A stretch of 64,000 nt of DNA from Nereocystis luetkeana (taxonomy: Eukaryota; Sar; Phaeophyceae; Laminariales; Laminariaceae), in assembly GCA_031213475.1 (NCBI GenBank), contig JARUPZ010000005.1, positions 2,697,732 to 2,761,731 on the forward strand. Reading direction: 5' to 3'. The translations under genes were made by a program, and so were the position numbers. This document shows, in pieces, positions 1-64,000 of this stretch (position 1 is its first letter; each line of letters begins with the position of its first letter). The notes beneath the pieces were generated by a model. That model ran no database searches and had not been told where the DNA came from. It was given only the letters and a program-made list of their open reading frames with translations.

Positions 1-611
1 TTTATCTGCTGGCAACGGCATAGAGCAGCGTAGGGCTGAGGTGGCGAGACGCCACTCAAGTGTTTCGTGTATGTATACTCAAGTCTACAGCAGGCGGTTT
101 CACGGGGGGACGGGGTGGAATAAAGGCGTTTCACGTTTGGCAACTCTACCCGACTTCGACAAAAATGGTTGATAGCAAACACAAACTCCTTCTTTACAGC
201 AGTGTTGCTATTACCATGCGCATTAGGGTAAGAGTTAGGGATAGCGTCAGGACGGCAGGGTTGGGTTCAAAAGATCATCTATAAAATAAAATAAAAACAG
301 CAGCTGTAAAATCGAGGATTTCGGCGAAGTTCGTGTTTGCGAGCTGTGTATGGTTCTTTGATCGCGCGTACCACACGGTTTATATGGCCTCATGCAGGGT
401 ATGAAGTCCGTATACGAGGAAAAAACAAATCTGAAGGTGCAGAATGGGTGGGTTAACCCCTTTAGAACCGCAGTCCCGTTTTGGGGACAATTCACTCTAA
501 TTTCAAGTACTTTGTCCCCAAATCGGGACTGCGGTTCTAAAGGGATTATAGGGCACATGCTAAGGAAGAGAGATGCGCCTTTTTTTCCCGAGGTTTCTCG
601 ATTGAGGAGCT

Positions 612-706
612 CTCTACTATTACCAAGTAATCTATACTATTACCGAGTCATATATACTATTACCGAGTCATCTATATTATTACCAAGTAATCTATACTAT
701 TACCAA
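612..706. repeat. Tandem repeat, about 20-bp unit
   Basis: Roughly five copies of a unit like TATACTATTACCGAGTCATC, alternating between 'accgagtca' and 'accaagtaa' versions. Simple minisatellite. Confidence 0.8.
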
Positions 707-1814
707 GACACCCAAAAAACGGCTTTTAAAAACACATTGAAACACATGGAAGGTGCAAGCCAATGAACAATCCTATGACCTATCAATAGCATTAACAGGT
801 GTGCAAATACTAACATCGCCGAAAAAAGACCGGCCTTTTTCCGACGATTTTGGGTTCAAGATGTATGTCAATGGAAACGCGAAGTCCAAAAAGTTTTATT
901 TCAAAGATATTGCTTTCAAAGAACAGCCGAAAAATTCCTCGTACCGCCGCTGTGGGGAAAAAAGAGAAAACATGTTTGATTTTTCCTTTTTTTCCCCCCA
1001 ACGGCTGCAGGCGGCGCAATTTGTTTTTTCCGGTCGCATTTTGTCAACACACTCATAAGAAACCAGCTCGTGCGACGGTCGACGCTCGATTTCAACATAG
1101 ACTCAGCCCACGGCCAACCCGCTCGGTGTCCGGCAAGGCCAACGAAAATAGATGACGGCCTCAAAGATATCAGGTGGATCCATGGTCTAGGGGGCGAGAG
1201 CTTGCCGGCGGCGTCCTACGGTATCCTCCCAAACCTGAAGAAAAAACTATTTTTTGCTATTCGAGACGGATGGAGAAGTTTTGTCTTCTGTTTTGTATAC
1301 ACCAGCGGGCAATTTTTTTACATCAGACACCTGGTAAGCTCCCGCCACATGACACCGGCCATGGTGTGAAGACGGTGACCCCAGGGTGGGTCGGAGCCCC
1401 TAACAAACGCACTCCGCTCAGAATTCATGACGCAGTCGTTGGTTTTGTCGATCGATATCTGTCAAGGACTCGGAATCTCGCCGCTTCGAACCAAATATCT
1501 GCCTGAGCTTTTCTCAAGCCGATGTTGGCCCAACATCGGCCCCAGATTTGTTTTTTTCGGGCTTTTCAAAAACTTTGGAACTTTTTTTTGTTAAACGTGC
1601 CCATAGGAAGCGTGTTCTAACTATTTTTGGAGGGTATCTTTAAAATCCAAACTTTTTAGTGATACTTCGCTTTCCCATTGGCATAGGTCTAAGGAGCCGC
1701 CCCGTCCTTCAGAAAATATTGTAGCCGAAAAAGTCTCACCCCTATCGTAGCACGCGTCATAGGATATTCGCTAATAGGGTTAGGCTTAGGGCCTAGAGTG
1801 GTGTTCATTTCCAG

Positions 1815-1990
1815 GGCTTTTCACGGGTCGGGTCGGATCGGGTCGGGTCGGGTCGGGTCACCTAATTCGACCCCGACCCGACGGGGGAGATTTTGAAGAC
1901 CCCCTGACCCGATGCCGATCCGACCCGATCCGTGAGATGATGAAGACCTCCTGACCCGACCCACGGGTCGGGCCATAAGCCGTGAATAGC
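1815..1990. repeat. GGGTC-rich repeat block with inverted halves
   Basis: Runs of GGGTC give way to runs of GACCC, so the block can fold back on itself. A related block, again mixing GGGTC and GACCC, lies at 38145-38275. It resembles a telomere-like pentamer only superficially and is internal here. Confidence 0.7.
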
Positions 1991-2364
1991 CCGGCACAAC
2001 CATTTCGTTGAAACTGGGCCGAGTCGTCACCGGAAAATGCCGCTCGGGTGGACGGAACGCCGCATCGAAAAAACTACGTACATAGACCGGGCCGACCGCA
2101 AGAGCAAAACTCGGGGAAAATAAAATAGTGTACCTGGTACATATGTACGGTGCCTCCTGGCTGCGTGTGCGCATGTGTTTATGTCACATGGCATGCGTTT
2201 TTGTAGGAAAGGGTTCAGAAGAGGTACTCTGTTATGAGCAGTTTCTGGGAAAAATCCCAGGAAAAATCCCGGAAAGTTCCAGAGGAGTCCGGAAACGCAC
2301 TACTAATTATCGATATCAGTATTTACTACCAGGTATGTACCTAGCAGTGTTTATATACGTACTA

Positions 2365-2469
2365 TTACGGGGGGGCATAGTTAACAAGACCAAATATTGT
2401 TGGTAAAAATTGTTAAACATATAGGTTTTTATGTATACCATAGGTCCTGTTAACTATGGCCCCCCGTAA
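2365..2469. mobile_element. MITE-1 copy, 105 bp, abutting an Era splice donor
   Basis: Family MITE-1 is about 105 bp with terminal inverted repeats (ACGGGGGRCCATAGTTAA), ends in TTACGGG/CCCGTAA, and has a conserved AT-rich core. It has no coding capacity. This copy begins four bases into the Era-like intron that follows exon 4, on the minus strand. Confidence 0.9.
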
Positions 2470-2473
2470 ATAC

Positions 2474-5400
2474 CTTCGTGGTGGAGAATTCTGTCTCGAA
2501 GAGGTCTGTGACGAACAGGATGGCGTCGGCGTCTCCCATGGCCTCCTCCACAAAACTCATCATGCCCTCCTGCGCACAAGAAAAGGAAAAAGGAAAAAAA
2601 AAGGAAGAAATGCATTTTCAGTCGAGTACCTGGTATTTAGCTTATTCACCCGGGTATTTAAAGTGGCGTGGCAGCAACGTCTACACCACCAGCACCACCA
2701 ACACCGACCCACTATCACGATGGCCCCTAGTATATAGGCCAAAAACGGGGAGGGAAAGGCTTCCTAAAGTACATATGAAAAATATAAATGCAGCACCGAT
2801 GGAAAGCCTAACATCGACCGCGTGTTTGAAGCAGACAACATTTTCGATTCACGCAGTGGTTCCTGAGAAAAACACGCACCAAAGGATGTGCTGTGGGCCT
2901 TATTGGGGGGGCATGTTTGCCACGACCCTCCGTGATAGCACCAATAAACAAACATACATCTTCACCAACACTAGCAACAACAGCAGCAGCATCACCAACA
3001 ACAACAACAGCAGCAGCATCACCAACAACAACAACAGCTGCTACCACCACCGCAACCAACTACAACAACAACAGCAACAGCGAGCACCGTTAGCACCACT
3101 TTGTGCTCCGGTAGACCTCAACGCCGTGCACTTACCGTCAACTATTAAAAGTATTCTTGGGCGCAGCAAGACCTCTTCTAGGTCTAACATACGATATTTA
3201 GTAAGGGGGCAACAGACGATATTTAGTATAGGGGGCGGTCAGGCAAGGGGTCGAAACTCCAGTCTCCTAAATACCTGGTAGCATATTTGCTTACCGTAGG
3301 CATGAGGGTATCGCAGCCAGCTACGCTGCGCAGCCCTATAAGCCCCAGACTGTTGCCATTAACCAGAATCACATGTAAAAAAATGAAACGCCTTCGATAA
3401 CGGCGTGGCGTAGCCCCTTACTCTCTGCAACTATCCCGCGCTCAGTTGTGCGTCCTCCGCTATCATACATCAAGACCCCCCCGTCCCCGCTGCCGCCGCC
3501 CCTCTCCTCTATCCCACCCCCCCCCCTTTCCCCCCCCCCCCCCGGCCAACCACCCTTCCCCCCCCTCCATAGCCCTGACCGAAAAGCCTCACGTGCAGCA
3601 TGTACGCGGGCGTGAGCACCCCGGGTGTGTCCTGGTAAATCATCTGGAAGTCGTCCCCGGTCATAATTCCCGTGATGCGGTGGCGAGTCGTCCCCGCCTG
3701 CCCAACGTTGACAAAAACGCCAAAGACGTTAGGAAAACATCATATGTTGTTGAAAAATTTAGATTGGGTGGGCGGGCGGGGGGTGGGGGGGAGAGGGTTG
3801 GGGTCGGGTCGGGGTGGGGGGGGGGGGGGGGGCAGGACAGGTCGAGGTCGGGGCTGGGGGTGCACTCGATAGGAGAGATGTACTCGATATCATGCATGGC
3901 CGTAGTCGTGTGACCATAGACCCTCGCATCCCTACAATGCCGGGACGGAGCGGGGGGGGGAGGGGGGGTACCCACTATCATGCATGGCTGTAGTTATATG
4001 GAAATAAAGCGGGGTAGCGGAAGGGTGAGGAGCGTTGCCATGGCCAATTTCGCACATCGGAATTCGGACCAATCAGCGCGCGAGGTAGGTGTCTCCCAAA
4101 ATCCGTTAATATATTAAGCATGTTGACCAAAAGAGGGGGGAGGGGGGGGCTTCCTGCTAGAGCGGAGGGTTCCTGTCGAGTAGGAATTGCGCCCAGACTA
4201 CCAGGATGACAACGTGTCCCACAAACTCGTCGAGCACTCGGGCGTTGATCGCCATGAGACACCACAGCAAGCGCAAGCACACGCCGCCCACGGCTAGCCT
4301 CCGACGAAAACCTTCCTGGCAACCGAAAACCAAAATGCGGATAATTCCTCTTTTCCCGGATTCAACTCGAAATCAAAAGGCCTCTGGGCGAGGGCTTGCT
4401 ACCCACCGTGTTCTAACTATGATACCGCGGTAAAGCAGAGGTGGCCTTCGTTTGGGCTGGCGCCTACAGGTGTGCGAAGTATGCACGAACACAGCCACCC
4501 CGCTGGATGACGCACGCGCGCGCAAATCTCATGCTTTTCTTGTAGAAACCCCCACCCGAAAACGGCAGCGGCACCGACGACGACTGCAGCGGCAGCAGCA
4601 TCGACCATAAAAGCACTGGCAACGACGACTGCATCGACAGACAGCGACAGCGATCACGGCAACATCAGCAACAACACCACCACAACAACGACAGCTCCGT
4701 ACCCCCCCACCCCCTCTAGTAAGATCCGCCCAACACCTCACGGTGCTTCGCGCTTGGTGCAAGCAATGTCCGTCTGGTCGGTGAAAACCCAAAGCACTCC
4801 GTCCCGGCATTGAAGGGATGTGAGGACCTATCGTCATACGACTACGGCCATTGCATGCTAGTGAGTGCCCCCGCCCGGACACGACTACGGCCATGCATGA
4901 CACGAGTCCCCCCCCCCCCCCCCCCTTCCCCGGACCATGGGTTGCCGCGTGCCGTTCGGCTCTCCCAGGTCTAACCTTCGGGGTGACTATGGAGAGCCTG
5001 TCTCCGATCATGTTGTTCATCAGCGTGCTCTTCCCGACGTTGGGACTGCCGACGATGGTCACGTAGCCCGTCCTGAACCCGTCGGGGACGTCAGAGTGAT
5101 CGATGTGCTCCGTCTCCGCCAGAATCTTGTCGAGATCTAGCATCTGCCCCGGCCTGTCCAAAAACGCCCCTCTGATCTCCTCCAACTCTTCTGGCAACTC
5201 CCCGTAGTCGTCATCGTACTCTCCCTCCTCGTCGTCGTCCTCCTCTTCTTCCTCCTCCTCCTCGCTCCCCGCCGTCGCCTCTCCCTCGTCTTCGTCCTCC
5301 TCCTGTTCCAAAGCCGCGTCGTTTATCCTGCCGGTGTCCGATTCGGCCGCCGTATCGCTGGAGCTGATCTCGAGGTCCTCGGCATTTGCTGACGAAAACA

Positions 5401-8400
5401 GCGAAGGCGTTCGCGGCCCTCTTCTTCGTCGGCCACTGCTGTTCGCGAAAGGGCGGAGGGAGACGGGGGGGGGGGTGGGGGAGGGAGAGGACGGGGAGGG
5501 CGGGGGGGGGGAAGAACGACAGGCCGACAGACAGGCAGACAGATAGGCCGCCAGACAGACAGATAGATAGACAGACAGGCAGGCAGACAGACAGATGGAC
5601 AGACAAACCGACAAGCGGGCAGACAGGCAGAGAGAGACAGAGAGGCGGGCGGACATAGCGTGTTCAAGGCTACATAGCCCTGATGGAATGCCGGGCAGTC
5701 AGTAGGTTACTGCTGTAGTAATCCGTTCCTCTTTCGGATGGGCGGGGCCGAGTGGCCGAACGTACTATCTGCAACGTTACCTGGCGCGCACCTGAATACA
5801 TCGAGAGTCGATTCTACTGACAGCACTCGAGTTGGAGATGCAGAAAAACGTAAATTCAATACGATTTGTATGTACAGCAGGAAAGTGAGTATACATGTAC
5901 GGCCTACATGGTACCAAAGGGGATCAGTGTGCCAGGTGGGCCTCCGGCGGCTCCTGCGGAGGCCTGATTATATTTCTGCACCACTATTTGGGAGCAGGGT
6001 GTCAAATGGGATGGGGCCAGGGCGGGGTCAGAGCACCAAACGGGAACGGGTGGCTAGGTGGTGAAAACATACGCGCAAATTTTTCCGCCGGTGCTTAGGT
6101 TGTGCTGCAACGCAGGGACTTATACTGTAGGAAACACTGCTGTGGCGCGGTGCGTACGTGGTGAGTACCGGCACGTGTGGCATGTACCAGTCGTACGAGA
6201 AACGGCGGCAGGCAGCAGGCAGCAGGCAGCAGCAGCCTCGTATGTGCTCCCTTCCCCTCAATTTCAAGAGCATGGGTACGAGGTACCGTCCGTTTCTGAC
6301 GGGATCAAGGTACGGGCGTAGGCCCAGACCAATTCCCCTGGCCCAAAACCCTAACCGGACCCAAAACGGGCCAGAACACAGGCCAGAAACGCGCCTGCGC
6401 CGCTTTTTATTTTTATTTCATTAGTCCGAACCGTGGACCACGATTTCCCCCCCTGAAACTAATAGTGAGTTTAAATGTACTGGAGACTCCATGCCGGATG
6501 TTTCCGGACGATAAAGAATACCAGGTGGAGGTACTTATATAATCCGCAAGGACCTCCATCGACCCTTCGCCCAATCCCAGCGGTCGAAGCCTCAACCCTA
6601 CGAGTACGAGCACAGCAGTACGTCTTCGTGCAGTAGCATTGTACCTGGTAGAGTATACACACGGCATTGGCGCTACAACAGTTTAAGCACCTCAGCCACA
6701 GTTGGACCAGCATGGTCAATCAAGATGGTAGACCACAACAACCACACGCAACAGCAACACGTGCCGCCGATGCTGCTGTCTTCGTGGCCGCCACCGCCGC
6801 CGTCACCGCCGGAGAAGCAGCAGCAGCAGCAGCAGCAGTGTGAAAATGAGCGTGGTTCCGCAAGCAACGCAACTCCGGGCCCGTTGCTTGTTGCGACGTT
6901 ATTGGAAGTGCAATCGTTTCACACCTAGGACAGATCAGATATCATTTTTGGGATTTAGATATTCTGGGGCAGATAGATCCCTGATCTACAGGGATCTGCG
7001 GGATCTAGATCATGTTTGCTGTATAGGATCTGTGTGATTTAGATCCTATGTACACGTCTGTCTGGGTGGGATCTGTATGATTTAGATCTTACGTACATGT
7101 TTCTGTGGGTGGGATCTGTATGCTCCAGATCTTACACACACGTTTGCCCGGGCATGATCTCTGTGATTTGCCTGATCTGCACATCTTTGACTGGTGATAT
7201 ATATATGATCTGCGAGATCTAGATCATATATGCCTGGAGGGATCTGCATGATCTAGATTTTACATACATGTTTCGCCAGGTGGGATCTGCATGATCTAGA
7301 TCACACATACATGTTTCGCCAGGTGGGATCTGCAGATCTGCCTGATCTGCACATGTTTCAAAAAGTGGGATCTGTATGATCTAGATCTTACATACATGCT
7401 TCGCCAGGTGGGATCTGTATGATCTGGGTGATCTGCACACACATGTTTGCCAGGTGGGATCTGTATGATCTGCGTGATCTGCCACATTGTACTCCCAGAT
7501 GAAGATGTATATGTCTTGTTTGCTCGCGGGTGATTATATGCGTTGGTTCGTGTATATCGGAACCGTTGTATACGAGATCTGACATACATTGACGACATCG
7601 CAGTCCACGGTGGTGGTGGCGGCTAGCAGCTCAAGCTCCCCCCCATCAACCACACAGTAGAGTTGAACCCCGTCTGACTGAGAACCGGGTACCCGGTGGC
7701 GGGTACCCGGAACCGTCGGAACCGGAACCGTCCCGGTCCAACTTACGGAACCGCGGGTATTTGTACCCCGGGTACCCGGGTACCCCGGTACCCGGCGACC
7801 CGTCAATTGTTCTATACGGAGGCCCCAAGACTGGGGTATACGTTGATATACACTCCAGCGGCTGTGCCTCTAGACTCTCGCCTCTCGCCCCTGCAGACTA
7901 CGGACCGAGAATAGAGAATGCCCCTTATAATACCTGCCTTGCGTACCACGCCGCCGCTCCAAAGCTACAAGGGGAGCAAATAGTGTATGGTAACCCGGGT
8001 ACCCGGGTGCCCGTGTCCACCTTACTACGCCGCCGCTCAAACTCTAAAAGGGTAACCCGGGTACTCGGGTACCCGGGTACCCAGATACCCGTGTCCGCCT
8101 CATCCGCTACCGCTCAAACCCTAAAAGGGGAGCAAATATTGTATGGTAACCCGGGTACCCGGGTACCCGGTTCCGGTTCCGCCTCAACCGCCCCCTACCA
8201 GGTCGGGTACCCGGTTCCAAATTTTGAGGCCGGTGTGCAACTCTACCACACAGCCACAACTGCACAAGCATGCCGTCGCTTACAAACCACGTACGGCATG
8301 ACAACTATCGGGGGTGGCAGCTCTGATAGTGGCACTGGGGCAGCAGATGATGTCGGCAGCGGGCCGGAAGTGGGTTCCCCGGCGGATCCCGGAGGCGAAC

Positions 8401-9408
8401 CGATCGAGTTGGATCTTAAACACACATTTGGCCGTGTGCGATCTGTATGATCTAGATCGTACACACACGTTTGCCCGGGTGGCATCTGTATCATCTAGAT
8501 CTTACATACATGTTTCGCCAGGTGGATTCTGCATGATCTGCGTGATCTGCACATGTTCGCCAGGTGGGATCTATATGATCTGCGTGATATGCACATGTTT
8601 CACCACATGGGGTCTGTATGATACAGATCTTGCATACATGTTTGCCCGGGGATGATCTGTATGATCTGCCTGATCTGCACATGTTTGCCTGGTGGGATGT
8701 ATATGATCTGCGGATCTAGATCATATATTCCCGGAGGTATCTGTATAATCTAGATCATACATATTTCGCCAGGTGGGATCTGTATGATCTAGATCATACA
8801 TACATGTTTCGCCGGGTGGGATCTGCAGATGTGCGTGATCTGCACATTTTTCAGAAGGTGGGATCTGTATGACCTGCCTGAACTGCACATGTGTGCCGGA
8901 TGGGATCTGTGTGATCTGCATGATCTGTACATATTTCGCCGGGTGGGATCTGTATGATCTAGAGCTTGTGCACAACTTTTACGTATCTGTGAAAAAGGAT
9001 CTAGATGATCTAGATCGTGATCTGTCCTAGGTGTGAATCGTTTGGATGTTCCGCCCGCCCCTCTCCTCTTCAAAGTCGCCATCACAATGCCCACCGCACA
9101 CCCGAAGACGACAGGCAACCAATCTACCCAGGATTCAACCTACACCACCCAAGCCATGTATGTGCCTCCACTCACCCGGCAGGGCTAGCAAGCCACCCCG
9201 CCGCCCGGTAGGGAGCCGCCGCCTCCGCCGCCGCTGTCGCTCTGTGAGGCGCGCCTCCAGCAACATCAACTGCGCTGCTGACCGTGGGTCGGCCGCGCCG
9301 GCAGCTCCGAGAGCCTTGGCCTTGTGAGAAGGCGAAGCCTTGCACCCGGCAGGCGCAGAGCAGGCAAGACAACGCCAGGGCCTTGGTCAACTGAGACATC
9401 ACGTGCAT
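2474..9408 (-). CDS. era: Plastid-targeted Era-like GTPase (3' end beyond window)
   Basis: Era GTPases bind 16S rRNA and assist small-ribosomal-subunit assembly; the presequence points to the plastid. Four exons join in phase on the minus strand: 9408-9176, 5438-4976, 3697-3593 and 2569-2474, giving 299 residues so far. Exon 1 encodes a signal peptide ending near VQGF and an arginine- and alanine-rich transit peptide; the ATG at 9399 is an alternative start. Exon 2 adds a Glu/Asp-rich linker, then the G1 loop GSPNVGKST (about residues 207-215). Exon 3 holds switch I (TTRHRI) and G3 (DTPG, about residue 255). Exon 4 holds the helix and strand after switch II ([12 protein letters not shown]). 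NKxD and the KH domain are not in the window. Linking exon 1 to exon 2 rests on matching phase (GG plus C), strand and targeting logic. The 3.7-kb intron 1 carries a 2.1-kb nested transposon. Confidence 0.8.
2965..3085. repeat. CAA/CAG microsatellite in an Era intron
   Basis: Interrupted trinucleotide run of CAACAG and CACCAACAAC units between Era exons 3 and 4. It creates long but meaningless open frames. Confidence 0.8.
3889..4006 (+). repeat. Dispersed repeat family R3, truncated copy
   Basis: R3 in full is about 200-230 bp: CATGCATGGCCGTAGTCGT, a 'ccctcgcatccctacaatgc' segment, a 'ttttcaccgaccaggca' segment, then a tail reading 'gagtcgcatg'. It usually sits beside a poly(G) or poly(C) run. 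This copy keeps the first 80 bp, then a G-run and a second CATGCATGGC start. Confidence 0.75.
4735..4900 (-). repeat. Dispersed repeat family R3, minus orientation
   Basis: Reverse-complement R3 copy inside Era intron 2, immediately followed by a C-run of about 15 at 4909-4925. Two CATGC starts occur in tandem at its 5' end. Confidence 0.75.
5505..5655. repeat. GACA tetranucleotide repeat near an Era acceptor
   Basis: A run of GACAGACAG-type units in Era intron 1, about 70 bp beyond the proposed acceptor of exon 2 (exon starts at 5438 on the minus strand). On the transcribed strand it reads CTGTCTGTCTG and runs into a C-rich tract, so it may double as an extended polypyrimidine tract. Confidence 0.75.
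6920..9035. mobile_element. Satellite-filled transposon (family TE-A), complete copy 1
   Basis: Both ends carry the 14-bp inverted repeat CACACCTAGGACAG and are flanked by an exact 8-bp duplication, AATCGTTT (6912-6919 and 9036-9043). The interior has two arrays of degenerate 40-50-bp units rich in GATCTAGATC, GGGATCTGTATGATC and ACATGTTTCGCC, around a less repetitive core (about 7555-8440). I see no transposase, so it is non-autonomous. Its 8-bp duplications suggest hAT-type (or P-type) transposition; that class is inference. It lies in intron 1 of the Era-like gene and itself contains a second element at 7658-8245. Confidence 0.85.
7658..8245. mobile_element. hAT-like MITE nested in TE-A copy 1
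   Basis: Termini are TAGAGTTG and CAACTCTA, flanked by the 8-bp duplication CCACACAG (7650-7657 and 8246-8253). The uninterrupted core of the other TE-A copy (34600-34860) shows a single occupied position here, confirming insertion. TAGAG-type termini with 8-bp duplications are typical of hAT elements. The interior is built of GGTACCCG/CGGGTACC units, so it is also satellite-filled. The open frame across it is not a gene. Confidence 0.85.
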
Positions 9409-9901
9409 CGTACGCCCAGGGCTGGTTTTAGCTGTTGCTGTGATTGGCGAGCGGTGGAACGTGTACGTAGTGCTATGATACTGCTCGCAACGTCCACAAT
9501 ATGTGTCATGCGGCTGTGAGAGGCCAACAAATGGATACCCGACGGGGGTCTCTTGAGAGGTAATATTGGGGCTCAAGCGCGTCGGTGGCTCGATATTGGT
9601 AGGAAACTCACTGGGGCACATGATGAGGTAGAGCTCATCCTGTTCCAGCTCCCTGTAGGTGCTACCGTGCACAACGAGATACTACACCAGCACTTTCAAC
9701 TTTTCCACTTTCCACACGATAAAAATGAGGGGTTTCGAATGGTTCAGATAGCGTTACTTAAATGATTTCACATCCCCGGCAGCGTGTATTCATGAATGAC
9801 ACATGATGACGCAGAAGGGCACATACGTTTCCACCCCCAGCCCGAGAAGTCTCGCACACTCACAAAGTGTAGCACTTCCTCAGACACACTCAACACTAAC
9901 C
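9409..9901. promoter_or_regulatory. Shared 5' region of two divergent plastid-protein genes
   Basis: These 493 bp separate the start of the Era-like gene (minus) from that of the PSII lumen-protein gene (plus), so both promoters must lie here or in the 5' untranslated regions. I recognise no clear TATA box. A shared light or plastid-state control is plausible but only inferred from position. Confidence 0.4.
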
Positions 9902-12900
9902 ATGCAGTCAGCCTTCCTCGCCGCCGTGCTCTCCCTCCTCTCGGTGGTGTCCACCGATGCTTTTGTGCCGGGTGCTGCGAGGCTTCCTGCGCAGACATCT
10001 GGGTCGCGATGCGGAACCGGTGAGCTGACCGATCATATGGGCTAGTGTAAAGAGGACGCATCTGTCTCCCCCAAAAAATACGAACACTTTGTGCAAGCAG
10101 AACGTCCCTGAGGACATCGCTCAGGAGTTGGTCTTGTCTCGGGCGATGCTGCTGCAGGAGCACGAGATGATTCGGGAGGTGTCACTTTGCACACCTCATC
10201 GCAGGCTACAGGGTACAGGGTAGGCATGGAGCTATTCTGGCAGCTGGCAGCTTACGTATCGATGTTCATGACTCGAAGTTCGACTTGTCTGGTGATATTT
10301 TGTTGTTTGGTCGTGTCCAAGAGGGTACGGTTCTCGAGCTTCCAGGTACCAGGGAAGGTACGTACCAGGTACCAGGTATTATACAGGTCATGATGCCAGT
10401 GCGCTGAATACGTGGCCCACGTGCAGAGTTGCGATACAGCAGTGTCAGGCTCCGGGCGTCGTCCCCTCGCTTTCGGTGTTTAATTCGCGCACCAACGAAT
10501 GGACGAAGCTATGATGATGATATCTACGCCTGTTGTGACAGCCGCCATCGCTCTGCCGTTGTCTGTGCTGCCGCTCCATGGTGCGGTGTGCCGGTATATG
10601 TGAGCAGCCTCGGTGGCGATGAGCGCGGAGCCGACGTCGCGGAAGGCCCTCCTCCAGCAAGGTGCGTTCTTCCCGTATGTATCATACCAGGTATATTTGT
10701 ATCGAATTATACTTACGTCCCAATCGACATACCTGGTATCTGATACTGGTACGACGTAGCAACTTGGCCGCACAAGGCCCGCTGCCCGCCAGCTGCAGCC
10801 AAGCATCAGGGGGGGCATGATGCCATCATCGAAATCGTTTGCTGTACGTACAGATACCAGGTATGTATATACGTAGTCGTGTTTTCCCTGAGAGTCGGCG
10901 GTCACTATTGCATATGCTTCAGCTGTCAACATGGGAAAAAACCAATGTCGAAACATTATCTTCGCACAGCTGAGCAGTACCATCAGCAGCAGCGTCACGC
11001 AGGGTATACCCGTTCGGATGTATCTCACCAGGTACAGCGTACAGCAGTATCATACATACCTTGTTCACGCGAAACGTGAAAACGTTAAAAACTGGCTCAG
11101 ACGTCAAATCAAACTTCAGCGCAAGTCGCACAGATAGATCATCTCCAGATAGATCATCTAGATTCTAACCTGCCGTTTTGAGTTGTTGTGCGCGATCTGT
11201 TCAGAGTGCAGATCCAACACAGGAAACTTGCCCCGGAAGATGAGCAGGTTTTACGGCTTCCACCCGGCAACACGAGTCACGTATGTAGGTCACACAGATC
11301 AGGAATCTACTACCAGGTACTGTATAATAGTACCGCTGTGTCTGTTCTGAAATACCTAGACCCAGACCATGAAGCGGGAATCGGTGATCTGTCTGATATA
11401 TCTGATCTGTCTGATTTGTCCGAGGTGTGAACAATTTGGAACCCAAGAGGAAAGACCACGAAAATGAAAAGTGCGCCTCGATATACTGCACTTATTACTG
11501 GTACCCCTATACCCTGCTATTTATAGGTTTATCAAGCGTTGAAGGGTGAGCGATCTGCCGCGCGAGCGGGTAGTATACGAAAGTGATCGTCATGCTGCAG
11601 GCGTGTTATACACCACTCACACCTTGATTAGTGTGTCGTATATATAAACACGTTGCTCGGATGCCCACCGTTGTTGTTGCTGTTTTTTTTTGTTGCTGCT
11701 GTTGCTGTTGTGGCTGTTGATCTCACGCTAGCTCGCTGCCGCAGGGTAGCTCGAGGCCATGACACAGGAGCAGGCGTCACCCCCTACAAACTTACCAGTA
11801 CGGATAGCCGTGTGACCACAAGCCCAAAAGCGCGTGGCTGGTATTCACATAGATGTGGTCAACACCATCCGTCTATAGACCGAAAGGGCGTGACGTATAG
11901 CTTCAGTGCTTGTAACGAATACCGACTCGGCCCAGCTTCCACAAAACGATTTGTCAACCAAACCAACCACACCTTGGACAGATAATTTACAGATCATGTG
12001 CAGATCATCAGTTCCTACAGTTCATGGTCCAAGGCAGATATATTCGCATTCCTGTATGATTTTAGCTCATGTTGGCGGGTCGGACCCGTATAATCCGCAC
12101 GACTATTGCGCCTGTGTCCTGTGTTGGGTCTGTGCCCGTATGCAGATTCTGCACTGCCTCTCACAACGGCAGCCGAGGAATTAGATGATCTACTGTAGAT
12201 AGATATATCATGATCTCCCCGAGGCGTTGAGCCAACACTATTTTAACTCTTCATCCCATCTTCACTGCGATAATTTTCCAAGGCGGTCGGGCTCAACTCT
12301 TTTCGAACCGCGATGAACATACACGTAAATAAGACTCTCAATTCCAAGCCTTTGTTCCCCACAACGAGAGTCCTGTCCTCGGGGTTGAGTTTAGAGTTGA
12401 CTCTACGTAATCCATTTTGTCGAAGACTGTGCCAAGTGGCAAAAATCTGTCGGTCAGTCCGTCAGTCGACAGCGTCACAGGTCGATCGGCGGATCAGTCG
12501 GTCGGTGGGAGGGTCTTTCGACGGCTGTTCACCCGTTTGCAAGACGCCAAGAAACGGAAGCACCGACCTTGGGCCTATAGGCCAGAAGAGGCAACAACCA
12601 AAACAAGCACACCCTCGTCCTCTCTCTAATGACCGAGCGGGGCGCCCGTACACGCTCTGCAGTCGTGTTTTTCGATATTCGATGGGTTTTGTTTGGCGTT
12701 ATTGTTATGGCTGTTGTGGTTGTTGTTGATGGTTGTTGCTGCTCGTTCTGTTTGTCGTCCTCCCTCGAGGCCCGGCAGGCACCGGCCACCCAAGTAAACG
12801 AACTCCCTTCGAGGCGTGCGGCTTAAAACCGGTCAAAGCTGATTTGAAACAGATTGAAACCGATTTGAAACTTGTTCGGAACCGTTTTTTGAAGCCGCTG

Positions 12901-15900
12901 GAATCGATTCAACACCGTGTGAGATCAATCCGGATTTGGAGCGGTTTTGAAATCAGTTCCAGACCTCAATATGTTTTTTTCACCACGCCCACCCATTCAA
13001 AACCTTTTTGGAACCGATTTGAAACCGAATGGAAACCAGTGTGAAACCGATCGTATGCCACCAGCAGCGTCGTAATCTCCTTGGTCCTCTCGACTCTGCA
13101 CGGCAAAGCGGTCGTCGTCAAAAGCGCAGTGTGTGTCGCGTGTATCGCAGGGCGCAAGCAATTCCGCGCTAATACAGTGACGCTTGTCTGAACAAGAAAT
13201 ATCTGTGGGTAAATATCGTGGGCGTCAAATGTCGATGTTGGTACAGTATGAGTTATTGTTTGTTGTTGTTCCGACCATAGTGTCTGTTGGTGTTGGTCTG
13301 GGTTCTTGCATGTTCATATGGATGATTACTCCTTTTACGACCCCAGTTTACGTACTTTGTCCCCATATATGGGGCTGCGGTACTAAAAGGGTTGAACAAA
13401 GTATAGAGATGTGAACATGGAGGTTGACACAAGTGTCTGTGTGTCGTTGATCTGGTGGGTGTTGGCCTTTTTCTTGGCGTGAACATTGTTCTGAACATCG
13501 GCCCGAAATTTAGATATGCTGTATTCCTGGTAAACAATAGGGGTGTCGATGTTGACGTGGGTGTTGATAAGGAAGATTATGCAATATTGATGCCGTTTAA
13601 ATGGGCATACCGGTGCGCAGCCCAATATCCCCCCGCTCCGTCTCGAAAGGGACGCCTGGTCAATGGTCAAATGACTTAAATACACAACAAATGAGTACCC
13701 CCCCCCCCCCCCCCCCGCCCCTCCCAACGTAACGCCTCCTCCCCTCTCTACCAACAGGTGTGGCTGTCCTGGCAGGACTTGCCGTAGCCACACCGCCCGC
13801 GTCGGCTGGCCTATTCGGCGGAGAGAAGAAGTGGGCAGGGGTGAGTGATTTCTGCACACATCGGGGACAGATCACGATCTACCCTAAGATCCATCTTAAT
13901 AGACAAGTTACAGTTGCCGTTATCAGATGTTGTGCAAGATCCTTATCACAAACAGATCTCACCCATGCATGTGCGCAAGATCTGTGTCAATACAGATCCC
14001 ACGCGTGAAGGCTGATCTAGGCAGTGCAGATCAAACCCTCAAATCGGGGATCTGTCTCCCTCTCGAGATATCTAGATCACTACATACGGCGAAAGAGCGC
14101 TCAATTCGCTCGGGGGTGCGCTCGATTTTTTCCCCACAACGAGAATGTTTCCAATGGCGGACGAGGTAGCGTTTTTTTTTTTTTTCGGAAAGATGTGGGC
14201 GAGAGCTTTCCGAAAATGTAATAGTTCGACTTTTAGAGCGCACCCTTGCACCGTGTTCGAGGAAAATAGCGCTGGAAAACGATAGCATCGCCCCTGTTCG
14301 ACCTCCTCTCTCTCTTTTTTTCTTTTTTTTTTCCGTGTGTACATCATGGTGAAAACGGGGATCTGATCTGTCCCCGGTGTATTAAATTATGTACTACGTA
14401 CAGGTCGGAAACGATCTATAATACGTGTACAAATACACGAGTACAAGACTCTATTATTTCCGAACACTTGCAGGAAAACCATCTCGGAGGTGTGGAAGGG
14501 GTGTTGTACTGTTGTTCATGCATGGTCGTTGTCGTACGTACGACCAATAGACCTCGCATCCGTATATACAATGCCGAGACGGAACACGTCGGCTTTTCGC
14601 CGCCCAGGCATACACTGATTGCTTGCACCAAGCGCGAAGCGGGGCGCGAAGCGTGGCGCGAGGTACCGGGCGAGTCGCATGAATGACGAGCTGCATCCCA
14701 CCTACAAAGAGCCGCTCCTGAGGCGGGCTTTCTTGTATGGATAACATCTTCGAAGTTTTTTTTTTTTGCTGGTGTGGTGGAGGGGAGGAGGGGGGTGGCT
14801 GTGCCGCCTCTTCCCCGCAGGATAGGATTGTGTCGTGTCTTAGATGCGAGGAATTGACTGCTGGCTCGTTGGATAGATTTTGTGTACTACTGCACTAAGT
14901 TGAAAATTGGCAATGTTTTGTTTTTTAACATGCGATACGTTTGCATGTTTTAGATGCACTTGCCTTGCCTTGCCTTACCTTACATATTGCCCGTTACCTG
15001 TTATCTATTCCCTGTCACTTATTTCTGCGTTCCCCGTTCCCTAATACCTGTTATCTCTTGCGTTCCACTTCTTACCTACAATAGTTCCGGTTACTTACCA
15101 GGTCCCTATTACCCGTTTCACATCACCTGACGCATGTTTCACAATACCTCCTTCCTGATACGGTTTGACCATAATTAATACCTGGTAGGACCAAATTTTG
15201 TTAGTAGAAATAGTTAAATATATAGGTTTTTATGTATACGACAGGTCCTATTAACTATGGTCCCCCGTAATAGTACCTCTCACCTATTCCCTGCTGCGTA
15301 TGACCTCTTGCATGTTGCACGTTTCCTTCTCCCTTTCACTTGTCAACTTTTAGCTACAAATTATTACCTGTTTACGTCTTACGCGTTACCTACACATACC
15401 CGTAACCTGCCCCCTATTTCCTCTTGCCGATTATACACTATCTGTTACATCTTGCGTTACCGCAGGTGCTCGTTTCTTGTTGCCTAGTACCGCAACTGTT
15501 GATGCACCTAATTCATGTCGTATCTGTTACCTGCTGTATCACTCTCTACCTCTTACATGTGGCCTGTTACCTCTCACACAATGCCTGTTCCCTGTTATCG
15601 AAACACTTCCAATAGGTGGTCGACCCAAGGAGCTCCGTGAATATGCTCATCTGCCTTATTACCCTATTTTTTTGTTTCCTCACCCATTTCCTCTATCACG
15701 ATACCTGTCCCCTATTGCCTGGTATCTATTACCTTACCGTACCTTGCCTTACGTTACCTTCCCCCTTTTAATAGGTGATCGACCCTCGAAGCTCTGTGAA
15801 GGACGCGGACAAGCTGGCGACGGACGCCGTGCAAAAAGACATCGCGGCGCTTAAGAAGTACGAGGCTGCGACCAAGGACATTTCCGCGGCATTGGTCAGT

Positions 15901-16146
15901 TCGGTCTCCAGCCGCCAGACATTTTACCGATTAGTAGGGCCACGTATGCGTTGGCTGACCTAAAGTCGCTAACTATGACTGTGTGTACGTTGGCCGGGTG
16001 AAACTTGGATATCAGGGTTTTCGCAATGCTTGGGTTTCATCGCCGGTCGACCTGCTGCATGTACCTTGAGGTTTCAACTGCAGGCCAGCAACCTCCATGC
16101 TTTATCGCTCCCGTTGGTTTGTGCATGGAGTCCAGTGCTGTCGCTC

Positions 16147-16178
<32 letters not shown>

Positions 16179-18800
16179 GTCTGGTCGTGTTTGAGACCAC
16201 TATCCTCATCCTGCTGATCCTTCTCTGCTTTTCCTCATTTTTTTTTTGGTATGTATGCTGTCTTAGCCCTTCTTTCTCCTCGCCCCTTCCGGTCTTAGCT
16301 CGACATCCGGGGTCACATACACCGTATTATAGGTTTTTTCTCCTCCTCCCCACCACGGCACGTTGCCTTGCCTTTCTGTGGTCAGAAATGTTGGGTGCTT
16401 TCTTGCCTCGTCACCTCGCGTCGAGATTGCTTACGCTCATCCTTGGCCTGCCATGGTCGAGTCGCGTCGAAAAATCTTACGCTCGTCCTTTCGCCGGTGT
16501 CGAAATTCTCAACCCAATGCAATATTTTGCAGGCCAGCAACCCCCAGGCGGACGTGCTGCCGAAGGTGAAGGCGACCTTTAACATGGCCGAGTTCCGCTC
16601 TACGTTGAACGGCGTCAACGATGTCTTCGACGAGGACACACAGAGGGGGACCGACCTGATCGTCCGGTGAGTAGACTGCTGCTGTATTAATAGTAGCTTA
16701 ACCCTTCTTAACCCTTTTAGAACCGCAGTCCCGTTTCGGGGACAAACTACTTGAAGTTTGAGTGCTATGTCCCCAAAACGGGACTGCGGTTCTAAAAGGG
16801 TCAAGTTCCGATTGAGCAGGCTGCTCTTGAGTAGGTTTTGTCTAAGTTCTGACTGAGTAGGCTACTGTCAGGGATGGGAATGGATTCGTTTTAGGCGTGA
16901 AAGAATGCCCAATCTATTCGACAAACAGTAAAAAAAAAAAAAAAAAAAACATGATTTAGCAAATTGTCTGCCACCACCCTAATTACTTGGTTTTATAATA
17001 CGTTCACGGTTGCAGCAAATCTGCTGTCTCACGTGAGAAAACGATCGAGTAAAAATACTCTACCGTGCATACTACTCTGCCCGTAAATATGGGGACCCGT
17101 TCGAGTATACATATGAAATAGACGGTTCCTTGCTTTTCCGGACAGAGTGGTAGGTACGCACGAGTACCTACAGCAGCACCATGCAGAACTTCAGGCGCGT
17201 AGAGGATGCAGCCTCGGCCGCAAGGCTCAAATCCAGCTGCACGCACAGCAACTTGCCCGTGAGGTATGAATAGAGCTGGGGCGGGTTTCCACGGAGGCGC
17301 GGGAAACGCCGTCGAAATCCCGGTCTCAGGGATGTGCAGTACAGCAACACGCAGCCGATTGGCGGTGGCTGTGTGCGGGTATCCTATTCTTGTTGTTTAC
17401 GCGTCGTGCCCAGCAGCAGTACAGCAGGATCACATACCCTGCGACTTGATATGTACAAGATATGTTTCACAGGGGGGTGGCAGCATTGTCGTGCTGCCGG
17501 CCGCCGACACCAACGGGCCACCAGAAACGTCCGATGCGCTCACGCTCGCGCTTCCGTGTCTACGTTGCTGCTCTACGCTCTGGGCGTGGGTGGTACGCTG
17601 TCCAGCAGAACGTTTTGTGCAAGAAGCAAGGCTGACCTTTTTGCAGGTCGTAGCTTCACGCCGCGACGTCGATCCCCGCTCAGCTGTATAACTTATGTTG
17701 GAGAGGCAGCAACATCAAACAGTTTTTTTCTTGTGGGATTTGTTTTTCCCCCCGTCATGGATTGGTTGATTTTCTGAATGTACCTGTTTCGTGGATCTCG
17801 ACCATGCGACATCGTTTTTTCTTTGTACGTACTAAAACGAATCCATTCCCAGCCTCAACTGGAGTAGTTTTTCCCTAAGTGCTGACGGAGTAGGCTACTG
17901 CAGTAAGTTATCCCTTCCCAAGGGCTGACTGAGTAGGCTACTGTGGGATAGTGGGTTTTCCCCGCGAAGTGCTGACTGAGTAGGCCACGTGCTGTAGTAG
18001 AGGCTATCCCTTCGAAGCGCCGACCGATCGGGCTATTGTAATAGGGTTTCCTTTCTACCGTAAGCGCTGAGTGAGCAGGGTACTACTGATTCTCCAAGTT
18101 TCTTTTCAAAACACTGCCTGAGTACGAAGGCTGCTGCAGTACCAGCTGTCTCCTCTAAATGCTGACTGAGTAGGCTACTGTGGCAGGTCATCCCCTCTAG
18201 ACTCTGGCTTAATAGGCTTTTGCAGTGGGTTATGCTTGCTATGCGCCAACCCGAACGTGGAGCGGGGTCGGAGGAGTGACGTCAGCGCGTCCCCTTTTCC
18301 CCCGTCCGCTCTCGCCTCGCTTATTTGAGGCGTGTAACTAAACTTACACCGTAGGATGAAGTATTTTTTTTAAAATGCATTTTCGTGTGACCTGAGTGGG
18401 GTTCCAGTGTTGGTTCCAGTGTTTCGAGAGGGGTGGTTTGGTAAATGTCCATGAAACCTATGGCACCTGATATACCTCACTTTACCACCTCAACCATTGG
18501 GCGACCCATATTGAACGTTTTCCTTGAACAGGTAGATCATGCTAAAACCTATATTCTGAAACTATTAGCAGTACCTGGTACTGGTTCCATGCCAAATAGT
18601 CGTAATATGTGCACCAAACTATGTTTTGTGTGCCCTGTATATACTGCTGCTGCTGCTGCTTGTTGTCGACAGAAACATGCTCCAGGACGCCCTCGAGCTA
18701 GCGAACGCCTCCAAGATGAAGCCCGACGTCCCTCGCTCAGAGCGCAAGGTGAGTGGGAGTAGCGTTAATATCGATAGTCCTATTAGCGGTAGTAGTAGTG

Positions 18801-18837
<37 letters not shown>

Positions 18838-20861
18838 CAGTAGTAGTAGTAGTAGCAGTAGTAGTAGTAGTAGTAGTAGTAGTGGCAGTAGTAGTAGTAG
18901 TAGCGGCAGTTACCATCACGGTGGGCCATTGTAATGAGGACCCAACATGTACACAAAGACCTACCTGGTACATACCAGGTATTAAAGTATTTTTACTCAG
19001 CATATGTGGTCCTGGTTGTTTCAATCCCCCTTGTGCGTGCTTTCTTGGCACCACTCTGTACGTTATTATAAGGAACAGTTTGATCGAAAATTATTGTACT
19101 GAAGGTTATTATATTCAGGGACATATCCGTAGTACGGTACGGGGGGGGTGTACGTTCGGGCCGAAAACATGCCTCGTTGACGGGACTCGCCTTTGTGAAA
19201 AACTAGCCATCACAGAGGGGAGAGGGGCTACGATTTAGGAGATGGTGTCGATTTAACCCCCTTAGTACTCCAGTCCCGTTTTGGGAACAAACAGTCTAAT
19301 TCCAAGTAATTTGTCCCCAAAACGGGACTGCATTCCGAAAAGGGTAGATAATTGCAAGGGCTTTAGAGAGGGATTAGATGGCTTGACACGGGCGTACTAA
19401 AATATACCAGGTACGTATATATGCCCAATCTGGCTTGAAGATAATTGCCGGTCCTTTGGGGTACTTCGTTGGCCGCCTGAGGTGTTCTGATTCACCTGGT
19501 ACCAGGCATCGGATCGAAGAGGCGTGGAATGGCTTGGTGCGGCTATACTCGAAGCTGTGTAGCACTTATTCTGGTTCAAGGAAAAATACCACCATGTCCC
19601 GAAATATAGGGGTAATTTCTATATTAATGTTGAACCAAAACGGTCATTATATTTAGGTACAGAGCGGTACAGGTTTAGAGCATTTTGGAGGCCTGACTCA
19701 CCCACCCCCCTCTTGAATCGTAGCCCCCTCTGCATACTTTTTAGTTATATCCTGGTAGTCCCGTTTTGTGTGTTGCAATAGTACACGCCTCGGGCAGACA
19801 GCTCATGATCTATCCATCTGTCTGCAGATAGATCGTCTAGTTCCTCACCGGCCCTTCCGAGAGGCTGTGCACCCTGCAGACCCAGCCCAAGAAACATGCT
19901 CTACAGACAGTAGAGATGACGCAGATCATACGGGTCCCACCCGGCAACACGAGCTGTACATGGTACAGATCACGACAGATCTGGAACAGATCTGCCCTCA
20001 ATCGATACGCTGACGATCATGATGAAGGAAGAATCGATCTTCTGCCCGAGGTGTACAGTATCATTCGTCGTATACATCAGCCCTGTGATTGTTCATGTGC
20101 TTGAGCTTACAAGGATATGGTCAACAAGCTTGTGGTGAGGGGGGGGGGGGGTAGAGCTCTTCAGGTGGAGGTAAAACGTTCACACGTCAGACAGATGGAT
20201 CATCTACAGATGGGTCAGATATATCATCTAGATCCTTTAATCTGCCGTAATGACGTGTTCCAAGCAAGATCTGTATACTGTAGCACAGACACATCCTACT
20301 GTAGGTCCTGCAGATGATATGGCTCCCTCCCCGTCACGTTCGCTGGATTGCTCGCTAGATTGTACAGATCAGGGATATATCTGCTCTTGAAATATCTGGA
20401 TCGAGTATCTAGATCGCCTGCAGATAGATTATGGACATATTTACCATCTACAGATACAACTAGATCATCTAGATGCCAACCTGCCGTTCTCAGTGCTGTG
20501 CAGGATCTGTATGGTACGGATACAACCCATGAAACATGTCCTAGATCCTGCAGATGATAGGGCTCCCACCCGGCAACATGAGCTGGATCATACAGATCAT
20601 ACAGCTCAGCGATCCATCCGCCCTATAAGGTCTTGGTCATAAACTGTGGAAGCTGCTGATTTTCCCGAGCTGTGCAAACGTGAGAAAAAAGTAGCCCCTC
20701 CCTCCCCCTCCCGGATGAACACCATGTCCTGTTGTGGCATGCCTCACGTATGTTTTGTTTTGTTTTTTGCTGTTTGCTTGTGTCTTGTGCAGGTCGAGAT
20801 TGTGAAGAAGAAGTTGATGAAGCTGGAGCAGGCGTTCGTGAGCCTAAACGCCTTCCTATAG
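9902..20861 (+). CDS. Thylakoid-lumen four-helix protein, PsbQ/Psb31-like
   Basis: Six exons join in phase: 9902-10019, 13758-13840, 15775-15894, 16533-16666, 18673-18748 and 20793-20861, giving 199 residues. Residues 1-20 are a signal peptide ending at DAF, followed by a short transit peptide. Residues 41-56 form a hydrophobic thylakoid-transfer segment ending in PASA, so the mature protein starts near GLFGG. The mature part (about 143 residues) is helical, charged and without cysteine. The third-helix pattern (FNMAEFRSTLNGV) and the C-terminal Lys-rich helix suit PsbQ/Psb31, extrinsic PSII subunits that stabilise the oxygen-evolving complex; this family call is from pattern memory. There is no twin arginine. 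The stop in exon 6 looks premature compared with the duplicate at 20958-21057. Intron 1 is 3.7 kb. Confidence 0.8.
11139..11429. mobile_element. TE-A related fragment
   Basis: GATC-rich unit ending with GTCCGAGGTGTG, a variant of the TE-A terminus, followed by AACAATTT. The left terminus is not recognisable, so this is a truncated or diverged copy in intron 1 of the lumen-protein gene. Confidence 0.5.
11976..12222. mobile_element. TE-A related fragment
   Basis: Shares the 'cagatcatgtgcagatcat' and 'gatgatctactgtagatagata' segments of the family and ends near CCCCGAGGCG. No clean termini or target duplication seen. Confidence 0.4.
12835..13045. repeat. Degenerate GAAACCGATTT repeat
   Basis: Irregular tandem units of about 11-20 bp (GATTTGAAAC, GGAACCGATTTGAAACC) in intron 1 of the lumen-protein gene. 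No coding signal. Confidence 0.6.
13329..13394. mobile_element. MITE-2 copy, internally deleted
   Basis: Family MITE-2 is about 95 bp, a near-perfect foldback with termini CCCTTTTAGAACCGCAGTCC and the inner arm GTTTTGGGGACAAA. This copy lacks about 30 bp of the left arm. Confidence 0.75.
13628..13715 (+). repeat. Dispersed repeat R4 ending in a C-run
   Basis: R4 reads CGTCTCGAAAGGGACGC, TGGTCAATGGTCAAATGACT, then 'acaaatgagta' and a run of about 18 C. This copy ends just before the acceptor of exon 2 of the lumen-protein gene, so its C-run may act as the polypyrimidine tract. Relatives are at 51930-52000 (plus) and, reversed, at 33485-33545 and 44550-44605. Confidence 0.7.
13855..14380. mobile_element. 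TE-A relative with diverged termini
   Basis: Left end ACATCGGGGACAGATCACGA and right end GATCTGTCCCCGGTGT are inverted repeats related to those of TE-A. I see no clear target duplication. It starts about 15 bp after the donor of exon 2 of the lumen-protein gene. Confidence 0.55.
14512..14745 (+). repeat. Dispersed repeat family R3, near full length
   Basis: Includes the 3' tail 'agagccgctcctgaggcgggctt' that most other copies lack, so this copy is a good reference for the family. It lies in intron 2 of the lumen-protein gene. Confidence 0.8.
15159..15272. mobile_element. MITE-1 copy carrying TACCTGGTA
   Basis: The left terminus is worn (TACGGTTTGACCATAATTAA). Between TTAA and GGACC the sequence reads TACCTGGTA (15179-15187) instead of the family's TA, a 7-bp insertion. 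Confidence 0.85.
16709..16803. mobile_element. MITE-2 copy, intact foldback
   Basis: Both arms are complete and nearly perfect inverted repeats around a short ACTTGAAGTTTGAGTGC-type loop. It lies about 40 bp after the donor of exon 4 of the lumen-protein gene. Confidence 0.9.
16868..17858. mobile_element. Approximately 1-kb element with 20-bp exact inverted repeats
   Basis: TGGGAATGGATTCGTTTTAG at 16874-16893 is repeated exactly in reverse complement at 17834-17853. Extending outward, the left end reads CAGGGATGGGAATGG and the right end is similar, which resembles hAT termini. I cannot find matching 8-bp flanks. It splits a 'gctgactgagtaggctactg' minisatellite in intron 4 of the lumen-protein gene. 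No transposase is seen. Confidence 0.65.
17859..18245. repeat. Minisatellite, about 50-bp degenerate unit
   Basis: Seven or eight copies containing GCTGACTGAGTAGGCTACTG and a 'ttatcccttc' spacer. One or two further units lie left of the inserted 1-kb element at 16805-16867. Confidence 0.75.
18780..18912. repeat. GTA trinucleotide microsatellite
   Basis: Starts about 30 bp after the exon 5 donor of the lumen-protein gene. Long (GTA)n interrupted by GTG and GCA. The Ser- and Val-only frames across it are artefacts. Confidence 0.9.
19254..19346. mobile_element. MITE-2 copy
   Basis: Arms are diverged at the extreme ends (CCCCTTAGTACTCCAGTCC against ACTGCATTCCGAAAAGGG) but the GTTTTGGGAACAAAC arm is preserved. 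Confidence 0.85.
19795..20626. mobile_element. Cluster of TE-A related GATC-rich fragments
   Basis: Several partial units with CAGATAGATCATCTAGATCC and 'ctcccacccggcaacatgag' segments, in intron 5 of the lumen-protein gene. It appears to be at least two overlapping copies, without intact termini. Confidence 0.5.
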
Positions 20862-20957
20862 AGAAAAGAGGGTATGCCGTGCTCATACTGAGTTATGTTT
20901 CTGATCAGGGGAGGGGGGAGGGAAGGGGAGAAGGGCTGTGCCGTCCGAGTGCTCTAG

Positions 20958-21057
20958 GTCAAGGAGCTATTGGAGTAAAAGGAAGCTGGAGCAGGCGTTC
21001 GTGAACCTCAAGGTCTTCATCTCTGCAAAGGGGAAGTACATGCCGGGCTCAAACTGA
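20958..21057 (+). pseudogene. Duplicate of the terminal exon of the PsbQ/Psb31-like gene
   Basis: About 165 bp downstream of the start of exon 6, a second copy begins after an AG (GTCAAGGAGCTATTGGAG), has an in-frame TAA and a 2-base loss in its first third, then encodes KLEQAFVNLKVF and continues ISAKGKYMPGSN before a TGA. The used exon ends earlier, at KLEQAFVSLNAFL. The copies have complementary lesions: the first has an intact start and an early stop, the second a broken start and a longer, more plausible end. Confidence 0.75.
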
Positions 21058-22253
21058 CTTCGCTTTTGACGAGCAGAGGGGGGGGGGGGGAGGGGAGGGG
21101 TGCAGCCGCCTGCCCCTGACGTCTTTGGACAGCGGAGGCGGGCCGGCAAGGCCTTGGTCTGATCGGCAAGACTGCACCTTTGGAGCCTCGTATATAGCTC
21201 AAGTAGAACGAACCACTGTCGCGTTGAACCGCCTCGAGCAGCCAACCGATCCATTTTCAACCGAATCCCTGTTCGCCCCTACGATGGAGGCTGGGAGGGC
21301 TTGGTGCGGGGGTAGGGCAGGGACTGGAACGGGTCGGGTCGAGTCGAAGGTCTTTCCACCAAACCATTGAAGCTGAGCGGGCTGGGCTGGTGCGTTTTAG
21401 GTTGTGTGCGAGGTGAGGTCGGAAATTGGCCACCACCGCCACCACCGCTACCACCGCAACCGCGGGATGGACGTGCCGTGCTCGTCCGGGCGCGGTTCTG
21501 CTCACGAGCACACCTTAAAAAAGGGGGGGGGCGTAACAATATATTAGAGCCGTATAGTGCGTTCATGAACTTTTGTTAAGTTTAAATCCAATTTCAGTTT
21601 TTCCGAGCTCAAATTGCGATTCAAGTTCAGTCCAGATTCAACTTCTAAATCAGTTTTTTTTTTGGTTCAGGTCTATAGGTTCACATTCGGATTCAGGGTC
21701 GGATTCAATTTCAGGCCATGCTTCAGGTTCGAATTCGGATTCAGTTTTTGAATCTCTCGTAGAGAGCCGGATAGCAAGTAGGTACAGGCTACCGTGCAGT
21801 CCTGTTCTTCTGGTGTTGTTCAGCCACCTTTCGAGAGGTGGCCATGGTGATGATGATGATATCGGCCTCCTCTGTGGGGGGCATGCGGGGGTGGTGGCGG
21901 TGGTGGTGGGGGTAGATGAGTGGGCTGTCAATGCCCCCCCCCTCCCCTCCCTAAAGGTAGCCGGGAGGTGGGGTAAAGAGCTAGTAGTCCGCCTGCCCCC
22001 GTTGTGGCTAATAAATTACAGTAGAACACCTACCTCGAGTTGTAGAACACCAACAAATCTCGAGAGTGTCGGGGGAGGGGGGGGGATGTCAACTCGCTCG
22101 CTTTTTAGGGACACTACTGTGGGCACTGAAACACTGACGACACCTCATGATCACAGGACCCCTTTTGGGACTCGGGTATGTAAAACACATTATTCACTAG
22201 CCGTGCGGTTTCTCAACAACTATTAACTGTGGATCGCTTGTAATGGGCACACC

Positions 22254-22493
22254 TCAATCTTGTCCTTTCGAAACCGCGATGCTACACGCGAGCTTCTCGC
22301 TGCCGGCGACACACCGGGCGTGGTGATGGGCAGCACGGCAGTTCTCGTAGCTCGACGCTCTGGCTGCGGCGGCAGCATCTTGCCCCTCGTTACCAACCAT
22401 CCTTGTAGCATTACTCTCGGGCTTTTGTTCGGATTCCAATGCGCCTCCGCAAACCCCACATTCGTCAGGAACGTTAAGATTGCTGGGACCCAA
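22254..22493 (-). pseudogene. Exon-like relic with a DECGVCGG motif
   Basis: On the minus strand, after a possible acceptor (GGGTCCCAG), an open frame reads NVPDECGVCGG followed by about 55 polar residues. DECGVCGG is a hallmark of Cys-rich extracellular repeats common in stramenopile surface proteins. Only one motif is present and no partner exon is visible, so this is either a relic or chance. Confidence 0.25.
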
Positions 22494-22731
22494 GTATCAT
22501 ACCTGGTACGAATTTATCAGCAGTTGTTGAGTCTTTATCGCCCGTTTTGGACATTGTATGTGAGCGCGCAGCATACGATCAATCGTCCACGAACCAGGAA
22601 GACGTGTCGTACATCTCTGTGCGTTGCGTTGGACTCCGGCCTTGAAATCATCAAAGTCCTCGAAATCCAACCTACTGTAGTAAGGCTGATTGATTCTGCA
22701 CCCACACCCCCCCCTCCCTACGCGCGGTTCT

Positions 22732-22905
22732 TAGTAGGATGCAGCTCGCCCTTGATGCGACTCGCCGGACACCTCACGGCGCCTGGCACTCGGTGCAAGC
22801 AATATCTGCCTGGTCGGTGAAAACCCGACATACATGCTCCGTCCCGGCATTGTAGGGATGCGAGAGTCTACGAGCATACAACTACGGCCATGCATGAGAT
22901 CGAGT
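22732..22905 (-). repeat. Dispersed repeat family R3
   Basis: Minus-orientation copy ending in CATGCATGAGATCG and then a C-run at 22927-22940. Confidence 0.75.
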
Positions 22906-23741
22906 ACACCGTTCCTATCGCGTACACCCCCCCCCCCACCCCTCTCCTGTTTTTTGTTCTCCAGCACATGGGTGTCGAAAAAGGTCTAGGCCACTGGCCA
23001 TTTCTCGGGAATTTTAATCTGTCGTCGAGTAGGCGCGCGTAGGCGTTTCGCAAAAAAAAAAAAAAAAAAACGGTTTCAATACCTTTTTCAAGCTCAACTC
23101 CAAGCGTGCCCCATCGCCCGCCAAAAACGCCGCAAAACGGTATATCTGTGAAATTTACGTCATGACTCGGATGACGGGTAGAAATTCAGCTCAAGGCTCG
23201 ACAAGCAAAAACGGGAGATGTGACGTCTTCTGTAACGGTATAACATCGTTTTCTGTCTAACTGCTCCTAGACTTTTTTTTTTAATTCGGGCTAAACTGGC
23301 CATAGAGCTGTATCAAGCTGCAGCCAGCAACACACCAGCAGGCAACCTAAGATATTTGTTCAAGCTTTTTCTGTATCAAGAAACAGGCATCACCGAGTCA
23401 CACAAGGCAGCGAACAGAAGGCAACAACAGACCGACCAAGCTATAATAGCTGTTGCAAGCCGCTGCCTCATACACCAGGCACCAGCAGCACGCCACCATT
23501 ACCCACACCACCACCAGCTCGCAGCAACGCCCGGGAAGAAGGCTCCTGCTCCGGACTACCGTATACATACCTGGTACGGCGTTGTTTACCACGCCCCCGG
23601 TGAAAACAGTTGGACCTTCTCGCTATTCGAACTCATCGGAATGCTAATCTTGTATCGAAAAATGACGTAATTGCCTACTTGGGGTCATCATGATATTTTT
23701 TATCGGGATGCAACTTGACTTTTGCTTGCAGTCAGTTTTCG

Positions 23742-23830
23742 GGTGAGGTGTGGATTTCCTCAAGCGGGGAGCCTAAGAAAAATTAGGGTGAGGCTCTATC
23801 GTAGAACGCCTCGTTGGCTCTCCGAAAGAC
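23742..23830 (+). repeat. Dispersed repeat R5
   Basis: Shares the segments 'ctcaagcggggagcct' and CTATCGTAGAACGCCTC with 53536-53605 (reversed) and, partly, 61108-61180. No termini recognised. Confidence 0.5.
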
Positions 23831-24750
23831 TCATCATGTTAAGATCAGAGCATGCGGGACACTTCGTATCCCTCGACAGATCTGCTTATTTATAAGTCGG
23901 TACTCGTTGGTACTTACGTGTGTTGTTTTCTTAGAGATATAAGAAGAGCAGCTTTATTCCTTTCGCGCACGACGGAGACTGAGACCACGTTCGTGCTTCT
24001 CTGGAAAAACCCTGGTTTTCCACCTAAGATACGCCTTCCAAGTACTACAAATACTATCCCAGTGCCAGAACCCAGGTAATTGCCGGGCTTTCAACCTCAC
24101 ACAAAGCAGTATCATAACACTAGCCCACTCTGATGAGCCGTATCAGCAGAATTATGGAAAATTCGTGGAAACCCCGATTCCACGAACTAGAACATGGGTC
24201 GAAGATGCGGCTCCTCAAAACGCACTCCCACACCTCTTAACGGCAAGGCCACGAAGCCAGCACGGAACGTAGAAATAAAACGAAAGGAAGACTCAGCCTA
24301 AAGGGGCAGGGAGAAATCGCCAAGGAAAACCATCGCCATGTCACCCGCGACGGGGGGGGGGCGAGGAAGACGCATGGGAAAGCGAAACGTCAATACCAAA
24401 AACGACAAAAAAAAGGAAGATGTCAAGAACCACATCGACAACGCAGCCTACAACTCCGCAAACGTGTTCTGTGCAACAAATGGGTGGCCCGATTACCCAG
24501 ACCAGCCCCGACACTGAGCGGGGGGGGGAGGCAGGACAGAATACGCGAAAACCATCCCGGAACCCAGGTAAATACCGGGCTTTCAACCTCAAAGAAAGTA
24601 GGGTCATAACAATCACCCGATCGGTGTCGTAGATGTACTTGTAGGGTGTGATACAAAGCGCACCCCGGTGATACACCGTAGCACACGGCGCACGGCACAG
24701 CAGGTCGATGGGGAGGAGGGTGGGCACAAAACCGTGATCTCACTATTAAT

Positions 24751-24868
24751 ATGACGGGGCGCCATAGTAAGTGGGGCCAAATATTGTTAGTAAAAATAGC
24801 GAAAAGTATACTTCGAAGTAGGCTTTTGTCTGTGCCGAAGGTCCTATTTAATATTGCCCCCCGGAGTA
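24751..24868. mobile_element. MITE-1 copy with an internal palindromic insertion
   Basis: Diverged termini (GACGGGGCGCCATAGTAA). In the core the usual ATATAGG is expanded to GTATACTTCGAAGTAGG, that is, TA replaced by TACTTCGAAGTA. Confidence 0.75.
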
Positions 24869-25764
24869 GTAGTCGACTCGGAAATGGATGGGTCGGGGTT
24901 CCATAGTGCCGCAAGAGAGAGGGAGAGCCCGGCCTCGCGCAGACAGCTCCGTCGAGCGCGACGCCGCCGCGGGTGTTGGCGTGCGCTGGCGGTGAGAGGG
25001 AGGGCCAGAAGGAGGGGGGCCCCTCGATGGAGGAGTGTACAAGCAGGGGGTCGAAAGCGGGGACTAGTCTTGTACTAGTGCTGTTGTTGCTGCTACCGCT
25101 GCTGCTGTGGCCGGTAGCGCTCTTTCCCTTATTCGTGGACACATAATTCGTTTCGCTGTTTAGTGCACATGAAAATCAAAGAGGTGATTTTCAGAAGGAA
25201 AGAGGCCATAATTGCGGAGAAATGCGACCATCTGCGCGATTTCATGCGAGATCGGCCTTTGGGTATTGGAGCCTTGCAAGGTTTTCGGAGGTGTACGAAG
25301 GTACCTCGTAGGCGAAATTATCGTTATGCACCATCGTGACAAAACACACAAAAAAAAAAGCAGCAGAGAGAGGGCGAGCTTTTCGGGCGGTTTCAGCAGA
25401 ACGTTTCAATCGCCAAACCCATACTACATACGAGTATCATACCAGACACTTCTTATACCTTCCCCGTACATATACACCATGTACTGATCCATTCCGCCGC
25501 ATCGTGTTTCCGGTCCGCTGGCGGTGGGCGGTGGATTTTACCGCTACTGTCAGCGAAAAAACAAACAATCCAACCGACCCCGTCCGCAACCCCACTCCAC
25601 CGCAGTGCGTGTCCGGTTTCCTGCCGGTGGGCGCTAGAGGGTTCGCCTCTGAACCCTGGCCACTGTCAGCGAAAAGTAACCATCAAACCGACCTCGGGAG
25701 CGAAACCTATTCCATCGCACCCCGTGTCGGGCAGGTTAGCGATGGGGGCATCAATACATCATTA

Positions 25765-26170
25765 AACCTAACTCACGGGTTTCAGTATTTCTACCATATC
25801 TACGAGGTTCCAGTATTTCTGCCACTCAAGTTCCAACAGCTCCCCCCGAAAAGGTTCCAATATTTCTATATGCCACGAAAACAAGTTTCCATATTTCCAC
25901 TATTAATAAAACAGATGGCAATGTTTCCACCAAAACACATCCCAACACCTATCATCTTCCACCCAAACAGATTCCAGAACTTCCACTAAAATAAGGTTCC
26001 ATTATTTCCACCAAAATAAGGTTCTATTATTTCCACCAAAACAAAATCCAGCCAATCCATTAAAAAACTACCTGGTTATCAGTACTCCTGCCGAAACAAA
26101 TTCCTACCAGCACAAATATAGATTCCGGATTCCCCCCCCCGAAACGTATCACGGTATTTCCACCAAGACA
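25765..26170. repeat. Degenerate 'ggttccattatttccaccaaaa' tandem repeat
   Basis: Around twelve irregular copies of a 22-36-bp unit, ending about 145 bp beyond the INTS7 stop codon. It may contribute to the INTS7 3' untranslated region. Confidence 0.7.
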
Positions 26171-26314
26171 TAGTTCGGTGGTTCCACTATTAACCCAACA
26201 AAATCCAGGACGAGAACAGATTCCAGTTCTCCCCATAATTCAGATTCCCGAATATACGTGCTACTGGTACGTAGTATTTCCGCCGAAAACCTACTCTCGA
26301 GTAGAACATTACTT

Positions 26315-29300
26315 TTACCACGCAGGGGCCGAGGAAGACGGGAGAGGCACGGAAACGGACTCGATCGTCCACACCTCCCCCTCCGCTGTCCCGAACCCAC
26401 CGCCCCCTCCACCACCCCCCCCACCCCCGCTCCCCCCGCACGCCCCTAGAGCTGTAAAACCGGTGCCACCTTCACCGCAGCCGCCACCGCCGCCGCCGCT
26501 GCTACCATCCCTGTCCCTATCCTGCTTGGAGCGGCTCCTGAGGGACACGGTTACCCCGATGCGCCGTGCTCCTTGCGCTGCGGCGAGGGGGAGGTGTACC
26601 TGCGCCCGGAAGCAGAGGGTGTTGGGGCGGTCTGACGCGGCCCCCATCCTGTCGGCTACGATCTGGTTTCGGTTCGAGGGAAGAGGGTGGGCCCGTGGGA
26701 CAGGAGGGAAAGGGGGAATGGTGCCGTAATGGTCACATGGAGGGTGGGTAATCTGAACGGTAACAGCGGCGGTAACCGTAACAACATTAGCGGTAACAGT
26801 AGCGGTAACGACAACGGCGTTAGCGGTAACAGCGCCCGTAACAAAAGTAGCGGTAACGGGAACAGTAACGGTAGCCTTAGCAACACTAGCAGGAACAACA
26901 GCGGCAATCGTAACAACATTAGCTCACAAGACAGCTGCGGTAACCGTAACAACAGCAGCCGTAACAGTGGCGGCAATCGCGACGACAGCAGCGGTAACAG
27001 TGGCGATAACCGAAACAACACTAGCGGTGACAGTCGCGGTAACCTCACCATCAGCGGTAACATTGGCGGTAACGGCAACGGTAACGCTGATAATAACATA
27101 ACAAAGGCAGCGGCAACGACAACGATGACACCACAGGTAACGGTAACGGTATCGGTATCGGTGTACCTCCAATGGTAACAGTGATTGGCGACGCGGTGAC
27201 GACGGCTTGAGCGGGGCGCGAGGGGGGGGGGGGGGGTTGTAGTCGTATGACCATACGGGCGAAAGCGCGGCAGACTGTATCAAGACTGAGGCCGAGACCG
27301 AGCAAAAGCAGTCCGTAGCGGGCAAGCACGCAAACAAGAGGGAAAACTTGGAAGAGAGCAAATCAAGCAAGTTAGAACGCAAGCAAGAAAGCACAAATCA
27401 CATTAACAAGACCAACCCCGCTCTCTTGTGGGGTCTGCAAGCGACGCCAACATGATAACCGCCCCCCCCCCCGACAAAACATAACCTACAACGGCAGCAG
27501 CATCTGAAAGCACAACATGCATATAGCCACACCAAACCGCAGCAGCAGCAGCAGCAGCAGCAGCAGCCGCAGTAACCAAGACAAAAAAAATAACCCGGCA
27601 AAGACAACGGCAAGGACGAGAGGTATCTGGCCTCGTTCGGTTTCGTTTAGTGTCCCCTCTTCGACTCTCGACCGTACCCCCTACATGCTCTGCCCTCAAG
27701 CACTATGGAAATAACATACAAATGGAATATAACACACGCGCGGCCGGACTATCACGCAGCTTTCAAAGCCGAGCACCACATCGACGACTCAATCGGTCGA
27801 GTTCGCCGCTGAAGTACAGCAGTTCGACTATTTCTACAGACACTGGTACAAGCTACGTAGCTGGTTCAGGTATTCCGTCAGAAACGTTTTTTTGACACCG
27901 GAACTTCACGCAGTTTTTTTTCTAGTCAAGACGGCGTGCCCTAGTAGGGAGGGGGTGCAAGTTTACTCGTTCTTTTCCGCCAGATATACGGGGTCTTCGT
28001 TTTTTTTTTCTTGGAAAATATCTAGCGAACAAAAACAAACAAAAAAAAACTTGAACCCCGTCCAAACATCCCTCGGCATGATGGCACGGGAAGGGTGTGT
28101 GCCAAGTTTCAGGGCTTACTTCGAAAAAAAAGCGTGAAATGCTGAGCTTTCGTGGGGAAAAACGTGAATTTCACCTTATTCTTAAAAAAGTATTTGGTGC
28201 CAGTCCGTACGGAATCGACGTGTAGCGGTAATGTTCGCTTAATATTGATCCTACGCCGTCAATTACTCGACTATATGCGCAAAAATCGTTCTAAGGACTG
28301 CCCCGAGCAGTACCGTTCCGTTTACAAAAAAACATAATAGGGATTAAAAAAAAATGTGGAAACGCCTTGTTACTGTTTATTGTTGACCTTTTTGAAGGCC
28401 TGCGGTTGGTCGGGACACAAATTTCGCCGGCAGCGCCAGCCCTAGGCCCTTCACACAAAATTCGGCTATGCCTTCGGCTTCCGCTGTGTAGCACGGCCAG
28501 TATGAAACCAAGCGTGACATTCGAGTACCTATTGCGTGCAGCATTCATGATTGACACAAACTCTCTTGTTTTCATCTTTTTGCGTCAACGCAAACAGCCT
28601 GTGTTCGTTAGCGACGGAACGGCAACGGACATCCCACCTTCTTGGACCAGGGCTTAGGCTTCGGTATCACCCGGGGTGCTCCGAATTGTACCCCGAGCGA
28701 GTCTACGGTGTCCCTGTCCATGGTCGCGACGGCGGCGGAGGGCGGCGGCTGCACGAACACCTCCAGAATCACCTGCAACGCGGATGGACGGAAGTGGGGC
28801 TCACTGTTACCGATACAGTTACCGCGTTACTGACGCCGTCACGGCTACTGTTACCGTTACTATCGCCGGTGTCTTCGCCCGCTATGGTCACCACTGTCGC
28901 GACTCTTGATGTTACCGATACCGTTACCGTTGATATTACCGCTACCGTTTTATTACCGATACCGTTACCGTTGATATTACCGCTACCGTTTTGTTACCGA
29001 TACCGTTACCGTTGATATTACCGCTACCGTTTTGTTACCGATACCGTTACCGTTGATATTACCGCTACCGTTTTGTTACCGATACCGTTACCGTTGATAT
29101 TACCGCTACCGTTTTGTTACCGATACCGTTACCGTTGATATTACCGCTACCGTTTAGTTACCGATACCGTTACCGTTGATATTACCGTTACCGTTGATAT
29201 TACCGCTACCGTTTCCGTTATCGCTACTGTTGCTCCTAATGTTACCGTTTCGGTTGAGGTCGCGGCTGTCGTCACCGCTCTCGATATCGCCGTCATTACC

Positions 29301-29997
29301 ACTGCGATCATACCGGTACCGTAACCGCTCACAATTATGACTAATACACGGAAGGAGAGAAGCCGAAGAAAAACAAGAAAACACACACATGGCCTGACCA
29401 AAACTGCCTACGTGGGAAAAAAAGGACTCGCCTAAACCCTACTGACAACACCCCCCCCCCCCCCCCCCCCCCCTCTTCCCAAAATCACCCCTACCCCTCA
29501 CCCCTTCCCCGCCCAACCCCCCTTTCCCTCTACTACGGGGGACCATAGTTAATAGCACCAAATATTGTTAGTAAAAATAGCGAAATATATAGGTTTTTAT
29601 GTATACCATAGGTTCCATTAACTATGGTCCCCCGTAATAACTCCCCCCCCTTCATGCGACTCGCCAGACATCCCACGGCGCTTCGCGCTTGGTGCAAGCA
29701 ATGTCTGCCTGATCGGTGAAAACCCGACATGCTCCGTCCTGGCATTGTAGGGATGCGAGGGTCTATGGTCATACGACTACGGCCATGCATGGGATCGAGT
29801 AAATATCTCCTATCGAGCACACCCCCTGCCCCACCCCTGCCCCACCCCCCCACGACTACGGCCATGCATGGCCTGGGTACACCCCCGTCCAGAACATATC
29901 GCCTCCACTCCCTGCATCACCCACCTCTGACACCGAAGGCAGCGCCCCCCCCCGCCCCCCTCCCCCGGCACACGGACCCCTGCAGCAACCACGCCTG

Positions 29998-30034
<37 letters not shown>

Positions 30035-33000
30035 ACCCCCCTCCAGTTGGTCCCGCCCCCCCCCCGCCCCCCCGCCCCCCGCCGGTAACAACGCCTCATC
30101 CTTAGCCGCCTGCGCCCACCACGTCTCCGACGCAGAAAACGAGAAACCTGACCCCTCCCCTCCCAAACCCCGTCCACCCCCCCCTCCCCCGCCGCCACCC
30201 CAACCATCCCCACCCCAGCCGCTACCGGTCTCCCCGAGCCGCGGAGTGGTTGCGCCGGTGTCCAGCAGCGGTAGGTGGTGGCGGCGGGAGTGGTCGTCCG
30301 CGGTGATCTTGGCTCGGAGGCGGCATGACGGGCCGTAGTACCTCGCTCCCACCCCTCCGTCCCTCCTCTGCCTCTTCTCCCCCACAGCAGCGCCGACGCT
30401 CACGCCAGCGCTCACACTGTTGTCGTTGACCGTCTGGTGCACAGCCGGGTCCTCCTGGTGCTGCTGTTGCTGTTGCTGCTGCTGCTGCTGCTGCTGTTGC
30501 TGTTGTTGCTGTTGTTGCTGGTATTGCTGCTGCTGATAATATAGCTGCTGCTGCTGGCCCGGCCAGAAAGTAGTATTGTCAGCAACGTCGGAGGACGGGG
30601 GTGGCGGGGGCAGCACCGAAAGCGAGACGCGAGGCCGGCCGCCGGTCCGGAACAAAGCCCTAGGCATAGGGAAGGGGATGCTGCGGACCGACTCCAAGAT
30701 GCTCGTGAACGCCGCGCGTCTGAGCGGAGAAGGAGACGGCAGCAGAGCGCGCGGATAATATAGCGGACGGACGGACGGATGGGGGGGGGGGGGGGGGGGG
30801 GGAGGACGGGAGGGAGGGGGTACTCATGTCATGCATGGTCGTAGTCCTAGACCGTAAGCCCTCGCATCCCCTACAATGTCGCAACGGATCACGTCGGGTT
30901 TTCGCCGACCAGGGGAGGGGAGGGGGGGGGGAGGGGGGACAAGAAGGCGACAGCCCAACGGGAAAGGGGGGAGATACGTAGATAGCAGAGGGGGAGGAGG
31001 GGGGGGGGGGGGGGGTGTGAGGGGTGACGATCACAACAACTCCCAAAACTCAGGTCCTTCGAGCCGCGCGACAGTCCTCCACACATGAAAATACCAGGTA
31101 TACGAGGATGTTTTTCGGGGGCACACGGGCGGGGCGGGTGGGGGTCGGCGGGAAGAGGGGAGAGGAAGGGAGGGGAGGGGAGGGGAGGGGAGCGGGGGGG
31201 GTCGGGAGGGGGGCGAAAGGCAGGGCAGGGATAGGGGGGGAAATAACACGCCCGTACAACTCCCTGGTCCATGCGGGGGGGGGGGGCAGCTTCAACTGGT
31301 ACTGAGGCAGGCGGTAGCGCATCCCGCCCTTCCGACGGGCAAAACAGCCGAAAACAGGACAACAAAACAACTTACCCTGTTCGGTTTCAAAACCCGATAC
31401 GTCTCAATGGTGGGAGTAGCGTTCGACGGCACCCCCCCTGCCCCCCCACCCTCACCCCCCTGCCAGCCCATAACAAAACGCAACACAGTAGCTAGTAACT
31501 CCCCGCCCTGTGACGGTTGTCCGTCAAGGGGCCAGACTGCCATTCTGACCCGTCAAGGGCTCTTTTTCTACTTAATATACTACGTGTAGTGTGGGAAGTT
31601 CCTTGAAGACTGTCTGTCAAGTGACATCCGTCAAAAGAGTACAAGTGTCGTTTAGGCCCATCCAGGGCTCTGCCAACAGAAAAATACTATTACGGGGGAC
31701 CATAGTTAATACCTGGTAGGACCTATGGTATAAATAAAAACCTATGTATTTCCCTATTTTTACCAACAACATTTGGTCCTATTCACTATGGTCCCCCGTA
31801 ATAGTTGTAGTGCGGCATGTTCCTTGACGGCTGTCTGTCAAGGGGCGTGCGTCAAGGGGCAAGAGTGCCGTTTTAGCCCCGTCAAGTGTTTTTTTGACTG
31901 ACTATCCTACTGTAGCATTGGTCTGGTAAGTTCCCTGACGATTGTACGGGTAAGAGTGTGCCGTTTCGGCCCGTCAAAGGCACTTTTGACCTAATATACT
32001 AGATGCACTGGCGTCTTGACTGCTGTCTGTCAAGGGGTGTCAAGTCCGTCAAGGGCTTCCGTCAAGAGGCGTCCGTCAAGACCATTTCTCCACACAGTAA
32101 AGTGTTTCAGTGTATGGCGTGCCTCTTGACGGATAGCCGGCAAAGGAAGGCAAAAGTACAGTCAGCCGTCAACCCTCAAAACCGACATAATTACAACCCC
32201 GCCTTCCCTCTCTCACCCTACAGGGGCCAGCGGAGGAGACCCAAGGCTAAGCAGCCTCGCCCCCAGCAGCCTCACAGCCTTCATCAGCGCCCCCTCACCC
32301 CCCGCCCGCCCCCTGCCCCCCGCCGCCGCTCCCCCCTCTCCCCCTCCGTCCCCCCTCCCCGACACTACTACTGCCGACGCCGCTAGCTTCTCCAGCCAAG
32401 CTCGCCAGCTCTTTTTCTTGGCAGGACCTTTCTCCCTAGAGCCCACGAGCACCGATTTTCCCTGGGCCAGCAAAGCGTCTGCCGCAATGGCCAAGAGGAG
32501 GCACAGGCAGGAGGCGGCACGGAGGGGCTGCGAGGTTGTCGTCCCCGCCCCCGGCCTGAGGCCTCGCAGGAGGCGGAAATCCCGGGCGAGGCGTCGGAAA
32601 GCCGCGGGGAGGCGCCGGCAGCGCCCCTCTCGCCGCGTGTACCGCGCGTAGCGGCTGTTCCTGGAGGCCGAGAGGTCCTGAGGGTTGGGGGCACCGGGAG
32701 CGGGGGTGAGGGTGGGGATGGAGTAAGGGTGGTGTTGGGGCTGGGGTTGGTGATGGGTTTGGAGCTGGGGGCGGGGGTGCGGCTGGGGGTGGGGTTGGCG
32801 GTGGAGGAAAGGTCGAGGTTGAGCTGGGCTAGTGTGAGGGTAGGGGTAGGGGTGGGGGCGGGGGTGGAGGTGGAGGTGGAGGTTAGGGTGGTGTGTGGGG
32901 GTAGGGGTGGGGGGGTGGGGATGGGATTGGAGGTGATGGAGAGGTTCAGGGGGATTGAAGTGGGGTCGGGAGCGGGGGGGGGGGGGGGGGGGGGGGGGGG

Positions 33001-33398
33001 AATTAGGAGCGAGGGTGGGGTAAGGGCGGGGGTATTGGTAGGGGGGCGGAACAAAAAATCGGACACTAAAATAACGTAAAAAAATCACCCGCGTGAGTTC
33101 AATGGGATACCTGACACATGCCCCAGGAAGCCCCCAGCAGCTGCAGCAGCTCGGCGCGGGCTCGCAGGAACGAGCGCTGGAACGAAAAATCATCTCGATC
33201 GTCACGGATACTTCCGGGGACGTTCCTCGAGTCTCCCGAAGCACCGACCGAGCCCCGCCGAGGGAGTGAAGCCAGCGCCTCCGAAGCCAGCATGATTTCG
33301 TGCGCCGCACAAGCATAAGCGGCAACCTGGGAACGTCGGCGGTGGTGGCGTATACATAACCAACCAGAGGCCGGAAGAGAAACAGGTTGGCACGGGGC

Positions 33399-33435
<37 letters not shown>

Positions 33436-36400
33436 TCAAGGGGTGGGGGGAGGGATGAGAGGGAGGGGGGGGGCGAGGCGTATTCATTCGTTGCTTTCCT
33501 TTGCCATTCAACCAAGGACCACGAATCCCTTTCGAGACGGAGCACCGTTCTTACTCCCAATAGAGGCACCTGCAACAGGTGGGCGCTCAATATTATTTTC
33601 CATATAATACATGAAAACTGAGAGGGAGGGGATGGGGGACGAGAGATGGGTAGGGGAGGGTAGGGGGGGGTGAATCAGAGGGCAAGGAGGAAGAGAACGA
33701 GGGGGGGGGGGGGGGGGGGGGCGAAAAGAAGGGAGACGAGAACGGGCCGGGAGGGGGGGCAGGAGCTGATTGATACGTGAGGTTTTCCGGTACATGTGGA
33801 TGATTTCCAATGTAAACCATCCCCAATTTTCCCCTCTCCCTATTTCGGCAATTTTTCACTCTTCCCTAAGTCGTCGGCATGTTGCTGTCGTAGTTTATAG
33901 CGGAGCCTGTCTGTTGTAGATATCGGGTCCAACGCTCTTGTCTTGACATGCAATCCCCACACCCCTATGTGCGTCCAGTTGTTGGTATGCCTCCAATACA
34001 TACTACCGGTGAAATCGCTCGACGCATGGGATTGGTTTGCCAGTGTGGCGGTAGCCGCTATAATGCCGCTATTACGCGGGACCATAGTAAATAGAACCCT
34101 ATATACTTCGCTATTTTCACTAACAATATTTCACACCTAGGACAGATCACGATCTAGATCATCTAGATCCTTTTTCACAGACACGTAAAAGTTGTGCACA
34201 AGATCTAGCTCATACAGATCCCACCCGGCGAAACATGTGCAGATCATGCAGATCACACAGATCCCATCCGGCAAACATGTGCAGTTCAGGAAGATCATAC
34301 AGATCCCACCTTCTGAAACATGTGCAGATCACGCAGATCTGCAGATCCCACCTGGCGAAACATGTATGATCTAGATCATACAGATTCCACCCACCGGAAC
34401 ATGTATGTAATATCTAGATCATACAGAACCCATCTGGTAAAACATGTGCAGATCACGCAGATCATACAGACCCCACCCCTGGCGGACATGTGCAGATCAC
34501 GCAGATCATGCAGAATCCACCTGGCGAAACATGTATGTAAGATCTGTAGATGATACAGATCCCACCCGGGCAAATGTGTGTGTACGATCGAGATCATACA
34601 GATTGCACACAGCCAAATGTGTGGGCAATATCCAACTCAATCGGTTCGCCTCGGAGATCCGCCGGGGAACCCATTTCCGGCCCGCTGCCGACATCATCTG
34701 CTGCCCCAGCACCACTATCAGAGCCCGCCCCCGACAGTTGTCATGCCGTACGTGGTTTGTAAGCGACGGCGTGCTTGTGTGGCTGTGGCTGGGTGGTTGA
34801 TGGGGAGGAGCTTGAGCTGCTAGCCGCCACCACCACCACCGTGGGCTGCGATGTCGTCAATGTATGTCAGATCTCGTACAAAACGGTTTCGGTATACACG
34901 AGCCAACGCATACAATATAAGCATACATGTACATCTTCATCTGCGAGTACAATGTGGCAGATCGTGCAGATCATACAGACCCCACCCGGCGAAAAATGTA
35001 TGTGCAGATCATACAGATCATGCAGATCCCACCTGGCGAAAGATGTATGTAAGATCTAGATCATACAATTCCCACTTTATGAAACATGTGCAGATCACGC
35101 AGATCTGCAGATCCCACCTGGCGAAACATGTATGTATGATCTAGATCATGCAGATCCCACCCACCGAAACATGTATGTAAGATCTAGATTATGCAGATCC
35201 CTCGAGGCATATATGATCTAAATCTCGCAGATCATATATCTCTCACCAATCAAACATGTGCAGATCAGGCAGATCACACAGATCATGCGCGGGCAAACGT
35301 GTATGTAAGATCTAGATTATATATATCCCACACACCGAAAATGTACGTAAGATCTAGATCATACAGATCCCACCCAGGCAAACGTGTACATAGGATCTAG
35401 ATCGCACAGATCCTATACAAAAAACATGATCTAGATCCCGCAGATCCCTGTAGATCCGGGATATATCTGCCCCAAAAGATCTAGATCCCGAAATGGGATC
35501 TGATCTGTCCTAGGTGTGCAATATTTGGTCCCATTTAATATGATCCCCCGTAATAGACGGGCCTGGCACATACCGGCACTATAGCGGCAACCGACACTAC
35601 TGCATCCTTACTTACTGAAACGTCAACGTACCGTATCACACTATCACCCGTGTGATAAGATGACACCATCACCCGTGTGATAACATGACACTATCACCCG
35701 TGTGACAACATGACACCATCACCCGTGTGATAACATGACACTATCACCCGTGTGACAACATGACACTATCACCCGTGTGATAAAGCACTATACCTCATGC
35801 GGTAAGACAACACTATCACCCGTGTGATAAAAATAACACTCCCCCTCGAGCGAATTAAAAAGGCTGCTTTTCTCGAGAAAGGGGAAAAGAGTGTAAACGC
35901 CGAGCGACGCGTCTCCATGTTTTTTTTTTTCGACGAGATATTTCCAAAGCCACCATTTTCGTTATGTGTGGCCCTTAACCCTTTTAGGACTGCAGTCCCG
36001 TTTTGGGGACCAACTACTTCGAATTTGACTGTTTTCTCCCAAAATGGTACTGCGGTTCCAAAAGGGTTAAGGCCCGTTTTGGAGGAAATGAATCGGCGCC
36101 ACAAAATCGTCTCAGGGAAAAAAAAACGTTTTTTCTTGTAGGGGTGTGTGTTATCTTGGGTGTAGGTGCACGGTACGAACGTATGTATATATATCCCATC
36201 ACCTTGACATGCTAATATAATATATAGGAAACCCACACTTTTGGGCTCGCAAGGCCTCTATTGGCCGAGTTTCCACCGGGCTTGAAGCAAGGGGACCGTC
36301 AGTCATGGGGTAAAAAAAAGTGCCGTCTCCTCCTGAAACGGGGGACCATAGTAAATAAGACCAAATATTGTTAGTAAAAATAGCGAAATATGTAGGTGTT

Positions 36401-39400
36401 CGTGTGTACCGTAGGTCATATTTAATTTGGTTCCCCGTAATACTCAACCCTTTTAGAACCGCAGTCCCATCCTGGGGGCAAACCCCAAAAATTCTTAGAA
36501 GTTTGTCTCCAACACGGGACTGCACTCTAAAAAAAAGGGCGATAACTCCTTTTACAACCACTTTTTTTGTTCAAGTCTAATTCCGAGTGCTTTGTCCCCA
36601 AATCGGGGAGTGCCGCGGTAAAAAAGGGATAGTAGTGACGTTTTTCTTACCGTGTCCGACGACGAGCCGAACACCGCCTCCGCAGCGGAAACCTTCCCCA
36701 GCACCTCCGTCCACACCCACACCGTGTCCGAAGCCACTGCCGCCCCCGCCGCCCCCCCTCCCCCGCCCCGATCCCTTACCCGTCCCAACCCGGCCTCCGC
36801 AGCTTGATAAAACCCGTGCAGCATGCACTCTCTGCAGAGCACCAGCTGAAACCACGGGTCGTTCACCAGCGGGCCTCCGGCACTGGCATTATCAACAACT
36901 CCACCGCCACCACCACCACCACCACCACCACCACCACCACCGCCGCCACGTCCAACCCTCTTCTCGCTCTCCATCCCCATCGCTCGGACGAGCGCGGAGG
37001 ACAGGGAGGACTGCCGGGCGAGGGAGCCACGGTGTAGACGCATAAGGGCCACGGCCACGCCTACCGCCGCCTGAAACGAACGACAGGTTACGATGGACGG
37101 GCGCAAGGGGGGGGGGAAGGGGGTGCCCTCATGACGTGCATGACCGTAGTCGTACGACCATAGACCCTCGCATCCCTACAATGCCGGGGCGGAGCACGTC
37201 CGGTTTTCACTCAACAGGCAGACATTGACTGCACGCACCAAGCAGCGAAGCGAAACGCGAGGTGTTTGGCGAGTCGCATGTAGGGTGAGCTACATCCTAT
37301 GCAAGAGCCGCTTGTGAGGCGGACTTTCTTGCATTGGATGGAAGCACCGAACTGGGTGATGTCGGTGGGGGAGTTGGGGTTGATTGGGTGCGCGACGGGG
37401 GGAAGGGTATCACAAATGTTGGCGACCCCTTTCTGCGAGTCAAACCACAAGCAAACACGATGCAGCGACGAGCAACGCAGGACCATACCGCGGTTGTACG
37501 TATACAGCGTCCCGCGCACTCGTCCCAGGAGAACAAAAAATGCAGTCTTTTTCTTTTTACAGCCGGCAACAACATAAACAAAGAACGAAAAGGAAAAGGA
37601 AGAGGAAAAGGAAAAGGAATAACATCCTCCTTGAGGGTACACCAAAGAAAGAAAAAACAACACGCCACCACAACTTCCGGGACCTAGCCAGGGAGGGGAC
37701 TATACTTGTGCTACTGTACATGAAACCCAGAAACAAACAAAAAAATGGGCATGCCGGTAGACTAAACCCGTATATTTAGTTTTCATCATGTTTTATTCAT
37801 CGTTATTTTTGTTTTAATCATGTTTTATTCATGAGTCATTTTTGTTTTGTACGGAAATCTAAGACCACTGGTTTGTTCTTGATCATGCATTGTTTTAGGG
37901 GGCGGGGGGGGAGGGCGCTGCTGTGACTGTCATTTTTCTAGAAAAAATATAACTCCTTTTCGCATATCGTTGTTGTATTCTTGCGGTCTGCTCTCTCCCT
38001 CTCCTCCTCTCTATTGGCTTGTCAAGTCTAGCTTTTAATAGCTAGCTAGTCACATCAAGTCCGGCCCAGTCCGAATCCGGTTCGGCCTCCGACAGCGGAC
38101 GGTGATAACCATTTCTTCGGACGACGAAAAAAGAAAAAAAAAACGGGTTCGGGTCGGGAGATCTTCATAAGCTCATGGGTCGGGTTGGGACAGGAGGTTT
38201 TCGAAATATCATGGGTAGGGTCGGACTGAGTCAACCCGACCCGACCCGACCCGCGAGTTTAAGTTTGACCCGTGAGCAGCCATGCAAAAAAAGTGCTTCG
38301 TCATCCCATCCGCCAACGCCTTCACACATTGGGCAGACCAGATCAGATCACAGCAGTTCAGGTCACATCAGATCGGATCCCATCATATCATATCAGATCA
38401 AATCCTCGGGCATGATCCAACACGGGGGAACAAAGTCTACTTGTTCTCTTGTGCTCGTTTGTTTTTCTTGGTTTCTTGCTCCGCTTTCTTCCCCTTTCGA
38501 TCTCGATTTTGACGCCGATTTTGTTAAGCTCTGTCTTTTTTTCTCCTGTGGGTATTATTAGGCTGTCTTCTCGGTTCCTGCTGCGGCGCGTACCTACAGC
38601 GTATCATGCGTATGTCTCTTGATACGAACGTATGCTGATCTCGTTTTAATGTTCATCTTGGGGTATGCGATTTGTTGCACTTACACCAGACGTGTATGAT
38701 TTTTCCCGTTTTTTACTTAATTTTTTTCTCCTCGGGGTCAACTTCCACGGAATTACATGATTTCAATGTGAGAAGAGCAGCAACAACAATAACAATAACA
38801 ATCAGAGCCAAACACGATAATAAAAATAGAGGAATATACCAGGTACGTACATACCAGGTATGTATGCTGTCTTGGATCCATATCGGGGTTCTGGTTTCTT
38901 CTCTCGCTCCGCCGGACTGCTACTAATAGCAGACCTTTCGGGACATGTAGATTCTTCGCTTTGCCGGGCGGGGGTGTTGCACTGGTATGACACGGTTCTC
39001 GCGCAAACAGCTTGCCGGGTGGTAGCATCTGTGTGCGACACGGCTCTACCAAGCACAACACACCATAAACGGCAACTTTTATCATCTACCAATAGACGGT
39101 TTACTACTGTAGATAGTGATATTTCCAACATCCGAAGGCCTTCCTCCCGCGCGCCTACCTTTGGATTATCCTCGCTAAATCGGCGACCAAAGAGCAGCTC
39201 CCGCAGCATCCCATCCAACTTGCCCCCCCCCTCCGCCTCCCCTAGCCCCCCATCTCCGCCGGGCTGCAAGACGTGGGACACCAACACCGCGAGATCAACC
39301 GCTAGTGGCGATCCCGGAGGAAGGGCGGCGAGGCGACGGGCGGCGGCCCGCGCAATCTTCCGGCGGGGCCAAGGGTGGACAGCCGCCAGCTCCCTCAGCT

Positions 39401-42400
39401 GCGGCAGCATTAGCCTAGCGCCTAGCTGTGCTGCGCTCCCACCGCCGCCGCCGCCGCCACCGCTACCGCTGTTACCCCTGCTACCGCTCCCGTCGCCCCC
39501 GCCGCTACCCTTGCCACCGCTATTTCCGCCGCCGCTGTTGCTTCCACTGGTGGAGTCGCCTGTGCTGCCGCCGCGCCGCGAGAGCAAGACGAGGGAGGGC
39601 GGGGCAGAGAGTGCGGCTTCCGTCGCGACCTTCGATAGCGCCGACAAGGCATCCGCCTTCTGCGAGGCGTCGCCGTCGTCGTCACCACCATCACCACCCC
39701 CACCACCACCGGCAGCAGCAGCAGCAGCAGAGGCCGGCAATCTTCTGAAAGCGGCGACGGCAAAGCTGACAAGCACCGCGGTGCCGGGCAAGGAAAGCCC
39801 TTCGCACCCCCCCCCCCCAACCGAACAACAGACCTCCCGCGCCCTCTCCACCACCTCCGTGGACAGCGGGTACCGGCTCCTCGCCAGCGAGGAATCACCG
39901 CCACCACCATCGCCTCTCCCGATGAAACCCCCCGAACCGCTCCCCGCAAGGGTTTCCGCGTCGAGTACGGCGTCTGCGAGGGCCGGGGCTGCGAGAACCG
40001 CGAGCAGCTCCGCCGCCTCCCCGTCGTCTTCAGAGGCTGCCAATGCGTCCAGGATGCGCCAGACACCGCCCCTTCCGGGCGACGGCGGCAGGGCTGCCTC
40101 CGCCGCCGCCGCCGCCGCCGCCGCCCGTTCGGCTTCCGCTGCTGCCTCGGCTTTGGCAGTAGCGGCAGCAGCAGCGGCGGCGGCGTCTCTTTTTCGCTTC
40201 GTGCTTCCACCTCCCCCCCCTTTACTGCTGCTGCTGTTGTTGTTGTTGCTGCTGCTGGTGCTACCGCTGGTAGTGGTGGTGGTAGTGGTGTTGGCGGCGT
40301 CGGTATTGCTGGTGTTGGCGTCGGTGACGGCGGTTAAGGTGGCGGCGGTGATGCGAGCGACGGCTTCCACGTGCATGAGCGCTAATATTAAGTCTACCGC
40401 GATGGTACGAAGGATGGGGCTTCTCCCACCACCACCAGCACCGCCACCAGCAGCACCACCACCACCAGCACCACCACCACTATAGGGTGACGTCAACGAC
40501 AAAGACGACGAGGAGGAGGAGGAGGAGGAGGAAGAGGAACAGGAGGAAGAGGCTCGGAGGGAGGACAGGACGATGTTCAGAAGAACCGTGGTGTTCTTAG
40601 GCCCTTGCGAACTCGAGGAGGGGGAGGTGGCGGCGGCTGCGGCGGTGGCAGGGTCGATGTCGAACAGGAAAGCTTTCAGCGATTCCCACAGCTCGGTTGA
40701 CGGCAAGTTTCCGGTGACCTTCGCACCAAACACACATCAAGACACACGCAACGAACACGCGCAACAGGGAAAGGGCGGGAGACGAGGGCGGCAGCGGCGC
40801 GGGGGTCGTCTCCGCTCTGAGTCGAGTGAAGGGGGTAAGGAAAAAACACACATGGGACAGATAGATCATCTACAGATAGATCATGATCTACAGTAGAGGA
40901 TCTACTCCCCCACCTACCGTTGTGAGAGGTTGTGCATGATCTATCTGTGTGGTACAGATCCTACCCAGAACACACGCGCTAGATAGTGCGGATTATCCTG
41001 GTCTCACCCGGCATCATGAGCGAAACAATACAGATCAGTGACTATATATAATCTATCTGCTTAAAAAAATCTAGATCACCAAGTGGGAGTCCATGATCTG
41101 TGGATGATCTGTCTGAAGATTTAGAATTTCCAGAATATCTTCCTCTGTGTCGCGGGCCGCCACAAGATTAGGCCTGGTCGCCGTGGCTGGCTAGCGCACA
41201 GTTTTTCACCCTTTTGACGCTATAGGGACTTCAGAAAAGAGTAAGTGACGATTGAAACTCGACACCCATAGCACCAATCTCACGAAGAAGCGCGGCCTGT
41301 TGGCCTCGGGAATGGTGGCTTAGATGTCCCAAGCACGAATCAATCCGTCACACAGACAGATCATAAGGTTATCACCTCATGATCTAGATATTTCAAGGGA
41401 GATATATTCGTGATCTGTATGATCTGTACAGTAGGATCTGTATGATCTAGCTCATGTTGCCGGGTGGCAGCCGCGTAATCAGCATGATCTAGCTCGTGTT
41501 TCCTAGGTGTGATCTGCACTTTGCAGGTCGTACACAATACAACATCTCCCAACCGCAGGCTCCAACCCAGCTCTAACAATAGGTGCGCAATCTATGGAAG
41601 GAAAAGGGCCGTCGAGTACGCGAGGGGTGGTGGCAGCACCGAGAGCGGGAGGCGTTTTCACCCTCTTCCCCCCATACTATCGGAAAAGAAGAACCGTCAG
41701 CAAAATGCACACGGAATCAAATCTTAAAGAGGGGGGTACAAAATCGTTGAACCTCACCTAAAAAAAATGAACAGAAGCAGTGAGCTACTCGTACTGCTGC
41801 GAGCTCACACTATCACGGGGGAGCATAGCAACACAGAGTGATCCAAAGCAATACATAGCATTAGTAACACATGGTGATACCTGGTAAATATCTGGTGTTG
41901 ATAGTACATATTACGGGGGGCCATAGTTAATAGGACCAAATATTGTTAGTAAAAATGATTAAATATATAGGTTTTATGTATACCATAGGTCCTATTAACT
42001 ATGGCCCCCCGTAATAGTAATACACTAACTGTAATCGGACCCCATGATGGATACCAGGTATCTTTCCGAGTTTACAAAGCATGTTTGGTTCAGATAAAAA
42101 TGCCCCCCCCGTACTCGTATATTCAGGCGAATGATTAGACCGCACTGGTGACGGGTTGATCGCAGTAATGTGGGCCCAGAACGGGTGAATATGAACAGCA
42201 TTGGCCAAGGGTGCGCGAGCGCCCCCCCCCCCCCCACATGCAGCATGTGAAACATGAACATATGCATTATGCCGCATGCCGCATTGTCCTCGACTACACA
42301 CCACGCCATTCCACCTCACTCCCCATCCCCACCCCCACCCCCACCCCATACCTTGGAAAGGACACCCTCAAGCAAGGCCTCAACGCCAGCACAGCCACCG

Positions 42401-45400
42401 AGCTCCCCCGCCCCGACCCCGCCTTCCCCGCTCCCTCCGCCTTCACGGCCATTATAGACACCGGAGACCGACCCGTCCCCGCCCAGGCCAAGGGTAGGGG
42501 TTAGGGTGGGCAGAAGGGCGGACGATAACGCCGCCATATCTCCAAGAGACCTCGGGGTCAGCGACGGGGCGAAGGGGTCGCGTGAGGTCCTCTGCACGCA
42601 CAGGCATGAGGCATAGGCTCGAGCGGCAGCTTGGCGTTCCTGCGATATTGCGACAGCCGAAATATAGACACGAGAAGTCGTAAAAAACGGTGCAATAACA
42701 CGGAGAGAGGTCGGGAGTCGGTCTGCGGAAGTCGGTACAATGCGGAGGTCGGGAAACGACGCAAAGCTAGAACATATGATATGGAGGCCAGGAGTCGATG
42801 CGAAGAAAGGGATAACAGGTCAGCGCAAGCAAGCAAGTGGGTAGAGATTTTAGTTGTGTAGAAGGAGCTCAGAGCATAACAAAATAGGCTGGAAACCGGT
42901 GGGCGCATAAGAGAAAAGTCGGCAGTCGGTGCATGCAGAAAAAAAGGTCCACGAGAGTCGACGCACATAAACAAAGAGGTAAAAGAGCCAGAGCAAATAA
43001 CAGGTCGACATCTGGTGGAAAATAAAGAGGTGCTAAGGGTCATTCTTATCGGAGAGCTTTTTTTCCAAAATTTCGACATTTTTTTCGCGCAATTTTTCAA
43101 TCTTCCATATTTTCCTGATTTTTTTTTCCAAATACGTGAAATTTAACGAGCTTGATTTTTTTGCTTCTGGAGAATTTCACGAATAGTGACAGAAGGCCTC
43201 CGCATATTGATACATATCTCCAATTATTTCCAAACCTTGCAAATCATGGAAAAAAGCTCTCCGACAAGAATGAGCCTAACTCGGCGCAAAAGTAGAGAGT
43301 CGGTGGAAGTCGGTCTTTGGAAGTCGGTGGAAATGAAGAAAGCCATCGGTCGGGATTCGGTACAAAAGAAAAACGAGGCCATAGTCGGTGCAAACAGAAA
43401 ATGGGGCTGGAAATCGGTGGAAATAAAAAAAAGAGGTCGGAAGCGGGTGTATGAGAAATAACAATGTCGGAAACCAGTGTCAAAACACAGAGGTCGGAAG
43501 TCGGTGCAAAACAAAATAAAAATATATCTCCGGAAGTTCGCGCAACTACAAAAAATAGGCAAATATGTTACGGCGCACCTCAACTGGTCGGAAGCCGGAG
43601 CACATAATAGGTCGGGAGTTAGCCCAAGGGAGAGGGTGGGTCGAAACTTGGGGGCGAATACTATGGTTGGTATTACGGAGGGCCATAGTTAACACGACCT
43701 ATGGTATACATAAAAACCTATATGTTTACCAATTTTTACTAACAACATATGGTCCTGTCAACTATGGCCCCCCGTGATAGCTGACGCAGAATGAAAAAAA
43801 AGAGGCCCGAGAGTCGACGCGTCTTCAAGAAAAAAAGGTCCACGGGGGGTCGGTGCAAACGATAAAGGTAGGGAGCCACGCCAAGAAAGCGAGACGAAAC
43901 TCGGCGCAAGGAAAAGGGGCAGAAAAACCGGTGCACAGAAAACATTTCTGCCCCCCCCCAAAAAAACATCCATGTCTGTGCGTAGAAAGCGATCCCTGAT
44001 CGTCGGTGACGCTTGAGGTCAGAAGTCGCTGCAGAAAAAGAAACATCGGAGTTCGACGCACAATGACGAGACCGAAAGTCGTCAGCGCAGGTGCGTCGGT
44101 CAGATTTTGAAATCCGGTGCCAAGAAAGAAAACGGAATTCGGCGCAATCGGTGCCCAGAAATAGGTCGGCACAAATGTAGACTTCCGATTGCGCACAAGA
44201 ATGTCCGTACAAAAGGAAAAACTCGAGGAGTCGGTGCACGCACAAAATGCTCTTGTCTCACCGCAAGGGACGGGCTGCGAAGGGACCTCCCGACGTCGAG
44301 CAGGATACCTCGGGGAAGGCCGCCGCTGCCCACCGCGAAGCTAACGGCCGCGAGAACGTCCAGACAGAGCTCCCTCGTCGTGGGGTCGTCGTGCCCCAGC
44401 AGCTGCGACACGCGCTGGGCGACCTACGACAACCACGTCACACCAACAAGCAACACGCAAGCACGCAAGCACGCAAGCAACCCACACGCGGTTGTGAAAA
44501 ACAAAAAGGAGGAGGGGCGCACTATTAATATTTTTTGTTGCTTGCCCTTTATGTAGCCATTTCGCCATTAACCACGCACCCCTTTCGAGACGGAGCGCGC
44601 GGGGGGGAAGGGTGGGGGCGAGGGGGGTGGCAGGGTGGGGTGAGGTTGGGGCATGTGAGGGAAGCGTGGAGGGGGGTGGGGGTTTGGGGAGGGGAGTGCT
44701 TGCGCGGGGTAGGGTGGGGGGAGGGTAGAGGGGTAGGATGTTGGGGGATGGTAGACGTTGGGTCCCTGGCGGGTGTACTGGAATGTACGAGAGTCCAAAA
44801 GGGTGGCCAACATCTCGGTCGACTACTGCTGAATGACACAGCACGCTTCCCTTTCAGCCGCTACGCATAGCCCGCCCTGTCCGGGGGCGGCCGGACAGCA
44901 CCCGATCGATACTTGAAAAAAAAAAAAAAAGGTACCGGTATAGACTACTGGTACAGTACAAAGTAAGAGTGTTCTCAGCAGCAGCGGTGCACGGCAATGC
45001 ATCCACATTTGCACGTCTCTCTCGTCATCCCTCCCTCTCTCTCTTTTCTATCCCTTCCCGCCTCTTTGTCTGTCGCCCTGTCATACGACCACGGCCATGC
45101 ATGAAATAGGGGCGTCTCTTAACCACCCCCAGAGCTTTTTTTTTTCATCATCGCAGTTACTTTCCAGACGGTTTCACCCTCAGCGATCTTCTGGACAAGC
45201 CGTGGTCACAGGTATCGTCCCTTCTGCCCCCCGGTACGTGACTTCAATTTTATAGCGCATAGGGTTCATTCAGCATTCCCCTCGCTCGTCGATTTTCATC
45301 GCATACTGCTAACTCACGCTTTCGCGCTTTCCGCTACTCAATTTTTACGCAAGAAAGAGTCCCTACGACGAGTATGCACTCGGTGAGACCTGAACCCACG

Positions 45401-46366
45401 AAATCGATCTTAGTAGGCACGCGTACCACCTACCAAGCCACCGGGGACGCCGGCTTGCACCTTGCACCTCGTTGAAACGACCGAATGGAATACTATGACG
45501 GGGGACCATAGTTAATAGGACCAAATTTCGTTAGTAAAACTGGTTAAATGTACAGGTTTTTATCTACACCATAGGTCCTGTTAACTATGGTCCCCCGTAA
45601 TAGTTGCCACATTAATAGGTGCTGATTGGTTATGGGAAACGAATAGATTCAGAGCAGCCCGAGAAAAGCAGTACATCTCGGAAAAGGATGAAGCGTTGCA
45701 CCCCTTTTTCTTTTTTGGGAGGACCGGACGGCCCGACCCAACGGGAACAAGACGTATCTCGTCTGATGTAGACGGACGCCACCGAAGATGGATGTGGACA
45801 CGAATTTGAACACCACACACACGCGTGTTGGGATCGTGGCACGTGCTAAAGATACCTTTCGTACTGATTCGGCTGGCGAGGCCCAGGATTCTGAACGGAC
45901 CCAAACAGTTTTTTTTCTACGTAAGAACGGAACGAATGACCACGAGCAGCCTCGTTCCGTTCCGCCCGTTCCCATGTTTTCTGCAGAGGGTTAACCCTTT
46001 TAGAACCGCAGTCCCGTTTTGGGGACGAACCACTCAAATTTCAAGTAGTTTGTCCCCAAAACGGGACTGCGGTTTTAAGTACACCACCTTTCGTCGCCCA
46101 CCAACGCAATCACCAACCCACGCACTCACCCACCTACCCCACCCAAACACTCACTGACCCACCCGCCTACCTCGACCGAGAGAATGCTGCCGCCTAAATG
46201 AGGGCGGTACCTCTCGATGAGGCGAGCCGTGCACAGCCTCACAGCGTTGTCCCCCCCCTCAAACGCCTCCAGAAGCAAACACACACAGCGAGGAAACGCC
46301 TCGGGCTGGAACTCCCCTCCGGCGAAGGCGGACTGGGCCACTAGGATAGCGTCCGAGACAGCGACG
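26315..46366 (-). CDS. INTS7: Integrator complex subunit 7 homologue (first exon uncertain)
   Basis: INTS7 is a scaffold subunit of the nuclear Integrator complex, which cleaves snRNA and other nascent transcripts. Exons, in phase: 46366-46171, 44423-44262, 42591-42352, 40718-39108, 37070-36651, 33326-33111, 32677-32217, 30719-30416, 28772-28638 and 26599-26315 (TAA), giving 1342 residues against about 960 in human. Recognisable parts: HEAT-like N-terminus (RCVCLLLEAF, LLGHDDPTTRELCLDVLAAV); the segment with WFQLVLCRECMLHGFYQAAE; AAYACAAHEIMLASEAL; AAFRRLARDFRLL and SCLCLLLAIAADALL; and a C-terminal beta domain ending with GEVWTIESVSVPL. The 537-codon exon 4 is inflated by Ser, Ala, Gly and Asn tracts, and a poly-Gln tract lies near 30460-30560. 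The donor at 30415 was chosen by phase. About 50 N-terminal residues expected from the family are missing; ATG 46991 with a donor after 46966 fits phase but is too short. Confidence 0.82.
26750..27180. repeat. GGTAAC-rich array in an INTS7 intron
   Basis: Degenerate hexamer/nonamer units (AGCGGTAAC, GGTAACGGTAAC). Complementary to the array at 28800-29215, on the other side of INTS7 exon 28772-28638. Confidence 0.8.
28800..29215. repeat. 41-bp GTTACC tandem array in an INTS7 intron
   Basis: Six to seven near-identical copies of a 41-bp unit containing TTACCGATACCGTTACCG and GATATTACCGCTACCG (about 28912-29200), with diverged edges. The low divergence suggests recent amplification. Confidence 0.9.
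29532..29639. mobile_element. MITE-1 copy, intact
   Basis: Complete terminal inverted repeats (ACGGGGGACCATAGTTAA / TTAACTATGGTCCCCCGT) and canonical core. Close to the family consensus. Confidence 0.92.
29649..29870 (-). repeat. Dispersed repeat family R3
   Basis: Minus-orientation copy directly after the MITE-1 copy, with a second CATGCATGGCC start in tandem at 29860, next to C-rich sequence. Confidence 0.8.
30828..30920 (+). repeat. Dispersed repeat family R3, truncated
   Basis: First 80 bp of the family only, placed between two G-runs (30781-30801 and 30906-30941). Confidence 0.7.
31498..32110. repeat. Degenerate CCGTCAAGGGGC repeat block
   Basis: Three long units each pair GTCCGTCAAGGGGC with a 'ttgacctaatatact' segment, followed by shorter units. 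The block is interrupted by a MITE-1 copy. It lies in the INTS7 intron between exons 32677-32217 and 30719-30416. Confidence 0.65.
31688..31803. mobile_element. MITE-1 copy carrying TACCTGGTA
   Basis: Complete termini; reads in the opposite core orientation to most copies. TACCTGGTA (31710-31718) replaces TA between TTAA and GGACC, as in the copy at 15159. Confidence 0.9.
33485..33545 (-). repeat. Dispersed repeat R4, reversed
   Basis: Reads 'ttgccattcaaccaagga' then CCCTTTCGAGACGGAGC, the reverse complement of the R4 start. G-rich and (GA)n sequence adjoins it. Confidence 0.55.
34070..35556. mobile_element. MITE-1 copy split by a TE-A insertion
   Basis: The left part (34070-34131) and right part (35519-35556) together make one diverged MITE-1. 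The break falls in the CAATATTT of its core, which is now duplicated on both sides of the inserted element. Confidence 0.88.
34132..35518. mobile_element. Satellite-filled transposon (family TE-A), complete copy 2
   Basis: Ends CACACCTAGGACAG and CTGTCCTAGGTGTG, flanked by the exact duplication CAATATTT (34124-34131 and 35519-35526). It is 1387 bp and inverted relative to copy 1 at 6920-9035. The core (34600-34920) is collinear with that of copy 1 but lacks the 588-bp insertion. Each side is an array of GATCTAGATC/ACATGT units. No transposase. Confidence 0.9.
35639..35835. repeat. 25-bp minisatellite with hairpin units
   Basis: About eight copies of CACTATCACCCGTGTGATAA plus ATGA. Each contains the dyad TATCAC-CCGT-GTGATA. 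In the INTS7 intron between exons 37070-36651 and 33326-33111. Confidence 0.9.
35975..36070. mobile_element. MITE-2 copy
   Basis: Arms CCCTTTTAGGACTGCAGTCC and GGTACTGCGGTTCCAAAAGGG; full length with a few mismatches. Confidence 0.88.
36336..36443. mobile_element. MITE-1 copy
   Basis: Left end ACGGGGGACCATAGTAAATA is good, right end is worn (TTTGGTTCCCCGT). Abuts a MITE-2 copy on its right. Confidence 0.85.
36447..36630. mobile_element. MITE-2 copy plus a half copy
   Basis: One diverged full copy (36447-36545) followed by a right-arm half copy ending in 'gccgcggtaaaaaaggg'. The second ends about 20 bp from the donor of INTS7 exon 37070-36651. Confidence 0.75.
37130..37335 (+). repeat. Dispersed repeat family R3, near full length
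   Basis: Includes the 3' tail 'gcaagagccgcttgtgaggcgga'. Preceded by a G-run at 37111-37123. Confidence 0.8.
40851..41508. mobile_element. TE-A relative in the INTS7 intron
   Basis: Left part 'catgggacagatagatcatc', right end TTTCCTAGGTGTG matching the TE-A terminus. GATC-rich flanks surround about 200 bp of non-repeat sequence. No target duplication identified. Confidence 0.55.
41910..42016. mobile_element. MITE-1 copy, intact
   Basis: Near-consensus with GGGGGGCC/GGCCCCCC at the ends instead of GGGGGACC; no insertion at TTAATAGGACC. Confidence 0.92.
42640..44250. repeat. Degenerate 'ggtcggaagtcggtgcaaa' repeat
   Basis: About 1.5 kb of loosely tandem 30-40-bp units built on GGTCGGAAGTCGGTGCAAA with A-rich linkers, in the INTS7 intron between exons 44423-44262 and 42591-42352. 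It is interrupted by an AT-rich patch near 43.1 kb and a MITE-1 copy. Frames such as FPTDFHRLPTS on the minus strand are repeat translations. Confidence 0.75.
43671..43780. mobile_element. MITE-1 copy inside the minisatellite
   Basis: Reverse core orientation with a CAC in place of TAG at the hotspot for TACCTGGTA; no insertion. Confidence 0.9.
45165..45480 (-). mobile_element. tRNA-derived SINE, copy 1
   Basis: Read on the minus strand it begins with a tRNA-like head: an A-box (TGGCTTGGTAGG) and, about 35 bases on, a B-box (GGTTCAGGTCT). A unique body and a conserved 3' part follow, containing ACCACGGCTTGTCCAGAAG. The same order occurs at 55428-55706. The CCA end and clean flanking duplications are not seen. 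Confidence 0.6.
45493..45603. mobile_element. MITE-1 copy, intact
   Basis: Canonical termini; lies about 12 bp from the SINE head, in the first long INTS7 intron. Confidence 0.9.
45991..46080. mobile_element. MITE-2 copy, near-perfect foldback
   Basis: The arms match over about 38 bp with one or two mismatches. It ends about 90 bp from the donor of INTS7 exon 46366-46171. Confidence 0.92.
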
Positions 46367-47345
46367 CTGCGACATGAAGGAGGGGGGTGGAGGGAGGGGG
46401 AGGGGGGGGGGGGGGGGGAACGAGGGGTGGAGGGGAGGTAGAGGGGGGGGAAAGGAGGGGAAGGGGGGGCGCGGTGGTGGGGGGGGGAAGGGGGCGGCGA
46501 GGGGGGAGGGGGGAGGGAAGCGAAGGCATATGTGTTGCCTGTGCACGATGTTGCAGTAGTTGTCGAGGCTTCGTCATGTCTCGCGATGTCGCAGCTCATT
46601 ACTCTAGTCTCGAGTACACCAGGTACTAGTAATCTACGAAATGGTACGAGCACAAACCCGGGGTGAGTTTTTATTTTTGAATTATTAGATATTCAGCGAT
46701 TGGTAGAGTTTTCGATGGGCCTTTTCGATGCCAATCTCATTTTCTACTTTCGACCGCGCCCGGATAGACTGAGGACAGACGTGCACGACTTGCAGGCTGG
46801 GCGGAGTGCCCACCGGTTCTGCACTCAGCACCGTCTCCTAATAAGAGAGCGATGACACACATCCCCGGTAGAAGTGCGTGTGTGTTCCAATTGCGGGTTG
46901 CCGCCGGCAGCGGTGGCACGAGGCTAAAACCGACCGATGCAAAGTTTGCGCAGAGCCGTGCGTACCTTCGGCGTGAGTTTGCTGCCCGCATGATGGATCC
47001 GCGCTTGCTGATGCTGTTGTTGTTCCCTGGTGCTGGCAGGGGAATTTCGTTTCCTTTCTGCGGTTGCCCTGTATACGACTGCCTATTGCCGAGTCGGCCT
47101 GGGGGCAACAGCGAAGTCATAGATTACCAGTACGTACGGCAACAGCAACTGCGGTGAACTGGCCTGCTCTCCAGCCTCCAGCTCGCATCTCGATCGAGCA
47201 TTTTTTCACAATTTTGTCGGTCAACGGTGTTTTCCACATGTTAATGAAGCGTTTTGCAAATGGGAACAGGGCGTTGAACATCATGAGCAGAATCCGGCAG
47301 GACGAGCAAGTTGCAGCTGCTTCGTGCTGCTGACCTGACCCCCTG
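46367..47345. promoter_or_regulatory. Divergent 5' region of INTS7 and the lumenal FKBP gene
   Basis: This roughly 1 kb should hold the missing first INTS7 exon (minus) and both promoters. It begins with a G-run-rich pyrimidine tract for the INTS7 acceptor (46380-46520). A candidate start ATG at 46991 with a GTACG donor gives a compatible phase. No TATA box recognised. Confidence 0.4.
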
Positions 47346-50300
47346 ATGACTAACTCTTGCTTCGTTCTCGGGCTTTCCATGGCGGCCGCCTCCCTGGGGC
47401 CGGTTTCCGCTTTCACGGCGCCGCTTTCAGTGCGAAGTTCGCATCGTCAATTCAGAAACGTTCAGCAGCAGTCTTTGCGCATGACTGCTGCCGAGAGTAC
47501 ACCAGCTGATGATGCTCAGGCGGAGGTGCGTGTGTCATTTCATGTGCTGATGGGTTCATGAGGGTGAGAATGCTAGTTGCTGTGGTGTTGGTGATGGTCG
47601 TGCTGTTTTTGATGCTGGTTGCGGGTGACAAATCTGCTGTTGATCTAAGTCCACTTGGACAGCAAGTAGTGTATTCCACCATGTACCAGGTACACCAGCT
47701 TGCTTCATCTTGAGCTGAGAACATGAGAACATGACCTGCCTACCGTACCTGGACGTACCGTACGTACATGCTATCGTACGTAGCATTGCCAGATTTAGGT
47801 ATAATTTACAATTTCAGGTCTACGATGTGCAACATGCTGGACTGCTGGACTGCTGCAGTGTTGCATACCTGGTATAGTATACCTGGTACCTGATATCCTC
47901 GTACTATACCTGGGAGCACTGGTGTGTGCAGTGCATTGACTACGGATACGCGAGGCTGGTGGGGATCAACCCTGCAGTGACAAATACCCGGTACTCCTAT
48001 TTAATAATACCACATATCGTAGCAACAGCAGTAGGTCCCCTTTTATGTGTACGATGTACAAGGCTGCGCTCCGCGGACGGCCACACTCCGCCCGCTGCGC
48101 TCGCTCAAGGAAGCAGATAGAACAACATGGAAACCAGCCAGAACGCAGAGGGCGCTCACGGCTTGGCGCATTTGAATGAGCAGCTTGCAAATCCCGAGAG
48201 CCCAGTCGTGCAGGAAAAACTATGTCGGCGGGCCTTCTCGTGTACCTGGTACTCGCGAATTGGGATGTAGCTGGTATTAATAGCTTAGTTGTGGGCCTTG
48301 GGATGATGGTTGGTCTCGTGTTGCTGTGTATTGCTCGGTGCTGTTTATTAAAAAAAGTTGAAGGTTGACCACTGCTACTGCTGTGTACCGGTGTACCGGC
48401 AGTTCCACATGTCGACGGGTAGAAACAACGGTTTTATGTGAAAGACACTCACGTGCAGCGGCCGGCTGCTTGTGGTATTCCTGGTAGAGAATATGACATG
48501 ACTTCAACGCGGAACAACAAAAGAAAGGAAAAAAAAGGCGAAAAAAATAAACTCTACCTGGTACGTACGAGTAGGTCAATCGTGAAAACTCATCGTTCAA
48601 AATCAGCCTAAAAGAACTCGAGAGTCGATCTTGGAAAAAAATGCAGCAGTAGTTTCCCGTCGGCAATTCACCCTTTTAGAACCGCAGTCCCGGTTTTGGG
48701 GACAAACCAGTCAAAATCCCAAGTAGTTTGTCCCCAAAACGGGGCTGCGGTCCTAAAAGGGTTAAGAGCTGAGGAGGCCCCTAGAGGCGAGAAAATTACC
48801 GAGGGTGTGCTCCGAACCAGGGGGGGTATCTGTAGGCAAGTCTATGTAGCAGCTTGCTTTATCTTGACGTGGCAACACGACGACACGGCGACATGCAGGT
48901 CTGCCACGTATGTGAATATGCTGTGCTGCCGTTTTGCTGCACTGCTGCAGTTCTGCTCATAACTACAGACAAAATCAATAACTGCTCTGATCGCACAGCC
49001 TACGCGATACCGCCCCCCAGCACCCGGGCGTAGACCTACCTAGCTGCGCGGGTCATCCAACAGTGATAATCACCAGCCCTCATACCAGAGCAAGGGACAA
49101 CAACCCTGAACTAATTCGGTCCGGCGTTTTGCTATCATTTAGGCTTTATAGCAGTTACCATAGATCTCTATGCCAACGAGTCTACAGCACGTCTCAAACA
49201 CAAATCATACATGGATACGAGATACAGCGACGAAGTCATCATGTACATGTCAACGCTTACGATCTTGAGGATCGTGAGCAGCTGCAGGGCACTGTTATGG
49301 GCTAGGCGTAGACCTTTCGTACCCGTATCCCCCCTCCCCACCCACCCACCCCCACCCCGCCTTCCTCAGACTCCCAGATCAAACGGGCCGATCAGCCGCC
49401 AACAGTGCCTGTCGTCGGCCATGTCCGCCGCGGGACTGCTTGCTGCAGCGACGGCGGCCGAGGCGCGCGATCCACCTAAGACTCCTCCTCGAGCTCGCTT
49501 GCCGGACGGAGATACCCAGGGGTCCGACTACATGGAGCTGGGCGGAGGGAGCAAGAGCTTTGCCAAGCCGCGCATCCGCTACCCGTGAGAAACAAAAACA
49601 AAAAAAAGATGGCGAGATTTTGAACAAGCGTGGTGTAGAACATGCGACGTTTGTAGAATAAGTGACGGGTAGAATTGGTGAGGTTTAGAGCGCGCGACGT
49701 CTAGAGCACGCGATATTTGGGATGCGCGAGGTTAAAAACACGGGGGCTGAGTGCCGGCAATGTGTAGAACACACTTGGGATTCGTATTACGCCGGGTTTC
49801 TAACAACCATAATTGTGTCTGTGCTCACTGACCAACACAATCGACTCTTCCGCTTCCTTCCCCTCCTTCCTGCCCTCCTTCCCTCCCATTTTCCGTTTCA
49901 TTTCCCCGGCAACGGCAATCCTAACGGCTCTGTCCGTCTAATGCGTCGTTCCGCTACATGCCACCCCTCCCCACCCTAACCCGCCCGACTGCACCGCCTT
50001 CGATGGATAGTTCGATTGCTCGTCGATTGCTCTTACTCACCTTCGCTCAGACCCAGTGTACTGGCGCTGCCCGGTATACCGAATGCTGACGCGGCCACTG
50101 CACATTATGCGAACTGCTGACGCCGCCAGTATACATTATTCTGACGGCTGGCGCGCCACCAGTATGATTTCTGCTGCGGATTCTGCTAGTACTTGCTTGA
50201 CCCTCAGGCTGCTCGCATGCCCGACTGCCTAATCGCATGATTATCCTCGCGCAGGGACTTCGAGACCCTGGAGAGCGGGCTGCAGTACAAGGATGCCAAG

Positions 50301-53110
50301 GTCGGGTCGGGCACGTCAGCCTCAAACGGGGACAGGGTGGTGATGGACTGGGAAGGGTACACCATCGGTGAGCCGATACAACGGCATCAAACCAGCGGCA
50401 GCAGCGGCGCTAGCAGTGGTAGCGATGGTAGAAGCAGAAGCAGTGACGGTACCAGCAGCAGCAGCAGCAGTAGCAGCAACGACAGTAGCAGAAGCGTTAT
50501 AGCAGCAGCATTGCGCTAGGCTTTTTCGTTGTTGTTGTTTTTGCTCGGCGCGGCAAAGCTTTTTTCACCTTTGGTCACCTTGGTCAAGAGGTCTCCATGA
50601 TTTTGGGCAGCAGTAAGAGGTTCAAGCAGGAATAGCTGTTACGGCAACCCTTCCATTTTGCGTTGGGAACAGCACGCCCGTATCCCTACCTCATGAACAC
50701 TAGCCTATATCGCAACTTCGACCTGTGGCGCTGGCTCTGCGCCGCTGCGTGCTTGGCTCAAAAGTAAGCTACGACGGGCTGACCCAAGGTGCTCTAGGGT
50801 ATACCGGTACACTTCTACGCTGCGTTGATCTGATTGGCCTACTTGTCCCGTACGTACAAAACCCATAGTCTGTCGTGCCTCGGTCTGGTTCCGCTCTTGC
50901 TAACAAAAGCTGAGCGACCACGTAGTTAGAGGTAAATAGGGGTGAGGGAAAGCGTCGGGAGGCGAACACCCTAATAGTTAAATCACCATAAGATGTGGAC
51001 TTTGAAAAAAGACCAACAACGTCGCAGATGCGCCTTAAAATATGCCAACCGGAGCTTACTGAAGGGATAGTGAGCGCTTCCGACCCGTTTTTCATTCCAT
51101 CGCGTATGCCATAATTTGTAGTATTATGGTTACTGCTACTGCTACTTCTGCTGCTACTATCGCTGCTACTACTGCTCGTACTACCAATGCTACTCCTCCT
51201 ATTGGTATTTATTGTAGTGACAACAGTTTCAAGATATCCTGTTATTTACCTACAGCAGGAGCTCCGCCCCCTACTTAAAATCGCCTACCACACGTGGTTG
51301 AACCCCCCATATATCGTTAAACCCTCCGCCCCTATATATTTTGTACATGTTGGGTTGGCGTCGGTTGGCAACGACACTGTAACACATGCCGCTCAGTACG
51401 TCAGCTAGACAACCTGGGTACCGTTTTATTTATTTATTTTGGTGGTCGGCCGCAGTTGGCGATCGAGTTATAGATCATTTGTACGGGGTGGAGCACCTTT
51501 GGTCCGTGCAAGTGTTTATGATAAGGCACCCGCGAGGTAGTTACATAGTGGCGCCATTGCTGCCCCTGGAAGTGGCTACGCCGGGAATCAACTTAACTCA
51601 TTGAAGCTGTCATCCATATGCAAGCCCGCCTCACAAGCAGTTCTCAGTAGGATGCGACTCACCCTTCATGCGACTCGCCGAACACCTCACGGCGCTTCGC
51701 GCTTGGTGCAAGCAGTGTCTGCCTAGCCGGTTAAAACCCGATTTGCTCCGTCCCGACATTGTAGGGATGCGAGGATCTATGGTCGTACGACTACGTCCAT
51801 GCATGACATCGAGTACACCCCCCAGCATCCCCCCCCCCCCCCACCCCGATTATCTGACACAATCGGTACAGGCTACAACTGGAACTTGTTCGAGACATCT
51901 ATACTAACGAGTACCCCCCCCCCCCCCCCTCCGTCTTGAAAGGGATGCGTGGTCAATGATCAAACGACTAAGGCAAGCAACAAATGAGTAACCCCCCCCC
52001 ATCCCCCCGCACCCCGGGTGCGGGCTACAACGGGAACTTGTTTGAGCGTTTGAGCGTTCCACAATAATGAGTACCACCCCCCCCCCCCCCCCCCGTCGAT
52101 TTTCTGACACCACGGGGACAGGCTACAACGGGAACTTGTTTGAGCGTTCCGAAACAATGAGTACCCCCCCCCCCCCCCCTCCCCCCCGATTTTCCGACCC
52201 CGCGGGTACAGGCTACAACGGGAACTTGTTTGAGAGTTCCAGCGGGCCTAAGGGGGGGGGCTTCGACAAAGAGCAAACCGCGTACCGCTTCGTACTGGGT
52301 AACGGCGAAGTTATTCCAGGCCTGGAAGAGGGGATCAAGGGAATGAAGGCCGGGGGCGTGAGACAGATCGTTGTGCCTCCCGAGGTGCGTTCCTACGTTC
52401 GTGTTGACTTTTCGTGTCCCATGACGTTCGATAATGATGGTGGTGGTGGTGGTGCTAAGGGTGGTAGTGCCGAAAGGGGGGCGGGGGTTGGAGGGGGTTG
52501 TGGTGGTGGTGGTGTTGGGTGTGTTGGTAGTATTGGTGGCGTAGCTGCTACCGGCGTAGTGCTACAACACACACAAGATGCGTACACGACGCCACAAAAC
52601 GTACATTAACGCGCAGCAGCAGCAGCAGCAACATGGAGCGAACCGCACTCACGAGAGGGGTCGAAAACGAGAACATTGCGATCCAACTTACGAACGAGCA
52701 TCGCTGTCCCATTGTACACAACGCGACAAGCCGTCTCCACACGTACATACAACCCCCCCCCCCCCCCGCTCCCACGTCTCTGCCTACCCCCCCCCCTCCC
52801 CCCTTTTTTTTGTCCTCTCCCAACACGCTTGCTTGCGCTCCGTTCATCAGCTGACGCCCCGCCTCCCTTCCCACTCCACTACCAACTCCGCGTTTAACTT
52901 GCTTGCTTGCACGCGGCCTACCAGCTGGGGTACCCCGAAAACGACCGCAAGCACGAGCGGGTGGGGCCCAAGCCGTCGACCTTCTCGGGATACCGAGCTC
53001 TCGACTTCGTCCTCAGCAACCCGGGGTACATCGACAAGACGCTTCTCTTCACCGTCAAGCTGGTTCGCGTCGATAAGCCTGGAGCCCGCGCTTCCCGTGC
53101 CGGGAAATGA
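47346..53110 (+). CDS. Thylakoid-lumen FKBP-type peptidyl-prolyl isomerase
   Basis: Lumenal FKBPs catalyse proline isomerisation and assist assembly of photosynthetic complexes. Five exons, in phase: 47346-47525, 49370-49584, 50255-50367, 52212-52384 and 52925-53110 (TGA), giving 288 residues. Residues 1-22 are a signal peptide ending at SAF, followed by a basic, hydroxylated transit peptide. A second hydrophobic segment (LSSAMSAAGLLAAATAAEA, about residues 73-91) is the thylakoid-transfer domain. The FKBP domain starts near FETLESGLQY (about 133): DWEGYTIG, LFESS (Glu where FKBP12 has the catalytic Asp), GEVIPGLEEGIKGMKAGG (Leu where FKBP12 has Trp), PPELGYPE and IDKTLLFTVKLVRV. The FSGYRALDFVLSN segment recalls plant FKBP20-2, needed for PSII supercomplexes; that is from memory. 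The next AUG (47379) is possible. Exon 4's acceptor is multiplied upstream and exon 5 is partly duplicated downstream. Confidence 0.88.
48669..48765. mobile_element. MITE-2 copy in FKBP intron 1
   Basis: Full-length foldback; CCCTTTTAGAACCGCAGTCC on the left, CGGGGCTGCGGTCCTAAAAGGG on the right. Confidence 0.9.
51620..51820 (-). repeat. Dispersed repeat family R3
   Basis: Minus-orientation copy in FKBP intron 3, followed by a C-run (51828-51845) that starts the array of duplicated acceptors. Confidence 0.8.
51850..52235 (+). repeat. Four tandem copies of a splice acceptor plus exon start (FKBP exon 4)
   Basis: GCTACAACGGGAACTTGTTTGAG, or a close variant, starts at 51872, 52024, 52122 and 52212 (spacings 152, 98 and 90 bp). 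Copies 1, 3 and 4 are preceded by ACAG, copy 2 by GCGG, so copy 2 has lost the acceptor. Each is preceded by a C-run and, in three copies, 'gattwtctgaca'-like sequence. From copy 3 the frame stays open through to copy 4, which would add a Pro-rich insert if copy 3 were used. Confidence 0.85.
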
Positions 53111-53191
53111 GGGAGGCGTGTGGGTATAGGGGAGAGTGGAAGTGGGGGGTAGAGGAAAGAGGGGGGGGGGGGGGAGGGGGAGGGGGTATAC

Positions 53192-53310
53192 TGATGTCAT
53201 GCATGGCCGTGGTCGTATGAGCATAGACCCTCGTATCCCTAGAATGCCGGGACGGAGCACGTCGGGTTTTCACGGGCCAGGCAGGCATTGCTTGCACCTA
53301 GCCGGCCGGG
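53192..53310 (+). repeat. Dispersed repeat family R3
   Basis: Lies between the FKBP stop codon and the duplicated exon end, with G-runs on both sides (53161-53185 and 53308-53327). Confidence 0.75.
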
Positions 53311-53352
53311 GGGGGGGGGGGGGGGGTGGCTAGAGGGGGGGCGGGTCGTAGC

Positions 53353-53456
53353 CGGCAAACACCATCAAGATCCTTAGCTTCACCGTTAAGCTGGCCCGTG
53401 TCGATACGCCTGGAGACCGCGCTTCCCGCGCCGGGAAATGATGGAGGCGTGAGGGA
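53353..53456 (+). pseudogene. Duplicate of the 3' end of FKBP exon 5
   Basis: About 85 coding bases plus flank repeat the end of the gene: it reads FTVKLARVDTPGDRASRAGK and a TGA (53439-53441), against FTVKLVRVDKPGARASRAGK in the gene. The frame is intact, and the 'tgaggsaggcgtg' trailer is copied too. It lacks the start of the exon and any clear acceptor. Confidence 0.8.
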
Positions 53457-54129
53457 GGAGGGGGTGGGGGGGGGGGGTGGAGGGAGGTGGGAGGTGGAGG
53501 GGGGGGGGGGGCGAGGGTTTTCGTAACTTTGGAGGCGTTCTACGATAGAGGTTTTCACCCTAATTTTTCTGAGGCTCCTCACTTAAGGAGCTCCATACCT
53601 TCACCCGAAAACTGACTTCAGCAAAAATCAAATTGCCTCGCGGCGAATAATCCCATGGCCCGAGTCTACAAAACCTTTTTTTTTCGAAATCAAGATAGGG
53701 GTCAAGAAACACCGTCTTTCAGAAAAAAAAAATAGCGGATATGTGCTACCTCTATCATCGAACGAGTCTTTGTTTGGAAGCGTGTTGTGTTGCTAGAAGA
53801 AGTGCATGCAGGCGGTGCAAGGGGTGGTGGAGGGGATAAGAGAGATGGCTTGTTTTTTTGGTTGAGGGAGGTGGACTACTTTAATAAGAAGGTTGGTACT
53901 CTTCTTTTGCTGCTGCTGGGTTGAGTGCATGGGGGCGTGCGTCGTGTCTGCGAAAAATGTGGTAGAGTTTTGTTTGGTTTGCTCTAGTACGCGGAGGCGT
54001 TTTTTCCCCCAAGTTCTGTGGGGCGACAAGAGGAGAGCAGTTGTTCGGATCGGCCAACGGGCTGTCTGCGGGGGCGGGACGGGGCATGCTAAAATTATAC
54101 GTGGTATACCGAACACGGGTGCTGTCGCT

Positions 54130-54330
54130 TGTGAAGGATTCGGTCCTGGCCGTTTCGAACCTTGAAACAGCCGAGAACTAGTCCTGGCAGTTCTGAACAC
54201 TTAAGCAATCGGTCCTGGCAGTTCCGAACTCGGGAATGGTCGAACCTGCCAGTTCCTAACAGTGAAGCAACCGGTCCTGGCAGTTCCGAACTCGAGAATA
54301 ATCGGGCCGTGACAGTTCCGAGCTTTGGAG
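54130..54330. repeat. Degenerate tandem repeat, about 30-bp unit
   Basis: Six or so units of GGTCCTGGCAGTTCCGAAC separated by 'tcgagaa' or 'ttaagcaa'. One unit is locally inverted. Confidence 0.7.
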
Positions 54331-54920
54331 TGAAGGAACGTTGGTTGTGCGACCGTTTTTCTTTGTTATATGCGACTTTGGACAGGATTGTAATGCCCAT
54401 TTTGTATTAACATCAGGTTCCAAGTGTTGATTGTATTGGCGGACAGATAGATACCTGGTACCTGGCATGGGTTTTTTGCCCCTTTTGTGGACTCTTTACT
54501 ATTGCACCACGCATGGTTTTGAACGCGTGTTACTAACTGGAAATATAATGGGGTCACTTTAGCAGTGCGTACGTACGTACTGACGAGACCAATAGCATCG
54601 TTAGATAATTCGAGACACACTACTATTAATAAAGCATACTCGCCGCTGTTTTTTTTTAAATAACATAGTGCAGAAAAGGCAAGCTTCGGTGGTGATTGGT
54701 CGCTCTTCGGCCATCACCTCCACAGCCCTTGTGTACTCGCCATGCCAATGGAATAACAGGACGGTTGGCAGTTACCATTATCAGTACCTGGTGAACGTGC
54801 TTGCAGTTCGTGGCATCTTTTCTGGGCGTAAAATATAGTGACCGTTTGGGTCTTCATATTACTTCCTAAACGTCCCGTATATTTCCGTGGCAACTCTCTC
54901 GGCGCGAACGTTCAAAATGC

Positions 54921-55162
54921 CACACCTCGGACAGATCGTAGATTCCCACTTTATTATCTAAGTCTTGATCTGTATGATCTGTATGGTCTGTATGATCTAG
55001 CTCACGTTGCCGGGGGGGAGCCATATAACCTGGGTGGTCTACGGCATATTTCGTTGGTTCGATACTGTGAAGAACCTGCACGACATCTCATAACGGTAGC
55101 TGATGAACTAGATGATCTACTACAGTGGATAGATATATCCTGATCTGTCTGTTTGAGGTGTG
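54921..55162. mobile_element. Short TE-A relative (242 bp) with both termini
   Basis: Left CACACCTCGGACAG and right CTGTTTGAGGTGTG. The flanks CAAAATGC and CATAATCA agree at 5 of 8 positions, so a worn target duplication is possible. The interior has a few GATCTGTATGATC units only. Confidence 0.65.
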
Positions 55163-55427
55163 CATAATCAGCCTGCACACTGGGGAACAGTACGGCATCG
55201 CATGTCGTTGTCGCTTTTCTATAGTAAAACGTGGCAAGATGGGTGGCCAAATGCCGTGCTATGGAACGTCAAATCGCAGCGGGTGGGACACGAGGTTCGC
55301 TCGAGATGACGTTATCACACGTCGGACGTATTTCCGATCCCCACTTCATGATCGAGATCTCTTTTCAGGGCAGATAGAGATCCCTGATCTGTCTGGTCTA
55401 TTAATGGCTCTGATTTATCGTAATTTC

Positions 55428-55706
55428 ACTTTCCAGTTTCTGGACAAGCCGTGGTGACAGGTGTCGTCCCTTTTCCCCCCCCTGGTACGTGCCTTCATTT
55501 TTATCGCGTGGAGCTTTCAGCCTTCCCACTGCTGTTCGATTTTCGTCGATTGTTGCCGACTAACTCTCTACACAGTAGCTCTTTCCGCTATTCGATTTGT
55601 ATACACGCAAAAAGTCCCCACGAGCATGCGCACTCGGTTAGAGTTGAACTCACAAGATCGATTTTCCTAGACTCGAGGACAACCTACCAAGCCACTGGGG
55701 GCTCAT
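55428..55706 (-). mobile_element. tRNA-derived SINE, copy 2
   Basis: Minus-strand head: A-box TGGCTTGGTAGG, B-box GAGTTCAACTCTA; body and 3' segment (ACCACGGCTTGTCCAGAAA) match copy 1 at 45165-45480. An anticodon-stem-like dyad is present but poor, so it is not a working tRNA gene. Confidence 0.6.
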
Positions 55707-55862
55707 GTTGCCATGGGGGCCGTACAATCTGCATGATCTCGTATACAGTACATATTTCCTGGGTTGGATGTGCACTATATATATATGCAGATCCTGCACA
55801 ACACATCATAGCGGTAAGCTTGGATTTGAGGTAGATGGTCCACTACTGTAGATCGTGATAAG
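55702..55862. mobile_element. TE-A related fragment
   Basis: Segments 'gctcatgttgccatggggg', 'gcatgatctcgtatac' and 'ctgtagatcgtgata' as in other members. It directly abuts the SINE head. Confidence 0.4.
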
Positions 55863-56342
55863 TCACTCATATATGTGGAAGGTTTATCCAAATTGTTATG
55901 GCCCTCGATGAGAAGCATTCGAGCGCTGTTCTCAGTTTGCTTGCCTGCTTTTTTGTGAAGTCGTAGGTGGAGTTGGTGAGAGTGACGAGAGAGACCAGTC
56001 GGCACCGGCACAGACGGCACTACAGCAGGCGGGGTGTGGCTCAGACTGCGTGCTGGCTATCGGTACTACTCGTGGGGTTACTGGGCGGGGATATGGGGTA
56101 TCCGTCGTGGCTCGTAAATGGCATTCAACATCGTACACACATCTCTGCTTCGTGCGTCGGTAGCGATGGTCGGCCCAAAACATGCCAGACAACAAAAAAC
56201 CGGCAGTACCCTCGCATGAAGTGCGAGATGCAGTTGCTCGAAGACGAGCATATATGAGAGAATGAGAACATGCCGCTACATAGTCATCACGGTATTATAG
56301 TGCTTGAAGGAGGGAGGGAGAGACGGGAGGCACGGTTTATAC

Positions 56343-56440
56343 TTAACCCTTTTAAGACCCCAGTCCCGTTTTGGGGACAAACTACTTATATTTAGAGTGT
56401 TTTGTCCCCACATATGGGAGTGCGGTTCTAAAAGGGTTAA
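56343..56440. mobile_element. MITE-2 copy in the left arm of the palindrome
   Basis: Full length; absent from the matching place in the right arm, so it inserted after the palindrome formed. Confidence 0.88.
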
Positions 56441-57404
56441 CTCGTTTTCCTCCTGTGTTCCTTCAGTTGTTTATTATTCTCATCGGATTTGTGCATTCTT
56501 TGGTTTCTTATCAGGTGGCATGACGTGTGTAGGTTCAGTCAGTTGCGAGTCTTGAGTGGGGTATAATACCTGATTTATGAGGCCAATCTCGTTTTTTTGG
56601 GGGGTTTACCCCACTTTTACTTTCCAGCTTCTGGACAAGCCGTGGTCGCATGTATGTGTCGTCCCTTCTCCGGTTTATTTTTATCGCCCAGACGGTTCAG
56701 CATTCCCGATTGCTCGTCGAATTTCATCGAGTTTTTCCGGCTAACCCTCTGAAACAAGGAAACGTCCCCATGCTGGGGGAACTATCAGTTCAATGTTCCA
56801 TCTGCACACAATGGTTGCTCGGTATCTGTCTTGCCTTGTTCTCATTTTTTGTGCCGTCTTGGTTTAACTACTGCTGTGCTGACCATTTTGCAAACCTCCG
56901 ACTTTTTCTAAATGCACAGCTTGTTGTAACCACGCTCCTCTTCACTGATGTGGCAAGGCACCCCGGCTCTGTCATGCTGCTGATAACTTGGCGCAAGTGG
57001 TTATAGCTTACTATCTAAAAAAAACGCAGAGTCCATCAATATTCACTATATTACAGCAGTAGCTCAATTTCTGGCCGGTCAAAAAGTCTATTATTATAGC
57101 AAATTGCATCGATCATGTGATGTGACAGAGTACTATTGGGATGCCCGATTTAAGAGCCCCTCGTGCTATACGCGTGTTCGAGCGCTCTCAGTGCGGGGCA
57201 TGCTCTTCTCAACGCTTCCTGCTCCTTACGTGCATGTTTATTGTCCGTTTGTAAAACTGAGTCTCTATTTTGGAAATTGCAGATCTCTCTGTTCGTCTGT
57301 GCGCATCCCTTATATTTTCGAACTCATATTAGTTCGTTCCAATGATCGATATACGACTTCGTTACAGATGATACCCATACGACGTATTCAACTCTTACAG
57401 ACCT

Positions 57405-57640
57405 TATATACTGAAACATACCATACCACCAGGCAACATTCAGCCGTACAATATCCACCACACCGTACTATCATACCATACCATCAACATACCATATCAC
57501 ATACCGTGTTTTTTCCAAATATTATGCCCGCCACACCGTACCATCCTGCCATACCATACAGCATACGATAGCACATACCGCGCCACACCACAACTAATCA
57601 TGCCACACAGTACCGTACCACGTACCATATCGTACCTATA
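57405..57640. repeat. CATACCATACCA microsatellite
   Basis: Degenerate CATACCAY units. The reverse-complement type (GTATGGTATGGTG) is at 59925-60145. Confidence 0.75.
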
Positions 57641-59670
57641 CTGTACCAACACCACCCGAGGGGCTCAACCATACGAGGACACAAGAAAAGCATGCCCCTC
57701 GTAGAGAGCACTCGAGCACGAACGAGTATATATATATACCATACTGCTGTACCAAGACGACAAGTATGCACGTAAAGAGCAGGAGGCGTGGAGAAAGAGC
57801 TTTACATACAAGGGAAATGCTGTTGAAATAGAATAACACCACCGCTGTGTGCTTAACTCTCGTCTGCGGACACCCCACGCAAACAAGGGTAATGTTGTTG
57901 AACCGAGGGGCTCAGCTGTACGAGGACACGAGAAGAGCATACCCAATATCCTTGTAGGCAATAATAGGCGTGCACGTAAGGAGCAAGAAGCCTTGAGAAG
58001 AGCATGCCCCGCACTGAGGGCATTCGAACACGCGCATAGCACGAGGGGCTCTTATATCGGGTACCCCAATGACACTCGACCACATCAGATGATCTATGCG
58101 AAATACGAAAACACTCTGGCCGGCCAAAATTGGGCTACTGCTGTTTTCTAGAAAATGCTAATGGACTCTGGCCGGCCAGAAAGTGAAGACTATTGGGTGT
58201 ACAATATTTATAATAATATTTAGATGAAAACGGTTCTTACATTTATGTTCAGAGTTGTCAGCAGTGCTACGGTAAGGGTGCCTGGAAACGCCATTTGCGA
58301 GGAGTCGGTGGTCGTTTTTTGTTGTTGCTCATAGGCTATAATCAATTGCTCCGAGTCCACAGCAAGCAGCACGACTGGTGCCTTGCCACATCATTGAAGA
58401 GGATCGGGATTATAACAAGCTGCGTATTTATTAAAAAGTCAGAGTTTTGCTAAATGGTCCGCCCAGCAGTAGTTAAAATTAGACGGCACGACAAGAATGA
58501 GGACGAAGCAAGACAGATACCGAGCAACTATTGTAAGCAGATGAGACATTAAACTGATCTTTCCACCTGCCTGGGGACGTCTCCTTGTTTCAGAGGGTCA
58601 GTTGGCAAAACTCGAGGGAAGTCGACGAGCAGTCGGGAATGCTGAACCGTCTGGGCGATAAAATAAAGCGGAGAAGGGACGACACATGCGACCACGGCGT
58701 GTCCGGAGGCTGGGAAGTAAAAGTGAGGTAACCTCCGCATTAAAAACACGAGATTGGCCTCTTAAATCAGGTGCCCCACTCAAGACTCGCAACAGGCCCA
58801 ATCTTCATTCGTCGACTCGTATCGAATTGTTGTACGTGATATTAATTGTAATCGTTTCACGAGGTAAACAAAAATACATCGGTCGTATAGCACTATATGA
58901 CGAGGGGGAGAACGACAACAACACATCCATGGCAATACGTTAACCGCTATTGCAGTAGCTTAATGCACTTACTAGCTTGAACACAGCCGTAAATCTGTCA
59001 CGTTGGTCATTCCCACTCTTCTAGTAATAGTAGGCTGTGGAACAGTCTGTTGGATCACTGTTGCCTCACTACGAGCAACACGAAGCAGAAACGTATGTAG
59101 GATGTTGGATGCCCTTACGAACCGCGACTAATATTCCATATATCCCCGCCCAGTACGACCACGAATAGTAGCGATAGCCAGCACGGAGACGCTCGGTATG
59201 AGCCAAACCCCGCCTGCTGGGGCGTCGCCTATGCCGGGGTGCCGACTGGTCTCTCTCGTCACTCTCACCAACTCCAACTGCGACGTCACAAAAAACAAAA
59301 CAAGCAAACCGAGAACAGCGCTCGAATGCATTTCATCGAGGGCAATAACAACAACAGTTATTATCTACACAAATATTGGGCATCCTCTTCTCGTGTCCTC
59401 TTGAGCCCCTCCCCTCGGTTCAACAGCATTACACGTGCTTGGTGAGGTGTCCACAGACAAAAATGAAACACACAGCGATGGTGGTATTCAATTTCAACAG
59501 CATTTCCCTTGTCCGTATTGCTCTTTGTCCACGCCTCCTGCTGACTTCTCGGAACCCCGAATCTTCGTTTTGGGGGGGAACAGGAAACAGGAATTAGTTC
59601 ATATTAATTGTACTGTTAAGCCGTGGGGGGCAACAGCGCCTACCTCACCATTCGACGAATATTAAGTTAC

Positions 59671-59788
59671 TATTACGGGAAACCATAGTTAATACGGAGT
59701 AGGACCTATGATATACATTAAAAAACTATATATTTTACCATTTTTACTAACAATGTTTGGTCCTATCAACTATGGTCCCCCGTAATAC
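59671..59788. mobile_element. MITE-1 copy with TACGGAGTA insertion
   Basis: Reverse core orientation. TACGGAGTA (59693-59701) stands where the consensus has TA, the same position as TACCTGGTA in the copies at 15159 and 31688. Confidence 0.88.
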
Positions 59789-60985
59789 CAGTATTACGTG
59801 CATACTTGTGGTGTTGGTACTCATACTGCAGTATGGTGTCTATACTCGTTCGTGCTCGAGTGCTCTCTGCGCGGGGCATGCTCTTCTTGTGTCCTCGTAT
59901 GGTTGAGCCCCTCGGGTGGTGTTGGTATACTATGGGCATGGTATGGTGCGTGGTACTGTACGGTGTGGCATGGTGTGGTGGGGCACGGTATGTGACATCG
60001 TACGTTAATGTGGTATGATAGTATGGTTTGGTGGATATACTATATGGAAAAATCACGGAATGTGATATGATATGTTGGTGGTATGGGATTATGGTATACG
60101 GTGTCGTGGATATATTCTATATCTAAATATTGCCTGGTGGTATGGTATGCTTCAGCATAAAAGGCCTGTAGAAGTCGACCACATCGTATGGGTACCATCT
60201 GTAACGAACAAATATATCGATCATTGGAACCAATGGATGTAAGTCAGGAATATGAAAATGTAGGATGCGGACAGACAGACATACAGACAGATATGCAATC
60301 ACCAAAATAGGGACTCAGTTTTGTAAACTGAGAATTCGAGGCGTGAGGCGTGAAGTTACATTAAGCTGGTTTATGTCTTGAGACTGATGGCGGCCACGGC
60401 CGTGCAGTAAGATGTGGTTCCGTTTTAGTGTGTTCAACAGTTGCAGCAGCTTGGAGCACAGTTCGATTGCAGCGCAACGTGCGTGTTTTTAAGGACAACA
60501 CAAAAGTTCCGGACACCTGGGGAATAGCTACGTACGTCTGAGATCGTTCCTTCGAAAGCAATCCATTTTATCAATGTACAGCAGCGCCAGCTATATGCGC
60601 TGATGCCGCGCTGTTTACCAGGTGTTGATCTGTAAGGTTGGATTTTCTGGGACTCTACGTCAACAGTAGGGAAGCGGCTAAAAACAGTTCTTGGAAACCA
60701 CAAACAGTTGCATATGTACCAGGTATGCAGTGAGAAGGATCGCAAAACACACAGCAGCAGCAGGGATAAAAATAGCATCAAACTTGGCGTACTCGTTTCG
60801 ATACGTGCTGTGATGGGGGTAGCAACTTTCTGCCTTGCAAGGCAAATACAGTAGTTCTGACTAGTGGGGCTTCTCACCTGAGGAACTACCCATGGAGGCA
60901 TTCCTGGTGAGCCTGCTCGTTTGTTCCTACAATATGTTTTGATGTACACCCAGGCCACTCATCGGACTAAAAATCGTATACTCTT

Positions 60986-61087
60986 CTTAAACCCTTTAGA
61001 ACTAACTGCACTTCCGTTCTGAGGACAAACCACTCGAATTCCAAGCAGTTCGTCCCCCAAACGGGATTTTGCAGTCCTAAAAGGGTG
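60986..61087. mobile_element. MITE-2 copy, diverged
   Basis: Left AAACCCTTTAGAACTAACTG, right GGGATTTTGCAGTCCTAAAAGG; inner arms GAGGACAAACCACTCG and 'cagttcgtcccccaaacggg'. Confidence 0.82.
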
Positions 61088-61559
61088 AAATCATTATTTT
61101 TTGGTAAGATATTGAGCTCCTCAAGTTTGGAGCCTCAGGGAAATTGAAGCTGCACCCCCTCTACAGTACGAGTAGCACGCGTCTTTCTTTCGTCGCCAAA
61201 GTCGACTGCGGTCCCGACGGCTGCTGCTACTGCTGCGGCAGCTAAAGGATATCGTGCGTCCCTCCGGAAGTAGTCGGCTGCAATGATCCCAAGAATGTTT
61301 CCGCCACTAACATGTGAAAACAAACGGAAAGCTGATAAACCGAAGTCCGAAAAGGTAGAAAAGTGCCATTCAGCGATTAAATAAAATCGTACTGGGAATA
61401 GAGGTGATTATTTATTTTCCGAATGCGGGGAGACGAAACAGATAAACACGAAAACAAAAACAAAAACGCATGGGACAGACTAGAGCGTGTCCCTGCGAAA
61501 TACCATTAATATAACACTTCGTGAAAGCTATAATACGATGCAGTCCTACAATCACTTGG

Positions 61560-62270
61560 CACATGGCACACGAACAGAGGCGCTTTGAAGAGCGTGTCCA
61601 GTGGTGCAGAGAAGAGCGTCTTCGGTGGTGCAGAGTATGTACGAACACAGGACACAGGGATACACGCCAACAAACATTACAGAATTTGAACGATGATGGA
61701 TGGCATGCATCTACGAACACACGATACACGACACACGGGACGAACTAGAACGTGTGTCCAGCGATCTGGTTGCCATCTACGAACACATTGCACACGAACA
61801 GGCGACGCAGAACGTGCCCACCAGTTGTGATACAATCTTACAAACACGTAAAAACAATCGACACGCCAGACAGACCGTGCCCATTCTCATCCAAACTTAG
61901 GAGCACGAAAAGCACAGGCGCGCGAAACAGCCTCGAGCGTGTCAATTGATATCATAGGGGAACCATCTACAAACAAATGACACACGCAACAGACTAGAGC
62001 TTGTCCGTAGCAAAGCAATCAACAAGCACACGGGCGGCACACGTGACACAAAGGCAGGCTGCTGCTGTAGAGCCTTGTCGATTGTAACGCGGCCATCCAC
62101 AGACAAAAACATGGCACACGGCGCAAACGAAGAGGCCACGTAGAACGTGCCCCGTCTATCGTACAAAACACCTGCCAAAGAAAACAGGCTACGCGTGTCC
62201 ATACCGTGATGTAAACCCACCTCCCAACACAAACAAATACGATGAACGGAGCACCCTCGAGCGTGCCGAA
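61560..62270. repeat. Degenerate repeat of about 65-75 bp
   Basis: Irregular units sharing 'catctacgaacacatt.cacacgaacag' and 'agaacgtgccc'. Roughly nine units with strong divergence; no coding signal. Confidence 0.5.
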
Positions 62271-64000
62271 ACAATGATGGAATTTACTGCCCCCCCCCCC
62301 TCAAAATACATCACAGGATCACCGGCAGTCTCAGCCTCACGGCAACACACCAAGGACCGGTCGTCGGCGAAACAACAGTTCTACCAGCATGTTCATGTCT
62401 AACGGGGGGGGAAGCCATCATATAGCATGCTCGAAGCCCCCTCTCCCCCCCCCCCCCACCGCCTCCTCCCAACCCCCCCCCCATCTACGGCGATATAAGT
62501 GGTGGAATCGTCGAGTGCATCGCCAGCGCAGGCAATATCGCACATGTCAACCCGACCCTAATCCCGTACAACTACCTGTCTAGTACGTACCCGGTATAAT
62601 ACTGCAGCTGCCCCATCTATTTCCGTACCAATTGTTTACGGTCGACATCATCGCCATCGTCGACAAAACCACCAACTACATTAAATAGTGAATACATACC
62701 CTACATGAAAAACGGGCTATAGTACTTGCTGTCGTGGCCACAAGCAACTTCTTCTCGGTGAAAAAACACTTGAAAAAACGAACAAACAGAAAACGCAAAA
62801 CAATAAACAAAAATAAGTAAAAAATCCGTCAGCTGTAGTAGAGCACGACCGATTCAGCGGTTAACTTACACGCAACTTTTTTGGCGAGCTGCGTGACACG
62901 CACGCCGGGCGTGCTATACACTTATAATACTGCTGACTGATTGTTGATGCCACTCACTGCTATGGAGTTGACGCCACTGCTCGGCCCCCACCCCCACTCT
63001 ACTCTATCCTGCTTGTCGTCCACTTATCATCAGTCATCAAGGGCGCCAGAAACTGCCGCTGTTTTGGGCCCAACCCGCACTCTATTTGGCGCCCATTCAT
63101 TGCTAGAGGCACAACATGCCGCTGCTCCCTCGGGCCCCTCTATATGGCGCCCATTTTCATTTTTTCGAGCCCGAAAACGACACTGCCCGGTCCGGGCCCT
63201 ATGCCCAACTTCTGCCACTGCTCGGCTCCCCTCCCCACCCCACTCTAAACGTTGGCGCCAGTTAAACGTAGAAGCCAGAACATGCTCACCGCTCGCTCGG
63301 GCCTCCTATCATCCAATTCTGCTACTCTTGGCACCTACATACCAGCTACCAGAGGACGTTACGGCCATGCATCTTAAATATACGCCAGGAAAAAATGAGG
63401 TCTTACTCTATGATAGCACGCAAGACCATACGTGCTGCAGGCGCCGGCGGCGGCCACCACGAGCGACTACGTACCGCAGGCCAGCTGCTGAAAGCGGTGG
63501 AGCCAGCTGACGTGGGGACACACACAAAAAAAGAGAGAGAAAAGAGAGAGAAAGAGGGATATAGGGAGAGAGAAAGAGACGACGGATAGACGGATGGACG
63601 GTCCGCGCCCAAGCGGCAACATCCATTCCACCGAGAGACGCGTCCAAACCATTACCCACCGCTCAGACGCAACGAACTATTTCGTCACTCCCCCGCTGAA
63701 CCCCCCTCCCCCTTCCCTCCCACCCACATCACGCTTCTACCCCCCTCTTCCCCGCCGTTCCGATGGCGGAGCGAAATATTTGGCTCTTATTCTATCTCTA
63801 CACTTTGGCACCCGGTGCGATTCTGCGACGGATGTCAATACTACCACCACCCAACCCCCACCACCGGCAATACTACCACCAACACCCCTACCATCATCAC
63901 AGTTGCCATTATCATCACCATCACCACCACCACCACCACCACCACCTTCACGACTACCATCACCGCTACCACCACTCTCCTCATTTTCACCGTCTCTAGC

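Follow-up and report, generated by a model that had tools for sequence, protein, structure and literature searches.

Results

Two complete copies in the window

The window, the 64,000-nucleotide stretch of Nereocystis luetkeana DNA analysed here, contains two full copies of a repeated element, at 6920-9035 (copy 1) and 34132-35518 (copy 2), each flanked by a perfect 8-bp target duplication, in agreement with the original prediction. Copy 1 lies between forward-strand repeats of AATCGTTT (6912..6919 and 9036..9043), and copy 2, inserted the opposite way round on the minus strand, between forward-strand repeats of CAATATTT (34124..34131 and 35519..35526). Inverted termini of 14 bp had been proposed; the inversion was upheld but the length was not, as identity extended over 18 bp (CACACCTAGGACAGATCA, starting CACAC) in both copies. 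In copy 1 these ends occupy 6920..6937 (plus strand) and 9018..9035 (minus strand).

Most of each copy is made up of a unit of about 43 bp repeated in tandem, and the layout common to the family is an arm of about 500-600 bp, a middle of about 330 bp and a second arm of about 500-600 bp. The first arm of copy 1 (6920..7490, plus strand; period 43 in TRF) consists of forward units and contains 34 GATC and five ACATGTTT, with none of its complement; the second arm (8416..9035, plus strand), with units directed as in the first, contains 31 GATC and again five ACATGTTT and none of the complement. The arms of copy 2 (34132-34625 and 34959-35518, separated by a middle at 34626-34958) contain six and four AAACATGT, the complement of ACATGTTT, respectively, and no ACATGTTT. 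Copy 2 differs from the family consensus by a 128-bp deletion equal to three units.

The middle of copy 1 (7491..8415, plus strand) is non-repeat sequence with four GATC and no ACATGTTT. It contains a nested 588-bp element (7658..8245; ends TAGAGTTG/CAACTCTA), absent from the consensus and bracketed by its own 8-bp duplication, CCACACAG, at 7650-7657 and 8246-8253. Copy 1 had been thought to be longer through its array; its surplus of 596 bp is instead accounted for by the nested element plus that duplication. An ATG open frame at 8298..8417 (plus strand) is of low complexity, resembles exon 1 of a sister family described below (41% identity, 41 aa, to locus L061) and is broken in the majority consensus; it may be what is left of a first exon. 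Between matching ends, no transposase came to light. Copy 1 has a single 285-aa stop-to-stop frame, which passes through the nested element and has no Pfam match, and the longest such frame over copy 2 is 119 aa.

At least six diverged relatives had been predicted in the window, and about six to eight were found, none with a clean duplication. Relatives were called by pairing ends with up to four mismatches per end, and others were added by eye. The paired ends lie at 11024-11429 (flanks matching at no more than five of eight positions), 13857..14381 or 14494 (525 bp; three mismatches per end; flanks 3 of 8; GATC density 2.5 per 100 bp, compared with 0.51 for the whole window), 19784..20055 (272 bp; three mismatches per end; flanks 5 of 8), 40847..41511 (665 bp; two mismatches per end; flanks 1 of 8; GATCTAGCTC twice) and 54921..55162 (242 bp; one and three mismatches; flanks 5 of 8; GATCTAGCTC once). 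Added by eye were a relative of about 494 bp at 20181..20674 with flanks AAAACGTT and CAAACGTG (6 of 8), another from 11968 to about 12210, and a fragment at 38323-38416.

Ends, target duplications and copy number

The first 17 bp of the end were matched exactly 102 times (49 + 53) in the 465-Mb source genome, with no match for the reversed control; one-base variants added 333 matches, giving 435 ends altogether, and the exact ends listed sit on 35 of contigs C1-C40. By comparison, the end pattern CACACCTNGGACAGATC occurred in 257 Gb of prokaryote contigs in 99 stretches with one match each, about the chance expectation, against 435 in 0.465 Gb here; viral sequence gave eight stretches with one match each. 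Twenty-one copies were aligned to a single 1524-bp majority consensus (identity 86.0-97.3%). For the middle, all 40 scored matches (of 121 candidates) covered nearly the full query and represent the same short stretch.

Both ends were assigned for 24 copies, and in 15 of these the target duplications matched at seven or eight of eight bases, compared with a mean of 0.8 and a maximum of 5 when right flanks were permuted. Duplications were poorer in the other nine, among which L048 and L057 seem to be one base out of register. The inverted ends, their 102 exact occurrences and the 15 duplications therefore identify a family of DNA transposons that are non-autonomous and about 1.5 kb long. Dispersed inverted ends and target duplications together with no transposase of its own are the marks of a non-autonomous cut-and-paste (MITE/Ds-like) family, and mobilisation in trans is very probable. 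Two candidate autonomous copies were rejected. On C21, an exon match was located 3.1 kb inward from an exact end, but the element proved to be an ordinary copy some 1.58 kb long, and the exon belongs to an adjoining AGCT-rich relic; at C1:14777385, a LINE that includes reverse transcriptase makes up much of the surplus length.

Array units and a sister family

The subrepeats had been described as facing inward from both ends. This was not the case in the consensus, in the genomic clusters or in either window copy, where the units of the two arms share a single direction: in the consensus, the 43-bp unit gave 16 forward and no reverse matches when up to 16 mismatches were allowed, and a separate count gave 17 to 0; none of 35 genomic unit clusters was of mixed direction, and the best arm-to-arm match was 86% direct against 59% inverted. 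The predicted richness in GATC was borne out (86 in the 1524-bp consensus of 21 copies, 5.8 expected from shuffles), as were internal dyads in the subrepeats, TGTATGATCTAGATCATACA at 8781-8800 being by reading a perfect 20-bp palindrome.

Deletions proceed in unit steps: the lengths of 16 of 20 differ by no more than 3 bp from a multiple of 42.67, against an expected 15%. Relative to the majority consensus, losses of at least 12 bp were seen in 13 of 21 copies and gains within the arrays in five. At L027, an element of 284 bp has lost almost its whole array and keeps both ends exact, its flanks matching at two of eight positions. No array longer than an element was found among the 35 clusters, the longest span being 1,400 bp; this result covers 40 scored stretches out of 348 candidates and 150 listed matches out of 158. 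Of the proposed expandable satellite, the change of length by whole units therefore stands, and neither arrays outgrowing an element nor the suggested seeding of satellites by this family was seen in that sample.

A sister family has the ends and spacing described here with GAGCTAGCTC in place of GATCTAGATC. AGCT occurs 64 times in its element L060 (12.7 expected) and 60 times in L061 (9.9 expected), with GATC at chance in both; the unit period (42-43 bp), the ACATGTTT core and two arms adjoining the ends are kept. This family with its changed palindrome, like the target motif reported below, is new here. The start of its exon in L061, L063 and L064 continues in a frame other than that of L060, and that frame is without a Pfam match. 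The L060 frame, to which a CxC5 hint discussed below applies, is open in L063 and L064 too. A BED zinc finger, suggested by the look of the exon sequence, had no Pfam match. Among other relatives, one on C7 (nine units of 65 bp) and apparently one on C16 (four ends within about 300 bp) carry short tandem runs that take in the end itself.

Target motif and transposase superfamily

The motif nAnnnnTn was found in the target at 252 of 435 ends (68 of 102 exact and 184 of 333 variant; about 1 in 16 expected), counts that are not all independent, since some variant ends have one flank in common. The motif is close to AAAnnTTT, and its presence in copies throughout the genome, with the exact ends and duplications, bears out the prediction of a transposon family. 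Among 46 ends, nAnnnnTn occurred 30 times and nTnnnnAn never; with the TcBuster site nnnTAnnn taken position by position, T stood at position 4 in 15 and A at position 5 in 19.

Ends of hAT elements have the form YARNG; the ends here read CACAC. The 8-bp duplications and short inverted ends would nevertheless suit a Ds-like member of the hAT superfamily moved by one of the genome's many hAT genes, at least 105 hAT dimerisation domains having been found (150 of 169 candidates scored). At two loci the sister-family exon lies near such a domain (about 1.4 kb on C19 and 13.5 kb on C27), but on C19 the gene stands on the opposite strand, beside the element (L064). The suggested hAT gene with matching termini was not found: the scored hAT domain nearest to any of the 100 exact ends listed is 11.2 kb away. 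A search with a hAT-like RNase H model gave no match, and its control was likewise silent. The target motif also argues against this assignment, the preferences described in the accounts drawn on being nTnnnnAn for Hermes and nnnTAnnn for TcBuster. A hAT origin is a tentative assignment, less likely than not.

Discussion

The observations are best accounted for, with a probability of about 0.58 for the explanation as a whole, by a non-autonomous cut-and-paste family with elements about 1.5 kb long, mobilised in trans, and with arrays serving as putative subterminal transposase-binding sites. A transposase coded elsewhere would move the elements, and several of its molecules may dock on the arrays before the ends are cut. 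The middle would be what deletion left of an autonomous parent, the chance that it is a remnant of the parent gene being about even, and units would be gained and lost by slippage or unequal exchange. That the arrays are binding sites is a proposal by analogy, on which our judgement is evenly balanced. As the unit cores (TGTATGATCTAGATCATACA, ACATGT) are palindromic, the two arms could look the same to a single protein even though they are unmirrored and the units asymmetric and direct; as 43 bp amounts to about four helical turns, the sites would fall on one face. Ac transposase is described as binding cooperatively to subterminal AAACGG repeats, a repeat termed necessary for transposition, and the analogy is limited by certain Ds1 elements that lack the hexamer and still move (PMC3260210). 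Similarly, the Hermes BED domain is reported to bind subterminal repeats, but in the same account additional transposases were judged unlikely to bind deeper within the ends (PMC10368747), a further limit.

The array could instead be a passenger: a tandem repeat prone to slippage, which originated within the element and has no role in movement. In favour of this are the deletions in unit steps and the nearly array-free L027 with its exact ends, a copy that also tells against the binding-site proposal; the terminal 65-bp run of the C7 relative indicates that tandem growth does occur here. Against it, the sister family keeps the period and core while its palindrome has other letters, AGCT exceeding chance by about 50 in each of the two elements counted, and both families retain two arms adjoining the ends. 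We regard a passenger array as unlikely.

Membership of the Zisupton/KDZ superfamily is improbable. Zisupton also makes 8-bp duplications (PMC12730594), and KDZ elements are given as 1.8% of the Ectocarpus genome (PMC12477816). A weak hint came from CxC5, a cluster linked to KDZ transposases, matched at E = 0.4 by the L060 exon; the frame is probably wrong, L060 differing there by one base from L061, and this route to KDZ was set aside because of that doubt. A KDZ domain search gave no matches, though its control was silent as well.

That the ends are edge units of a long satellite and only resemble transposon ends, as a tandem repeat forming most of each copy might suggest, is refuted for the copies examined by the target duplications, the spread of listed ends over 35 contigs and the 35 clusters without an array exceeding an element, and its probability is negligible; of the two findings that would have told against a transposon, copies mostly lacking duplications and termini that are satellite edges, neither occurred.

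The family resembles Ac/Ds of maize (hAT) in its 8-bp duplications, short inverted ends, trans-moved deletion derivatives and subterminal repeats, which in Ac bind transposase and here putatively do so (PMC3260210). The Ac sites are described as hexamers lying no more than about 200 bp from each end, whereas here 43-bp tandem units run one way through each arm, and the target motif is not the one described for Hermes, which belongs to the Ac group. Like Tetris and other Drosophila foldback elements, the family is non-autonomous with internal tandem repeats of varying number; Tetris is linked to satellite DNA (PMC4079207), and here no long free satellite was seen in the part examined. In Tetris, repeats of about 220 bp are reported within long inverted ends and hence mirrored, whereas the present family combines 18-bp ends with direct arrays; long inverted ends built of subrepeats, as in a foldback element, were not found.

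CACTA/EnSpm elements have subterminal repeats, and Helentrons are rolling-circle elements. CACTA/EnSpm elements share with the present family dense repeated sites at both ends and ends that start CAC, but are described as having 3-bp duplications and CAC..GTG ends (PMC12730594), against 8-bp duplications here. Oyster Helentrons with satellite-like arrays are likewise mobile elements that spread short tandem arrays (PMC7492417), but unlike them the family here has inverted ends and target duplications.

More speculatively, and with odds well against it, the transposase may belong to a lineage outside known groups, with its own AAAnnTTT-like target rule, which assembles on long direct arrays of palindromes, arrays and protein changing together. 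If so, about 50 sites per element would have switched between GATC-type and AGCT-type across the sister families, with ends, 42-43-bp spacing and ACATGTTT core unchanged, and relatives with the outermost unit in tandem (9 x 65 bp) would represent a first step from transposon end to satellite. If the arrays are docking platforms, mobility should depend on array length. Families alike in ends and spacing and different in palindromes offer a natural series for studying how repeated sites within a transposon stay alike and switch together.

Copies in the window

Copies 1 (6920–9035) and 2 (34132–35518) lie in opposite orientation, carry identical inverted 18-bp termini (CACACCTAGGACAGATCA) and are flanked by perfect 8-bp duplications, AATCGTTT and CAATATTT, respectively, which bears out the original prediction of two full copies with inverted ends and perfect 8-bp duplications, the ends matching over 18 bp. 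Copy 1 contains a nested, hAT-like-looking element of 588 bp (7658–8245; TAGAGTTG...CAACTCTA), GGTACCCGGG-rich and placed between CCACACAG repeats that form its 8-bp duplication. By eye, the flank of a further genomic copy, L058, resembled this element near 7983; because of that match L058 was probably inserted in a relative of it, as judged from sequence. Two small contigs, C635 (18726–20412; locus L059), which repeats copy 2 with the same flanks, and C1771, whose middle is identical to that of copy 2, are probably alternative haplotype pieces.

Genome searches and target duplications

In the genome (465 Mb, 1987 contigs), which exceeds prokaryotic size, the outermost 17 bp of the terminus had 102 exact matches and the reversed control 0; variants in which base eight was C, G or T numbered a further 333. 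Since the combined pattern was found in 99 stretches of prokaryote contigs (257 Gb), one match apiece, the 102 + 333 genomic ends are far above chance. Plus and minus ends paired within 8 kb in 16 cases among the first 100 exact ends listed. These 100 ends gave 84 sites, 29 of whose regions were read (20 + 9), and duplications were scored in 24 copies: 14 from the set of 20, 8 from the set of 9, and L027 and L065. Excluded were L059, a duplicate of copy 2 with the same flanks, five loci whose partner end was not assigned (L032, L039, L042, L043 and L050), and L049, which was short with a different interior. All eight bases were alike in 8/24 copies and at least seven in 15/24, the duplication of L065 being 8/8 in sequence, and permutation of the right flanks of the 24 copies gave a mean of 0.8 and a maximum of 5 matching duplications. 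Among nine copies with poorer duplications, L048 and L057 agreed once shifted by one base.

Of 46 distinct ends, 30 had A at position 2 together with T at position 7 in the adjoining 8-mer, and 0 had T and A there. Genome-wide, nAnnnnTn flanked 68/102 exact and 184/333 variant ends (expected, 1 in 16). The variant ends are not all independent insertions, because ATACTTG adjoins the end in many of those listed, on many contigs, probably reflecting one relative inside another repeat that spread. The shared target motif suggests a single transposase type for the whole group.

Consensus and array structure

The majority consensus (1524 bp) was built from 21 copies, with the heavily deleted L038 and L027 omitted, was 86.0–97.3% identical to each, and has the order arm, ~330-bp middle, arm. 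Pairwise identity among 23 aligned copies was mostly 85–95%, obvious subgroups being absent; it was lower for L038, L056 and L027 and, to a smaller extent, for L047, L034 and L044. The same middle stretch was present at 40/40 scored places (121 candidates). Because they fit one consensus layout with the same middle, the copies must have inherited their arrays from a single master element instead of each growing one afresh.

The units had been described as facing inward from both ends. In the consensus, the 43-bp unit gave 16 forward and 0 reverse matches and ACATGTTT 17 and 0; the arms aligned best in direct orientation (86%; inverted, 59%); and a 145-nt array piece detected 35 clusters in which strands were never mixed (150 of 158 matches listed; 40 of 348 candidate stretches scored). 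The units thus run one way, and the inward arrangement is wrong. The predicted internal dyads were confirmed by the core TGTATGATCTAGATCATACA at 8781–8800, a palindrome identical on both strands, and such cores may have been the source of the inward reading.

No free array of GATC-family units was seen among these listed and scored stretches, the longest of the 35 clusters being 1,400 bp. In a relative on contig C7 (L062, C7:9973329–9974229; 71–655), the end plus ~48 bp starts nine times at exactly 65-bp steps, head-to-tail, a run best read as tandem growth from one end. In the match listing, four ends in the same direction within ~300 bp on contig C16 (3158635–3158938), flanked by AGTGTTT or ACTGTTT, are perhaps a second such run. 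On these two cases, small-scale tandem growth from an end occurs in the group. A 41-bp tandem array in the window (28910–29219; 7.5 copies, 96% alike) has no relation to the GATC family.

Deletions of at least 12 bp relative to the consensus (20 listed) were spread over 13/21 copies, and 16/20 differed from a multiple of 42.67 by no more than 3 bp (expected, 15%); this unit-length test was made on deletions. There were 17 insertions in six copies, one being the nested element of copy 1 and the remaining 16 lying in L034, L036, L037, L055 and L056. With insertions in five copies besides copy 1, the arrays both gain and lose sequence. One copy, L044 (961 bp), is array throughout, its middle gone, and keeps a perfect duplication, CACCCTTT.

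Sister family

Two AGCT-type elements, L060 (3313 bp; clear duplication absent) and L061 (2504 bp; perfect duplication AAGGGTTT), share the end CACACCTCGGACAGATC and have two direct arms of a 42-bp unit with ACATGTTT, AGCT replacing GATC. AGCT occurs 64 times in L060 (expected, 12.7) and 60 times in L061 (expected, 9.9), with GATC at chance. Distinct ends of this type numbered 14, a fifteenth belonging to another type, and a half-way form, GATCTAGCTC, is present at three window positions that belong to neither copy 1 nor copy 2 (41444, 41486 and 54994).

By eye, the middles of L060, L061 and two further members, L063 and L064, contain an apparent first exon with start codon, a GT...AG intron and a second exon, with a frame extending in L064 to ...QRWFCACSNGNQDYIPI. 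The exon search gave 24 matches at 21 loci, with a sister-family end within 2 kb at 5/21 and within 6.1 kb at a sixth, LINE-bearing locus; no Pfam family fitted the exon in the frame thought right. A short frame of copy 1 (8298) was 41% identical to the first exon over 41 residues, both being Gly/Ser/Asp-rich, and is broken in the majority consensus. L063 (C1:14777360–14784700) also holds a LINE that inserted into the element, seen as a 1227-aa open frame (925–4608) encoding an endonuclease and a reverse transcriptase domain.

Transposase candidates and proposed mechanism

With 150 of 169 candidates scored, the hAT dimerisation domain occurred 105 times in the genome; the shortest distance from such a domain to any of the 100 listed exact ends was 11.2 kb. 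Genome searches with KDZ and hAT RNase H models gave 0 matches, as did their controls. The best transposase lead is on contig C27: an exon match there has a 268-aa frame and is followed, 13.5 kb further along the same strand, by a hAT domain. In the window, a minus-strand open frame (4529–5698) holds a stretch that may, to judge by its motif, be the opening segment of an Era-type GTPase.

Mobile elements with internal tandem repeats, or ones that spread such repeats, are already known, among them Tetris (PMC4079207) and oyster Helentrons (PMC7492417). A non-exhaustive literature search found no DNA transposon with short inverted ends, two direct arrays and palindromes switching between sister families.

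By analogy, the arrays are putative subterminal transposase-binding sites, our preferred reading, to which we give a probability of about one half. In two established systems, Ac transposase binds repeated AAACGG sites cooperatively (PMC3260210) and Hermes BED domains bind subterminal repeats (PMC10368747). A simple transfer from these systems is weakened, because some Ds1 elements without hexamers still move (PMC3260210) and, for Hermes, additional transposases binding deeper within the ends are considered unlikely to matter (PMC10368747). Unlike mirrored termini, the arms here are direct, so the mirror symmetry of the two ends stops at 18 bp; for the arrays as binding sites, the palindromic cores would remove this difficulty.
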